Assembly: GCA_037893245.1 (NCBI GenBank)
Contig: JBAIAA010000102.1
Span: forward strand, 124,001-188,000
Source of the DNA: Crossaster papposus
Taxonomy: Eukaryota; Echinodermata; Asteroidea; Velatida; Solasteridae
Length of the DNA: 64,000 nt
Direction of reading: 5' to 3'
The notes below the pieces were generated by a model. The model saw only the letters and a list, made by a program, of their open reading frames with translations. It made no database searches and was not told the DNA's origin. The number at the start of each line of letters is the position of its first letter. The stretch's first letter is position 1. Shown here piece after piece: positions 1-64,000 of this stretch. The position numbers and the translations under genes were made by a program.

Positions 1-30
1 AGGAAAAAAATACGCGTCCGGGGCTATTAT

Positions 31-270
31 GGGCCTTTTCGAAACCGTTGCTTCGTCTTTGGCTTTGGCTTCGCCTCCAAATTCCGAATTACTGGGAAGC
101 AAATAGAAATGGAAGAAAATTAAAATAGTCTAACTTTCGGGTTCACATTAATCGAGTGAATGTTTCTAAAGCACAACAGGCGTCAGAATGTGGCTAGAGA
201 CCTTGCAGTTGGGAGTCAAAATTCGCCTTAAGCCAAAGACTACGACGAAGCCAGGGATTCGAAAAGGCCC
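31..270. repeat. GGGCC-TIR MITE, copy 1
   Basis: A 240-bp non-coding element starts GGGCCTTTTCGAA and ends with the inverted form TTCGAAAAGGCCC. The base triplet TAT flanks both ends and may be the target duplication. A second copy lies at 51814-52040 and a fragment at 33118. All share the internal text around GAATGTTTCT and CTTGCAGTTGGGA. No open frame is present, so this is a non-autonomous element of unknown superfamily. Confidence 0.75.
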
Positions 271-1085
271 TATGTTGATTTAGTCAGAGGTTTGACTATA
301 GCTCGAGCATGGTTTGAGTGACAACTAGATTGACTAACGGGATAATTCTAGTCGCCCAACCAAACTTGCTCCTTTATAAAACTTTGGTCAATTTACATAA
401 TTATGCGATTGCGTCAGAGACGGATTCGGGACTTTTCAAAGTGGGTTTGGCTGTAGTCTTGATGCAAGTCTGGATTTGGATTTACAGCCTGGCAAGCCAG
501 GTCAAGCAGTTGAGGCCCGGATGATACGGATTGATTATCCCCAATCCCTCGGGAGAACCGTTCTTTTCTCCTCAGTGCTTACTACTATTGACTAATTTTT
601 GCTAAGTTGCATACAGTTTGCAATCATTTACATGTACATACCAGTGAATCCGAAAACAATTCCGAGTGACAAACTGCACGTTTTCCCCACATTGTGAAAA
701 AGATTACTAAAATGTTTAATGTGTTAATTCAGATTAAATCTACTAAACCAAAAAAGCAGGAATCTGTGTGAGAGGTGTATTTATAAAACAAATATTGACT
801 GCTTTAACCTTATTGATCCATATCTCTCGGCTTCGGGTTTATTGATGGTTTTTATTGGATAAAGATTCACTTTTGTGTGGAGTGTGTACGGTTCATCAAG
901 ACTTGACTCAAGACTAGATGTTACAGTGACCGGACGTGCGTGCGTCGTCAACCTTAACCCACTCCTTTTCAGATCATTTTTTGTATTCATTCAAAGCGTT
1001 TATAATACAAGGTCAACTCAACGTGCCTATTATAAGTTTCCTAACTGGACAAAAGCACCGGCCTCATTATAAGTACCGCGGTGCA
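271..1085. other. Intergenic, nothing recognised
   Basis: AT-rich sequence without a convincing open frame, RNA gene or repeat shared elsewhere in the window. It forms the 5' flank of the gene at 1243. Confidence 0.4.
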
Positions 1086-1091
1086 TATAAA
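1086..1091 (+). promoter_or_regulatory. Candidate TATA box of the gene at 1243
   Basis: TATAAA, in the context GCATATAAATTG, lies 152 bases upstream of the ATG at 1243 and is the only good TATA element just before that gene. The leader would be about 120 bases with no need for an intron. Motif evidence only. Confidence 0.35.
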
Positions 1092-1242
1092 TTGCCTTCA
1101 TTTCAGCTTGTGTGCCATTCCGAACACTGAACTCGTGAACTTGCTGTGCAGTTTGCTCTATAGCTAACTGACCACTACTAGCACTTGTCCACATTTCATA
1201 TTTGACCGACACCCGCGGTACCCGCGATTCCAATCCACCAAA

Positions 1243-2277
1243 ATGCCGGATAAGTGTACCGTAGTTTGTACCATTGTAGGTTCAATTGCCGTTGTCGTTG
1301 GAGCTATTGCGGCGCTCGGTGTTTGGGTTGACCAGTGCCAACTTGGTAACGGCAATTCTCTTAATATGCAAGTGGATTATGTCACGCTACTCTCTCCACC
1401 TACTGACAATGTCTTCTTGGGAGCGGAGTGGCTGTTTGGGAAACCCGCCGATGAAATCGCCGTAAATATCCGATCGGGCGTCCTCTGCGGCCAGTCGACC
1501 AAAGCGCAGGAGATTTTCGAGGGTGAGACTCTCCTTTTTGGAGAGTCGTTGTCCATGAATTCTTTCTTCAACTACGCCGTCAAGTTCTGGCTGGAGGAGT
1601 CGGACGGTGGCTTCGAGGGAGCGGACGACCTCTCGCAGGTGATCGAGATTCCAACCAGCCAGATGGACAGCATGAGAAAGACGCTGGACAGCGGGGCCGC
1701 GGACTTCATCCAACTGAACTACTCGGTCACGGTCGAGGGTAAAAACATCTTCCAGGAGAATGCCTGGTTCGGGTTCTTAGCCGAGAACCTCTGCGTCAAC
1801 GCGCTGGACTTTGTCTTCGGGCCGTGGACGAGCAAAGCGGTGGGGAAGGCGGTCCTGTTAAACTCGGGCGACATGGCGAAGCTTTACAACGCCGTAAAAG
1901 TTCAACACAAGGCCGGCTCGCTCTCCAAGAAAAGCCTCATGAAGGCTGTGGTCACGTACCAGTTCCAGACGGGAGCCAAAAAAGCTGTCATAAAACCTTT
2001 CACCAGGAAAGTGGTCGAGACGATCAAAGAGATGGCCCTGAATCAGACTTCGCTCGATGAGATGATCATGGAAACCGTGACTTACCTGAAGGAAGGAGCG
2101 GTTTACACCGTGGCCGACCAGGAAGGGTTGGATCTTTACCGCGAGGTAAATAACGAGCTAGCCAAATGGGCCGGCTACCTCGACGAACTCACGGATTCGC
2201 TGGAGTTCTGCCTTGCTGAAGTCCTTCCACCCTCAGAGGATGCACTGTACTTTGTCAGTATGACTGTTCGGCGCTAG
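1243..2277 (+). CDS. Intronless gene, 344-aa protein with N-terminal membrane anchor
   Basis: An uninterrupted 344-codon frame starts at an ATG in a good eukaryotic context (A at -3). It is distinctly richer in G+C at third positions than the AT-rich flanks, which supports coding. Residues about 5-29 form one hydrophobic segment (CTVVCTIVGSIAVVVGAIAA), either a signal anchor or an uncleaved signal peptide. The remaining ~315 residues are soluble in character, with a few cysteines (LCGQ, NLCVN, EFCLAE) and possible N-glycosylation sites such as NYS and NQT. No known domain or catalytic motif is recognised. The gene appears single-exon: a TATA-like box lies 152 bases upstream and ATTAAA about 190 bases downstream. 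It could be a lineage-specific gene or an old retrocopy. The function is not known. Confidence 0.7.
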   Translation: MPDKCTVVCTIVGSIAVVVGAIAALGVWVDQCQLGNGNSLNMQVDYVTLLSPPTDNVFLGAEWLFGKPADEIAVNIRSGVLCGQSTKAQEIFEGETLLFGESLSMNSFFNYAVKFWLEESDGGFEGADDLSQVIEIPTSQMDSMRKTLDSGAADFIQLNYSVTVEGKNIFQENAWFGFLAENLCVNALDFVFGPWTSKAVGKAVLLNSGDMAKLYNAVKVQHKAGSLSKKSLMKAVVTYQFQTGAKKAVIKPFTRKVVETIKEMALNQTSLDEMIMETVTYLKEGAVYTVADQEGLDLYREVNNELAKWAGYLDELTDSLEFCLAEVLPPSEDALYFVSMTVRR

Positions 2278-2465
2278 ATACAAGGGGCAGATGTACCCAT
2301 TCTGGATGAATTGAACTGATTTCTCAAAAAACATTATCGTTGATGTACCATAAAATGTGGTAACTTTGGCACGCAAGGGTAACTTTGGCAAATGTTTCCA
2401 ATAATTTCTATTTTATGGTTTTACTATAGTATTTTTTTTTAATGTATCTAAATGATAACAAAAAA

Positions 2466-2471
2466 ATTAAA
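2466..2471 (+). promoter_or_regulatory. Candidate polyadenylation signal
   Basis: ATTAAA, the commonest variant hexamer, lies 189 bases past the stop of the gene at 1243-2277, in an AT-rich stretch. There is no other support. Confidence 0.25.
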
Positions 2472-2709
2472 TATGAAACTGGATTTGTTGTGATATTTTA
2501 TAAATAGAAATTACTTCCAAAACTATATGCCAAAGTTGCTCTAAGTATACCGAAGTATACCCCGTTTATATATTTACGGTAGTACTTTAGCGATGGAATT
2601 GTGACGTATTAATGCCACGGGGCTTTATTTTCCACGTTTTGGTGCTGCTTTGTTTGGCACGCGATACATGAGCAATGTAGTTCAATTTAAAGTATCATTC
2701 ATCACCGTC

Positions 2710-3104
2710 TTAAAGAGATCGTATACGTTTGGTAATTGGAACCCACTGTTTGTTTCAATCATATATAGTTATAGATATATACCATAAAATTAACCTGTAC
2801 AAACTTTATTTCAAAGGGTGGTAGCGATTTTGAGATATTGCCGAAAATCTGGAGCGGTTATGTCCACGCAGGAAGAATAATCTGCATTGGAATGCACAAT
2901 CTGAGAAACGTCACTGCAGTAACGCTTCTCAGATTCAAATATTTAGGGATAAAAAGTGATATCTTTTTCCACAACCGCAGTGCTTCGAAGTGAACAGTTT
3001 CTAAAAATGCATTATACTATCCAAAGCTGCTGTACTTCTTACCAAGTGAGTTTGTATTGCCATTAATTTTTAGAGTAATTACCAAACGTATACGATCTCT
3101 TTAA
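2710..3104. repeat. TTAA-flanked MITE, AGAGATCG family, copy 1
   Basis: A 395-bp element is bounded by TTAA. Its TIRs begin AGAGATCGTATACGTTTGG and end with the exact inverse before the second TTAA. A copy in opposite orientation lies at 8898-9291 and shares long blocks, for example the region containing CCGCTCCAGATTTTCGG. TTAA at both ends is the piggyBac-type target. No coding capacity is seen. Confidence 0.8.
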
Positions 3105-3872
3105 ATATAACTATTTTGATTATAACTAGTTTTAACAATTAGAAATAGACTATAATCGAATCGCTCATGAAAATTTTCAAAGTTTACTTAAAAATTATAG
3201 TGATTATATATCTTTTTTTTACTCAAGCCCGAATATACAAAAACCAACATTTTCAAAAAAGTACATCGGAGAAAAATACAGTATTTGCCGAACTATTTAC
3301 TTTTATTTATACAAGGACAATTTTTTTCTTTACCACGTTTTGCCGTGCCTTTTGTACTTTTGAAGGTTATATTTGTGGGTAATCACTAATTGTAAAGCAT
3401 ACAGTGCAATTTACTTATAGATGTCCTCGAGTGAAGTGAAGTTCTGTTTTGTATCTTTATACAGACAATTTATATATCTTTTAATATCAATTTATATATC
3501 GTATCCTTATAAAGACATTATTTGAGCCAATAAGCTATCGGATATTACTTGTTAAAAGTCCAAATAGACCACCTCGGTTAATTTTTGTGTATATTTTTAT
3601 ATTATTACATAACTTGGTATACTATACTTTATGTTTAATGTTGAGGTCAACGTCCATAAAGACAATATCAGGAATTTCGTTCAAAATCAAGTGAACAATG
3701 TTCAAAACTTATAACCTGTTGGAGTTTCAGCTCAGTGGATATTACACTTTCGAGAAACAAAATTCTAATCACGATTTACACGATTTCGTCTTTAGCACCC
3801 TTTATTTGTAAAATTGTTCTAAATGGCAGCAAGCCAGACGAAATAAATTCACGAGGAATTTCCTGTATATCA
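3105..3872. other. AT-rich intergenic stretch
   Basis: Strongly AT-rich. The short frames here have no recognisable similarity and look random. Confidence 0.4.
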
Positions 3873-4168
3873 TTAAAGGTAGTATACACCATTGGTCATT
3901 GCTTGAATTATCACGAATGAGTAGATTTGGGTGGTTGTATTTATAGTAAATATCGTTTAACTGAGCTGTCCGAAGTTTTACAATCATGGATGCCGAGAAA
4001 AGCACGAAAAACAGCGTCCGGCGATCGCGAATTTTTCATTATAAAATTATATTTTTCGGAAGAATTACAGGATATCTAGCGCAATCATTTTGCTGATGAG
4101 TAAGATATTTCTTAATAATTCGGTAGTAAATATTTTCGATATTTGCAAATGGTGTATACTACCTTTAA
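3873..4168 (+). repeat. TTAA-flanked MITE, AGGTAGTATACACC family, copy 1
   Basis: The element is bounded by TTAA and has the TIR AGGTAGTATACACCATT. It ends AATGGTGTATACTACCT before the second TTAA. It is one of seven relatives in this window (others at 38214, 41305, 46216, 57721, 60187 and 61802). Confidence 0.8.
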
Positions 4169-5364
4169 TCCAAACAAGCTGTTTGATAATTTCTCCGTGG
4201 AATATTTTTGGGAAAAATTATCTTTTTTAATTAGGTATAGATATTTTAAATAGTGCTTCCCATGTTTAATCGATGTTATTTGCAAGATTTATAGTTGATA
4301 TAAATTATAATTGGTATTGAACCTCCTTGATATTTTATCTCAATTACTTTTTAGCCACCATTGGTATCAATTGTTAAAAACAAATACTCTGAATTAAATA
4401 TTAAAATGATGAGTCGGGTGTTAAATATGCATCCCCGTGCTATTTTTGATTTCCTAAAAAACAAAGAAACAAATAAACAAATCCTTTTTTAAATTGCTAT
4501 TTATTTTTTCTATAGTAACACAAAAGGTGGTTCAACAACCAATAAAACGGCCCATGTTTAGTTACTTGACAATTTCGAATAATTGGCTACCAAACAATAT
4601 TCCGTTCGCGCGGGGTTCCCAGCTTCCAGCCTCACAATCAGCGGATCTATTTGTGGCAAAATAAAAAAACCACCTTTTGTTCTCAGAGGTGTTGCAGACT
4701 GACATAAAAAGAAGTGGTTTTGGGTTTTCATCATCACCTTCATCCTGGGCAAAGGCCTCTCCCATAGCATGTCATTTTCATGTGTGTCGCGAGGGTAGGG
4801 GAGGAGGTAACTTGCCCCCCGGGGGAGGGGAGAAAAAGAAAACAGGGTCGAAGTCAATGTCGCAAATAAATGTATACACTTTAAACCTGCTGAAAGAGAC
4901 CTAAAATGCGGCTATGTATGTTTACTGTTAGGTCGCGCTCTTGAAAAATCGTCCAGTGATGTCCAGCACTGCACTGGAGCGGGCACTGCGTGAAAAGAAT
5001 ACGCGATGTGCACAGTCAAATATCGAATACAGTCGTCTTTGGCAAAGACTAGATCCACCCGGGCATAGATCCCCCTGCCTTTTCAATATTTCAAGCATTG
5101 CTGCTTTCGAGTGGAATGCTTTGCCGCCCTCTAGAAAACAATACTGGCGACGGCTATGGACATTTCTCTCTGTCTTTGGGCCGGGTGTCTCTTCCTAGAT
5201 CAACGGCTGAATATCCCTATGTATTGACGACGTCACCCTATTATATTTACCACATAACATTGAAGTTTTTAGTGGGGGTTATTGTGTTTGTTCTCGCCAA
5301 GAATTCAAAGCGGATTCGTTATACCGACAGTTTTGCAGTCCCTGGAACCAGTGGGTTTTTTGTT
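4169..5364. other. Intergenic, no gene recognised
   Basis: Contains AT-rich sequence and then a more mixed stretch from about 4550. Short frames at 4558-4857 (-) and 4941-5198 (+) have no recognisable motif and overlap each other's region on opposite strands. They are not called as genes. Confidence 0.4.
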
Positions 5365-5607
5365 TTAACCAGTTCGCGCCGGATGACGTATATAAACGCA
5401 AAGTTTTCCCCAAATTCAAAACGGATGACGCATAAACACGCCAAGTTCAAGTTCGGAAATGTCTGTCAGCAGCGAGCAAGGCCGGAAATGCGTGAGTGTG
5501 GCCCGGCACTATCAACCTGAACACGCTTCGGATCGAGTTTCGTTAAAAATAATCTTGCCACTCGTCTGAGTGATGTTAAAATAATCCCGGCGCGAACTGG
5601 TTTTTAA
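5365..5607 (-). repeat. TTAA-flanked MITE, CCAGTTCGCGCCGG family, copy 1
   Basis: A 243-bp element runs from TTAACCAGTTCGCGCCGG to the inverse CCGGCGCGAACTGG followed by a TTAA. The core contains GGATCGAGTTTCGTTAAAAA and CGTCATCCG-like text shared by five more copies (45746, 55586, 57260, 58305, 63507). It lies just downstream of the minus-strand gene at 5748-6899. Confidence 0.85.
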
Positions 5608-5747
5608 GGGAGAATTCAATTTCCCAAAATATCGGATGTGGTGTAGATTTACAACAGAAGTTTACAAGCCGAGATCGGGCGAGAGCCTAGTCCACGAGTT
5701 TACTGTAACATTAACGGGGGATTGGTGGTAATGCTTTATATAGAGAG

Positions 5748-6899
5748 TTAAAAGACATCATCATCATCGCTGCTGGCATCAGAGATGGAACTGTTTGAGC
5801 TGGCGCCCTCCAAGAATTCCTCCAAAGTTTGTAAATTCTGCGCAAGGTGAATCATGGTCTCCTCGGCGTGTTTGACATCGAAGCCATTGTCTGGCGTCTC
5901 ACTCCGTGCCTCCTGATCCTCGGATATGGGTGCCATGGCGTCCGAGGCAGCCTCTAGGGCCCGGGCGAAAGACAGAGCCAACGAGCTTTGGTCGATAGAC
6001 CGCCGGCGGATTACCTTGGCAGTGGCGCCTGGTGGTCCACGACCGGCCGGTGATGATGCCCTACCTGGAGCCAGAGACGAGCGTCTTCGCTGCTGGAATG
6101 CCGGTGATGGTTGGAGAGACTTCCTTTGCGGTACCGCCAAGGTATGCTCTGTCTTTGGTGTATGCGTTGCGCTGTCGTTGGCTGCTCGCTCGTCTTGATC
6201 TCCGCCCGATGATGCTGCCGCCTCATCCTCCTCGTCTTCTTCGTCGCTACTGACGACCACGTGGAGAACAGGGAAGACCTTCATGTGTATGTCTTCTCCT
6301 CCCGTAGCTTCCAGCTTGATCCGGCCCGTCAGGTAGTCGGTGGTCACAATGGAATGGCGTCGAGTCTCCGTCTGCACCTGCGTGTTGTCCTTCTCCTCAG
6401 CCTCCGTACACCGCTGCATTAGCAGCGGGAAAAGATCGCGGTATCCCACGGCGCCCCCGCCGGCGATGGTGCTGAAGGGTTTGTCGGCCCACTCGTCGAT
6501 ATCCACCGGGTATTCGATTGGAAGGACCGGGAGGGCACCGTCAGTGGGGTCCATGCAGGTGCACCTGGAAGCCAATGGTCGACGGAGGGCTTTGAAACCT
6601 GACCCGTCAGCCCTGGATCGCGGCGGTCGGGTTTCCGCTCTGAGGCAGTACTCACACGGCGTCCTCGTCACATCTGGCCCTTCGTCTCGGCCCTTGTCTT
6701 TATCTCGTCGGTACTCTTTCTCGACGCGCCGGCGTTGATCCGCCGCGAGCTGCTCTTCTCGTTCGGCTGCTTCTCCTCTCAGCCGCTGTTCTCGGCGCTG
6801 GACGAGGTCGAGATCGGTGAAATGTTTGGAATCGAAAAAGCCCTCGTTTGGCGTGTTTCGTCCGGACTGTGGTGTTTGCAGGGCCGTTCTATTTATCAT
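5748..6899 (-). CDS. Intronless gene, 383-aa charged low-complexity protein
   Basis: An uninterrupted 383-codon frame starts at ATG 6899. High G+C and strong third-position bias contrast with the flanks. Residues 30-72 are rich in Arg, Glu and Lys and likely form a coiled coil. Four cysteines, C82/C85 (PCEYCLR) and C113/C115 (SRCTCMD), are spaced like a small metal-binding knuckle. Residues ~125-210 are the most protein-like, ordered part (PVDIDEWADKPF, YRDLFPLLMQRC, DYLTGRIKLEA). Then follow an acidic run (SSDEEDEEDE), a Ser/Arg/Pro-rich segment with RRRSS and IRRRSID basophilic-kinase-like sites, and an acidic tail ending DASSDDDDVF. No known family is recognised. It may be a cytoskeletal or regulatory protein, but that is a guess. 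Confidence 0.65.
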   Translation of the reverse strand: MINRTALQTPQSGRNTPNEGFFDSKHFTDLDLVQRREQRLRGEAAEREEQLAADQRRRVEKEYRRDKDKGRDEGPDVTRTPCEYCLRAETRPPRSRADGSGFKALRRPLASRCTCMDPTDGALPVLPIEYPVDIDEWADKPFSTIAGGGAVGYRDLFPLLMQRCTEAEEKDNTQVQTETRRHSIVTTDYLTGRIKLEATGGEDIHMKVFPVLHVVVSSDEEDEEDEAAASSGGDQDERAANDSATHTPKTEHTLAVPQRKSLQPSPAFQQRRRSSLAPGRASSPAGRGPPGATAKVIRRRSIDQSSLALSFARALEAASDAMAPISEDQEARSETPDNGFDVKHAEETMIHLAQNLQTLEEFLEGASSNSSISDASSDDDDVF

Positions 6900-7180
6900 G
6901 ACTGAAGTATCGTGACAGATTCAGTGCTTTCAATTTGCCAGTTTTTCATGAACTGTACACATTCTCGAGTGTTTCAATAGGTCAAGTTTTGGCAGTGTGT
7001 TACTTGTGACACCGTTTCTTTGCGCTAATTACATGTAGACTTAGTTACTATGGGTCGCGCGTTGTTTCCGTTTCGATGAAGCTATTGTCTTTGTGACGTA
7101 CATGTACATGTACATGTAGTCGCGGACGCGCGCAAAACTAGCTCCGCATCATGTGCGCGTGGAGAACGTGATTACATAGG

Positions 7181-7826
7181 TCACCGTTTTCACAAAAAGG
7201 CAAATTTAGCCTTTTACGGTCTGAACAAACTTTCGAGAAAATCGCTTGTAAAGTTGGTGCTTTTTTCGTTTGGCAGTTTGAAACATAAAGATCCCTAGAA
7301 TATACAAGATTAAGGTATCATGGGAAAGAAGAGATTCCAATCTTCTTAAATATAGCAAACGTTAAGAAAATAGGCGATTAGTTTTGCAGAATTAATCAAT
7401 TAATAGAATTGCCTCTTCGTGAAAACGAAAAAACAATAAATTAGCAAATTCGCCCGTGGCTGTGAGAGTCAGAATCCCCCACTGCGCCCCAAATTCGCCT
7501 CTTCGTGAAAACGCTAAAAGCCAGTAGGCGCCAAATTCGCCCCAATCGCCTCTTTGTGAAAACGCTCAAGTCAGTACGCGCACCATCAAAGCACCCCTTC
7601 ATAAACGCGTTAAAGTCAACGCTATTTTAAATTCGCCTCTTCGTGAAAACGCAAAACGGCACTTGAGGATCAATTCGACCATTCGTTATTTAGGGTAATT
7701 GGGATTTTAATAATTTTTTGATGTAGATTCCCCAGGTTGTAGGTATTGCAATATTTAATCGTTTTCATAAAAACAATCGACAAATAGACGATTTTTATGA
7801 AATTCGCCCCTTCGTGAAAACGGTGA
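7181..7826. mobile_element. TIR element with sub-terminal direct repeats
   Basis: The ends TCACCGTTTTCAC and GTGAAAACGGTGA are inverted. At least five internal copies of CTCTTCGTGAAAACG or close variants (7416, 7502, 7551, 7640, 7811) repeat the end motif. Many copies of a terminal motif inside the element is typical of transposase-binding arrays in hAT-like and related DNA transposons. There is no coding sequence. Confidence 0.6.
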
Positions 7827-8559
7827 TAATTATGGAGCCGCACGTCAGCACAAACTAAGCATTTCGGTGCCATTATAAATGCGATTGCGTCGTAGCCACG
7901 ATATGTTGTGATTTAATGGCAACTATCTGCAGGTTGTCGGTTGAAGCCCAGCCGATGATGGGGATATGGTACGTGTACCCTTGATGAGCAAGCTAGTAGG
8001 GCCTATGTAGACCATGGAGGTCTAGGTCTATTCTTACCTATACATTGGTAGGCCTATAGTCATTTTGAACCTGATCATTGCTTTTCCCCACCCAGGAGTA
8101 ATTGGGTTCGTATCTGTGAGAGCAGAGTTGGTTATTGTAGTTGACTTTACTGCATTGCACCGAAATGGTAACATCGAGCTATAATATACTCCCAAGATAG
8201 CCGAGATGGCATTTGGAATGGAACATTGGCACATGAGCAGGGGTATTTATGCTGTAGCGGCATTATGAGCGCCATCAGTACTGCTGTATATTTTGAGACA
8301 AATGTTCTACGTTTTCGATTTTGAAGCTAATACTTGTGGAAATGTTCACCAAAAAAAAAATATCTGAGACGTATTTATTGTTTACTTCTTTTATTATTTT
8401 CTTCAAAACGACCGCATACCAGAAGGGAATTATTCGACAAGAAGTTTTTAGTCATTGTAGTTGTGTATTTAATACAACAGCAGTCTAAATATTTCTACTG
8501 AAAACCAGGAGCATAAAGAATTCATGTATAGTTTATTTATTAATTATTTATACTGCCTG
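7827..8559. other. Intergenic, nothing recognised
   Basis: Mixed composition, with no gene or shared repeat seen. Confidence 0.35.
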
Positions 8560-8745
8560 GCTGGGTAGCCCATGGAGCCCATTGAGAAAAGACAATGTGA
8601 AGAAATTAGAGTTTTAGAGGTGGGAGGAAAACCCACAGAGTCAAGTAGGGACTGCAAACCCAATGCACATTGGTCCAGGCGGCATTCGAACCCGGGTCAT
8701 GAGTGGTGGAAGGCGATGAAAGAACCGCTACGTCAACTTTGACTC
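8560..8745 (-). repeat. tRNA-derived SINE fragment
   Basis: Read on the minus strand, GGGTTCGAATGCC at about 8683-8696 matches the polymerase III B box (GGTTCGANTCC). It is followed by a non-tRNA body that includes TGTGGGTTTTCCTCCCACC. The A-box side is degenerate. The order of tRNA-like head then unrelated body is that of a SINE. The family was not identified. Confidence 0.5.
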
Positions 8746-8897
8746 CCCAATAGTCTCCAATTCAGGCTACACAGTTTGCTTCCCTTAATTAATTTCTATA
8801 CAACATACATGTACCTTATATTAGGCATCAAATATCACTTCAAAAGTTTTAAGTCAACATTATGCTTTTGAGCACTATTTTAAGTGTGACACTCTCC

Positions 8898-9291
8898 TTA
8901 GAGGGATCGTATACGTTTGGTAATTACTCCAAAAAATAATGGCAATAAAAACTTACTTGGTAAGAAGTACAGCAGCTTTGGATAGTATAATGTATTTTTA
9001 GAAACTTTTCACTTCGAAGTACTGCGGTTATGAAAAAAAATCACTTTTTATCCCCAAAAAATTTGAATCTGAGAAGCGTTACTGCAGTGACGTTTCTCAG
9101 ACTGTGTATTCCAATGCAGATTATTCTTCCTGCGTGGACATAACCGCTCCAGATTTTCGGAAATATCTCAAAATCGCTACCACCTTTTGAAATGAAATTT
9201 GTACAGGTTAGTTTTATGGTATATATCTATAACTATATAGGATTGAAACAAACAATGGGTTCCAATTACCAAATGTGTATGATCCCTTTAA
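8898..9291. repeat. TTAA-type MITE, AGAGATCG family, copy 2
   Basis: An inverted, diverged copy of 2710-3104. The left end reads TTAGAGGGATCGTATACG, so one end has lost the exact TTAA. The right end is GATCCCTTTAA. Internal blocks (GAAGTACAGCAGCTTTGGAT and the CTGCAGTGACG region) match the other copy. Confidence 0.75.
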
Positions 9292-9492
9292 TAATCACAT
9301 TATCCGTTATAAAGGTGACCGGACAGCAATTTTTTTCTTTCAAAAACGACATCCGAGTTGGTTGTACGCTATTTCAGATTAAAAGTAGAGGAGGAAAAAA
9401 AGACTTGACTTCCCTTTTGAAAAAAAAATGATCCAAAGCCACAAATTAAGGAAAGAAATTTAATAAGAAAAACATATTTAAAAAGCCATGCA

Positions 9493-9553
9493 TCGAAGTC
9501 GAACCTCAATCTCGAGTCTCCGCGACAAGCATTTAACCAGCTGGGCTATCGGA
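9493..9553 (-). repeat. tRNA-like sequence (SINE head or tRNA pseudogene)
   Basis: On the minus strand TAGCCCAGCTGG fits the A box (TRGCNNAGYNGG) exactly. GGTTCGACTTC about 34 bases further fits the B box with one difference. The cloverleaf cannot be completed convincingly, so it is not called a functional tRNA. Confidence 0.4.
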
Positions 9554-9721
9554 ATTCAGCTATGATAATGCGTACGTATATTAAAAGTATTGCAGAGGGT
9601 GTTCAGAACTAATTCCGGTTATCATTGGAAAAAAATATTTGTTACTTAGATAGCAACTATAGGCATCACTGTCAAAAAACACAACTGTTTTATTTAGGGA
9701 GAGAAAGTAAACCACAGAACC

Positions 9722-10036
9722 ACTGACCTCTACACCTGGACGGATCATTGTCCATATTCTGCTGTGCTAACAGTTGAAGTCGGCGCGAACTGGAAGTGCA
9801 ACATGGCGGACCCGAGACGTCACTGCTGTGAGCCAATGAAATGTCCAGGTGTAGAGGTTAGTGGATTTACTCTGTACGTTTTGTATTTATAAACATTACG
9901 TAATACGTATCGTACCAACACCTAGACATTTCATTGGCTCACAGAGTGACGTCGTGGGTCCGCCATGTTGCACTTCTCCGCATGCCGACTTCAAAATAGA
10001 ACAATGATGATCTGTCCATGTATAGAGGTCAGTGCA
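9722..10036. repeat. Foldback element
   Basis: Two arms (about 9722-9860 and 9918-10036) are imperfect inverted copies. ACCTCTACACCTGGAC, GCAACATGGCGGACCC and CATTTCATTGGCTCACAG occur on opposite strands. The short AT-rich spacer has no coding sequence. Confidence 0.65.
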
Positions 10037-10778
10037 CAAAACCCCACAGACATAAATAACCTATTATTATTTATGTCTGTGCAAAACCCATCACCAATAA
10101 AGCTGTATAGCGCCCTCTTGAGATTGTATATGATTGTGTTATCACTTATCAACAGTACAGAAGTTAGTGAGAATCCTGTCTGGATATGTCGTTTTCCTCA
10201 AGCCTCAATCATTAATAAGAACCACGTAACATAGTGTCAGTAGTGAACTGATATACATGTATGCAGAATATATCAGAGATTTGATTGAGCATATTGAGAG
10301 TGTTAAAGTAGCCAGCCTTTCAACAGCCAAACAGAGACAATTTTCGGAGGTAAGCGACCACCACTCACCATATTACCAGTTCCGAATTTTGCATTGCAAT
10401 AAGCCACTTCGACAATCCAACTGCGCATGCGTTACTTGACCTTGGTGGGTGCACTTTTTGTAAAAGCTCCAAACGTCAAAAAAAGAAGAATTACAGTAAG
10501 GGTGTAGTTGACCTTAGAAAGTTTGGTTTGTAAGAAAATCACGTTGCCAACCAAAGTTATGAATTCCCCAAAACAGCAATGGCCAATGCTGCCACTGTGT
10601 GTGTACATTTCCCATATGTTTGTACACATTATCAAATGATGTGGTCACAGTTTTTCAGCCAAAAAAGCATAATTTTAAGTAAAAAAATACGACTTCAAAC
10701 TTGATGAAGCTAGGGGACCTCTTATTTAATTGCATTTTGAAAGCTCTTTAAAATAAAATCAATTTCAACAACTATCAA

Positions 10779-11357
10779 TCTACTGCCGTTAAACAGAAAC
10801 CATGCACAAAAAGCAGGCAATAACAAATTTGTTTACTCACCCAGCCGCTGCCCCCCAAAAAACTGGTCGATTCACGGCCAATTGTTGTAAAAAAGTGAAA
10901 ACTATCCCTGACCCTGTTCCGCAAACGTGACTGTTACAAGATGGCGGATAACGACGTTCAATTAACTGTTGGTATCGTGACCCCGGCCGGGGTCAGTGCG
11001 GACCAATTACATGGCTTTTCTGAACGATGACATGGATGTTTCCCAAACCCTGGCTTCGATTCTGTTGGGCTCTGGCACATTGCTAAACTGTATGAATAAG
11101 GCCTCCGCAAGATTAAAGCTTTTGTTTGGAAAACGGCCAATACGGCTGCGGCTTGAAATTACGCACGCGTTTGCGAAACGGGGATAGTTTTCACCTTTTT
11201 TACAGAAATTGGCCGAGGTTCTACCGTTTTTTTTGGGGCAGCGGCTGGGTGAGTTGATAAAGTACTCGTAAAGAAATTGTCTGGGGGTAGACCGTGCGGA
11301 GGTATGGGAGTTATTGCCTGCTTTTTGTGCATGTTTTCTATTGTTTAATGGCAGTTA
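10779..11357. repeat. TIR element with ~200-bp arms
   Basis: The left arm contains GCACAAAAAGCAGGCAATAA, CTCACCCAGCCGCTGCC and AAAACTATCCC. The right arm carries their inverses in reverse order, ending near TTTAATGGCAGTTAA. The middle holds non-coding sequence. Confidence 0.65.
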
Positions 11358-11545
11358 ACCTGGAAAAACCTTCTCTATCTATCGGGAGCCCCATAGTTCT
11401 AGGGGTACATGTGTAAGTTGATCCTAGGCTATATTTACACAATCAAACTTTTTTTTTACCAAACGGCCTCCTTTTTCTAAAAATATTGTGGGGGGGGGGG
11501 GGCACATTTCATGCTAATGAGCTGGCGTAGAAATTCTCGCTTCAA

Positions 11546-12641
11546 TTAGGCATAAAAAAAAAAAATGTTATGTTTGCGTAACCCGACCGACCCTAAAAAT
11601 ACGGCCGACCCTGGACATTTTTTTTTCAAGGGACGAAATTTAATGATTAAAATCTATATAAATCTAGTTATAAATACGTTTGAAACCATTTCTGACCGTT
11701 TCTCATTGTTGTGTGTGTGGATTGTGAAAATATTGAACCTGGACACGCTATCGTGTATCACTACCGGCTTAAACAATTATACAACATATCATTTTCATTG
11801 CTGGGAGCAGGGGGGGGCGGAGGGGGGGCCCAAGAAAGTGCGCCACCAACGTTGAAATGTATCTCATTCGTTCTTCCACGCTCGTGAGCCACACATCTCA
11901 CACAGTAAATACGTATAGATCGCTACCGCGAAGCTCACTATTGAAACACGTACAGATTTTCTCCGTGTATCGCTCTCCGCATTTAGTGATTCATGCAACG
12001 TCCGCAAAGCCAGGTACGCAGGCACGATCTACACGGATTTTGTTTGGGGCGATGTCATTTTCTGCCATTTTCGTTCGAAAACAACACGATAAAACGCAAG
12101 GGGGTCACAGGCAGATTTTTTTAAAAATTCAGTATATCACTGCTACATCCTTTTTTAACGTATCCATGGAAAAAAATGAGTGGGGTCAAAGCACAATTTT
12201 TCACAATTTATCGATTATTATTGCCCTTTTTAGGGGAGGTATTTGTTAACGTCGTTTGAGTATTTGTGCACAATCTCCACGCGCATCAACGGTACGTCAA
12301 CGCTTAATTTTTTCGACTGCTTTTTTCATTTTCAATACAATTTTTGTCATTGGATGATAAACATTAGGGTAAATAACAACCTTGTACAACTACAAAAGAC
12401 AAGATGTTAAGATTGGATGCCAAAAACTCTTTATTTTTCGAGTGAGAAAATTGTTCCCCCCTATTTTGAGAATGGACGGTACCACAGCGTTTCGCAATCA
12501 CAGCCTCGAAGGGCCCCCCCTCCGCCCCCCCCTGGCTGGGAGGAAAAAAAAAAAAAAAAAAAAAAAAGAATCCCGACCTACCTACCCTATTTTTTTGGGC
12601 CCGTTACGCCAACATAACATTTTTTTTTTTTATGCCTTAGG
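11546..12641. mobile_element. ~1.1-kb TIR element, no intact gene
   Basis: The ends read AGGCATA-polyA-TGTTATG and CATAACA-polyT-ATGCCT as inverted repeats of about 35 bp including a GTAAC/GTTAC step. The interior carries a G-rich run near 11810, an A-run at about 12546-12567, and no frame that looks coding. Probably a non-autonomous DNA transposon. Confidence 0.5.
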
Positions 12642-13380
12642 GTAGTGCACACTGGTAACATGAAATTTGAGATAAACAATGGCGCACTGCACGTATGCAA
12701 CGTGCATAATGTGGATCCGCGATGCTGTATTTAGGTAATAAATCAGTGCGAGGACCCGGTTATTACTGCGTGATAATGACCGGGTTGGGGGATGACCGCT
12801 TGTAATGGATCGAGCCGAAGGCGAGGTCCATTATTACTTACGTTTCCAACGTGAATCGACTGGATCGCTCCCAGCTTCAGGCCAATTAGCCAATAGGTGC
12901 GGGGGGCTGCGGCGTACGTTCGGGCAAATAGCCAATGGGCGCGGCCGCTTATCATCTCTTATTAACAAGGTTCAAAAATGTTTATTTCCATTGAAATGGG
13001 TATGTCTAACACCAAATAGTGCATTGCATTTCTGGATCCAGCCCCGTTTTATGATCATTGATAGTTGAAGGAGTTTTCGTGTGGTAAAGTCTTTTGCAAT
13101 TATTCCAATAATACATGTACTAGTTAAACATACATGTATGGTAAATGCGGAATAATAGGACAAGGGTGAGCTTTTTCAGGTTGCTGACAGAACAGAAGTA
13201 TTGCTAATGAAATTGTTCTATCCAGAGATACAGGGATCCATAGAGTGTAGCGCCCTTTGTTGGTAAACTAACTCGTCCACGCCTCCGCGCCGCCAGCCAC
13301 CCACAATTAAGATTCAAAACGAGAACTCTGATGTACATGTACATGTATGTACTGTACCGGTATATGCTTGCCACATTATA
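12642..13380. other. Intergenic, nothing recognised
   Basis: Contains several CCAAT-like motifs in 12880-12940 and otherwise unremarkable sequence. No gene is seen. Confidence 0.3.
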
Positions 13381-13636
13381 CACTGAACAAAAATATAAAC
13401 GCCCCAAAATGGTTATTTGTCTTGATTTGTAAACAACATTTTTTCCCATCTCTGCCAGTGAAGAATTGCTCAATGATGCAGTGATTCCACCCACATTTGT
13501 GTTTTAGGTGAAATCACTGCATCACTGGGCAATTCCTCACTGGCAGAGATGGACACAAGTGTTGTTTACAAATCAAGACAAATAACCATTTTGGGAGCGT
13601 TTATATTTTTGTGGGCGTTTATATTTTTGTTCAGTG
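13381..13636. repeat. Palindromic MITE with CACTGAACAAAA termini
   Basis: A 256-bp near-palindrome. The left end CACTGAACAAAAATATAAAC is matched by GTTTATATTTTTGTTCAGTG at the right, and TA lies on both sides. The inner arms (CTTGATTTGTAAACAA, CTCTGCCAGTGA, CACTGCATCA) also pair. It lies 186 bases upstream of the THAP transposase relic but shares no obvious end with it. Confidence 0.75.
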
Positions 13637-13821
13637 TACTTAGTCATGATTTGAAACAAGTCCTCCATCGTGTATGGCCATGGGAGCTTTCGACCGCGCC
13701 TGGAAATTTGAGGGTCAAAGTGATAATGACAAAATGCAACACAAAAATATACACATGTACTTAGGAAACTCTATTGTTCTCTTTTATGTCTTTTTTCGTA
13801 AGGTGAGGCTTTTGCTGAACC

Positions 13822-15353
13822 ATGAGGATATGTTCCGTTACAAACTGCGGCAACAGTACCTATCAAATTGAAAAATGGAAAGGAGGTCAGTGTACAAAGC
13901 ATGGATGCCATTTTGGATTCGGAACATGTGATTGTGACCCTCCATTCCATCTTCACCCATTTCCAACTGAGAAACGTGATGCAGACACCAGGCGTCGTTG
14001 GCACAAGCTGATCAACAGGACAAATTCCAAAACAAACACGAACTGGGTTGCAAAATCCTACGATCGTGTATGCTCAAGACACTTTCCTGATGGCAGACCA
14101 ACAAAAGAACATCCGGACCCTTGTTTGCATCTTGGCTATAGTTCAAGTTCAGCCACTGCTAAACCGATTACTCCAAGACGACCCCCTACCAAAAGACAAT
14201 TAAACCCTAGAGAACTAAAAAGGAGAAAAATAACGGAAACTACCGATGTCCAGATAGAACATCAGGCAGAAGACAAATACACATACAGGTGCAACTGCCA
14301 ACCAAATTGGGAATGCCCTGGATGTGAAAGTAAAGAAGGAAAAATAAGAAGTCTTGAAAAAAGAGTCCAAGATCTTGAACATGAAGTTGTTGCTTTGAAA
14401 GTAAGGTTGCTGAAGAAGCCTAAAGCTAAGAAACAGTACATCTTCTCTTCCACGGTCTTACAAACTGATACTGATGTTAACTATTGCACCGGAATCGAGT
14501 CTAAGGAATCTATGGATGCTTTGTTCAAATATGTTGAACCACATGCAAAGAAATTGAGTTACTGGGATGGCACAAAAAGAGCAACAAAGGGACACAAAAA
14601 ACGGAACTACAAGAGCACTCCAGCAAAGTCGGGACCAAAACGTAAACTGCCTTTGAAAGACGAGTTTGTCATGGTTTTGATGCGGTTGCGATTGGACTTG
14701 AGTCTGCATTTTCTTGCAATATTGTTTGGAGTGGGCGAAAGTACGTGCTCACGAGTCATCGTTACTTGGATCAGATTCATGGCAGGAGTATTGAAGCCTC
14801 TCATCGTGTGGCCAGATAGAGGAACCATCACTCGGAACCTACCAAGAGAATTCAAAACCTCAGGTGCATCATTGATTGCACTGAGTTTTTTATTGAAAGA
14901 CCAAGATCTCTAGCATTGCAAGCTGTAACATGGTCAGATTATAAAAAACACAATACCATCAAAGTGCTTGTAGGCATTACTCCAACAGGGACAATATCAT
15001 TTTTGTCCAAGGCATATGGAGGCAGAGTACCCGACGTTTTCATAACACGAAAGAGCGACCTTCTCCGTCTAATTGACCCTGGTGACGTACTGATGGCAGA
15101 TAGGATTCCCAATCCAAGAAGACCTACATTGTAATGTTTCACCAAGCCACTCAAGAAATTCAACCACTAAATGACACGCGACAAAGTCAGGAAAACCACA
15201 AATCTGCGCATTCATGTTGAACGTGCCATTGTTAGGCTGAAAATCTCAAAGTATTGAATGGCACTTTGCCTATTACTCTTGTATCTTCAGCCGATGATAT
15301 AATTACAGTCTGTGCTGCTCTTGCAAATCTCCAACCAGACCTCATTATGTAAA
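13822..15353 (+). pseudogene. Decayed THAP-domain DDE_4-type transposase
   Basis: The first frame (363 codons from ATG 13822) begins with a THAP zinc finger: MRICSVTNCGN (first CxxxxC pair), RRRWHKLINR, and VCSRHF, the C-x2-H half. A coiled coil (about residues 170-195) and the helix-turn-helix LHFLAILFGVGESTCSRVI follow. The reading then jumps frame near 14868 to IIDCTEFFIERP (first catalytic Asp) and continues through HNTIKVLVGITPTG to VLMADR (second Asp, about 15100). It jumps again to LRIHVERAIVRLK (third, Glu) and once more to LNGTLPITLV and ANLQPDLIM before the stop at about 15353. At least three frame breaks make it non-functional. THAP plus DDE_4 is the architecture of the IS4EU/ISL2EU-type eukaryotic transposons. 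That assignment is from family knowledge, not a search. Confidence 0.85.
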
Positions 15354-15915
15354 TACAATGTATCTCTGTAAAGCGGTGAATAACTCATTTTGCTTGTGAA
15401 CGTACATGTACATGTACTTCAAAGGTACAGTATGATGCTTTAATCAACATGTGCAAGAAGAAGAAAAAGTGAACATACAATACACGTATTACAAAATAAA
15501 GATATAAAAGGCTGACTACAATAATAATGTTTAAGCTGCTCAGTTAATTTAAAATATTATTATACACCCACTTGCAGCTGCAAGTAACCCTTAGTAATTT
15601 GTAACATAAAAGATGAATATCATTTCAAAATATGAAAACACTTCAAAAGTTGTCAAATTGCTTTTTTTGTAACCTCTTTGGCATCAATGTAAATGATAAA
15701 GAACACGTAATTAAATTTTGAAAGTTGAATATGGTAACTGGTTTGTTAATTAGCTTTGAAAGTGAACAGTTAAATCGCAAGATAACGGCTAACAATTCAG
15801 CAACTATCTGAGTGAAGTATATTTACGTGTAACAAGTAGTTATGTATACATGAATTTAACTCGCTCTTTAACCCTAGGCTCCCGCACTAGAAAGCTTGAT
15901 TTTGTGCCTGTGGGG
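15354..15915. other. AT-rich sequence between two transposons
   Basis: No gene seen. It includes ACATGTACATGTAC simple repeat near 15408. On the minus strand its right margin continues the interrupted piggyBac text for about 14 codons (HRHKIKLSSAGA) before a stop at about 15882. Confidence 0.4.
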
Positions 15916-17374
15916 GTAGCCTTGGTCAAGGCGTTCATCGTTACCCGTCCGTACGTACGTACAGCGCAGCGGTAATCTGAGCTCAAACAACGACCTCACG
16001 CGGCCACTATTATATGCAAACTAACTGAGGCTACTTGAACGCCTTGGATCATTAGGTTTTGGGGGCGGTGCTCATTATGCTAATAGATTAAGCTGACCTT
16101 TATAGTCGTTTTCTTATTGGTCGATCGTTGCGTAGAAACTGCATAATTTGAGCTAGCGGTGAAAGGTCATAGCTAGCTCGCAAGTGTTTACGAACACCGC
16201 CATCGTTGACATATTTTATCGGAGAAAGTTGAGTGATTTTTACGAAGGCTTGTAGGAATTACACATGAAGATTTGAACTGTCTTGCTTGATTGGTGAGGG
16301 TCGCAGTTATTTTCGCTCGTTTTGCTGGGTATTTTCTTGAATGTTGACAATGTTATGGTCAAAACTAGTTGTGTTTAGCTGCTTAGTTTTTAGTTTTCAA
16401 CCGCGGTGACTGGAGAAGGCCGCGACTCTATTGAAACGTGTCGAACTCGGCCCTACATTATGTCGCACACATCTAATCCAGCTGATCTGAAAACCGTGGC
16501 TCGGTAAAACGCGGAACTCTGATAATTAAATGCCTTGCCGGCTGAATTTTGCCAAGAAAATAATCTGAGGAGTTATTGGGGATATAAGACACTTGTCCCT
16601 GTTTAAATTACGATATTGCGATCACTTTGAAGGTTGGTTCTGCAGCCGTAAACATGCCCCCTCCCCACAGCGTTGGACCATGCTTGAACCACAATGTGGC
16701 GATACCGCACAGACCAGCATGCCTGGGTTAATGCCGATTATGCGGCGATAAGAAACTGACCGAACACGCTGAAAACTGACGCTGAGTACCTGGTCGTACG
16801 TGCGAGCTCCGAGCAAAATGGGGCTCAGGCTGCCTGAAAAATGACGGATTTCCCATAACCTGTCGGCCAATTCACAAAGACCACGAAGAAAGGATTCTAA
16901 TGGCCTTTCGCTGCTCGGGTCTAAAATCTTCGAGGGATAATATTTTCGCTGTAAAATTCAAACAACACGACAGATCTTCGGACGAAAGACGACGCTGAAT
17001 ATCTGCCATTTTGTCTTAAATGTCATGCTGCATCAAATTTGATGACGTCGGGTTTCAACCGCGTTGTGATTGGACACTTCACATCTTAGCCCCGCCTATA
17101 CTTATCTGTATTCGCATACGAGGTCATGCGCCACAAATGTGGCGCAAAATATAGGAAAAACATAAGATTTCAAAAACCCAATGATCCAAGGCGAAAAAGT
17201 AGCCTCAGTTGATTTGCATAAATAGTGGCCGTATGAGGTCGCTGTTCGCGCTGTATCTTTGCACGGGGCGCAAGCTAGCATGCAGCATATGCGGGGCGCC
17301 GGGCGCGCGTACAGTGTATTTCTGGACGGATAACGACGGACGGATAACGACGAACTCGCCTTGACCAAGGCTAC
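15916..17374. mobile_element. 1.46-kb TIR element inserted into a piggyBac relic
   Basis: The left end GTAGCCTTGGTCAAGGCG is exactly inverted at the right (CGCCTTGACCAAGGCTAC). Homology between the ends continues imperfectly for about 200 bp (ACCTCACGCGGCCACTATTA versus the inverse near 17225-17240; CGCCTTGGATCATT on both). TGTGGGG repeats immediately outside both ends (15909-15915 and 17375-17381), so a 7-8-bp target duplication is visible. The piggyBac reading frame runs up to 17382 on one side and appears to resume near 15908 on the other, so this element landed in it later. It carries a RecQ-like helicase start at 16812-17009. The superfamily is undetermined. Confidence 0.8.
16812..17009 (-). 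pseudogene. Broken N-terminus of a RecQ-like helicase
   Basis: On the minus strand, ATG 17009 opens MADIQRRLSSEDL and runs to LEDFRPEQRKAIRIL, a close fit to RecQ motif 0 (FRPxQ..AI). A stop then intervenes. In another frame, within a few codons, FVNWPTGYGKSVIFQAA follows, which fits RecQ motif I (Walker A, PTGxGKS). A stop comes soon after, and motifs Ia-VI are absent. The coding trace is therefore truncated and shifted. GC-box-like GGGCGGGGC and CCAATCAC lie 50-100 bases before the ATG and may be a remnant promoter. RecQ-like helicases of this kind occur in invertebrate repeats; this copy is a fossil inside a TIR element. Confidence 0.7.
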
Positions 17375-17381
17375 TGTGGGG

Positions 17382-18984
17382 GTTAGTGTTCTTGGTGGTA
17401 AAGTCTTGAGGCAGAACCTTACTTTTGACAGCTCCTGTCAGATATGTTGGTCGAGCAAGAAGTCTGCGGGCAAGGGCTGGGGATGTATGCAGTTTGTCTG
17501 TGAATATATGATGGTAGATGTCCAAGTGGTGTTTGGCCACTTGCATGGCAATGTCTACCATCTTTGTCGGCTTGGGTCCAGTGGGTTGCATTGATGATGG
17601 CACCAGTTGCTGATTCGGCCAGGGCGTAGATCTTGAAGTTAGCTCGATTTGGCTTCATTGGCATGAAGAACTTACGCACACTGGCCTTGAATCCTCTATA
17701 GCGGATCATTGCTTCATCAATGGCCAGCTCACAACAAGGACGGTATTTTTTTGGACATCTTTTTAGGACCTTTATCCCACAGGGGCTGAAAGGACGTTTT
17801 CTTTTAGCCAGGTAGCATTTCCCCTTGTCTCTGAGGTCAAGATCCTTGGCCGGATCCTTGCAAGCTAGGTGCTGTATGAGGGTGTCAAATCTGTTTCGAC
17901 TCGTGGTTGATGACACCAGATGGTTTCTGAGACCGGGTTGTGAAGACCAGTAGCCCTTGTAGTTGGCAATCTTCACCAGCCCCATCAAGATGTGGATGCC
18001 AAACCATGCCCGTATTTCTTGAAGAGTTGTCTGTTTGATATGGTTGACAACCAGGTTCCTGTTGGTCCACTTCACTATGCTAATGAAGTAGGCCAGTGGG
18101 AAAAACTTCAGAAAGTAGCCGATGGCCTCATCTTTTTTTTTGAATGTTGGGCCTGAGGGTCCAGCCGTGCTCGTCTGGGGTGTGGTCTGGTTGGTAGGCA
18201 GATGGGGGGTCCGGGTCACCGTCGGAGCTGGCAGGCAAGTATTTCTTTGTCTTCTTCTGTTTCTTTCTTTTCTTGGCTCGTTTTGGTGGTGGAGGGGTGG
18301 CATCGCTCTGCTCAGTGGCCGGATGGCCGGAATGGCCGGGTCATTGTCGGAGCTGGAAGGCAGGTTTTTCTTTGTATCCTGCTTTTTCCCTTCCTGGCCC
18401 TTTTTGGTGGTGGAGGGGTGGCATCACTCTTCTCTGTGGCCAAACTAGAGAGTCCGCTTCCCATGCTACCCAACTTTCTTTTTTTGCTTTTTGGGGGCTT
18501 TTTAGATTTACGTGGAGGTGAGGTGGCACCACTGTCATCCTTCTCCTCCTTTGTGGGCAGACTATCGGTGCTCTCCATTACCTATTCATCAGATGCCAAA
18601 CAGGGTGGTGAACTTTCTACTGCTTTGTCGAGGAATTCTTCTTCTTTACTGTCGGAGGTGTCTACGAGAGCCCTGTAACTCCTTCCCATCCGTATCCCGG
18701 CCTCTTAGGGCTGCCCTAAGCTCCTCAATTTTATGTTGCAGTTGAAGAGCAGTGAAACTAGCATCACTTCTTTTCTGTTGAGGCACTTTACTCTTTCCTT
18801 TCCCCTGGTTTTTCCCTCGAGCCTTCTTTCCTTTAGGACTACCATTCTTTACAGCAGCAACTCCCGAACTCTCTCCACGATCACGGTTTTTTTTCTTTGA
18901 CGTGCCCATAACTTTCTCAAAGAAAGTCTCTCGCTCCTGACTTGTTAAACTTTGTTGCAAATTTTGCATTTCCCTTGTAGTCAT
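17382..18984 (-). pseudogene. Decayed piggyBac transposase, split by a later insertion
   Basis: Minus-strand pieces from ATG 18984: a Lys-rich, Ser-rich N-terminal region (SKKKNRDRGESSG, then SDSKEEEFLDKAVESS in a shifted frame, then KKPPKSKKRK) leads into the transposase core. The core has EAIGYFLKFFPLAYF, EIRAWFGIHILMGLVK, and CELAIDEAMIRYRGF with the first catalytic Asp at about 17715. FMPMKP and FKIYALAESATGAIINA follow. A frame shift near 17590 leads to VDIAMQVAKHHLDIYHHIFT and DKLHTSPALARRLLA, with the second Asp in TDKLHTS. The frame reaches 17382, where the 15916-17374 element interrupts it. The C-terminal part with the third Asp is missing. No TTAA-bounded ends were found for this copy. 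Confidence 0.85.
18216..18450. repeat. Tandem duplication inside the piggyBac relic
   Basis: Two imperfect copies offset by about 120 bases, beginning GTCACCGTCGGAGCTGGCAG and GTCATTGTCGGAGCTGGAAG and both ending in TGGTGGTGGAGGGGTGGCAT. It duplicates part of the low-complexity N-terminal region. Confidence 0.7.
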
Positions 18985-19327
18985 ATTGACTGGATGTTCT
19001 CAAATTAAATTGAGACTGGGGGCGAAACTCATGATTCACTCATATTTATAGGAAACTCTGTTATTGTTATGGAAATATTGTCTAATGTTACCTAATCAAG
19101 GAGTCCCTTTTCAGATATAATTTTTGTTATCATGCTTATATTGTCACATACATGTAAAGTAAAAGTTGTAACATCCCATCTATGGCTAAATGGAAGAGTC
19201 GCATATTTTCACCAGTGCTGCCCTGGATGGACGTGCATACTGTATAGCCAACACAAGCATTGTCCCAGTACTCTTGCTCTATGACCCCTTGCCCTTGTGT
19301 GTCCCCACTCAAACACATTCTACACTT

Positions 19328-19650
19328 CATCACTGAACTCCCAAATTCCAACATGTACAATTCCATTTGACTAGGAACTGTGTTTAAGGCCATGGGTAAG
19401 CATATCCACGAAGAAATGCCTGTTAACTCCCCCAAACTCCAACATACGTGTACATTTACATTTGACCAGGAACTGTGCCAGGGACCATGGGTGAGCATAT
19501 ACCCACGAAGAAATGATTTTTAATTCCCCCAAACTACATACAAAGTACATACATGTACATTATATAGAGCTGACCAGCAACATGTGCTTTTGACCAGCCT
19601 AAATTCACCCACGAATAAATGCCTGTGCACTCCCCCAAACTCCAACATTT
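19328..19650. repeat. Diverged tandem repeat, about three units
   Basis: CCCCCAAACTCCAACAT, GACCAGGAACTGTG, CCATGGGT(G/A)AGCATAT and CACGAAGAAATG recur at roughly 105-120-base spacing, with the last unit degenerate. Confidence 0.6.
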
Positions 19651-20025
19651 AACAAGTCTCATGCCTTTCTGTCCTGAACCTCACAGAATTCAACAGGGTC
19701 TCTCTGGACCTTTGGTACCGAGTCAAACAAAGTCCAACAACAAGTTGTTATGGTTTGGTACCAAACCTAGCAGAGCCGGCTGTTTGAGTTTGATGGGTTT
19801 AGAGGGTGGTTATGGTTAAAGCAAATAATTTTTTTTTTAAATAAAAACAGCTCGTTCGATGTCATCGTGCAATTCCTAAATGCTTTGGCACGCATCTTGG
19901 AATGCACTGATCGTGCTTGCGTATTTACACCCAAGCCCTGTGAAATTTTGTGGAAATTTGTGTTAGTCAAAATGTTTGCACATTTCTAGTTAAATTACAT
20001 ACTACATGTACATGTACACACATTC

Positions 20026-20345
20026 GCATTTGTGTATCACTGTGGAGACATGGCTTTGTTCTCGTGTACAAAATGGTTAGAAAGTCGAGCACGTTTTTCA
20101 AAATGCTCCCATTTTAACCATAATTTTTTTCCTGGGTTGAAATTTCGACCCAATATACCCTATATTATACACTAACCCTAACCCACATCCTAATCCTAGT
20201 TTTTGAGTAATTTAAGTAAAATCCAAAAATCTAATTAGTGAAATTCACAATGGAGACCTATTCATCTATAGAAATTTACCCTCCGGAGACGTTTTGTCTC
20301 CATTGTACACATTGTGTTCATGTCTTCAGAGGGTACCGTATTTCG
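20026..20345. repeat. TGGAGAC-containing dispersed repeat, copy 1
   Basis: About 320 bp. It shares ATCACTGTGGAGACATGGC, TTGTTCTCGTGTACAAAATG, TTTCGACCCAATA, AACCCTAACCC-like text and TTTTTGAGTAATTTAAGTA with copies at 62790-63122 and, inverted and interrupted, 53075-54490. It ends near GAGGGTACCGTATTTCG. No TIR was established. Confidence 0.75.
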
Positions 20346-20819
20346 GAACTATGTTATCAGCTAAATTTCGAAAGCTGCATTCATGCGATTCTCCCCTGTT
20401 ACGACAATCACAATCTGTATAGTTGCATTTATTAAACGAGCATTCTCGCATGCATAGCAATACCAATCACCAGATGGTGCTTCTGTTAGAGATGCACAGT
20501 ACCAATGATACCACGAGCTGCAACCTTCACACCCGATACTGTTATCTTGAACATCCCTTATGTTCTGTTCGTCTACACATTCCTTGTCACACAGTGCACA
20601 TGTAGAGTGGTTTCTGCACTACATGTACATTGAACATTTTTTTCCACGTCTTCCTTGGCGGGGAAGTCTGGGGCGCTTGTTGACGGGGGCTTACCAGGGG
20701 GTACCCGCCTGCTACATGTAGATGGGCTGATCTGAAAGTGCCGGTCATTGCTCGATGGATTTTGCTGTTAACAAGTTCTGGAATTAGACATTTGTGGAAA
20801 AATCATCAACTTAGCTTGA

Positions 20820-21845
20820 GCAATTTTCCACTCATCTACATCAAAGTAGTCTTTCAAACATGAAACCCCTTTGGCGTACATATACAAAGAAGTAGCACCA
20901 ATGTCGTGCTGTGCAAGCTAATTGTGTCTGAACCTGCTTAAAGTAGTGGTGATTTTTCTTCAGTTTTACGAGTCCATCACAATCGGTCAGGCAGATGGCA
21001 ATTCTATTGCAATGCTCCTTAGACATTTTATCTCAAGGAGTCCTTCCCCACAGCAGCTGCAGTTCATAGTAGCGTCTGTTGAAGCTGCTATGAATGCCTT
21101 GTTTTTATGGACATACAGCCCACATTCCTGAACTACAAATTCTGGTGGCTTCTTTCCATTTGTAGCAAACTGTAGACATTTCTGGCCTTCGGTTCTGACT
21201 ATACTTCAGATTAGGAAGGTATGGGGAGGGGCCTACATAGCCCATGAGTCTCTTAATGAGGGGAACAGGTGCTTGGGTTGTTAAGTGTTCTGTTTCTTGT
21301 TACCACAGATCTGAGATTTGACGCTGTCATTCTCCCTGCTCTTAGGTTTCTTCATGTATTGCAGTCGCTCTGACCCCTTGTAGCTTCCTCCACTTTGGCA
21401 ATCTCGTCATCCGTGTATGGTTGGAGTTTTACTATGAATTCCTCTACTGATTTGTAGGCATCAGCGAGTTCCGGTAGACCTGAGGGGGGGTTTCTACTGA
21501 TGTATTCACCTCCTCTTCAAGTGTTATGGCCGTGTTGAAATCTTCTGCTGGCGAATACTTGGGAGCTTCCTGTGAGTCCAAGTATCTGAACACCGACGAA
21601 TTCCTGCAGCTCTGATACAATGCATCAACGAGTCCCTTACTCGTTGGCTTGGATCTAGATGATCGGATGGGATTAAAGAGCTGGTTGTGTCTGTTGTGGT
21701 ACCTATAAGAGTACACAGGGGAAAATTTTACAAAATTGCAGGCGCGGATCCACAGAGAGGTGTTTTGGAGGGGTAAACAAAAATCTCCCTGCTGGAACAC
21801 ACAATTATATTTATAATAGAAAATATGACAGTTTGCATGTGTCAT
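20820..21845 (-). pseudogene. Decayed YqaJ-type exonuclease (viral recombinase family)
   Basis: The minus strand shows an N-terminal segment from about 21845 (YRYHNRHNQLFNPIRSSRSK, then ALYQSCRNSSVFRYLDSQE). A frame change follows to GLPELADAYKSVEEFIVKL, IAKVEEATRGQSD and RLQYMKKPKSREN. The nuclease part follows: VVQECGLYVHKNKAFIAAST, CSCCGEGLLEIKC, then after another shift LVKLKKNHHYFKQVQTQL and HWCYFFVYVRQRG. These fit the YqaJ/lambda-exonuclease-like core, where GASPDG, LEIKCP and a Tyr-x-x-QVQ-x-QL motif supply the acidic residues, the ExK and the glutamines. Here GASPDG has become AASTDA. Several stops and shifts make it a pseudogene. Such proteins are repetitive in many invertebrate genomes. 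Confidence 0.75.
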
Positions 21846-22364
21846 TTATTGGTGTATAAAAGGCGAGTGTTATGAATAGAAGACTTGCTCAAAAACATTG
21901 TGATACCTTAGTCCACTTATCCGAATCAATCGGACATAACAATTTGACCCCCCATTCGCCAGATTTCCTTGAAGTCCGCGCACACGATCCAACATCAAAC
22001 CACTGTCTAGATACAAAGATTTTGTAGTTTGAAACATGACATTAACTCTAAATCTGTCATGCAACTTTCCACAAAAAAAAGCAAACACAGTTCAGTTCAT
22101 GAAAAAGCAGGTTTACATGTTTAGTAATCAAGTTTAAAGTTTTGTGTTAAAGTTTATTTGACTTTCATAGTTACAGACATGCATACTTAACTGTAATGAG
22201 CTGTTAACTCATAATGATAATTTACGTTTGCACATCCAGTCTTTAACTGAAACAGTTGATTTGTTTAACTTTATAAAAGGGAAACGTCTTGGATATGTAT
22301 AGCGCCCTCTTGAGATTGTATATAATTGTGTTATTAAAGGGTGCAAGAAATGTGTTTTGTATTA

Positions 22365-22860
22365 TAGTAGGGTCATATTCTTAGATTCCGTGACCATTTT
22401 GCTCCTACCTTTTTTTTATGATTGATTTCACTAACTGAACCATTTTAGAACAAAATGAGCTTCTATGTACTTTTCGTATGTGACGGCTAACTTCGCTAGA
22501 GCGCAATATTCAAAATGGCCGCCGACGCCATTTTGAAAAACATAAATTTCGATATCTCAGGTTCTAGATTAGACAGCAGTACAAACAAGGGGTCCTTTTC
22601 CACTAATTTTAACACTGCCAACACAATGAAATGGTTAGTTTTTAGTTTGGGGGTCATTCTGAGCTCGAAATCCAAGATGGCTGCCGTCTGCCATCTTGAA
22701 AACATAAAATTCAATATGTTAGGTTCTAGATTAGACAGCAGTACAAATGAGGGGTCTTTTCCCACTAATGTCAGCATTACAAACACAATGAAATGGTTAG
22801 TTTTTAGTTTGGGGGTCATTCTGAGTTCGAATTCAAGATGGCTGCCGTCTGCCATCTTGA
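22365..22860. repeat. Left TIR of the 5.9-kb transposon
   Basis: About 496 bp, the inverse of 27775-28269 with few differences. Its inner two thirds is itself a tandem duplication with a 161-base period (TTCTAGATTAGACAGCAGTA at 22562 and 22723). Three short palindromes of the form AAGATGGC...GCCATCTT (or AAAATGGC...GCCATTTT) sit at about 22511, 22673 and 22834. Confidence 0.9.
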
Positions 22861-23107
22861 AAACATAAAATTCAATATTTCATGTTTCAGAATACTAGTA
22901 GATGGAATTTTAGCATAATGATCCCATTATCATGTTTTTTTATCGTGTCAGGTGGAGCTGTCATTTCAAAGCTAAAGGTCACAAAGATTCGACATTGACG
23001 GAGACAAGTAGTGTGCTCTCAGCTGTTGAAAACAGACTGTGGTGTTCTTTTAAAAACTGTGTGTACGCGAGGAGTCCTGTGGTGTGATAGGACAATGTGA
23101 TGCCATA

Positions 23108-26100
23108 ATGTCAGAAAGGATGAATGCTGGGGCCAACGGAACTAGTGTCAGTACTGGTCCTCCTAGTCTGAAAGGGAAAACAGGAAACGAATACGAATGC
23201 ATATTGCTCTGTGGTAAGCCATGTGCTGGTGAAAATGGCTTGGACAAAATCACAGTGGATAAGTGGAAATCCATCCAGAATAAGGCCATGAAATGGAAGG
23301 GACTTGATATGTTTGGGAATGTGCACTGCTCTGTGGATTGGGAGAAGGGGCCAACTGGGTGTCACATGCATAGCTCTTGTTACACATCACTTTCCAGCCA
23401 GCGCCTGCTCTTGCAGGCAGAGAAACGCCAACAAAAAGCTCAGCAGCAGGACAGCGCCGAGGTCGCAAGTCATAGTAGCCCCGCTTTAGATGCAAGCACA
23501 CCAAAAAGGCTCCGGTCCAGCACAGGACAACTTCACGATAAGAGTTGTTGTGTATGGTGCCTGAAAGAGGCTCATCATAAGAGCCGCGCTCGCGATAAAG
23601 AACTAAACCTGCTATCAACAGTACATGCATGGAATAGATTCAAGCTACATACTGTACGTCTGGAAGATGAAGTGTTGAGAAGGAGACTTTGCATTCTCAT
23701 AGACTCTATCCCGGACCCCCATACGGCTTTTGGGATAGAAATACGTTATCATCGTGTGTGCTGGCGCAAGTACGTTAGTGATCATAAGCCACTTACAGAC
23801 GAAACTGCACAACATCTTCAGCGGGTGAACCTCCGTGAAGCTCAGACTATTTTTTTCGAACATGTCCGTCAAGTCGTCTTCCATGACCACGAATTTCGAA
23901 CATTACAAGGGCTCCTGAAGGACTACCAGCGGATCATTTGCAACTATGGACATGATTCAGTAGTCAGGTCAAGCTACTTGAAGGAGCTCCTTATCAAGGA
24001 ATTTGGCGAAACTATAGGATTCCATGATCGACATCAGAAGAATGTGAGTGAATTGGTCTACGACACTTCTGCAGGAGGCACATACGTTGAGGCTGCAACC
24101 ACTTCTTTGGGTATCAGCAACGATCAGTTGACTCGGAACATTGCAGCACGGCTTAATGCGCATGTACGCAGCTCAAATACTGTGCCTTGGCCGCCATACA
24201 TTCATGAATTAGAGAAAGAAGAAGACCTGAGCGAGCTCCTGTTGAAGCTAGTTACTTGGATGAGGCGCCCTAACATGTCCTCCATCGACGACAGTCCATC
24301 CGTTCGTTCGATTGCATCTATTCTCACAAGCTACATTACCGGAAAACGCACTGCATTCAAGACAAATCTCTCTGTCATGCTGCATGGACTGGCAAAGAGC
24401 AGGGAGATAGTCGACATAATGCACAGAGATGGTTTGGGCATCAGCTACAATGACGTCATGATGCTACGCGATTTCTGGGTAGTTAATGATCTGAATCGCT
24501 CATTGAATTGTCCATTTGAGCTTGCCGAGGAAAAGCCTGCCGTCGCTATAGTTGACAATGATGACTTTAAGAGTGACACATTGACCGGCGCCGGTCAGCC
24601 ACACCGCACAAATGTGATGTTTGTACAGCCAGAATCCTTCGACTCAGAACCTTCTTCTCAGAATGATGAAGATCGTCCACGTCCTAGTACTAGACTGGCT
24701 ACATCCCTCTCAACTTCACTCAAGGAACTTGGAAGCGAAATACAGAAGGTCAACCCGTACAAGACAGTGAAACGTGGAGAGCCGCCCATCAGGAATCGGC
24801 CTGAAAATCAGAGTGCTCCTCTTGACACGACTGCTCAGAGGACACGTGGCGTCATCCATGCATTGGCGAGGGCTAAAGAAGATCGAACAAGACCCAAGTC
24901 AGAAGGACAGCCCCTGCCTGGGTTTTCTGGGTTTCATGCCAACATGTCCAAATCAGACGAGAAGAGTCGAGCAATATACCACATGACCTACCCCGATCCA
25001 CCCAGTAAGACGATTGTTTATGATGTGATGTGTAAACTCGCAAAAGCAATCGATGAAAAAAAGATGCCCTTCGCAATCATCGTTGGTGATCATCCAGTCT
25101 ATGTGCTTATGCTCGAATTAAAAAGTGAGAATTCCACCCTGTTCAGCAAGATCTTACCTTTTATGGGACCCTTCCATATCCAAATGTCGTTCATCTACGC
25201 CATCTACAAGAGATTCAAGGGTTCCGGTATATCAGATGTGCTGGTGGCAGCAGGCGTCATCGCGGACGGGTCTGTGGATCAAGCACTTCGTGGAAAGCAC
25301 TTCAAACGTGGGGTACGTGGTCTGCGGTTATTCTATGAGACGCTAATGTATCATGTTCTGGACAAGCGTTTGGAGGGCACCCCTCTATCAGAGGAAGTCA
25401 AGGCGTCCCTCGCCAAGCTCAGAGTGCAGAACGATTTACAGGAACTTGCAGAAGCATATAGCGAGCTAGAAAGCAATGCTAATCTGAAGTATATCGTTGA
25501 CACTCTATTCAAGGATTACGTTGACTCCCCACAAGCAGAATACTGGATGTCCTTCATGGAGATGGTGGAGGTTCTGACTCAGAATATCCATGCAACGAGA
25601 ACAAGGAGCTGGACCGAGTTCAAGTCCTCACTCAGGCTTATGCTTCCTTGGATGCAAGTCTATGACAACAACAGGTATGGTCGGTATCTTCCCGATTTCA
25701 TCACAGTGTTGGACACTCTTCCCGAGGACCAGGCTGCATTTATGGCGAATGGTCTATTTGCACAGTCGATGACTGGCAAGCCGTACTCTAGCGTCGCCCT
25801 TGACATGTGGATTGAGACAACAATGAATAAGGGTTCCAAGCTGAAGTCTGGTTGGTTGGCCATTCTCTTCAACGAAAAACAGCTCCTTTCCAATACTCGC
25901 AACGTCAATAACGTCAATCGGATAAGGGCAAGCGTCCATCGCCACGCTAATTGCAAGAAACAAGCTGCAGTGAAGCATACTGATTGTGCAAAGAGTAAAA
26001 TGAAGAAGGACGAGCAAGCCATCCAGGATTTGAGCGCCTGTCTCACTGAGTTCAAGTGCGATCCATTTGACCATGATAACGACCAGGAACTTCGTTCCCT

Positions 26101-27733
26101 GCAGTCAGGAATCCCGGCTTCGGACGTGCTAGCTTCTGACTTTAAATCGGCAAAGGAGGATGGCACAACCAAGGTTGAGGAATTCCTGAAAGAGAGGGTG
26201 TATTCCAAAACCAAGTCTCTCAACGACCGTGTCCCTCTTAACAAGCGTCAGAACTTTACAACTCAAGAACTGAAGAAAGCGGATGGTGAGGGCCTGAAGG
26301 GGAAGACTGAAGAAATGGAGTCTAAAGCCATGGCGTCAGTTCTTGGACTGGTCGAAAAAAGTGGTGCCCTCAAACTTGAAGAGGTACTCCAGCATCGTCT
26401 GACTGGCGAGTGCCTTTCTATATTCAATGCCAATGGAACCATGCGGAAGGTACAGAAAAGCAAACTTCAGGAGAAGCTTACTATGACCCCGATTCCAGAA
26501 CCAGATGTGTATACGTCTATTGTAGATATGGGTCTAATCTGGCGTAGAGCTGCTCCAACCACTGAAGACAGAGAGAAGGGTGACGGTACAAAGTACACAT
26601 GGGGGGATTATGCAGAGAAGCTTGTGCACGTAATTCTGACAAGACACAAGCATGCAGAGCGCATAATTTGTCTGAACGATCCCTATGATCAAACCTACAC
26701 AATAAAGGACAGTGAGCGAATGCTGCGGCAGAAAGGCAAGCCGATCAGGAATGTCTATATGAAGTCGGATGACAAATTTCCCTCGAACAAAGACTTCCAT
26801 GCTCTCCTTGGTAATTCTGGCAACAAGATACGCCTGCAGGCATTTCTTCAAACTAAATTCACAAGTGCTGCAGCCTCAACCAATATTAAGATTATCTACT
26901 GTGTCGTAGGCAGCAGTGCGGTGAATCTCACTTCCGGCCAGCTTGTGCCAGAGTTCAAATGCTACCATGCGGAGGCTGATACGGCCATGTTCACGGTTTA
27001 TAGTGTACTCCGGTCAAAGGGCTACACAGCAGCAGTCATTCTTGACACTGAGGACACAGACAATTACGTACAAGCTGCCTATGTTGCTCAGCATGTATCA
27101 GGGCTCCTGTGCCTGAAACGGAAACACCAACTGATCACTGCCCGATGCTTGTGCAGTGAGGAAATGGCTGCATCCATCATACAACTGCACGTGCTCACTG
27201 GAAGTGATCACAACTCTGGTTTCTACGGAGCAAGCAAGAAGCTCATCACAGAACGTCTTCAGAGTTCCGAAGAGGCGCATGGCTTGCTGGCAACATGTGG
27301 CAGCCAACTCCCAGTCCCCCAAGAGGTCATCGATGATTTGGAGCGATTCGTCATTCGATACGTCTATTGTGATAACAAAAATGCCACCCTAGGAGATGTG
27401 AGGGCAGCGAAGTGGAAGGCGCAGAAAAAGAAAAGCACCATCCGACTCGCACCCGACTCGGACAGTCTCCGCCATCACTTGGAGCGTGCAAACTACCTCA
27501 CATATTTGCAGAAGCATTTCGACCTCCAAAGTCACCCATCACCGATCGGCCATGGATGGCATCTTGTAGATGGACTTTGTCTCCCCATCCGTTCCACCCG
27601 GCCTGCAATCCCCCCATTCATCAATCTGCCTATCAACCCACAGGCAGAGGAAGAAAGCGACAGTGAGGATTGCAGCGGAAGTGATGACAGTGATTCTAAC
27701 AGCACGGACTTATGCAGCGACAGTGACACTTAA
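23108..27733 (+). CDS. Transposon protein, 1,541 aa: Cys/His fingers plus XPG/FEN-like nuclease
   Basis: One open frame of 1,541 codons from ATG 23108 (A at -3). The frame stays open to 23084, but no earlier ATG lies in it. The N-terminus has two related Cys/His clusters: ECILLCGKPC (C31, C35, C39) with CHMHSSCY (C85-C91), and SCCVWC (C147-C151) with YHRVCWRKY (H215, C218). The middle (about 630-760) contains VGDHPVYVLMLELK, MGPFHIQMSFIYAIYKRFKG and DVLVAAGVIADGSVD, a conserved-looking core that may hold the transposase active site. The C-terminus resembles an XPG/FEN nuclease. The N-part is DMGLIWR (D1140), IICLNDPYDQ (D1191) and IKDSERMLR. The I-part is YHAEADTA (E1289, D1291) and ILDTEDTDNY (D1316, D1318). 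A helix-2-turn-helix-like LTGSDHNSGFYGASKK follows at 1365. The tail is acidic (EEESDSEDCSGSDDSD). It would act in the nucleus on DNA during transposition. It is clearly coding; the Academ label is less certain. Confidence 0.85.
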   Translation: MSERMNAGANGTSVSTGPPSLKGKTGNEYECILLCGKPCAGENGLDKITVDKWKSIQNKAMKWKGLDMFGNVHCSVDWEKGPTGCHMHSSCYTSLSSQRLLLQAEKRQQKAQQQDSAEVASHSSPALDASTPKRLRSSTGQLHDKSCCVWCLKEAHHKSRARDKELNLLSTVHAWNRFKLHTVRLEDEVLRRRLCILIDSIPDPHTAFGIEIRYHRVCWRKYVSDHKPLTDETAQHLQRVNLREAQTIFFEHVRQVVFHDHEFRTLQGLLKDYQRIICNYGHDSVVRSSYLKELLIKEFGETIGFHDRHQKNVSELVYDTSAGGTYVEAATTSLGISNDQLTRNIAARLNAHVRSSNTVPWPPYIHELEKEEDLSELLLKLVTWMRRPNMSSIDDSPSVRSIASILTSYITGKRTAFKTNLSVMLHGLAKSREIVDIMHRDGLGISYNDVMMLRDFWVVNDLNRSLNCPFELAEEKPAVAIVDNDDFKSDTLTGAGQPHRTNVMFVQPESFDSEPSSQNDEDRPRPSTRLATSLSTSLKELGSEIQKVNPYKTVKRGEPPIRNRPENQSAPLDTTAQRTRGVIHALARAKEDRTRPKSEGQPLPGFSGFHANMSKSDEKSRAIYHMTYPDPPSKTIVYDVMCKLAKAIDEKKMPFAIIVGDHPVYVLMLELKSENSTLFSKILPFMGPFHIQMSFIYAIYKRFKGSGISDVLVAAGVIADGSVDQALRGKHFKRGVRGLRLFYETLMYHVLDKRLEGTPLSEEVKASLAKLRVQNDLQELAEAYSELESNANLKYIVDTLFKDYVDSPQAEYWMSFMEMVEVLTQNIHATRTRSWTEFKSSLRLMLPWMQVYDNNRYGRYLPDFITVLDTLPEDQAAFMANGLFAQSMTGKPYSSVALDMWIETTMNKGSKLKSGWLAILFNEKQLLSNTRNVNNVNRIRASVHRHANCKKQAAVKHTDCAKSKMKKDEQAIQDLSACLTEFKCDPFDHDNDQELRSLQSGIPASDVLASDFKSAKEDGTTKVEEFLKERVYSKTKSLNDRVPLNKRQNFTTQELKKADGEGLKGKTEEMESKAMASVLGLVEKSGALKLEEVLQHRLTGECLSIFNANGTMRKVQKSKLQEKLTMTPIPEPDVYTSIVDMGLIWRRAAPTTEDREKGDGTKYTWGDYAEKLVHVILTRHKHAERIICLNDPYDQTYTIKDSERMLRQKGKPIRNVYMKSDDKFPSNKDFHALLGNSGNKIRLQAFLQTKFTSAAASTNIKIIYCVVGSSAVNLTSGQLVPEFKCYHAEADTAMFTVYSVLRSKGYTAAVILDTEDTDNYVQAAYVAQHVSGLLCLKRKHQLITARCLCSEEMAASIIQLHVLTGSDHNSGFYGASKKLITERLQSSEEAHGLLATCGSQLPVPQEVIDDLERFVIRYVYCDNKNATLGDVRAAKWKAQKKKSTIRLAPDSDSLRHHLERANYLTYLQKHFDLQSHPSPIGHGWHLVDGLCLPIRSTRPAIPPFINLPINPQAEEESDSEDCSGSDDSDSNSTDLCSDSDT

Positions 27734-27774
27734 TATGCGTATAAGAAACTTTGGGGCTTGGAATGTTATTATCC

Positions 27775-28269
27775 TCAAGATGGCAGACGGCAGCCATCTT
27801 GAATTCGAACTCAGAATGACCCCAAACTAAAAACTAACCATTTCATTGTGTTTGTAATGCTAAAATTAGTGGGAAAAGACCCCTCATTTGTACTGCTGTC
27901 TAATCTAGAACCTAACATATTGAATTTTATGATTTCAAGATGGCAGACGGCAGCCATATTGGATTTCGAGCTCAGAATGACCTCCAAACTAAAAACTAAC
28001 CATTTCATTGTGTTGGTAGTGTTAAAATTAGTGGAAAAGGACCCCTTGTTTGTACTGCTGTCTAATCTAGAACCTGAGATATCGAAATTTATGTTTTTCA
28101 AAATGGCGTCGGCGGCCATTTTGAATATTGCGCTCTAGCGAAGTTAGCCGTCACATACGAAAAGTACATAGAAGCTCATTTTGTTCTAAAATGGTTCAGT
28201 TAGTGAAATCAATCATAAAAAAAAGGTAGGAGCAAAATGGTCACGGAATCTAAGAATATGACCCTACTA
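27775..28269. repeat. Right TIR of the 5.9-kb transposon
   Basis: About 495 bp, inverted relative to 22365-22860 and with the same internal 161-base duplication. It begins 41 bases after the stop codon, so the 3' untranslated region and transcript end must lie within it. Confidence 0.9.
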
Positions 28270-28272
28270 TTA

Positions 28273-29716
28273 GTTTAAATGAAAGATTATAACTAATTGA
28301 GTGATTTTCAGTTCATAAAAGTTTTATTTTTTGGTAATTAATATGAGAAAAATAATAATAAAGTGCCTTGGGGGACCGGACCGGCCCCGCCCCTAGAAAG
28401 GTAGCTTATTAACATGTAAAATTTGCATAATTGTGACGTACGTTTGGGAAGACTTCGACGTCGCGACCAGCGTGCCTGTGCATGTGCCACGCGTATCGAT
28501 GCAAAATCATTCAGTCGATGGTGGACTCAAGTTATTGTCAAAAGAATTGTCAAGTGGAATATCTTCTTCAGTTGTGGGAGCTGATGATACTGCGGATATT
28601 GTGTCAGATTCTGCGCTCCCCGGCTTCGAACTGTCGTCTTCACTCGCCATGTCTGAACAAAATCTGCTGCGTGCGTACCCACGTGCATGGCATCTCTTTT
28701 GGAGGGTTGCCGAATGTTCGTCACGAACAGCGCCACCATTTGAACATGTTAATGAGGGGGCCAATTACATTTACGGTGATTAACCCCAATTAATGTAATT
28801 TTATCACCCCTGGTCTTGTTACTTACACACCAAGGCACATTTTAAATTATTAAACAGCAATTCTCCTCGAAAGGTCTGCGTAGAACCTTTAACAGTTCTA
28901 GAACACACAAAAGAAATTGAGAATCCTGTCTTTTCATTACGCAATTTTTGTTTTAAATAATAGATTTATGTGTATTAAATGTGAATAAAAATTATCGATA
29001 GTCAGTACGCGACGTCTAGGTACGAGACGTGGCCATGTAGGCACATTGTTGTGTGTGGATGCACCCACAGTGTACGAATTGCGTATACGCTTTGTGCACG
29101 GTAATCAAATTTCACATGGACGATCATGAAAGTTCTTCCTCGGTTTTTGGTGAATACGACGAAAACAGTACTGGTTTGTATTCGAATCGCAGTATTTCTT
29201 ATTCAGACACGGACTCGAGCGAGGATAAAGATGTGGTCCCTCTAGGTGAAAGCATGTTCGCTGTAGAGGGCTGAAATCACTAGGCCCGCCTGGACCACTT
29301 CGCTCTGGTATTGATAAGCTTTACTTTGTCTGACCAAATCCTCCGATACTTAGGATCAGCCGGAAACAAATGAAGGCTTACTCCATCCTTAGTAGTTTTG
29401 CTGCAGCTACACACCTAGTCGGCATGACCGAAAACTGTTGACTTTTTACCCTGATTTAGAATGAAAAACCATGTAAAGACGGACACTTGTTGCAATGCGT
29501 GCAGCCAGTATACGATAGCAGCGCAGCAAGTTTTTGCCTCGATTTTCGTCATACCCCTCGCAAAGTTTTATGTTAATGAGGCTTCCCTTCGAGGGGCGGA
29601 GTGGTTTGAATTATTTTTCCCCCATTTATCACAGAAAATAAACACAAACACATAATGTTGTTGTCCACATTATACTTCATTGATTTAAGCACAAAAAAAA
29701 ATTATTACTTGTTTCC
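28273..29716. other. Intergenic between the transposon and NRDE2
   Basis: No gene is called. Two Ser/Asp-rich frames, MASEDDSSKPGSAESD on the minus strand near 28640 and MDDHESSSSVFGEYDE on the plus strand at 29116-29274, are too short and featureless to assign. Confidence 0.35.
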
Positions 29717-29722
29717 TTTAAT
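29717..29722 (-). promoter_or_regulatory. Candidate polyadenylation signal of NRDE2
   Basis: ATTAAA on the minus strand, about 212 bases past the NRDE2 stop codon, in AT-rich sequence. Weak, hexamer-only evidence. Confidence 0.25.
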
Positions 29723-29933
29723 AAGAACCACGTAACACCCTTGACCCTTTCTCTTCTGTCTCGCCCTCTCTTGTAACAACTACTGAGGTACATGATTTGC
29801 AGATTCCAAGTTTGCCGTGTAACTGGCCAGGTTCATTGCCGGTGCTAAGCAAGGCAATTAAAAATGCAAACGCCAAAATGCCATGCAATGCACACTGGGT
29901 TGCGAACTGTTTTGGAATTAACACATAAATCTG

Positions 29934-30077
29934 CTAAGTATGGAGTTCAGGTCTAGTCTTGATGAGGAGCTCTACTTCTTCCAGGGGCGCTCGGAGGCGA
30001 AGCTCTTTTTCCATCAGCAGATCCTGACAATCCTGCAACTTGGAAGGGAAGTATCTGACTGCATCCATGTAGAGGAC
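29934..30077 (-). CDS. NRDE2: NRDE2 exon 9 (C-terminus and stop)
   Basis: The acceptor TTCCTGGCAG precedes GTCCTCTACATGG. It encodes VLYMDAVRYFPSKLQDCQDL, then EKELRLRAPLEEVELL, and ends RPELHT-stop. Phase 0 follows from exon 8. It matches the conserved end of vertebrate NRDE2. Confidence 0.9.
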   Translation of the reverse strand, partial: VLYMDAVRYFPSKLQDCQDLLMEKELRLRAPLEEVELLIKTRPELHT

Positions 30078-33000
30078 CTGCCAGGAAAGTGTAGAAACAG
30101 AATAAACGAGGATATACGCCTGTTTCCAACACAACAGCAACACACAACAGTGTGTGAATCTAGGGAATACAAGGGGTGATTGATCAGTTCATGGCCTAAG
30201 GTAGGAGGAGTCAGTTTTAGTAAATCAAACATTTATTTTTTAATTATAGTCCTCTTCTACATTAGCACACTTAGTCCAGCAGTCATTTAGCATACGGATG
30301 TACATGTAGAAGACAGGACTTCATCTTGGGCACCCGGTAGCAATGATGTCATCATCTGAGACAAATGGTGCCCACCCAGCTCCTCTTTCAACTTCGGACA
30401 ATAGGTGTTTGACCAGTTCGAATACACATTTCTGGATGGCAGCCATGGCCACTATGGACATGTGTGCCACAGTGCATCTGGTGGATAAGTACCCCTCTTG
30501 CTACCCTTCCATGTGTCCACAGCTGTTCAAGGAGATCAGCATAGTAGGCCCAGTGATAGTGTGACCCTTTTAAAAACCCTATGCGTAATCATTCAACAAG
30601 TTGAACTGCAAACAAATTCAGTGAAAACTGCATAGCTCATCTCCTCTTACCTAATTAGGCCACAAACTTATCAATCACCCCTTGTATAACTCTCACTTTT
30701 TGATCAAGGGCTCATCCCCTTTTTTTAACGAAACAAAAACAGGCGTCAAAGATTTAAACCAAGGTTGTGGAGAACTGAAGAGCAGCAACAACTTCTAAAT
30801 ATGATAGTTAAACCAACAAATAGAAACTGGCAGAAGCCAGACATAAATGTGCTATGAATAGGCATCAAGTGGCGGCTTCAGCAGTTTTTTACAAGATGCA
30901 TAGCCATCTTTGTCCCAACAGACTTGAAGGCCATGCTCACTCAGCCCTATGAGATACGGCGCGCAACACGCTTCAGTTTGTCGATGCCGAGACACACACT
31001 CGCTGAGCCAGTCTCTAGGACTTTTTCCACAGGCAGAACTTTCATCCACACTGCAGTCCGTTATAAAATAGACTCCCAGATTGTGTAGTCGGAGAAGACA
31101 GTGGTGGTCTAAGTGTTTAAACCAAGGTTGTGGAGAACTGAAGAGCAGCAGAAACTGGCAGAAACTGACATAAATGTGCTATGGATAGGCGTCAAGTGGC
31201 GGCTTCAGCAGTTTTTTACAAGATGCATAGCAATCTTTGTCCCAACACACTTGAAGGCCATGCTCCTGCAGCCCTATGAGATACGGCACGCATCTCGTTT
31301 CAGTTTGTCGATGCCGAGACACGCACTCGCTGAGCCAGTCTCTAGGACTTATTCCACAGGCAGAACTTTTATCCACACTGCAGTCCATTATAAAACAGAC
31401 TCCCAGATTGTGTAGTCGGAGAAGTCAGTTGTGGTCTCTCCTTCAAAAGGAAGGTGCATCAACACCTTCTGTCAACATATTGATGTGTTGCTAGCTCTTT
31501 CTTCCTCTAAACTGCTGTGAACCACTGAATGGCACATGGAGACTTCAATTATGGCCTTGTTGACTATATCTGTACATGACCACGGTCATACTCCATTGGG
31601 TATTGTTCACTTTAGCATTTTATACAAATTATTAAAACAAAATCGCTAACCTTATCCCACAATTATACAATGACACAATTGTACCCTGGTTAAAGTAAAA
31701 TGAAGTTTGCAGGCCCATTAAAAATTATTTGCTCAACAATTGCACCAGAAAATAATGTTATTCTTTTTAATTAGTGGTACATATGTATGAAATACCAACC
31801 TTAGCCCATGGGCAGTGTTGCAATGCGCTGTAGAAAATAGACTCCGCTCGCTTCAAGTTGCCTTGCTGGACCTGGCATGATGAACATAAAGAACACAAAA
31901 ACCCAAAAATTTATAACATTTTCTCTCGTCATTGATTTGCAGGGGAAAATATATCACATAAGTATGCAATTTATAAAGCACAAGTTGACAAATACTAGGT
32001 TTTTGTTCTCATTACCTCAAAGTGCATGTACATTCTCCACAGCAGGACACAGTGACAGGAACATCGACTCTCACATGCCCTGTCAAACAAGGAACGGATA
32101 CGGTTGCTGATCCCAGTCTCCGGCAATGACACTAACAAGAAACGGGAGGGAAGAAACGGGAGAATTAATGACAAATACCAATCAGACTTGGTTTATGCAC
32201 AAAATGTGCAAATGAGAGAGAGTGACTCATGGAAGTTGTGGTTATTAACAGTTAGCTCTGTGGTATTTGATATTTGCATATAACAGTAGCAAAAGGCCAG
32301 GCAAGTTGTTGTGGTTGTTGACAACTGGGGCCAATTTCTTAAAACGTGTAAGCACCAAAATGTACTTAGCATGAACATTCTTCCTTTAAAAATAACAGGG
32401 TTACAAACCAAATTTTTAGTTGATGTTTATTGTTTTTGACTGGTATTCAGCTGGATTTTGTTTCAAGTGAAAGGCATGTGGAGTTTTGGCCGAAAATCTG
32501 TTTTTACTGAGCAAAACTTGTTTGTGCTAAGCGCATTTCTGTGCTTACATATTTCATGAAATTGACGCCTGGTGGTGGCAGAGGCTAGCTGTCTGACACC
32601 TCTTAATCATTTACAGAATGGCTGTATTACGTTTCAGACATTTCCAGGCCAAAGTGGGCCAATGTTCTGAACCTGATTATAAAACCGTTCACACACCGTA
32701 CTAAAAAGATAAAACGGTCAGAGTTTTAGCTAGATCCCTCCCTCCGAGGTGTTTTAAATCACTGTTTTAGCGGCGAGATAAAACCAATTCTGTTGAAACT
32801 AAAACCATTTACACACTGTTTTAGCTAAAACTTTTAACCAAATCGAGTTCAACTAGTGTTTTGAGCGAATTTAAAACGGTGTGTGACGCACCCTTTGTCA
32901 GACATTTCGAGGTTTGGAATAAAATGTAATCAGTAATTAGGAAGCTTACATTTTAGACATTTAATGTCTGAAACGTAAGTCTATTGTTCCTGTTTCAGAT

Positions 33001-36000
33001 ATTTTGACACTAACAAAAGCGTTTCCTGGTTCATAGTGGAAGTTACCTTGCTGTGGTGACATTGGTTTCATGTACACGAGCAAGGTTTGACAGAATGGCG
33101 ATGTGCTTGTATACTATGGGCCTTTTCGAATCCCTGGCTTCGTATCTGTCATTGGCTTAACCCCAACTGCCTAACCCTAACTGCGGGTACTGGACCAAAT
33201 CTGCCGAAATGCACCAGTAATTATTTTTTTTAAATATGGGCTAAATGGAGCCACCACTAAAGTGTTGGTTGATGTTGGTGGACATGCATGTAATACCAAT
33301 ACATGTATATGACAACAACACTACTGGATCCCAGGCAAAATTCATCAATTGCACCGGCACTGCTTCAGGCTTCTTGGACCAAGTCCATTATAATCCTTCA
33401 CTATTACTGGCGGATAATAAGATGATTTAGGTTCCAAATTGCGATAACTCCCGCCAGTCTGATGCCTGTAGTGCTTCAGAACCTTTCAATCGGTTAATAT
33501 GAACCTAAAAGTTCAAATATTTCAATTTGCTTCAATTTCGGATTTTCCTTCAGTGATTCGTAAATCGGAAGCCGAAGACGAAGTAAAGGTTAAAAAAATT
33601 ATGGCTCATGCAATATGAACAAATACATTTAACTTTAATGTTGCAATGGACTACATGTACCGGATTTTAAGGATTTGAATACAAATGTGATGCGATCAAG
33701 CAAAATCAGTCTGAAGTACGCCCTGGTTGTTTTTTTGATTTTTACATATTCTTTTGTAGCGTACTTCAGGCTCCATTTCAGTGAAAACCCCAAGTGAATA
33801 CGACCTTTGGTTAAAAAATTACAACCATTTGAACACCAGCACGTTAAAAATAAAGGAACTGAGAAAATCAAGTTTTTGTATCACTTCCCTTCTGAATTTT
33901 GGTTAAAAGAGTATTTTAATGCAAAAGAAAAATATTTTCCCCTTCTGTTTTTGTAAAAAAGTAAATTTGGATTTGTCAACCCCTCCGAACATATTTTGAC
34001 CCCATCTCAAAACAAAAATTGCCGAGTTCCGACTGAGTTTGCTTGATCGCATCACAATCGTTTCGGAAATGATATAACATATAAGTCTAACCCTGGCCAT
34101 ATCTGCAACTGTATATAATCCCAATTTTGCATTCGCTGTGATGCTCCAAGTACATGTACATGCAATAGTGACTGGCCTCTGCTTCTTGGCCCTGCAAAAT
34201 CCTCAAAACCTAATGAGGAATTTTGACGGGTACAGTTTTGTGTACCGGTATACACTACATGTACAATGTACTATACTACTAATATGCCCGAGTAGTAAGA
34301 GTGCAGTTTACTACAACAATGCACTAGTATTTTGCAGCTTTAGTTGAGGTATAGGGTTAATACATTTAACAAACAGAACATTTGAGAATTGCTTCAAACT
34401 ATTGTAGTCATACCTTCAATCTCTTGTGCTGGTAAGCCCTTGATTTCTACAGCAGTAGTAGCATTAAGTACAGCTTCCTGCCTAAGCAGCTCTGCCCTGA
34501 TAGCAAACAACCACAGAAGGGGACAGTCGCTTTGTCTTGTCACCTGATCAAAATACCGACGGACTCGTCCGGCAATGTGAGACTTGGTTTCCGAGTGGAT
34601 GAAAGCATCCAGTAGCTCTGGGCTGAAGGGGTAATCTACCAGGGAGGTCTTGATTAGGTTTCTCAGAGCCCCCAGTGGGCCGGGGTTTCCGTACGCATGG
34701 GCGAAGAAGAATCCGACGTGAGCTGTTGTCAGTAACTCCTGGTCAACTCGGACGTGCCGAGGCCTATTCGAGTTGGAGCTTCTTGATCCACTTCTTTTGA
34801 GGGCTGAGAGACTGGACTCGAAGACAACCGATGCTGCCTGCATGCCCACGGTCAGGTACTGAAAGGTGGCAAAGCACTTGGTGAGATGTACGATGGGACT
34901 TCCTGAAGGCTGGCACAACTTTGCGAGTTTAGCGTCTGGGCTTTCATCACTCTTCTTCGAGTAAGAGGCCAAGGCTTGCGTCGTCATCTCTTGATAGTTT
35001 CTCCTAGCCTTCAGGATTCTCGTTGCAGACACACATTGTCCCGGTACCTCTTGGAGAGGAGTGAACACTCCCTCTTCTGCAATAGTAGTCAGTAAATGCA
35101 GCACCTCTGTGTTGCTTCCATTAAGAGCTCCAACAGAACTTGCAGGTGTCGAGTCATACTGGACAAACATGTCTGTGAATGCCCACACGAGTTTTGTGGC
35201 AGCATGCCTGTCTGCTTTGGTCTTTGGCTGCCCAAGAAAGATCAGGGCTGTTTGCAGCACACGTTTGGCTTCATCTACATTCATCAGCGAGTATTCCCAT
35301 CTTGCTAAGGCAGCCCAGAGATCCAAGTTGTTGCGATTCTCCTCCTGGCTAAGTAGTTTCTTGGCAAACCTTTTGGCATCCTTGAGTCGCTTTTTCTGTC
35401 CACGCTTATCATCTGACGACATTAGAGCTCTTTGCATGTGGAAGTCTAACCTCATCAGTAAGAACTTGGTCTGTGCTGGCGCAGGGAAAACTGGTATGAT
35501 TTGGTCGAAGACTTCCTCAGCAAAGTCTTCAAGAGGTTTATTCTCTGTGTTATTATCTCCGACACAAACTCTGTTAGTGCAGTCCACATTACTTGCAAAC
35601 TGCTCCAAGGTCCTACAATTACCTGCCACTCCTGAGAGAGTCAAATTTGACTTACAGACTGGAGGAAATATTTGGCTTGGCTGCTCTAAGTACATGTACA
35701 TCCCCGTCCTTTTGGCAACATCATCATCAGGAGACTCCAACAAACATCCAGGAACCCGAACGCCGAGGAACTCAAGAAAAAAGAGAACGAGACGAAACCG
35801 ATTTTGCTGAGAACTCAGCCTGAAGAGAGCATGACTGACGTCGTCGAAGAGAACCATTCGCTCCGGATCCTCGCAGTCATCTTCTGTCTCTCCCTTGTCT
35901 TCGTCAGGCCGCCAGGGGGCAAAGTGAATCTGCTCTCTAAAGACCTCTTCCCGCCTCCAAGCCTTCCACAGGGGTTGGTCGGGTGAAATCGTGGCAGGGT

Positions 36001-39000
36001 TTGAAGATTCCTCCGGAGCCTCGTCAGATTCTGAGAAAAAAAACCAAAATTAATTTACTAAATACACACAGAAAGAATCAAGTATATCAGTGTTCCTGTA
36101 ACTTCAAACTTTCTAAATTCTGGACCAGGTTTTCTTTACGCTTTCATATTCCAACAATTTCAACCATTTTCTTTCACTGACAGATTGGTACAAAACACTT
36201 CAGAAATGAAGGCCAGTATAAGTTATTCAAACTTAAGAAAAAAAAGAGATCCATAATAGTTAAAAGCTATTTGCGAGTTCCATTTGAATAACATGTGGTA
36301 CACTGACTTGCTCAAAACGTTTGGCACATTTAAACTTTGAATTCTCCAGACCAAAGAGACTGTTATTATATCAAGTGATTAGGGGCAAGCCTTATGCTAG
36401 CAACCCCAAGCTCCGGAATGGTCTGGTGTCTTTAATTTGTGCCATTCTCACCCATTATGAATAATGTATTGGTGCTGAGCATTGAGCTTGCCCCGAATCA
36501 CGTAATACAGTAAGTCTCTTTGTTCTGGAGAATTTAAAGTTAAATTGTGTCGAGCATTTTGAGCAAGTCAGTGTTCCAGATGTTATTCAAATTTAACTTT
36601 TATTCCAATTTAAATTTAAGTTTTGCCCGACCCCTACTTTGTTTGAAGATTTCACTTTGAATAATTAGCCCCACCTAAAGGAACATTCTAGCTAAAGGGA
36701 GACGCATGTTTACAAAAGGGTAAAAACTTACGTTGTTCTTGGATTTGTGCCCATCCCCCTTTCTCCTTCTTTTGCATCCAACTGGCCCAACCATGGGCTC
36801 CTCTCTCGCCGAATCGAGGCTCAGCGCTATCCCAGAACGTCTCCAAAAATGCAATCTTAAAAGTCAAGAATTTGTACAACCAGGTGAGGATTTGTTATGT
36901 GTGGATCTCATGAAATTAGTTTCAGGGGCAATTATCAATTCTGACTTTTGCACTTTGGTCGGAAGCGCATACATGCGAGGCGTTCTGGCAAAATGAGTAC
37001 AGGCAATAGTAGAGAAAAATGCAAAAAAACACAAAAAACTAAATGATGGTGATTTGGGTTTTTTTCAGATTTGTTTATGTTTAATTGAAATCTTTTAAGC
37101 TTACTACGCATGTTAAAGATACAGTATTAAAATTGTAAAATAAAAGTGTTTTTTGACATATCAATAAATACCAACAGCAAGAAATTGTTAACATAATATC
37201 TGATTCAAGAACAACGAACAGTATTGTATTCAGAATCTTATTCTCTCATTTTGACCTCTGCCAAGTTCCGACTTATCTTGCCAGAAAGCCTCGCATATTT
37301 GCTCTTCATTTTGATATGGGCTCCCTGCACAAGTACATGTACCTCCTCAACAGTAAGAAATTTAAAGGGGCAGTTGGGGGTCACAACTGAGAGCAACATT
37401 CAGACACAATGTACATGTAAGTTGCCCCTGCTATATGAGGTGTGGCCCTTCCTTTCAGCTCTCAAAAGTGTTTGCGTACAGAACCCATCTCAATATGATT
37501 CTTATTGATTTCAATAGTGCAAGGTTGTGTGAAAAGACCAATTACGAACATTTTGCTCTGGCAACAAGTCTTATTTTGTTGAGTTACATGTAGGTTGCAT
37601 ATTCAGGTTGTTTTTAACTCACCTGCATTGTAAATACTTCAATGTCAAAATTGTTTGTGCAAAAAGGAGAGCTCGGTCACTATTCATTTACCAGAAAAAG
37701 AACACAGACAAATTACCCTTGGATTCAATACGGTATACACGATGTGCCCTCTGTTTACATCTGTATTCGAATGTGCCCGGCAGTATGCGCACGCATCATG
37801 TTTAACCTAAATTTGGTTAAGAGATGACATCAGAGTTCAAATAATTCAAAGGCGATCTGACCTGCGTCGTCACTATTTCTGCAAATTTTATGTAAAACAC
37901 GATATTTGCGCATACTGCCGGGCACATTTGAATACAGATGTAAACACGTGACGTCAGAGGGTACATCGTCTATAGTTCAGAAGTGTATGTAGATAATGAA
38001 GAAAACTATTACCTGGCCCTCCACATGTATGTGGGTGTCGTGCTGGAATTGCAATGGACAAAAGCAATTGAGCTCTATCATGGCCTGGTAGGCTGCCACC
38101 GCTTTCTCTGTGTGACCGGCCTGCCGCCAGAAATGACACAGGCTAACAAACAAATCTGCAGCGATAAAACAGGTAAATATGCATGGCATCAGTACGTTAT
38201 ATTTACCTCTAACTTAAAGGTAGAATACACCATTGGTAATTGCTTAAATTATCCAGAATGAGTGGATTCATATTTTATAGTCAATATTGTTTAACTGACC
38301 TGTCCGAAATTTTACAATCATGGACGCCGTGGAAAAAGAAAGAAAAAAGACGTTCGTTTTCTAACCGGCGTCAGACAGTTCTTGTTTTTCTTGTGGTTTT
38401 TCTTCGCGATCGCCTTCTGGCGATAGGAATTGTTAAAAATAAAATTCAATTTTTCGGAACAGTTATAGAATATTTAGCGCAATCATTTTGCTGGATGCCT
38501 AGAATCATTATTTACTTTTAAATTTAAGTAAGATAATTCTTAATAATTTGGTAGAAACATTTGTCGATATCTGCAAATGGTGTATCCTACATTTACCTTA
38601 AAAAACAAACCTGAAACCATGCAAATGGCAGGAAGACTACAATACACCATTACCGTAATTTCCTGCGGTAAAGCCGCACGGCGGTTAAGGCGCAGGTCCC
38701 TAAAATCACCCAAAAAATTTCAAACGTCAACAGATAAAGCGCACCGCCGAATAAAGCGCATGCTTGAACGCACCCAAAAGAACACCAGACGCCACCCGGT
38801 GTAGGTACATCGCCACAAAGGGGTCATTTTGTTGCCTTAGAACGATCCCACTATTCCAAGCAAGAATTTGCTGAGTACTTGAGTTTATCTTGCACGCAAA
38901 CAATGTATGAAAACTTCAAACCAGTAGTCACAATATCGCACGAGGTTTATACATATCATGATGTATCACTGCAGTATAAACTGCATGCATGTACATGCAC

Positions 39001-42000
39001 ATGTACATCACATGCAGCGATCGCGTGCTGGGTATCCCTAATTGCGACACCCCCTAGTCTTTTTTCCAGTCGTTGCGAATGCTCCGCGCTGTGTATATAT
39101 AGTTCGGATGGTGAATTGCATGAAGCCGGAACGTAGATGAAAAAAACGTTTAGAAAAAGGCCACATAGTACAGGCCAGCTTTTTATCGCTGTTGTAATTG
39201 TACGCGTCATGCAGCGCACGCTGTAGTCTTGTTTGCAAGACGATCTTAATCGCGGTATATGCAGCGCGCGTAGGCCGCCGATGCGGCGTACGTTAGAGGG
39301 CGCCCCGCATCGCGAAGATCGTCTTGCAAACATCACATGTATGTACATGTATAAACGTACATGTACGGTCGTAGGGGATCAACACATCGCGGCATTGTTA
39401 ATGGAAACACGGTCACAATGTCCGGAGAGTTGAGCTAATTGGTTGATCGCATTATTGAGTAAGATTGCGGCGTTCAAAGAATTCTTCACACAAAGACCAT
39501 CACTTTGAACTCAAGCGACATCATATACGGCGCACCGAAAGATAAGGCGCGGCGATGTTTTTGTGGTCTAGAAAGTCAGATAAGCCGCGTCTTTACCGCA
39601 GGAAATTACGGTAAATGGATTATCAGAGTGTTGAGATTTTAGATAAAATTTGTTAACATTTAGAAACTATTCCTTCACACATGTACCGGTACATGTGCTG
39701 CTACTGAATAAAATGTTTGCCACACAGGCAGTTAAAAATCCCGTTTAATAATTTCTCACCAAGTAATTGATTTTCCGTGTCAATGGCATCACATCCATCC
39801 AACTCCTGCTGCTTAGCGACTAACCTACCAAAACACTTCCCGTACAGTCCTGCCACTTTGGAAACGGAGAATGCAAAGAAGCACGCCTGCTTGAAGAGGA
39901 GGTATTCCCTCCACAAAGGGATGTTGTCTGGGTTCGATTTCAGGAGCTTTTCCCATTGTCTTGTCTGCTCCGACGTGTCCCAGAATTCCTTACCGATTTC
40001 TAGCTGCTCCAGTTGCAAGAGGACACTGTCTGGATTTTTCAGAAGGGCCTTCTCGAGAATGGCAAGCTTCTTCTCGGCAATCATCTTAGCTGTCCTCTTT
40101 CGGCTGCTCTGCTTTGTGTTGAAATCAGTGCTGTCGCTGGTAGCAATCGGTGCGTCAAAACCGACAGTGTCTTGGAAGCGGACGAACTCCAGCCACTTGG
40201 GAATGTCGTGGGGATTGTCGTGCAAGTGCCGGTTGTAAGACGCTGTGGTCTTTGCGAACCCCGAGGAGCTACCGCTGGTTGGTGCCGATTGGCGATGGGG
40301 TTTCGCAGGATTAGTGCGACTGGGATTGGGATCTGATCCGAGGTATGCTTGAGTGGATGGATCGTAGACACTTAGAGGATCAAAGTCCGGCCTAGGCAAG
40401 CTGGCCGGAGCATCTATCGGGATGTAAGAAATGGTCCTCTGCACCGCTTGCGTCCTTTCTTGAGATTTATCTGCCTGACTGAGGCCTGCACGTACGTTAC
40501 TTTCTTCCACATTTTCACTCTCTACTTGGACAAAATTTGCAGTGAAGTATCTCGGTGGATTCGATTCGGTCCTGTGTTTCTTCTTGGATTTTGATGCATT
40601 TTTCCAAGTCACCGACTGACGTCGTGGGTCCAAACCCAGACAGGAGTACCCAACGCGACGGTAGGCGACGGTGTTGGTAAAATGAAGTCTGTCAAAGCAC
40701 AGATTGTTCCTGTCCGATTTGACATCGATACAGAAGCCCTCACCAACATTGGTGGTCCTTCTGTTTGAGAAATTCAGAAAGAGAAAATTTTTGTAATTTG
40801 TCTAACCTCCACCCCCCCCCCCCCCCCCCCCCCCCTCCCCAGAACTCGAACCCACAACCTGTAACTGCATTCACTTACTAGTGGTTTCTTTAGCCTGCCT
40901 AGCTATTTGACTTTATCAGAGTTTCCATTCATTTTTCTTTTGGCTATTTTACAGCTCTGGGGTGTTTTTGTAAAGACCCAGTCGTCACTAAATTATGAGA
41001 ACTAAACACAGTCACTGAAAGAGCATTTTATGCGGCACCATCACTCATCAAGGTTTGTTGACAAACTTGATAAGATTGCGAGCTGGGTGAGAACTTTCTG
41101 TAAAATCAAATAATCGTTATATGGTTTGAAGAAAAACACACAAAAATAGAATAACCGGTTTTTGAAATTACCCATTTCTCTCAACACTACTCATCAGGCC
41201 AAACAAAATAAATGGTGTGTTTACGGTACAGCTTGAAAAAAATCCTGGTAGGTAGGTAGGGAAATATTTTTATTTTTTTCAGTTTTATTTCTTTTCTTAT
41301 TCATTTAAAGGTAGTATACACCATTGGTAATTTTTTGAATTATCAGGAATGGGTGGATTTAGGGGGTTGTATTTCATAGTAAATATCGTTTAACTGACCT
41401 GTCCGAAGTTTTACAATCATGGTTGTAAAACGACGTTCATTTTTAACCGGAGTCGGGCAGTTTTTCTTATGTTGTTGTTGTTTTTTCGCGATCGCCGTCT
41501 GGCGAGAATGAATTTTGGTTTATACAATTCAATTTTTTGGAACAATTACAGGATATCTAGTGCCCTCATTTTGCTGGATGCCTACAATCATTATTTACTT
41601 TCAAATAAGTAAGATATTTCTTAATAATTCGGTAGTAAATTTTTTCGATATCTGCAAATGGTGTATACTACCTTTAAGTCAAGTTTTCAGTGTGAAAAAT
41701 GATTATGTTTGTGACAAATAATTGAAACTTGTATTCATGTACAATTATCAACTAGAGAAACAGCAATAACAAGTTTGAGGTCGGAATGTGGCCGCCAAAA
41801 ATCCAGGTACGTCGGGTTTACCGTAAACGCCCCATTTTTCTCTTCTTTGACCTATACTTACTCATCTGATCTCGAGGAGTCTCTGTGAGTGTTGCTTTCA
41901 TCACCGGAGTAGCTTGAATCACGTTCCTTCCTCTTTCTCTTCTTGTGTTTCTTCTTCTTTTCCTTGTGATGTCTGTCGCGAGGGTGGCTTTTCCTCCTGC

Positions 42001-44054
42001 GTATATCGCTCGACTCTGCTATGGAGTCTTGCCTATGTTTGTGTTTCCTGCTCCGCTTGCCGTGAGCTTGGGAAGAGTTCTCCGATTGCTCACTTCCTCT
42101 CTTCAATCTAGACCTTGCGAATGAGCCTTCGTTGCCGGAGTTCCCGAAGCTGCCAGAGTTGCCAGAATCCTCGCTCGAGTCGGAGCTCTCGGATGTTGCG
42201 AGATGGTGAACAGTGATTCCAGTGTGTTCCTGACATCTCTCGTCTTCGTCTGTTCTCAGATGTTGCTTGGCGATTACAACTGCATCGTCGCTCCGGAAGC
42301 TCTTATTGGTCAGCCAGTCCAAGTTGTCATTCTCTAAAAAAATTAATAATGGTAAGAATGTAGTATCCTGACGCTACTTCAACGGTTGTGTAATGTGTAG
42401 GCTACAAAGTCTATTGAGAGTCGAGAAAAGTATTTCCTAACAAAATAGGAAATGTTTCTCAGTCCCAGATTCATGTCTTTTTAATATTTTTGTACTGATT
42501 GAGATTTATTAAGACAATATATGAAGAAAAAAAACATCAGGTTGCCACATTCTTTCCTCCTTAGGGGTTAGAAACGTACATCCAGATGCCCACTTTAGTA
42601 GCTCAAGTTGGGTACAAAGTTGGGAACATTTTCAAAGTAATTTCAACATTTTGGGCAATCATGACTGATCGAGAAGAAAAAAGTGGCGTCAACTAGTCTG
42701 AGTCACTACCTACATGTAGGACCCTACTTATCGTAAAAAAAAAAGGGATAGGCCCAAGTAGGGTCCTAGTTACTTGGACTACTGCGTAAACCTACTGCCG
42801 GATTAGACCTGTGAACGTGGCGTTGTTACCAACGCCACGTGCTGATGGATTTCGAACACAATCTCTTAACCCTAACCCTCCAGGGTATTTTGGCTAGAAA
42901 CCCTGCCAGACGCAACAGATTGCATACTTTGTCACTGCTGAGTCCAGCAAGGTCAAGCAGTCACCACAGATGCACTGTGCTGGATCTGGCAGTGTTAGGG
43001 TTAAGAAAACAAATGCCATGTCCTTTGCCACAATTTTTTTTCCAATTTTACTTTTTTAGTAATACACATTGCTCTTTTATTCCCGAAAGCCACGAAAATA
43101 CAAACGTGTTGCCTTTTTTGTTTACGGGCAATCTTTGAAAGATCTTCGCACGGTGCCCCGAATACTTCACGTGGAAATGGCCGTAGTAATAGTATGGCTG
43201 GAGAGACGTACTGATTCAGCTGGGACCAGACTTTGATGTAGTCACGCAATTTAATGGTGTTGTTTTCACAGGTTGACGAAAGTGAAGAACGCCATTGAAA
43301 CGTGTGCGCATGCGCTAAATGGAGCGAGTATAAAATCTGGTCCAGGCTGAATGGTTGTGTCTCTCCAGCCATACTAAACAGGCCCGTACGCAGGGGAGGG
43401 GGGGCGGGTGCGATGGGTGCTTTCCCAAACCCCTCAAATTATCAAAAGATCCACATTTTCCGGGGTAAATAATATTATTTTGATGTAGAAATAACGGTAC
43501 TGGCATAAAAAAAAATCGGACCCCCCCCCCCCCCCCCTCCTACAAAAAATTCTGCGTACGGGCCTGCTAAAGTACCACTATTTCCACGTGATGGATTAAT
43601 TCGGGGCACCAAGCTGTGCAAAAATATTCCAGCAATCGGTACTCTAGTAGTAGTATTACTAAAAAAGTAAAATGATAAGAAATTTTTCGGGGAATGGACG
43701 GGCCGTTTTTTATCGTAAAATAGATTGTATTTTAAATCCATCTGCGTTACTGTGTCTGTGTTTGTCGTTGGTAACAATGCCACATTATTAATATTAACAA
43801 TAATAGGTCTACTGCCGCATACAAAAACCTCTTTCCGGTCAACAGGTCAAAATAAAAGATACAGCGATACTCAAGTTTAAGCATACAAAAGTGATGTTCC
43901 TTTTGGACAAAAATGTAATAATTTTTTTCTTAGTCTTACTTTGTTGTGCAATTGGAGTGCACTTACTGGTGCCGGTGCGAGTGCTGACATTGCCATTTCT
44001 CTTCACTGCGTTTGCACTCGGGAACAACGTCGACTGCTCACTTGCGCTGGACAT
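29934..44054 (-). CDS. NRDE2: NRDE2, nine-exon gene (nuclear exosome regulator)
   Basis: Minus-strand gene; coding exons are 44054-43967, 42333-41862, 40760-39760, 38155-38013, 36855-36732, 36031-34414, 32131-32016, 31871-31800 and 30077-29934. All junctions are GT-AG and phases agree, except a one-base surplus in exon 6. The product is about 1,258 residues; human NRDE2 is about 1,160. Human-like landmarks: LDWLTNKSF near the start, a Lys/Arg/Ser-rich basic tract, RVGYSCLGLDPRRQ and RYFTANF (the region that binds MTR4 in human), NPHDIPKWLEFVRFQD and LPLWREYLLFKQ-type HAT repeats, FWDSAEPRFGERGAHGW, DDCEDPERMVLFDD, and VLYMDAVRYFP with EKELRLRAPLEEVELL at the end. The known role is a nuclear HAT-repeat protein that binds the helicase MTR4 and restrains exosome recruitment, affecting nuclear RNA decay and splicing. 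Confidence 0.9.
30168..30686 (-). mobile_element. Truncated mariner element in NRDE2 intron 8
   Basis: The ends TACAAGGGGTGATTGAT and ATCAATCACCCCTTGTA are inverted and begin and end in TA, the mariner target. The inner TIR text (GGCCTAAGGTAGGAGGAG versus CTCCTCTTACCTAATTAGGCC) also pairs. On the minus strand, broken frames give YYADLLEQLW, VLIHQ and KLKEELGGHH, recognisable as the C-terminal third of a mariner transposase. An internal deletion removed the rest, so it is non-autonomous. Confidence 0.75.
30753..31437. repeat. ~360-bp tandem duplication in NRDE2 intron 8
   Basis: Two adjacent copies start AACCAAGGTTGTGGAGAACT (about 30758 and 31119) and end GATTGTGTAGTCGGAGAAG. They are roughly 90 per cent alike by eye, with a 40-base insertion in the first. 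Both keep a ~65-codon minus-strand frame (SPRDWLSECVSRHRQTE, LLKPPLDAY-stop), but no family is recognised. Confidence 0.8.
31800..31871 (-). CDS. NRDE2: NRDE2 exon 8
   Basis: A 72-base exon, phase 0 at both ends, with acceptor CATGCCAG and donor AAG|GTTGGT. It encodes VQQGNLKRAESIFYSALQH then CPWAK, matching the human segment ending NCPWAK. Confidence 0.88.
32016..32131 (-). CDS. NRDE2: NRDE2 exon 7
   Basis: A 116-base exon with acceptor TTCTTGTTAG and donor GAG|GTAATG. After completing a split Val codon it encodes SLPETGISNRIRSLFDRA and VLLWRMYMHFE, matching PETGL..RIQ and LLWRMYLNF of the human protein. The Cys-rich insert CESRCSCHC is unusual. Confidence 0.88.
32680..32892. repeat. Foldback sequence in NRDE2 intron 6
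   Basis: CACACACCGTACTAAAA at the left and TTTAAAACGGTGTGTG at the right are inverted. TTTTAGCTAAAAC-like motifs recur inside. No coding sequence. Confidence 0.5.
33118..33161. repeat. GGGCC-TIR MITE fragment
   Basis: GGGCCTTTTCGAATCCCTGG followed by CTTCGT and TTGGCTTAA. This is one end of the family seen at 31-270 and 51814-52040, in NRDE2 intron 6. Confidence 0.6.
34414..36031 (-). CDS. NRDE2: NRDE2 exon 6 (largest exon; one-base frame conflict)
   Basis: About 1.62 kb, with acceptor TTTTCTCAG and donor GAAG|GTATGA. It encodes SDEAPEESS, then PLWKAWRREEVFREQIHFAP, WRPDEDKGETEDDCEDPER and MVLFDDVSHALFRLSSQQ. The HAT-repeat body continues (LDLWAALARWEYSLMNVDEA, TKCFATFQYLTVGMQAASVV, LWLFAIRAELLRQEA). 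The frame required by exon 5 and the acidic start does not meet the frame of PLWKAW. One base must be surplus between 36031 and about 35990, most simply in the T4 run at 36000-36003. Confidence 0.88.
36285..36597. repeat. Foldback MITE in NRDE2 intron 5
   Basis: Arms of about 110 bp: TTGAATAACATG, ACTGACTTGCTCAAAA, AATTCTCCAGA and GGGGCAAGC at the left are inverted at the right, ending GATGTTATTCAA. Confidence 0.7.
36732..36855 (-). CDS. NRDE2: NRDE2 exon 5
   Basis: A 124-base exon with acceptor CTTTTAAG and donor CAAC|GTAAGT. It encodes IAFLETFWDSAEPRFGERGA, HGWASWMQKKEKGGWAQIQE. It is the most conserved block with human NRDE2 (FWDSGEPR, GARGW..WM, ERGGW). Confidence 0.92.
37738..37972. repeat. 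Foldback MITE in NRDE2 intron 4
   Basis: ACGATGTGCCCTCTG, TTACATCTGTATTCGAATGT and GCCCGGCAGTATGCGCA at the left are inverted at the right. The spacer is non-coding. Confidence 0.7.
38013..38155 (-). CDS. NRDE2: NRDE2 exon 4
   Basis: A 143-base exon with acceptor ATCGCTGCAG and donor CCAG|GTAATA. After a split Asp codon it encodes LFVSLCHFWRQAGHTEKAVA then AYQAMIELNCF, matching CHFLRQAGHSEKAV..FQAMVD of the human protein. Confidence 0.92.
38214..38601 (+). repeat. TTAA-type MITE, AGGTAGTATACACC family, copy 2
   Basis: It starts TTAAAGGTAGAATACACCAT. The right end has the inverse GGTGTATCCTAC, followed by a small ATTTACC duplication before TTAA. It lies in NRDE2 intron 3. Confidence 0.7.
38651..39613. 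mobile_element. ~960-bp TIR element in NRDE2 intron 3
   Basis: The ends are TTACCGTAATTTCCTGCGG and its inverse CCGCAGGAAATTACGGTAA. Sub-terminal motifs ATAAAGCGCACCG, GGCGCACCG and ATAAGGCGCGG recur. Inside, GTTTGCAAGACGATCTT (39231) and its inverse (39314) flank a GC-rich core. No transposase is seen. Confidence 0.65.
39760..40760 (-). CDS. NRDE2: NRDE2 exon 3
   Basis: 1,001 bases, with acceptor CTCAAACAG and donor CTTG|GTGAGA. It encodes GEGFCIDVKSDRNNLCFDRL, VAYRRVGYSCLGLDPRRQSV, RYFTANF, a linker, YNRHLHDNPHDIPKWLEFV, EKKLAILEKALLKNPDS, PLWREYLLFKQACFFAFSVS and KVAGLYGKCFGRL. The first half covers the MTR4-interacting region and the rest begins the HAT repeats. Confidence 0.92.
40812..40835. 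repeat. C24 homopolymer (G-run in the NRDE2 transcript)
   Basis: An uninterrupted run of 24 C on the plus strand lies about 52-75 bases upstream of the exon 3 acceptor of NRDE2. The pre-mRNA would carry G24 in the branch-point region. Confidence 0.85.
41305..41677 (+). repeat. TTAA-flanked MITE, AGGTAGTATACACC family, copy 3
   Basis: Perfect termini: TTAA, AGGTAGTATACACCATTGG at the left; GGTGTATACTACCT, TTAA at the right. NRDE2 intron 2. Confidence 0.85.
41862..42333 (-). CDS. NRDE2: NRDE2 exon 2 (basic low-complexity region)
   Basis: 472 bases, with acceptor TTTTTTTAG and donor GATGA|GTAAGT. It encodes KNDNLDWLTNKSFRSDD, a Ser/Glu-rich stretch, then a Lys/Arg/His-rich tract (KEKKKKHKKRKRKERDSS). 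Human NRDE2 has ELDWLSNPSF followed by a similar basic region at the same place. The tract is likely a nuclear localisation signal. Confidence 0.9.
43030..43690. repeat. Nested foldbacks in NRDE2 intron 1
   Basis: Outer arms: TACTTTTTTAGTAATAC, GGTGCCCCGAAT and CACGTGGAAAT at the left are inverted at the right. Inside, AGTATGGCTGGAGAGAC (43173) and GTCTCTCCAGCCATACT (43360) form a second pair. A further pair of GTACGCAG-type ends surrounds a C-run near 43518. Confidence 0.6.
43967..44054 (-). CDS. NRDE2: NRDE2 exon 1 (start)
   Basis: ATG 44054 encodes MSSASEQSTLFPSANAVKRN then GNVSTRTGT and splits a Lys codon at donor ACCA|GTAAGT. TLFPS is reminiscent of the ALFPAF start of human NRDE2. Phase 1 fits exon 2. 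An upstream non-coding exon cannot be excluded. Confidence 0.75.
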
Positions 44055-44512
44055 TATTTAGCCATGAAATGACGCTACAGAAATATGCACTCTTTGAAAG
44101 TGGGGAGTTTGCAGGCATTTCAGGAGAACTGGGTGATTCATGTACCTTAAAGTGGAACAGTTAAATGCTAACAATTACATTTTCATTCTTTAAACCAGTC
44201 AGCAGATCTAGACGAATGTTCATTTTGTTTTTGAACAGCGCCCTCTTTATATCACAATCGCAAACCTGGGCCGTTTCCCCAACCCCAGCTTAGGCTCGTA
44301 CGGTAGCTCCATCATCATTGCCAACCTTTATAAACGAAGCCACTATGGAGACGAAGCTGGGGTTTAGAAAACGGCCCTGCTTTACGAGAAGGTGTGCGTA
44401 ATTAATTGTGGGGGGGTTTTCTTCTTCAAAAGATCTGTTATTATTATTATTAATAAAACACTGTCGCCAAAACGGGTGTGTCACTCAAACCCTCCACAAC
44501 ACTATGGTGGTC
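44055..44512. other. 5' flank of NRDE2, nothing specific seen
   Basis: No TATA box at a plausible distance and no CpG-dense block. A promoter must lie here or further right, but no element can be named. Confidence 0.3.
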
Positions 44513-44766
44513 CTGAAGGGACTACGCAGATCGTGAATATTGACGTCAATATTGACGTCAATATTCGCGACTTTGAGGAAAGTCGTGAAATTTGACGCGA
44601 ATATCGACGTCAAATTTGACGTCAATATTCGCGACTTTTTGGGAAAGTCGTGAATATTGACGTCAAATTTGACGTCAATATTCGCGACTTTGAGGACAGT
44701 CGTGAAGTTTGTCGTGAATATTGACGTCAATATTCACGATCTGCGGAGTCCCTTCAGGGCCACCAT
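44513..44766. repeat. Palindromic element built of TGACGTCA octamers
   Basis: The ends TATGGTGGTCCTGAAGGGAC and its near inverse ending CCACCATA enclose an array in which AATATTGACGTCAA and AAATTTGACGTCAA alternate with (T)CGCGACTTT spacers. Six full TGACGTCA octamers and one CGACGTCA are present in about 200 bases. The whole can fold end to end. No coding value; translated frames simply repeat NIDVNI. Confidence 0.85.
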
Positions 44767-45248
44767 ACTACACAGATCACAAACACGAACCACGGACCAA
44801 TTACAGGCAAAATCAAACAATTAGGTTATGTTAAAAAGAGTCAGGGTAAAAGCTCCAGACAAACCGACAAACTAGGGTAGGCCTTTGGTAATAATTAAAT
44901 CAAAATTAATAAACAAATCGAAATAACAAATGCAAAAATAATAATAACAAATACAAACAAAAGAGATAGGGCAGGCGGGGGAATCGACCAATAAAACAAA
45001 CAGTACAGTATAAGAACAAAAGACAAGAATTAAAAGGCCAACCAAGAAAATTGCTTCACAAAATATTGTTGCTAAAAACAGAAATGTCAGTTGATGAACT
45101 TTTAAGGTTCGCATGGCGAAAAGGCAATAAGTAGTTAACATCGTGTAGTAATTCATTATAATGTGTATACAGAAAAAAACACAGATTACAAATTTAAATA
45201 GTGGTTTTGTTAAGTTCTCGCAATAATGCTAAGTGCACGAAGAAATCG
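44767..45248. other. Intergenic, AT-rich
   Basis: The minus-strand frame at 44872-45156 is hydrophobic but composed of AT-rich low-complexity codons. It is not called a gene. Confidence 0.35.
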
Positions 45249-45322
45249 GCAAGGCGGGACTTGAACCTGCGACCTTTGGAATACCGGACCGGCGCTCTAC
45301 CAACTGAGCTGTCTTGCCCTAT
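45249..45322 (-). repeat. tRNA-like sequence (SINE head or tRNA pseudogene)
   Basis: Minus strand: the acceptor-stem halves GGCAAG and CTTGCC pair. AGCTCAGTTGGTAGAGC forms a perfect D arm and A box. GGTTCAAGTCC is a perfect B box. The anticodon stem (CCGGT against TCCAA) does not pair, so it is a pseudogene or SINE. The adjoining 45335-45375 (GTCAGTATCTTAGTTCGAGG) recurs inverted at about 63376-63410. Confidence 0.6.
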
Positions 45323-45745
45323 GTTGGCGGTGCCCTAAATTGTCAGTATCTTAGTTCGAGGGCGCTAGTCAGAATTCATAAACACCAGAATGCAGTGTGG
45401 CCAGGGATCACGCACAATTTTACGATATACAACCTAGGAAGCGACATTTCAAAAATTCTGGCTTGAAATGGGCATATCCAAAGCCATGCCAAGTTGGGCC
45501 GAAACCCAAGCTAGCTGTGTTTTGAGTGCATTTTTGCATTAGGTAGTTTTTATTTTATTTTAACCGTAGTGAACAAAAGCAACAAAATCTTTTAAAAGAA
45601 TTGATTAAAGGTAACTCTAGCATTTGCAGAGACTGTGGTCAAAACGTAACTAGCCAAATTCAAACAAAACTTATGGAATGACAAGTCATTCAATGGCAAC
45701 ATTATGTCCCATTTTATGCACCATCGATCTCTAACATACCCCCTT

Positions 45746-45989
45746 TTAACCAGTTCGCGCCGGGATTATTTTAGCATCACCGAGCCGAGAGATTTTGTTA
45801 ACGAAACTCGATTCGAGGCAGGTTCAAGCCGATGGTACCGGAAAGCACACCCACGCATTTCCGGATTTGCTCGCTGTAGACGGACATTTTCGGCCTTGCT
45901 CGTGACGTGTTTATGTGTCATTCGTTTTGAATCTGGGGGAAACTTTGCGTGTACATGTGTATATACGTCCTTCGGCGGGAACTGTTTAA
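45746..45989 (+). repeat. TTAA-flanked MITE, CCAGTTCGCGCCGG family, copy 2
   Basis: TTAACCAGTTCGCGCCGGGA to CGGCGGGAACTGTTTAA. The right TIR has small substitutions. The core matches the other copies. Confidence 0.85.
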
Positions 45990-46215
45990 CACACTCCACA
46001 TATTCAACAAACTTGATTTTTGTTTTATTAACTTTTGTTTTGAAATCAATTCAATGGCGCTCGGTCATCCATGACTGAAGTTATTCAAATAAGGTATCAA
46101 TGAAAAGCTACTGAAATATCTTTCAAGATGGAGCCACATCGACAGTGTTCAAGTTTATAACTTTTACATATCAATCCATTATTTCCAGATTACACTTTTT
46201 GTATACACCCTGTAT

Positions 46216-47358
46216 TTAAAGGTAGTATACACCATTAAGCAAACATCAAAATACAAAACTACTGAAATATTATGATATACCTTTGACTGTATAAGTGAAT
46301 AACAGTCTCAAACATCCTGTACAATCATGTGAGATGGTTTTTTTAAAAGTGGAATTTTGTATCAATTTTAAACGATTGCCGGCCGGCAATTAGTCAGGTT
46401 TCTTATGTATTTTTGTTCAATTTTTGTGTAGATTTGCTAAACTATACATTTTTGGAAATGAAAACCAATGTTTACATTTGCTCTTAGGTTCTTTATGGCG
46501 GCCATCTTGGATTGTTCAATTTTAATAGCATTTTGATGACGTCACACATTTTTCACAATTGTGTGCATTTGTCTATGACCCAATAAACATATTACAAAAA
46601 GAATTTTGAATTTAATATGTTCTGTTGATGAGATTGGCTTAAAGGTTTTTGGACCTTTAAGCCAATCTCATCAACAGAACATATTAAATTCAAAATTCTT
46701 TTTGAAACAAAATCATAAAAAAATCAAACAATGACGTCATCATGATGTCACTTCAATTTATATCTATAACACATCCCGCCATACCTGCATACCAAGTTTG
46801 AACCCCGTCGGACTTATACTTCTAGAGATATAGGGCATTGAAAACAAATGGACCTTTAATGTGACACCCAATGACTTTTCATGTGTCACATCACATTAAA
46901 GAACCATTTTTTTCCAAAAGAACCTAAAAACAAATGTAAACATTGGTTTTCCTGTCGAGTATATCCTAACGTTTCCAAAAATGTATAGTTTAGCAAATCT
47001 ACAAAAAAGTGAACGAAACTTTCAATATGTACATTATGAACCTGACTAAATTGTGAAAACCGGACTTTAAATTCGTCTGAAGGAAGTCATGCCAACCAGT
47101 AATCACAATGTGACGCTGACAGGTTTAAAGTTGTGTTCAAGAAGCTGAACAAATCCAGAAAAAGTGCTGTTATTGGGAGCAGCGTTTGAAAATAGTCAGG
47201 TTTTTTAAACAGCAATCGTTTGAAATTTGAAAAATTCCACTTTTCTTTAAAAAACACATCTTATCAGGTGCCATGATTTCAACTAAGGTATTTCATAAAA
47301 ATTCAGGATTTGTAATTTATTTGGTTTTTTTATGTTTGCAAACGGTGTATACTAAGGA
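46216..47358. mobile_element. 1.14-kb foldback element, relative of the AGGTAGTATACACC family
   Basis: It starts TTAA, AGGTAGTATACACCATT and ends near GGTGTATACTAAGG. The two halves are imperfect inverted copies (AACCAATGTTTACATTTG and CAAATGTAAACATTGGTT; TATAGTTTAGCAAATCTAC and its inverse). Its centre carries the 52-bp perfect hairpin at 46595-46704. It is likely a larger, inverted-dimer relative of the ~290-400-bp family. Confidence 0.65.
46595..46704. repeat. Perfect 52-bp inverted repeat, 6-base loop
   Basis: 46595-46646 is the exact reverse complement of 46653-46704. The arm begins CAAAAAGAATTTTG and ends TTGGCTTAAAGGT, and the loop is TTTTGG. Confidence 0.95.
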
Positions 47359-49095
47359 TTTAGTTTGGTGTAATTAATAGCAATTTATGCGACTTGCAAG
47401 GCTGCACAGATCAAAATATCGATGAGGACAGGAATTCAAGAACAGGAAGGCAAGGAAACAAACTTTTGTCTGGATTCCAGTTCACACAGCAAATCAGCCA
47501 ATAAGGCTTTATTATGTTCCAGTTTGTCTAATATAGTACAATGTATGTAACAAAGGTTAGTCTTTAATGAAAAAATAATAATTTGGATCGCATTTGAAAA
47601 AAACCATATGGAAGACAAAATTAGTCTGACCATGTTCTAACCTGACTTAAACCTCTCAATACTTATATAATGAATACATGTATTCACTATTCTGTAATGA
47701 GCATAAATAACATTATTTACTGTTTGCAAGAGTTTTTTATATTCGGGAACATATGCCAAAAATGACACAAAAGGACCCAGTGCAAATAACAGTGTTTTCA
47801 GGATTAAAGTAATTAACCATAAAACCATTATATAAAACAATAATTCGTAAATACCTAAGACAGTTTACCCCATTTCTATTGGTCGAGAGCTGCCACGTGA
47901 ATGGAATTAAACAGATGATAAAGACCGGTTGGGTCTGGCTAGGTAGTCTTAAATGCTAATCTTAAACACTTTTCCAGTGTCACATGAAATTCAGTGCCTT
48001 TTACCACTTTATTGGTTGAACGTTCACAATCCTCATGTAAGCATGCGTACTACTATACCAGTGAGTCAGTATTTCATGGTACTAAATTCAGCATACACTC
48101 GCCACAGCTGCATGACATCGCGTAATACTTCCCAGTACGCGCAATGTTTACGTCTTCGCGAGCTGGACACTCCATTTTATAACTAGAGGGGTGTTTTGAA
48201 AAACATGAAGTAAAATTAAACAGTTATTTTATTAGCGAAAAGGTATTTATGAATGGGAATAAAAGTTGGCCAGTTTTAAACAGCCTCTGGCCGACCTACG
48301 GCTCGGGTCAATCAGCATCCAGACTCCATACTGGTATTAAACATACTGTTTAAAACTGGCCAAACACACTTTGATTCTCTTAACAAAATGTTTCTGCACA
48401 CATGTTATGACAAGGCCAAATTTATAAAACAAGTTATACCACAAAAATGAGTGAATCATTATACCTTTCATGTAAAGATTGTTTTAAGAAAATATATATT
48501 ATATATATAATGTTTATATAAATTCTATTTTCATCAGATATTGTTTAAACCCTGAATATCCTTATCGTTTTATTACCTTATTATTTTAGTTTTTGTTTTA
48601 ATATATTCCAGCAAATATCTATTTAAAACCCTCTCATAAGCCTTATCACAACCTCCGATTACCATAAAAATATTCTGAAAAAGAAATAAAATTTCTCTTT
48701 TAATATAAAAAAGAACCAAATTAAATTACTTAACTTTTCCATATGGCATTTAAACTTTGTATTCAACACAAAAATGAAATTAGACGAATCAGCTCAACAT
48801 TCTTTCCAATGGAAAAAAGTGCTTCACCTTCTTCCCAAAGAGGGAAACACAATGAAAAAAAAGCGCATCAAAATACAGTCATGTTTGCTAGAAATCTATA
48901 AAAACAAAACAAAAAGCACCACAAATGGACGGAATACAATCCTATTTTACATTAAAAAAAAATCTTTTGTAAAATCTCATTTATACACTGTATACAATTT
49001 TATACAAAACTCGAAAAAAAGGCACTCAATAGAGTTAAAACAGTTAAAACAAGGCCTGCATTAAATGCCCAACATAAAGGGTGCTATTTAAAAAA
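47359..49095. other. AT-rich intergenic region
   Basis: No gene recognised. A short imperfect palindrome (GTTGGCCAGTTTTAAACAG and its inverse) spans 48266-48362. Low-complexity AT follows to about 49050. Confidence 0.4.
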
Positions 49096-49302
49096 TGCAG
49101 TGGCTATCATTACAGCACTTTACAATTTGATTCTCCGACTTGCCCGACCTCACATTGACAATACTCTGGACCTTTCACTCTGGGAACCAGACTATTTGAT
49201 AGTCAGTTTTAATACAAGAGTGAAAAGTCCAGAGTATTGTCAATGTCAGGTTGTGTAAAGTCAGGGAATCGGATCGTCAACTTCCGTAACGATAGCCACT
49301 GC
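49096..49302. repeat. Foldback MITE
   Basis: GCAGTGGCTATCATTA, ACAATACTCTGGAC and TCACTCT at the left are inverted at the right, ending GATAGCCACTGC. Arms of about 95 bp, no coding. Confidence 0.7.
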
Positions 49303-49845
49303 GTTAAGAAAATGGTTAAGCACGACGCCCTACATCTGCCAACATAAACAAAATCTTCAAAGTGATTCAAACTCCTGATTTGGATTCTGATCATTCAGAA
49401 AATCACCATTGATCCATAAGCCATCTACCAACCAAGTTTTGTTAAAATAACTCTAGTAGTTTTTTTTTCGTAATCCTTCAAACCAACAAACAAAAAACCC
49501 TAACGAACAAACAATCACCCCTACGCACATTCTTTTAGTACATAACGTTATGGGAACATGCCATAGGGTTTGTGTGCTTAAGGAAAATCTCTCTAAACTC
49601 AAACTCTGAACATTATTTCGACCTAAAATGTTCAAAATCACCCTAATTCGTCTTCTCTATTTCCTTTCATTATACCCTAACCCAACTCTACCTCTAGACC
49701 CATTTACTGGAGATCCAAATTGTTATAGGGACACCAACATTTTCCCTAAACTCGGTCAGATTTTTTCAAACAAAAGAAAGTGCCCCCATACCTCGTTGTA
49801 TGCTTACCCACCCAAACAAACCAACAAACAAAACTAGTACATGTA

Positions 49846-51774
49846 CAGCCCTGATACTTCAGCTTGAAAGGGGCAAGGCAGTTTTGCCTTGACTTTTTGT
49901 AAAAATTTAGGGCACCAAGGCAATTTTCAAAAATTTCAAAGGGCATCAAGGCGATTGCAAAGATTTGCAAAGGGCACCAAGGCAATTTTTGAAAAAACAC
50001 ATTTCATAAATAATACAATCTTACACAATAAATACACACCACTCTTATAAAATCAAAAAAATAAATGTCTATTATAAGCAGATAAATAAATGATACGGAC
50101 ACAGTCATGATTTGTGTGGTTATACGCCTCAGCCAAACGAATTTTATTGAAAACGTTCTCAAAACAATTTTCCCGGCTACCGTTTTATGAGGGGCCACCG
50201 GGAAATGTGTATCACCACAGGTATTTAACTTCACTTGCTATGGGGCACCATCAGCCCCCCAGAGCACCATCAGCTCTGTACCAATGTCAGAGTTTGGGCA
50301 CCATAAGCCCCTAGGCACCATCAGCCTAGACCATTAATCATTCTACACAATGGGCGCCAACAGCCCCTGGGCATCAAAGGCCCAGAACCAATTTTCTTGT
50401 GAAGTTAGTGTTTCGATCATCGAGTGACCTGGTTTGTTGACCCCGCCAGGAGACCAGGTCAACCTACCGTTAGGTCAGTTAACTGCCACCATTTGCACAA
50501 TGATAGCCAACATCTGCAAGACATTGAACTACACGTATATACAATCCTTTAACAAGACAAAACTAGAATACATACACACTATATAGTTTACAGGCCCGTT
50601 CGTTCCTTGGTTTGTACTTACAGAAGGAAGGAACGGTGCTCATCCCCTGTTGTACTGACTCAGGGGACGAGCGATCACCTGTTAACAACAATAATCTAAG
50701 TTAGGGCTAAATTGTTAAATCGTTCCTTTAATTGGTATAGATCATGGCCCTTTATATTAACAAAGCAGGGAAAACTCATGGGCTGTTTTATTTCACTTGC
50801 ACAAAAAGGCCCTCTCAAAGAGGAGGAAGTTGGGGAGGTGGTGGGAAAATAAATTTGTTAAGACGTATTCAATGTGTTTATTCGCCGAACGTTTTCAAAG
50901 TGTTCATTCGCCGAAGGCTGAGACCAAAGTGGCCGCATGGCTTGGTTTGCCGTGGTATAACACCGCATGAATATTGGTTAGCATTCCCGTGATCTGATTG
51001 GTTTATGCCGTTGGAAAACTTTCCAGTCACCCTCTTGTCTTTTATGTATGTACAGTTTTCTTGCGGCTTAGACTCAGTGCGGTTTAATTCTAAAGTCTAA
51101 AGTGTTTTTCAGTTCATCTTATTTTTTTGCTAAAGTTGTCTTTTGTGGCCGTTCTGTTTACTCGATGTCTGTCTTAGATGGAGGATTATTCTTCCGACAC
51201 ACGTCAAGTTATAGGCCTGCCGTGCGTAATTAATAGTAGGCCTACCGCGCGCACGTACTGCACGTGGCCACAGTCGTGCCATTCTACACTACACTCGATC
51301 GACCGGACACGCAGTGGGAAAATAATATCAATGACCGCGTCGCTGGTTCACGTGCAGTATTAGTATACATAATTGCAGGGAACCGCGCTGCATTCGGTAT
51401 AATATTTTCACATCCTACTTCGCGTCTGGGCCAGTGTTAACTGCGAGCGAATATGTGCGTGTGTGTAATGTGTGTATGAGAGGTTGTTCGTTGCGTTAAT
51501 TTTTTTTGTGGGATCTGCAGATAGATCACACCGACATCGCAAGTTTTGACAGTCGCTATATTTCAGCTCATTTTCTGTGTCTTTTTTTAGATTTATGTCG
51601 CATGCAGAATATCGTTTAATATATTTTTTTTCAGGAGAAAGGGCACGGCGGCAATAACAAAAAAGGGCACGGCAACAATTGCCGTGGAAAGTGGGATTTT
51701 TAAAGGGCATTGCGGCAATCGGTAGGGGCATCGACGGCAATTGCCGTCGTTGCCGTCGTGAAGTATCAGGGCTG
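49846..51774. mobile_element. 1.93-kb TIR element with CAGCCCTG ends
   Basis: CAGCCCTGATACTTCA at the left is inverted at the right (TGAAGTATCAGGGCTG). CATGTA lies immediately outside both ends, a possible 6-bp target duplication, although the local TACATG repeat makes this uncertain. CAG...CTG ends resemble hAT elements. Sub-terminal GGGCACCAAGGCAATTTT and GGCACGGCAACAATTGCC repeats, and GGGCACCATCAGCCC-like mini-hairpins (50230-50380), fill the element. No transposase frame is present. Confidence 0.65.
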
Positions 51775-51813
51775 CATGTAATAGCAATCGGCTGATATTA
51801 CATAACAGGCTAT

Positions 51814-52040
51814 GGGCCTTTTCAAAACCCTTGCTTCGTCTTCGGCTTGGCCTCCAAATTCCGAAAAGCAAATAAAAATAGAAGCAAATGAAACTAGTCT
51901 AACTTTTGAGTTCACATCAATCGAGTGAATGTTTCTGAACCACAACAGGCATCAGAATGTGGCTGGAGATCTTGCAGTTGGGAATTTAAAAATCGCCTTA
52001 AGCCAAAGACGAAGACGAAGCCAGGGATTCAAAAAGGCCC
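51814..52040. repeat. GGGCC-TIR MITE, copy 2
   Basis: 227 bp, closely matching 31-270. CTAT is present on both sides (51810-51813 and 52041-52044). The right CTAT contains the stop codon of the neighbouring minus-strand gene, so the element begins at the first base after that coding region. Confidence 0.8.
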
Positions 52041-52309
52041 CTATGTATCAAAGAAGTTATCCCGAGTACCGGTGTTGCTGGATGTGTTCAAGGCATGGCT
52101 GGCCCACTGGTTACCAGCGCTGCCTTCCTCGTCACTGTCACTGCCGAGGCTGTGCTGCCGTCGTCGGACCTCGGCGCTGGATAACGGTTTGAATCGTTTT
52201 GTGGGGCTGCTGCGACCGTTGTAGATTCTCTCTGAGTTGTTGGTGGAGGCCGAGCCCTTGACGTCTGGAAGGTTGGCATTGTTGTCTCCTTCCAGCCAAG
52301 AATCCGACT
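52041..52309 (-). CDS. Stathmin-like gene, last coding exon
   Basis: Acceptor GACTTTGTAG. A split Glu codon, then SDSWLEGDNNANLPDVKG, RSSPTKRFKPLSSAEVRRR, QHSLGSDSDEEGSAG and the end NTGTRDNFFDT-stop. If the upstream donor at 56006 is not used, the protein instead ends GQYTASV within the previous exon. Confidence 0.7.
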
Positions 52310-55300
52310 CTACAAAGTCAAGGCAAATTGTGAATTCATGAATTAATTATTAATTTGAAAAAAAATTGAAATACAATACATCTTAACTGATCAGGGTTGG
52401 ACTACTCTAATTCTTGACGCATTGTTAAGCTTCTTTTAGTATTTTCTTAAAAATGACAGCATGCCTGACGGAATAATTTCACAGGGGTTTTTGAATCACT
52501 AATATCTTTACAACAGGTACAATTATCAAGCTAGAACCCTAACTATCCCAAACACATCAAACTCCGAAAGCAGGTTTTGGCAGGTTGGACTTTGTTCGAC
52601 TCAGTACCAAAGGCCCAGGGCAACCTCGTTACCATGACTACGATCTTGCTGCTCTATGTTTTCCCATCATGCCTTGCGCGATCTTAACGATGAGTTTAAC
52701 GCTCGGCGCCATATCATGTTTAACATTTTGTAATTGTAATTTTGTAGAATCAATCCTTTCAAGCATGATATTTCGACGTCGCGTTGTTTAAGGATTTATA
52801 TTAAATGTACGTAACTCTGTCTCTACTACAACGTAAGATACAAGTTTTATGGCAACAAAAGCTTCTAAAATTCATACTGTACATGTATTGCGCAGTCTAA
52901 ACGTTCGTACATGACGTGACGTTCAGGAAGGCCCGAGCGCATTACATTTAGGCGTGCAGTTTTCGAAATACGCGCACAGGACGCTCTGGATAGCCAGTCA
53001 GCATCATTTACGTATTTTTTAACAGCCAGGTGTTAGTAAAGGAACATGTACATGTACATCCCGTGTGTTTCTAGATACGGTACCCCGTGGAGACCTGAAC
53101 ACAATGGAGACAATAGAAGTCAAAAGGTCTCCACAGGGTAATTTCTATACATAAACAGGTGTCCACAAGAAGTTTCACAAAATAGTTTTTTGGATTTTAC
53201 TCAAATTACTTAAAACGTAGGGTTAGTGTTAAGGGTGTGCGTTTACAGGTAGTACGGGACCCGGGTACCCTATTCCCATCACGGTCGGGTACACAGGTAC
53301 CCGTGACTATTATTAGATTCATAACAAAAACCCGGAAGTATACACCGCGTCGGCACGTGCATGTACATCCCCGCTCACTCCACTAACAAGCTGCAGCGCG
53401 ACTGCCACGCTGGCATGGCGTGCTTACTTCCCCTGAATTCCGCAACTGAAAAAATGCACGGGCCTACTTTGCAACTCGACCTTAACGGTTCGACCTTAAC
53501 GCTGGTCCGCAAACAAATTCTAGTCAAAACAGCGGCGGTCTAGTCAAAACCCTTTTCTAAGTAGTCGGGGCGGTCCAGTGAAAAAAAAAGACAAGATAAG
53601 TTAAGTGCGTGGTTTTCAGAGCCAGATTGTCAACAGCGATCCCGTACTGCGTGGAGTTTACTCTCAGCTTGTAATAAATGTTTGTAAATTAATTGACTTG
53701 CCGCTCCCCATAATTGCACGCCTACAGTGGCATGTCTTTTTCCAAAATAAATAAGGTTCAATGAACTAAATCCTTTGAGTGAGTGGACACGAAATGTAGC
53801 AAAAAGCCGACCGGCTGGCTGCAGAGTTGATACAATAGAAGCAAATACCTCTCCTGCAGTATCAGGTTTCAAAACCATTCCAGGTACGCCACAGGTCCTG
53901 GGATCGTCAATTAATTCAGCACATTTTCCAAAAAGTAAACCTTGGAAAAACTTACTCAAAGGACAACTGTAACAAAACACTGATACAATGTCAGCCGCAA
54001 GTTATAGCAGCTGTCAGAATTGTCGGTAAATAGACTTCAAAGGCATTTTTTTATCACAATGACTACAAAGAAAGCACAATCATCCATTAGGCTGCTATCT
54101 AGACATCGGGAAATTGTTGGTAAATGGACTTATAAGACGTTTTATTCAGATGTTTTCTAACAATTTATCGGCACGCAATGAACATAAAAGACGCTTGCCT
54201 TTCTGAAATAATGTGTCAACATAATTTACAAAGGCAGTTTCGGGTAATAAAATCGATAAATTGGAGCCGGGTACCCGCAATCAGCGGTCGGGTTACGGGT
54301 ACCCGGCACGGCCTTAGTTTATAGTGTATGGGTTAGGGTTAGCGTTTGGGTATATTATAGGGTATATTGGGTCGAAATTTCAACCCAGGAAATTAATTGT
54401 GGTTAAAATAGGAGCATTTTTAAAAATGTGCTTGACCTTCTAACCATTTTGTACACGAGAACAAAGAGAAGGTTCCACAAGGACACAAATTTGAGGATAC
54501 AAGTACGTGTGTTAGTTAGTTACATGTAGGTTTGGTATGCTTTCTAGTGCAAGAGCCTAGGGTTTATGAAGGTACCTTAAGGGCGTCCCTTTTTATTTCT
54601 ATGGTTCTCATTTTTTGTTCTTGCCTTTGAAGTTGGGCCGGTTGGTCGAAAAAATAGAGAAGAAAAAACGATTAGATGGCTATAAAATTAAATGATGAAA
54701 AGTGTGTCTTATCTCCAGCTTTGTTTAGTGCAGTAAATTTATCATGAGTTGATATTATTATTATTATTATTATTATTATTTTTCTGGTAATGAAACCAAG
54801 GATCCTTCAAAAGCGCTCAAGGCACTGTAGCTCGTAAGCCAGAAGAAACCCGTAGACAGAGGCTGTGACAGCCAGGAACACCGGGGCAAACCCCTTCTCT
54901 TAGCGAAGAGTGTTCTGGGTTCTTTTACGTGCATTATACAATTTTATAATGTTATAATGGGAAAGATATATACACACATTATAAATTATACAACACACGG
55001 GACCTACAACTTTACGTCCCATCCGAAGGACGAAGCAATAGTGGTTTAATTGCCTTGCTTAAGGACACACGTGTCCCGGCCGGGATTCGAACTCACGCTC
55101 TGTGGAACAGAAAACACACGCTCTTAACCACTCGGCCACGACACTGCATACAAATAATCAAACCATTTTTGGCGAGATGCAGTTTATAATTTACTATATG
55201 TTATATCCAAGCAGTAGTAATGGCAGCCATGATATACATGTACCAGTAAGATATCTAATAGATATCTAATAAGATGAGAGGCAACATTCTCTCATCTTCT

Positions 55301-58300
55301 GAGATTCCACTGGTTGCTACATGTATATACACGCCATACCTTGCGTATATAAATCTGGTAATCATTTCAATAGCTTTTCAATACCGTGCCAGAGTGTGTG
55401 AATTTAATATTATAATTTTTTGTTATTTGTTCAAGACGGTGTGTGTCTGTGCCTTTAGAAGGTTGCACTCTAAAAAATAACATTTCAAATTAAATTGATA
55501 ATTGTCTAGCATTGTATTTGTTATGGGCTTTCAAAGGGGGGGGGGTCCTAGTACGCACAATTGGCGCAATGATAAAAACCACCTTTTAACCAGTTCGCAG
55601 CAGGATTATTTTAACATCACCGAGCCGAGGCACGGGGCTTTTTAACGAAGTTTTTTTTAACAAAACTCGATCCGAGGCGGGTTCAGGCCGAGGGTACCGG
55701 GAAGCACACCTATGCATTTTCGGCCTTGCTTGCTGCTGACAAACATTACCCGCCTTGCTCGTGATGTATTTATGCGTCATCCATTTTGAAAAATACATGT
55801 ACATCTGACGTTATCCCGTATGGGTATAATGTCTGATACTCTGACTAGTTCTAGCGGTAGTTCTAGGTCGGCGGTATAGTAATACAAAAAAGGCTTTTAT
55901 TTTTCTTGGGTCGGGAGCCCATAACAGAGTCAGTCAGAAATGAGAACCAAATAAACAAAAAAGGGATGCTCATACATTCTTCCCTATACTGAAGCTGTAT
56001 ACTGACCATCGTCGGCATTGAATGTCTCGTCTTTCTCCATGTCAAAGTCAGCCTCATCCTCCACGGCCTGATTCAACCGTCTAGCCTTCTCCCTCGCCTG
56101 GGTCGCTTTCAACTCCCTCATCTTCTGCTTAGCTTGCAGCTCAGCCTGGTGCTTAGCGCGGCTCTTCTCCGCCGAGTGGTTTTTCTCTTCCAGCTGCAAT
56201 CATCAATGGTTTTAGTTTCTTGGTTTTAGGGACAATTTTGTAATTTTCTTTTCGGTCAACCAAATTTAGCTACTGAATTATTGCACACTGAATTTAGAAG
56301 GCTTTTAAAAATATGTGACCCGCTCCATCGTAATCAGGAATAAGTCGCTGGGGCCGTTTTACGCAATCGGTCGTTGAAGTGAACGCATGGGTGAAAATGG
56401 TGACCAAGTCGTTTTTCTGAACATTGTATTTTTAGGAAGTGTAGTTATCACAGATTATTGTCATGTCTTGTATGTAAAAACGATCACTAAAGATGAACAT
56501 GAAGAGGATTTGTGTGCGCTGTCCGTATGATTTTGGTCAATTTTGTTTATTTCAAAGCTGTTTTTCTCGGAATGTGGATTCGGCAAATAAATATACACCT
56601 GTCATTTTCATCAGACCATAACTTGTTAACCTAAGAAGATACACACTTGTGATGGGTATCAATAGAAAGCTTATGGAATTCCCTTTCTCACCATGTGCAT
56701 ATCTCAAAAAGTCATTTCCAAAATGTTTCCAATTTGACAAGTTATACATTTTACCCAACGTTGGGAAAATGTTTAAACCAACTGGGGAGGGAGGAGGGGA
56801 GGAATAGGAAACGGTTGCTAGTTTGTGGCAGGGTTGTAGTCGAGTCCCTGCAAGTCCGTTCACAAGTCTTTTCGTGAAGCCAGTCACAAGTCCCTTCATA
56901 AAGGCATTCACAAGTAACTGGACGAACAATGACAAAGGAACGCTTTTGTCAAAGCTGATTTGAATAGCTTGCGAATTGAATTGGAACTGAAGGACTTGTG
57001 ACGGACTTGCAGGGACTTGCAGGAACTTGTGATGGACTCAACTACATGTACATCTCTAGTTTGTGGGGGGTCAAATCCCTACCCTCTTTTGATGGGCGTC
57101 AGCCACCTGATGGTCACCAAACTCCCTAGCAGCCAAGATGTCCTTCTGTCTCCTGGAGGTCCTCTTGCCGCTCTTAGCTCTCTTCTGCAGCTCCTACAAT
57201 GTAATTGATTACATAAATGGACGACTCTATGGTTACTACATGTACCGTACTGACCAATGTTAACCAGTTTGCACAGGGATTATTTTAACATCACCGAGCC
57301 GAGGGGGGGGGAATATTTTTAACGAAAGTCGATCCGAGGCGGGTTCAGGCTGATGGTACCGGGAAGCACACCAACGCATTTCCGGCCGTGCTCACTGCTG
57401 ACAGACATTTCTGGCCTTGCGCGTGACGTGTTTATGCGTCATTCGTTTTGAATCTGGGGAAAACTTTGCACGTATACGTCCTCCGACGCAAACCGGTTAA
57501 GCAGTTTTGGAACCCACACAAGAAAACAGGATCCTTTTAAAGAAAAACATCCCAACAAACAAACAGACAAACACCCCAACCAATATTTTTTAACAGAAGA
57601 AAAAAAAGGAGTGAGACAAGGCGAGTGAGAGAGGAAGGAAAGAGGAAAAAAATTAGTCTATTATATTCCTAAAAATACCACTTGCACATGATGGGAAAAT
57701 ACATTACAATCCTTCGCGATTTAAAAGGTAGGATACACCATTGGTAATTACTTGAATGATCATGAATTGAATTTAATTTTATAAATTCAATTTTTCGGAA
57801 CAATTATACCGGTAGGATATCTAGCGCAATCATTTTGCTGGATAATCGTTACTTACTTTCAAGTAAGATATTTCTTAATAATTCGCTAGTAAAACATTTT
57901 GAGATCTGCAAATAGGGTATCCTACCTATTATTTTCAAGTGCACCAATACATGACAATGAGGCGCTTTGCTTTGCCTATAAAAGCATAATATTGCTTTGC
58001 AAGTTTTTTTAACTAACCTCAAATCTTCTTTCTTCAGCCACTCGCTGTCTCTCTGCTAACATCTCCGCTGTAACCTTAGGTTCATTTCCATCCAACATCT
58101 TCATCTTTAAGGCGACGTTGACAAAAATTTAAAAATTAAAAATTAAACCAAGCCGAAATCTGTTTTAAACACAGAAAAGACAATCGTGATGCATGTAATT
58201 GAAAACCTGACAAGATGAGCCATCCATCTTTTGAAAAGAAAAAAAAAGATTTTTGGTAAAAGTCCAGTCATGCTCTCGAATGAGATGTTTGCCAGAAAAG

Positions 58301-61300
58301 TCTATTAACCAGTTTGCGCCGGGATTATTTTAATATCACAGAGCAGAGGGGCGGGATTATTTTTAACGAAACTCGATCCGAAGCGGGTTCAGGCCGATAG
58401 TGCCGGGAAGCACATCCACGCATTTCCGGCCTTGCTCGCTGCTGACAGACATTTCCGAACTTGAACTTGGCGTGTTTATGCGTCATCCGTTTTGAAATTG
58501 GGGAAAACTTTGTGTTTATATACGTCATCCGGCGCGAACTGGTTAAGAGTAAAACATTTATTTAGCATTTACAGTAACCCGATCTAAAAAGTGTACAATG
58601 TACCCGAATTGTTTATGGTCAAATTGCTGACCTTAACATTTGTATTGCCTTGGCCCCCCAAAATAAAATGAAGTATATTTGAAGAAAAAAAGATCCCCAA
58701 TGCTCCTTTTTGTGTGTTACTGGTCAACTAAAACAACCAATCAGGTTAATTTAACAGATTATTGTCACCAGTACCCCTAAAGTAAACATAGTAGGGATAA
58801 AAATCGACAAACATAATTTTCTTTTACAAAACCAATTTTCTTTTTTTACCTACATGGACAATTTTTAAGGCACAAATTTCTTTGTTGGCCTTTTTTTTAA
58901 TGAAGCTGGGATAAAGTAAAACCTTAAAAGGGTTTACAGCCATGTTTTGTCAATTTGGTCTCATGAAAGTTTACGCCACAGTAGGCCTGCTCCAGGTATA
59001 CGGGTATTCGGGTACCCGAATACCGGCGTCGAGATCCAGTTCCATTTTTTTCGGTTCGGGTACCTGCAACTTACGTAAATATATTTTTTAATAATGTGAT
59101 AAGTCAATTTGATCCTTTTTCAAATTTCAACTTTGTTCCGACCTGAAAGATTTAAACCGTCTTGCAGTTTTTTTAACAACGCCTTAATGCAAAAAATAAA
59201 ACGTATCAATAATGTGGCCGGCCAATACTGCATCTTAATTATATAGCCATCTTGTTATCAGTAGTCTGTCAATTGAATGTGAACTGCAGTTTTGCCGCTC
59301 TGACGGAACTCAGCAAGAGCGGCTTGGGTCGTTGATCTTAAGAGAGTTAATGTGGCTAATGCTACCCGGGCAGCGGGGTATACTTAAAAAGTCAATAAAC
59401 GGCTTCGCTTTGAGTAATTTGTTTTATGGTGTGTGTATCATTACTTTGGTGGCGTCCGACTCCGTGGGTCCTGGTGTGAGTTTATTGCCTTTAATTCCAC
59501 CATTTTCATACTAGTGTTTACTGTTTAGTCGCATTTAATTTCAATTTTCTGGGAAGTCCTTTACATGGCAACGGTTATAATCAAAAAGCTCTGTGGTGAA
59601 ATTAAGTCTGATTTGCGGTCGGCATACCCAAGCTTATTTTTTTTCTTTAGTGGCTGCACTATGCATTTAACTTTTGGAGATTTTTTCGGTCGAGCTTTTT
59701 TCTAAACGTTCCTCTTTCGGGTACCCGAAAACCGAACCAATGCGGCGTTTGGGTTGGGTACCCGGATCCAAAATTACCCGTGAATGCACAGGCCTACGCC
59801 ACAGATGCACTTTGCCATTTTAACTTGGTTTCCCCTTCACACTTTGTGGATAGCCCCCTCAGCATTTCAATTTAATAATTGAAGTCTGTCTCCAAAATCT
59901 CATTATCTCTTTCAATAATTAAAATTTAAATTATCTCTTTCAATAATTTTTTTTTTTTTTAATTTTTTAATTTTGTGCAGACCAAGATTAATTTTGGTCA
60001 ACAATCCACAATTTAGATGGGTTATTCTTCCATAAAGTTGGGACACGGCGCAACTTGGCATCCCTAGGCTCAATTATTATGTCTAAAACCTGTTGTGAAC
60101 TTGTGAGGTGCTTTTAGAATCACTACAGAGTTTTTATATCCATGTTAAAGTACAACACACAGAATGGATTCCATACAAGCTTTATGTTAAAGGTAGAATA
60201 CAGATACATGTATCAACATTTGTTACTACCGAATTATTGAGAAATATCTTACTTTATTGGAAAGTAAATAATGATTGTAGGCTACCAGCAAAATGATTGC
60301 GCTAGATACATGTATCCTGTAATTGCTCTAAACAAAATTTAATATTTTTTGTTTGTTAATTGCGATCGCCGGATGGCAATCGCGAAAAAAAAAAAAAAAA
60401 AAAGAACCACTGCCCAACGCCAATTGAAAACAAACGCCGTCTTTCTTTTGCTTTTCTCAGCATCCATGATTGTAAAACTTCCGATAGGTCAGTTAAACGA
60501 TATTTACTATAAAATACAACCCCCCATATCCACCCATTCATAATAATTCAAGCAATTACCAAGGGTGTATCCTACGTTACTCTTTACCTGAAATACAAGT
60601 GAATCAGCAGCTATAAACAATTTAACATATTGTACCCTAGTGTTACATTTGCTATTAAGTCGGAACATATTCTTCAACATATCCTGTGTAATTTATCTAC
60701 AATAATCTTTATAAAAATACGTTTCCATTTTTAGTAGTACATTGTATAAAGAAAAGGTCTGTACATGTACAATAAATCTTGCAACACGGCAAAAACATGC
60801 AAAAGAGACAAGACATCCCACGTGACATCGGAGTACTAAATTTGTCATAAAATCCCCAATTTCTCACAAAACCAAGGTTCAAATGGTACAAAATAAATTC
60901 TCTCCAACATCCAAGACAAATATCATGGATTGAATGAATATTCAAAGAATTGTCGATACATGGTATGAAACTAGAAGTGTAGAAAAATGTCCCACTTTGT
61001 GTCCAAACTTCATGGAATAAATGACCCATACATGTACCGGTACGTGACCCGCTACTACGAAACCCGACATAAGTCGCACAGGCTATTTCGAGATACAGCT
61101 CGTCAAAGTTGAAATAGGGTGAAAAATCTGGCAAACATCGATTTTAGTTTTTTGGGTTTTTTTATTCTTTAATATATTAATCCTCAGTTAGGTTAAACAA
61201 AATCAACTTTATTGATGAAAAAGTACAAAAATCATGCATTTATTGAGGCAAACTGTGTCCTAGTAAAAGTGGTAATTTATCTCCCAAATAAATCGAAATA

Positions 61301-64000
61301 AAATCCTTATAAAATTGGAAGTATGTAAAATTGGAAGTATGTGTAAAGTGGTTTTACATGTACATGTAGTACCAAATGAAAGCTTAAGATGTGTACTAAA
61401 TGGAAATAACAATATCTCACAAAAAAACCAACTTATGTCTCGTTTTGTGGGAGCAGGTCACATATGCTTCACAAACTTGGCAGCAGATTGCACAAATTCA
61501 CATCTACCCCAAACGGATAATATTCTGGCTATTCGGGCAGTAATCAAGTCCAAAGTCTAGCTGCTCATATTGGTTAGCAAAATAACAAGTACATACCTGT
61601 AACCGTTTTGGAGGGTGTTGTTTAACGATGCTCTGTCCCTTGATTTCCCCCATCACAACTTCAAAGGCAACTGGCGTAGGCACTGCAAGTAAAAAATGAT
61701 GAGTGTTTCCTAGACAATCAGAAACAAGATCAAATGACGTACATGTACAACATGTAGATCAAATGAAAACTTTTTGTCCGAGTGCAATGTACACATGTAG
61801 ATTAAAGGTAGGATACATACTGTACACCATTTGCAGATATTGAGAAAAAAATTACTACCGAATTATTGAGAAATATCTTACTTATTTAAAAGTAAATAAC
61901 GATTGCAGGCATTCAGCAAAATGATTTCGCTAGATATCCTGTAATTGTTCAAAAAAAGGTTACCTTTAACTGAATTGAAATGAAAAAAATTGCCGGACGA
62001 TGATCGCGAAAAAACCAAGAACATAAGAACCACTGCCAGACGCCGGTTGAAAACGAACGCTGTTTTTCTTGCTTTTCTTTGCATCCATGATTGTAAAACT
62101 TTGAACAGGTCAGTTAAACGATATTTACTATAAAATACAACCCTCCCAATCCACCCATTCATGATAATTCAAGCAACTACCAATGGTGTATACTACCTTT
62201 AAGTTAAATAGTGTTTACATTTTCTTGTTTGCTTGTAGTTATATTGAACAGATAAAATCTCAAGTCTTAACAGATGGGAATCAGAATTGTTAATAACGCT
62301 GAGTATTCACGTTATTGTCTTTTTGTGTACTCAATTGGCACAACTAGTGACAATTTATTTGAGAAAAAAGCGAGGTGGGAGGTGGGGGGGGGGGGGGTGA
62401 GGTGGGGGGGGGGGGTGAGGTGGGGGGGGGGTGAGGTGAGGTGGGGGGTGAGGTGGGGAGGGTGAGAAGGGGGGGAATGGGTATTTGCGATAAATAAAAA
62501 AAAATTGTCTTTTAACATAACCTTCAGACTAACAACAGCTGAACCAAAAAATTCTGGCTCTTGGAATCTTTGCAGTTCCAAGTTTTCTTGCACATTATGC
62601 AAGTCTGCTGCTGGCTAAAAATAGCTTTAGAGCTTTATTATTTGTACTGCTCTCACAGAGTAGAAATCACCTGCTTTAATTTCCTTTCAATTTTCACCAA
62701 AATGAAAACAACAAAACAATTAATACGCCCCCCCCCCCCCCCCCCCCCCCCCCCACTCATCCCGGAATTGTTGTACATGTATACACGTTCACGTTTTGGT
62801 ATCACTGTGGAGACATGGCTTTGTTCTCGTGTACAAAATGGTAAGAAAGTCAAGCACGTTTTTCAAAATGCTCCCATTTTAACCACAATTATTTTCCTGG
62901 GTTGAACTTTCGACCCAATACACCCTACCCTAACCCAAACACTGACCCTAACCCACATTCTAACCCTAGTTTTTGAGTAATTTAAGTACAATCCAAAAAT
63001 CTAATTCGTGAAATTCCTAATGGAGACCTAGATGTTTTCATCTATAGAAATTACCCTTTGGAGACCTTTTCACTCCCATTGTCCCCATTGTGTTCAAGTC
63101 TCCAGAGGGTACCGTATTTCGCACCAGTGTTAGTAATTACATGTAAATAACGAGAGTCGACTGCATTTATGCACCAGGCAAGCCTATCACTATCAGTGTA
63201 TTATAGGCAAGACATGTTCTAATTTACACAGTGGTATTGTTTGTTCTGTTGTTTTTAGCAAAACGGAACTTGTTCTTAAAATGAGATGACACTGGTCCAA
63301 AACTAGTTCTTATTTGTACCAATACTTTGGACTTTGGAAGGGATACTACATTTAAGCCTGTTTATGACTTCTGACTAGCGCCCTCGAACAAAGATACTGA
63401 CAATTTGGGAGACCAACATACATCTGATTGATGTGTACCTGAAATATGGCCCGAATAACCACTTTTCCTCAGATGATTTGTTTCCCAAAGTTGATTGGAT
63501 AGGTTTTTAACCAGTTCGCGCCGGATGACGTATATAAACGCACAAATTTTCCCAAATTCAAAACGGATGACGCATTTAACATGCCAAGTTCAAATTCGGA
63601 AATGTCTGTCAGCAGCGGGCAAGGCCAGAAATGCGTGGGTGTGCTTCCAGGCACTATCAGCCTGAACCCGCTTCGGATCGAGTTTCGTTAAAAATAATCC
63701 TGCCTTCGGCTCGGCGATGTTAAAATAATCCCGGCGCGAACTGGTTAATGATATTGAGAAACTCTTTCCCAGTTTGTTTTCGTTGATATTGACCAACTGT
63801 AGGCATACCTGCATTTTGTCTAGAATCTGTTTCATCTTCCTTTCCTTGATCCGGTTGGTCTGGCGACCGTCTCACCACCCTCGTGCCATCACTCGTCTTT
63901 GCACTATCGATCCCGCTATCCCGACAAGTACTCCGACTATCCGCCCTCTGTCCGGCATTGTCCCTGCCCAGGGACTGGTTGTCATGTGACGTGGGCTCGC
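52041..64000 (-). CDS. Stathmin-domain-like gene, 3' part (partial at right edge)
   Basis: Minus-strand coding exons: 64000-63809 (partial), 61682-61597, 58104-58018, 57193-57107, 56193-56007 and 52309-52041. All junctions are GT-AG with agreeing phases. The visible product is about 270 residues: a Ser/Asp-rich linker (STCRDSGIDSAKTSDG), then PTPVAFEVVMGEIKGQSI, QHPPKRLQ, VTAEMLAERQRVAEERRFEE and LQKRAKSGKRTSRRQ. A long charged helix (HQAELQAKQKMRELKATQAR) and an acidic/Ser tail (RRRQHSLGSDSDEEG) ending NFFDT complete it. The order AFE..., PPKRL, then a helix with AEERR resembles the stathmin domain, which binds tubulin dimers, and the layout resembles STMND1. The gene structure is well supported; the family name is tentative, since only short motifs support it. 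The N-terminus lies beyond the window. Confidence 0.7.
52561..53074. other. Intronic, nothing recognised
   Basis: Contains ACATGTACATGTAC simple repeat at 53044 and no other recognisable feature. Confidence 0.3.
53075..54490. repeat. TGGAGAC repeat, copy 3, inverted and split by an insertion
   Basis: The two halves, 53075-53248 and 54317-54490, are inverted relative to 20026-20345 (GATACGGTACCCCGTGGAGA ... TATTGGGTCGAAATTTC ... TTTTGTACACGAGAACAAAG). The break falls within the GGGTTAGTGT tract and is filled by the element at 53249-54316. Confidence 0.75.
53249..54316. mobile_element. hAT-like non-autonomous element nested in a repeat
   Basis: GTTTACAG (53241-53248) and GTTTATAG (54317-54324) flank it as an 8-bp duplication with one change. 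The ends carry GGGACCCGGGTACCC and GGGTACCCGGCACGG in inverted arrangement. Its GGGTACCCG-rich ends resemble those of the 58982-59796 element. Frames inside are short and unassigned. Confidence 0.6.
54752..55146 (-). repeat. Full-length tRNA-derived SINE
   Basis: Minus strand: a tRNA-like head with A box GTGGCCGAGTGGTTAAGAGC and B box GAGTTCGAATCCCGGCC; a central part with TCCTTAAGCAAGGCAATTAA; a body with GTAAAAGAACCCAGAACACT, GGGGTTTGCCCCGGTG and CTGTGACAGCC; and a 3' tail of about ten AAT triplets (the TTA run at 54752-54780). The head resembles Ser/Leu-type tRNAs. The GCAAGGCA core recalls the Deu-type central domain of deuterostome SINEs, but that is an impression. Confidence 0.75.
55586..55805 (+). 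repeat. CCAGTTCGCGCCGG-family MITE, copy 3, right end lost
   Basis: It starts TTAACCAGTTCGCAG and follows the family until CATCCATTTTGAAAAATACA. The right TIR is missing. Confidence 0.75.
56007..56193 (-). CDS. Stathmin-like gene exon (long charged helix)
   Basis: 187 bases, with acceptor ATGATTGCAG and donor GATG|GTCAGT. It encodes LEEKNHSAEKSRAKHQAELQ, then AKQKMRELKATQAREKARRL, then an acidic stretch EDEADFDMEKDETFNADD. Strong heptad-type helix. Confidence 0.8.
57107..57193 (-). CDS. Stathmin-like gene exon, 29 codons
   Basis: 87 bases, phase 0, with acceptor ACATTGTAG and donor CAG|GTGGCT. It encodes ELQKRAKSGKRTSRRQKDIL then AAREFGDHQ. Confidence 0.78.
57260..57500 (+). repeat. TTAA-flanked MITE, CCAGTTCGCGCCGG family, copy 4
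   Basis: TTAACCAGTTTGCACAGGG to GACGCAAACCGGTTAA. It lies 67 bases beyond the acceptor of the 57107-57193 exon, within the intron. Confidence 0.85.
57721..57930 (+). repeat. TTAA-type MITE, AGGTAGTATACACC family, short copy 5
   Basis: TTAAAAGGTAGGATACACCA to GGGTATCCTACC. It has an internal deletion relative to the ~370-bp copies. Confidence 0.75.
58018..58104 (-). CDS. Stathmin-like gene exon, 29 codons
   Basis: 87 bases, phase 0, with acceptor GCCTTAAAG and donor GAG|GTTAGT. It encodes MKMLDGNEPKVTAEMLAERQ then RVAEERRFE, the part most like the helix of the stathmin domain. Confidence 0.8.
58305..58546 (+). repeat. TTAA-flanked MITE, CCAGTTCGCGCCGG family, copy 5
   Basis: Intact: TTAACCAGTTTGCGCCGGG to CCGGCGCGAACTGGTTAA. 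Confidence 0.9.
58982..59796. mobile_element. 815-bp hAT-like non-autonomous element
   Basis: TAGGCCTG at the left and CAGGCCTA at the right are inverted, and the 8-bp direct repeat CGCCACAG lies directly outside both (58974-58981 and 59797-59804). An 8-bp duplication is the hAT signature. GGGTACCCG motifs are sub-terminal at both ends. No transposase frame. Confidence 0.85.
60187..60580 (-). repeat. TTAA-type MITE, AGGTAGTATACACC family, copy 6
   Basis: The left end is TTAAAGGTAGAATACA and the right end is degenerate (GGGTGTATCCTACG). It is inverted relative to copies 1-3. Confidence 0.7.
60600..61596. other. Intronic, no feature recognised
   Basis: The minus-strand frame 60709-61134 and plus-strand frame 61315-61560 show no motif. 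AT-rich intron sequence of the stathmin-like gene. Confidence 0.35.
61597..61682 (-). CDS. Stathmin-like gene exon, 86 bases
   Basis: Acceptor TTTTACTTGCAG, donor ACAG|GTATGT. After a split Val codon it encodes PTPVAFEVVMGEIKGQSIVK then QHPPKRLQ. AFE and PP-K-L align with the start of a stathmin domain. Confidence 0.8.
61802..62202 (-). repeat. TTAA-flanked MITE, AGGTAGTATACACC family, copy 7
   Basis: TTAAAGGTAGGATACATACT to GGTGTATACTACCT, TTAA. It is in the inverse orientation and full length. Confidence 0.85.
62372..62471. repeat. G-rich minisatellite
   Basis: Irregular repeats of GTGAGGTGGGGG with G-runs of 5-12, giving G-quadruplex potential on the plus strand. Confidence 0.85.
62730..62753. 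repeat. C homopolymer
   Basis: About 24 consecutive C. Length is likely to vary or be mis-assembled. Confidence 0.85.
62790..63122. repeat. TGGAGAC-containing dispersed repeat, copy 2
   Basis: Same orientation as 20026-20345 and closely similar throughout, ending GAGGGTACCGTATTTCG. Confidence 0.8.
63507..63749 (-). repeat. TTAA-flanked MITE, CCAGTTCGCGCCGG family, copy 6
   Basis: TTAACCAGTTCGCGCCGG to CCGGCGCGAACTGGTTAA, perfect TIRs. It is inverted relative to copy 5 and lies 60 bases from the 63809 donor. Confidence 0.9.
63809..64000 (-). CDS. Stathmin-like gene exon, cut by window edge
   Basis: The donor is GCAG|GTATGC. The frame that agrees with the next exon reads EPTSHDNQSLGRDNAGQRAD, STCRDSGIDSAKTSDGTR, then a Gln/Asp-rich end. 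It is polar and probably disordered. It continues beyond 64000. Confidence 0.65.

Follow-up and report, generated by a model that had tools for sequence, protein, structure and literature searches.

Structure of the element and its surroundings

An element of 5,905 bp occupies positions 22365-28269 of the 64-kb window (the whole stretch of DNA that was analysed) and comprises two long inverted arms, a presumed 5' leader and a single large gene. The left arm (22365-22860, plus strand) and the right arm (27775-28269, minus strand) are each about 495 bp long and share 98.6 % identity across 497 BLAST columns, a count that includes one chance-matching base beyond each end; a separate comparison returned an ungapped pair of 451 nt at 99 %. 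Ungapped alignment of the first 446 bases of the two arms contains six substitutions, every one at a position of at least 253, and the outermost 252 bp (22365-22616 and 28018-28269) are identical. Substitutions confined to the inward part could arise either through exchange between the repeats or through constraint acting on the outer half. The end sequence of the element is TAGTAGGG, and a search of the window with the 16-bp terminus, allowing up to 3 mismatches, gave two matches, both of which are the element ends.

The trinucleotide TTA lies immediately outside both ends (22362-22364 and 28270-28272), as read directly and examined by an offset test in which the ends were moved by -6 to +6 bases. 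Among these 13 shifts a 3-bp repeat was present at shift 0 only, and three inward shifts gave 2-bp repeats (AT, TA and TA). In 20,000 draws of two random sites in the window, 1.7 % had the same 3-mer, so the TTA pair by itself is modest evidence, and together with the exact arm ends it constitutes good evidence for a 3-bp target-site duplication (TSD).

Both arms contain tandem subrepeats. The left array (22508-22886, plus strand) has a 162-bp period and 2.3 copies and overruns the arm by 26 bp, and the right array (27775-28123, minus strand) contains 2.2 copies of a unit of about 162 bp. Six palindromes built on the motif CAARATGGC are present, three per array; in five of the six, including all three on the left, both halves carry the motif, and the middle palindrome of the right array has it in one half only, the other being degenerate. 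A motif search placed CAARATGGC at 22511, 22527, 22673, 22690, 22834 and 22851 in the left array and at 27776, 27793, 27936, 28099 and 28115 in the right arm. These 11 motifs, which form one repeat family and are not independent events, are among 16 occurrences in the window and fall within 22365-22894 and 27775-28269, or approximately 1.6 % of its length. We take the motif to resemble the YY1 consensus, and the palindromes to be like opposed or paired YY1 sites. Two left-arm palindromes, folded as single-stranded DNA, gave better hairpins than almost all of their shuffles (3 of 200 and 0 of 200 folded equally well), and the extreme end of the element did not stand out in this way (27 of 200). 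These results suggest that the arm palindromes are candidate binding sites for a host factor or the transposase, or hairpin-forming sequence.

No second copy of the element DNA or of its protein was found within the 64-kb window. Other features of the window include an open frame with THAP and HTH_Tnp_4 Pfam matches (13822-14913, plus strand), which probably encodes a Harbinger-like transposon protein, and a piggyBac-type DDE_Tnp_1_7 fragment (17419-18303, minus strand), the start of which is overlapped by a tandem repeat of about 121 bp (18211-18441). A 327-bp unit is present in about two tandem copies at 30822-31437 with 93 % matches, and a further tandem array at 44532-44739 has a unit containing the palindrome GAATATTGACGTCAAATTTGACGTCAATATTC. 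Three minus-strand open frames are spread across 34394-42322, of which that at 39701-40633 matches NRDE-2; the frames at 34394-35857 and 41858-42322 (minus strand), which matched nothing in Pfam at E 0.001, possibly represent further exons of the gene containing the NRDE-2 frame. Taken together, the NRDE-2, THAP plus HTH_Tnp_4 and DDE_Tnp_1_7 matches indicate that the host is probably an animal. The single Rfam match in the window is tRNA-like (45247-45318, minus strand; 33.3 bits against a gathering score of 29) and may represent either a tRNA gene or a repeat derived from a tRNA.

The encoded protein

The element carries one gene (23108-27733, plus strand), identified by translation and a Pfam match, which begins with the ATG at 23108, extends through codons ending at 27730 and terminates with TAA at 27731-27733, with no intron needed. 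The stretch between the left arm and this first ATG (22861-23107, plus strand) is presumed, from its position, to be the 5' leader. The probability of 1,541 consecutive non-stop codons in random sequence of the gene's composition is approximately 10^-35. The stop ends 41 bases short of the right arm, which starts at 27775, and the segment from the stop to the element's right end contains neither AATAAA nor ATTAAA; the nearest downstream AATAAA is at 28357, beyond the element. The preliminary description had proposed a terminal inverted repeat (TIR) transposon with an intact protein, citing two inverted arms of about 495 bp, TTA outside both ends, one uninterrupted frame of 1,541 codons and a stop 41 bases from the right arm; each of these particulars was borne out, and the arms, TTA flanks and open frame together support the proposal.

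Two Cys/His clusters near the N-terminus, also noticed in the preliminary description, were recovered by motif listing and are probable zinc fingers. The first runs from C31-x3-C35 to H88-x2-C91 (23198-23380, plus strand) and the second from C148-x2-C151 to H215-x2-C218 (23549-23761, plus strand), so that residues 31-91 and 148-218 share the pattern C-x2/3-C ... H-x2-C. The Pfam search returned no finger match for either cluster.

The sole significant Pfam domain in the protein is DUF6589 (PF20231), which the preliminary description did not name. It matched residues ~670-906 (25118-25825, plus strand) with 31.9 bits and E 7.5e-8 when the whole protein was the query, and with 34.5 bits and E 1.2e-8 when the middle segment alone was used, against a curated cut-off of 27 bits. 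The motif GDHPVY (residue 660) lies just ahead of the DUF6589 stretch and GPFHIQM (687) lies inside it, and the upstream motif IVDNDDF (residue 481; 24548-24568, plus strand) is, from its position, a candidate for the first catalytic Asp of the transposase. The DUF6589 region is probably the DDD/E transposase core. The papers searched contained neither a mention of DUF6589 nor a link between it and Academ, and a single-sequence AlphaFold2 model made for the transposase core had a mean pLDDT of 38 and was not used.

The C-terminal part contains a region of XPG-like motifs (26525-27229, plus strand), recognised from the motifs themselves, a motif chain and a weak alignment to a FEN1/XPG profile. 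All of the motifs quoted in the preliminary description were found in the translation, namely DMGLIWR (residue 1140), IICLNDPYDQ (1186), IKDSERMLR (1199), YHAEADTA (1286), ILDTEDTD (1311) and LTGSDHNSGFYG (1363), and the order AEAD, TEDTD, LTGSD (residues 1288-1367) is canonical, as in FEN1/XPG. A regular expression for this chain ([AG]EA[DEQS], then [ST][DEQ]DxD, then LxGxD), which was defined post hoc from the sequence, matched the protein once, 0 of 100,000 whole-protein shuffles, and 3 of 3 FEN1/XPG segments tested out of the 7 used for the profile.

Profile methods gave much lower signals. The preliminary description had named XPG_N, XPG_I and PIN as profiles for checking the nuclease, and no Pfam match to XPG/PIN families was obtained at a ceiling of E 10 with five inputs, three of them spanning the C-terminus (the whole protein and two C-terminal pieces), in searches where the HMMER filters drop most weak matches. 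A home-made profile of seven FEN1/XPG segments scored 4.5 bits against the C-terminal 456 residues, which is near noise; this total was reached by 0 of 500 shuffles of the C-terminal stretch, and the best-domain score of 2.4 bits was exceeded by at least 2 of 500. With the whole protein the score was 1.9 bits, below 7 of 500 shuffles, and hhalign against the FEN1/XPG profile gave a probability of 2.4 %. Under free placement, HMMER and hhalign both best-aligned LTGSDHNSGFYG on the GTDYN..GIKGIG (GxD helix-hairpin) segment of FEN1, and neither program aligned the AEAD and TEDTD parts to the profile. A single-sequence AlphaFold2 model for the XPG region had a mean pLDDT of 34 and was also left unused. 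The protein resembles the FEN1/XPG (Rad2-family) nucleases in the order of its acidic motifs and in the GxD helix-hairpin segment, but differs from them in going unrecognised by the Pfam XPG models. Of the nuclease claim, the motifs in canonical order stood and the expected family match did not appear; assignment of the C-terminus as an XPG-like nuclease is, on these motifs, likely but unproven.

Searches for relatives were also made in sequence collections. Protein-seeded scans of IMG/VR and GTDB contigs yielded 3 and 23 stretches with short peptide patterns, respectively, none of which was a relative by tblastn, and a motif-pattern scan gave 0 in IMG/VR and 0 in GTDB contigs; these scans were seeded from a single sequence, so that distant relatives would escape them. 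Locus L001, which has a pattern like YHAEADTA, proved unrelated (best tblastn E 0.67), and DUF6589 was found in neither its record (0 of 1) nor the control genomes (0 of 14), a sample that is uninformative. Pattern searches for FEN1/XPG in viral contigs gave 0 in one scan and ten stretches (L002-L011) in another, and the latter were rejected as FEN1 since 0 of 10 frames were FEN1-like by eye: L004, L006 and L009 are the same 676-residue frame, the remainder include two other long frames and three short ones, and the frames of L005 and L008 end inside the pattern. The best PHROGs match had an E of 0.24, and sequence searches of the PDB with the whole protein (E 0.028) and with the C-terminal part (E 0.16) gave weak matches to unrelated names.

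Classification and alternative explanations

We consider it quite likely that the element is an autonomous DNA transposon of the cut-and-paste type from the AcademX (nuclease) lineage of Academ, a superfamily defined by an XPG nuclease and fingers. The AcademX lineage of this superfamily is reportedly treated by Kapitonov and Jurka in 2010 and by Kojima in 2020. The 3-bp TSD, the size of 5.9 kb, the long TIRs, the single large protein and the nuclease-like C-terminus fit AcademX and not AcademH, and the Academ-like label of the preliminary description is kept as the best fit, with its XPG part standing at the level of motifs. A large protein with Cys/His clusters is a further Academ trait that the element shares. 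Kolobok elements, in which the duplication is TTAA, were rejected as a match to the TTA observed here.

In the available part of PMC10045372, TSDs are 3 or 4 bp in AcademX and 9 or 10 bp in AcademH, and the difference is tied to a nuclease and a helicase, respectively. The element, which was compared with AcademX by description, agrees with that lineage in a TSD within the 3-4 bp range, in inverted repeats and in a nuclease-like domain, but its XPG assignment is made from motifs only. AcademH presumably has the same transposase core, and DUF6589 may be the Pfam model of that core; this lineage was rejected, with its 9-10 bp TSD and helicase set against the 3 bp found here and a protein in which Pfam matched no helicase (PMC10045372, available part). 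Autonomous Academ elements of bivalves, also compared by description, are alike in having TIRs and TSDs, and the 100 curated consensus elements in the accessible section of PMC10294476 are on average 5,565 bp long, close to the 5,905 bp found here. Academ-1 appears as a table row in the portion available of the Mercenaria paper (PMC8905726), and Academ was not found in the portion available of PMC12730594. Judged by these features, the element is probably a new member of a known, Academ-type group of transposons.

The same observations bear on other explanations of the locus. The element might instead belong to a different or an unnamed superfamily of TIR transposons, with DUF6589 in its transposase and a transposon-specific C-terminus that is XPG-like in short motifs only. 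This explanation would be in keeping with the missing Pfam XPG/PIN match, the near-noise FEN1/XPG profile score and the literature search that linked DUF6589 to no Academ element, and 3-bp TSDs are made elsewhere too, for example by Zator (PMC10045372, available part); we regard it as unlikely, however, because the XPG-like motifs stand in the right order and register, and Academ is matched by the 3-bp TSD, by the size and by the presence of one large protein. There is a rather small chance that the copy, although of Academ type, is now inactive despite its open frame, which is compatible with the Academ assignment; the lack of AATAAA or ATTAAA downstream of the stop within the element would agree with this, whereas 1,541 open codons, an outcome far beyond chance expectation, and intact ends speak against it. 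High identity between the arms was rejected as proof of the recent move proposed in the preliminary description, as it does not date a cut-and-paste insertion, but with its long frame intact and its ends exact the copy is presumably not old. Host selection could also explain the long intact frame, as in a domesticated gene of transposon descent that is no longer a mobile copy. Such genes usually lose the inverted arms and the flanking repeat, and the retention here of the TTA flanks and of exact arms whose outer 252 bases are identical makes domestication extremely improbable.

Proposed mechanism and significance

If the element is an AcademX transposon, the parts of its protein suggest how it may move, and we infer DNA binding, catalytic roles, mobility and the identity of DUF6589 as the Academ transposase from them. 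Binding to the subrepeats within the long inverted arms probably falls to the N-terminal Cys/His clusters, and the middle DUF6589 region is probably an RNase-H-fold DDD/E transposase that would cut the ends and join them to the target. Joining at a 3-bp stagger would leave the TTA/TTA flanks, and the probable task of the C-terminal XPG-like domain is to trim or nick branched or flapped DNA in excision or end processing. A more specific and very doubtful version is that the arms are palindrome arrays bound by host YY1/Pho-type factors and able to extrude hairpins, and that the XPG-like domain, whose family cleaves branched DNA, processes those structures at the arms during transposition. If this were true, the accessory nuclease would be a structure-specific resolvase matched to the element's own ends.

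The element leaves the picture of transposon diversity unchanged, being a clean specimen and no new kind. Academ belongs to the less thoroughly studied transposon superfamilies of eukaryotes, and a copy whose ends are exact, whose duplication is 3 bp and whose protein is open over its full length would lend itself well to an activity assay. The analysis also suggests a testable label for DUF6589, as the transposase core of Academ-type elements.
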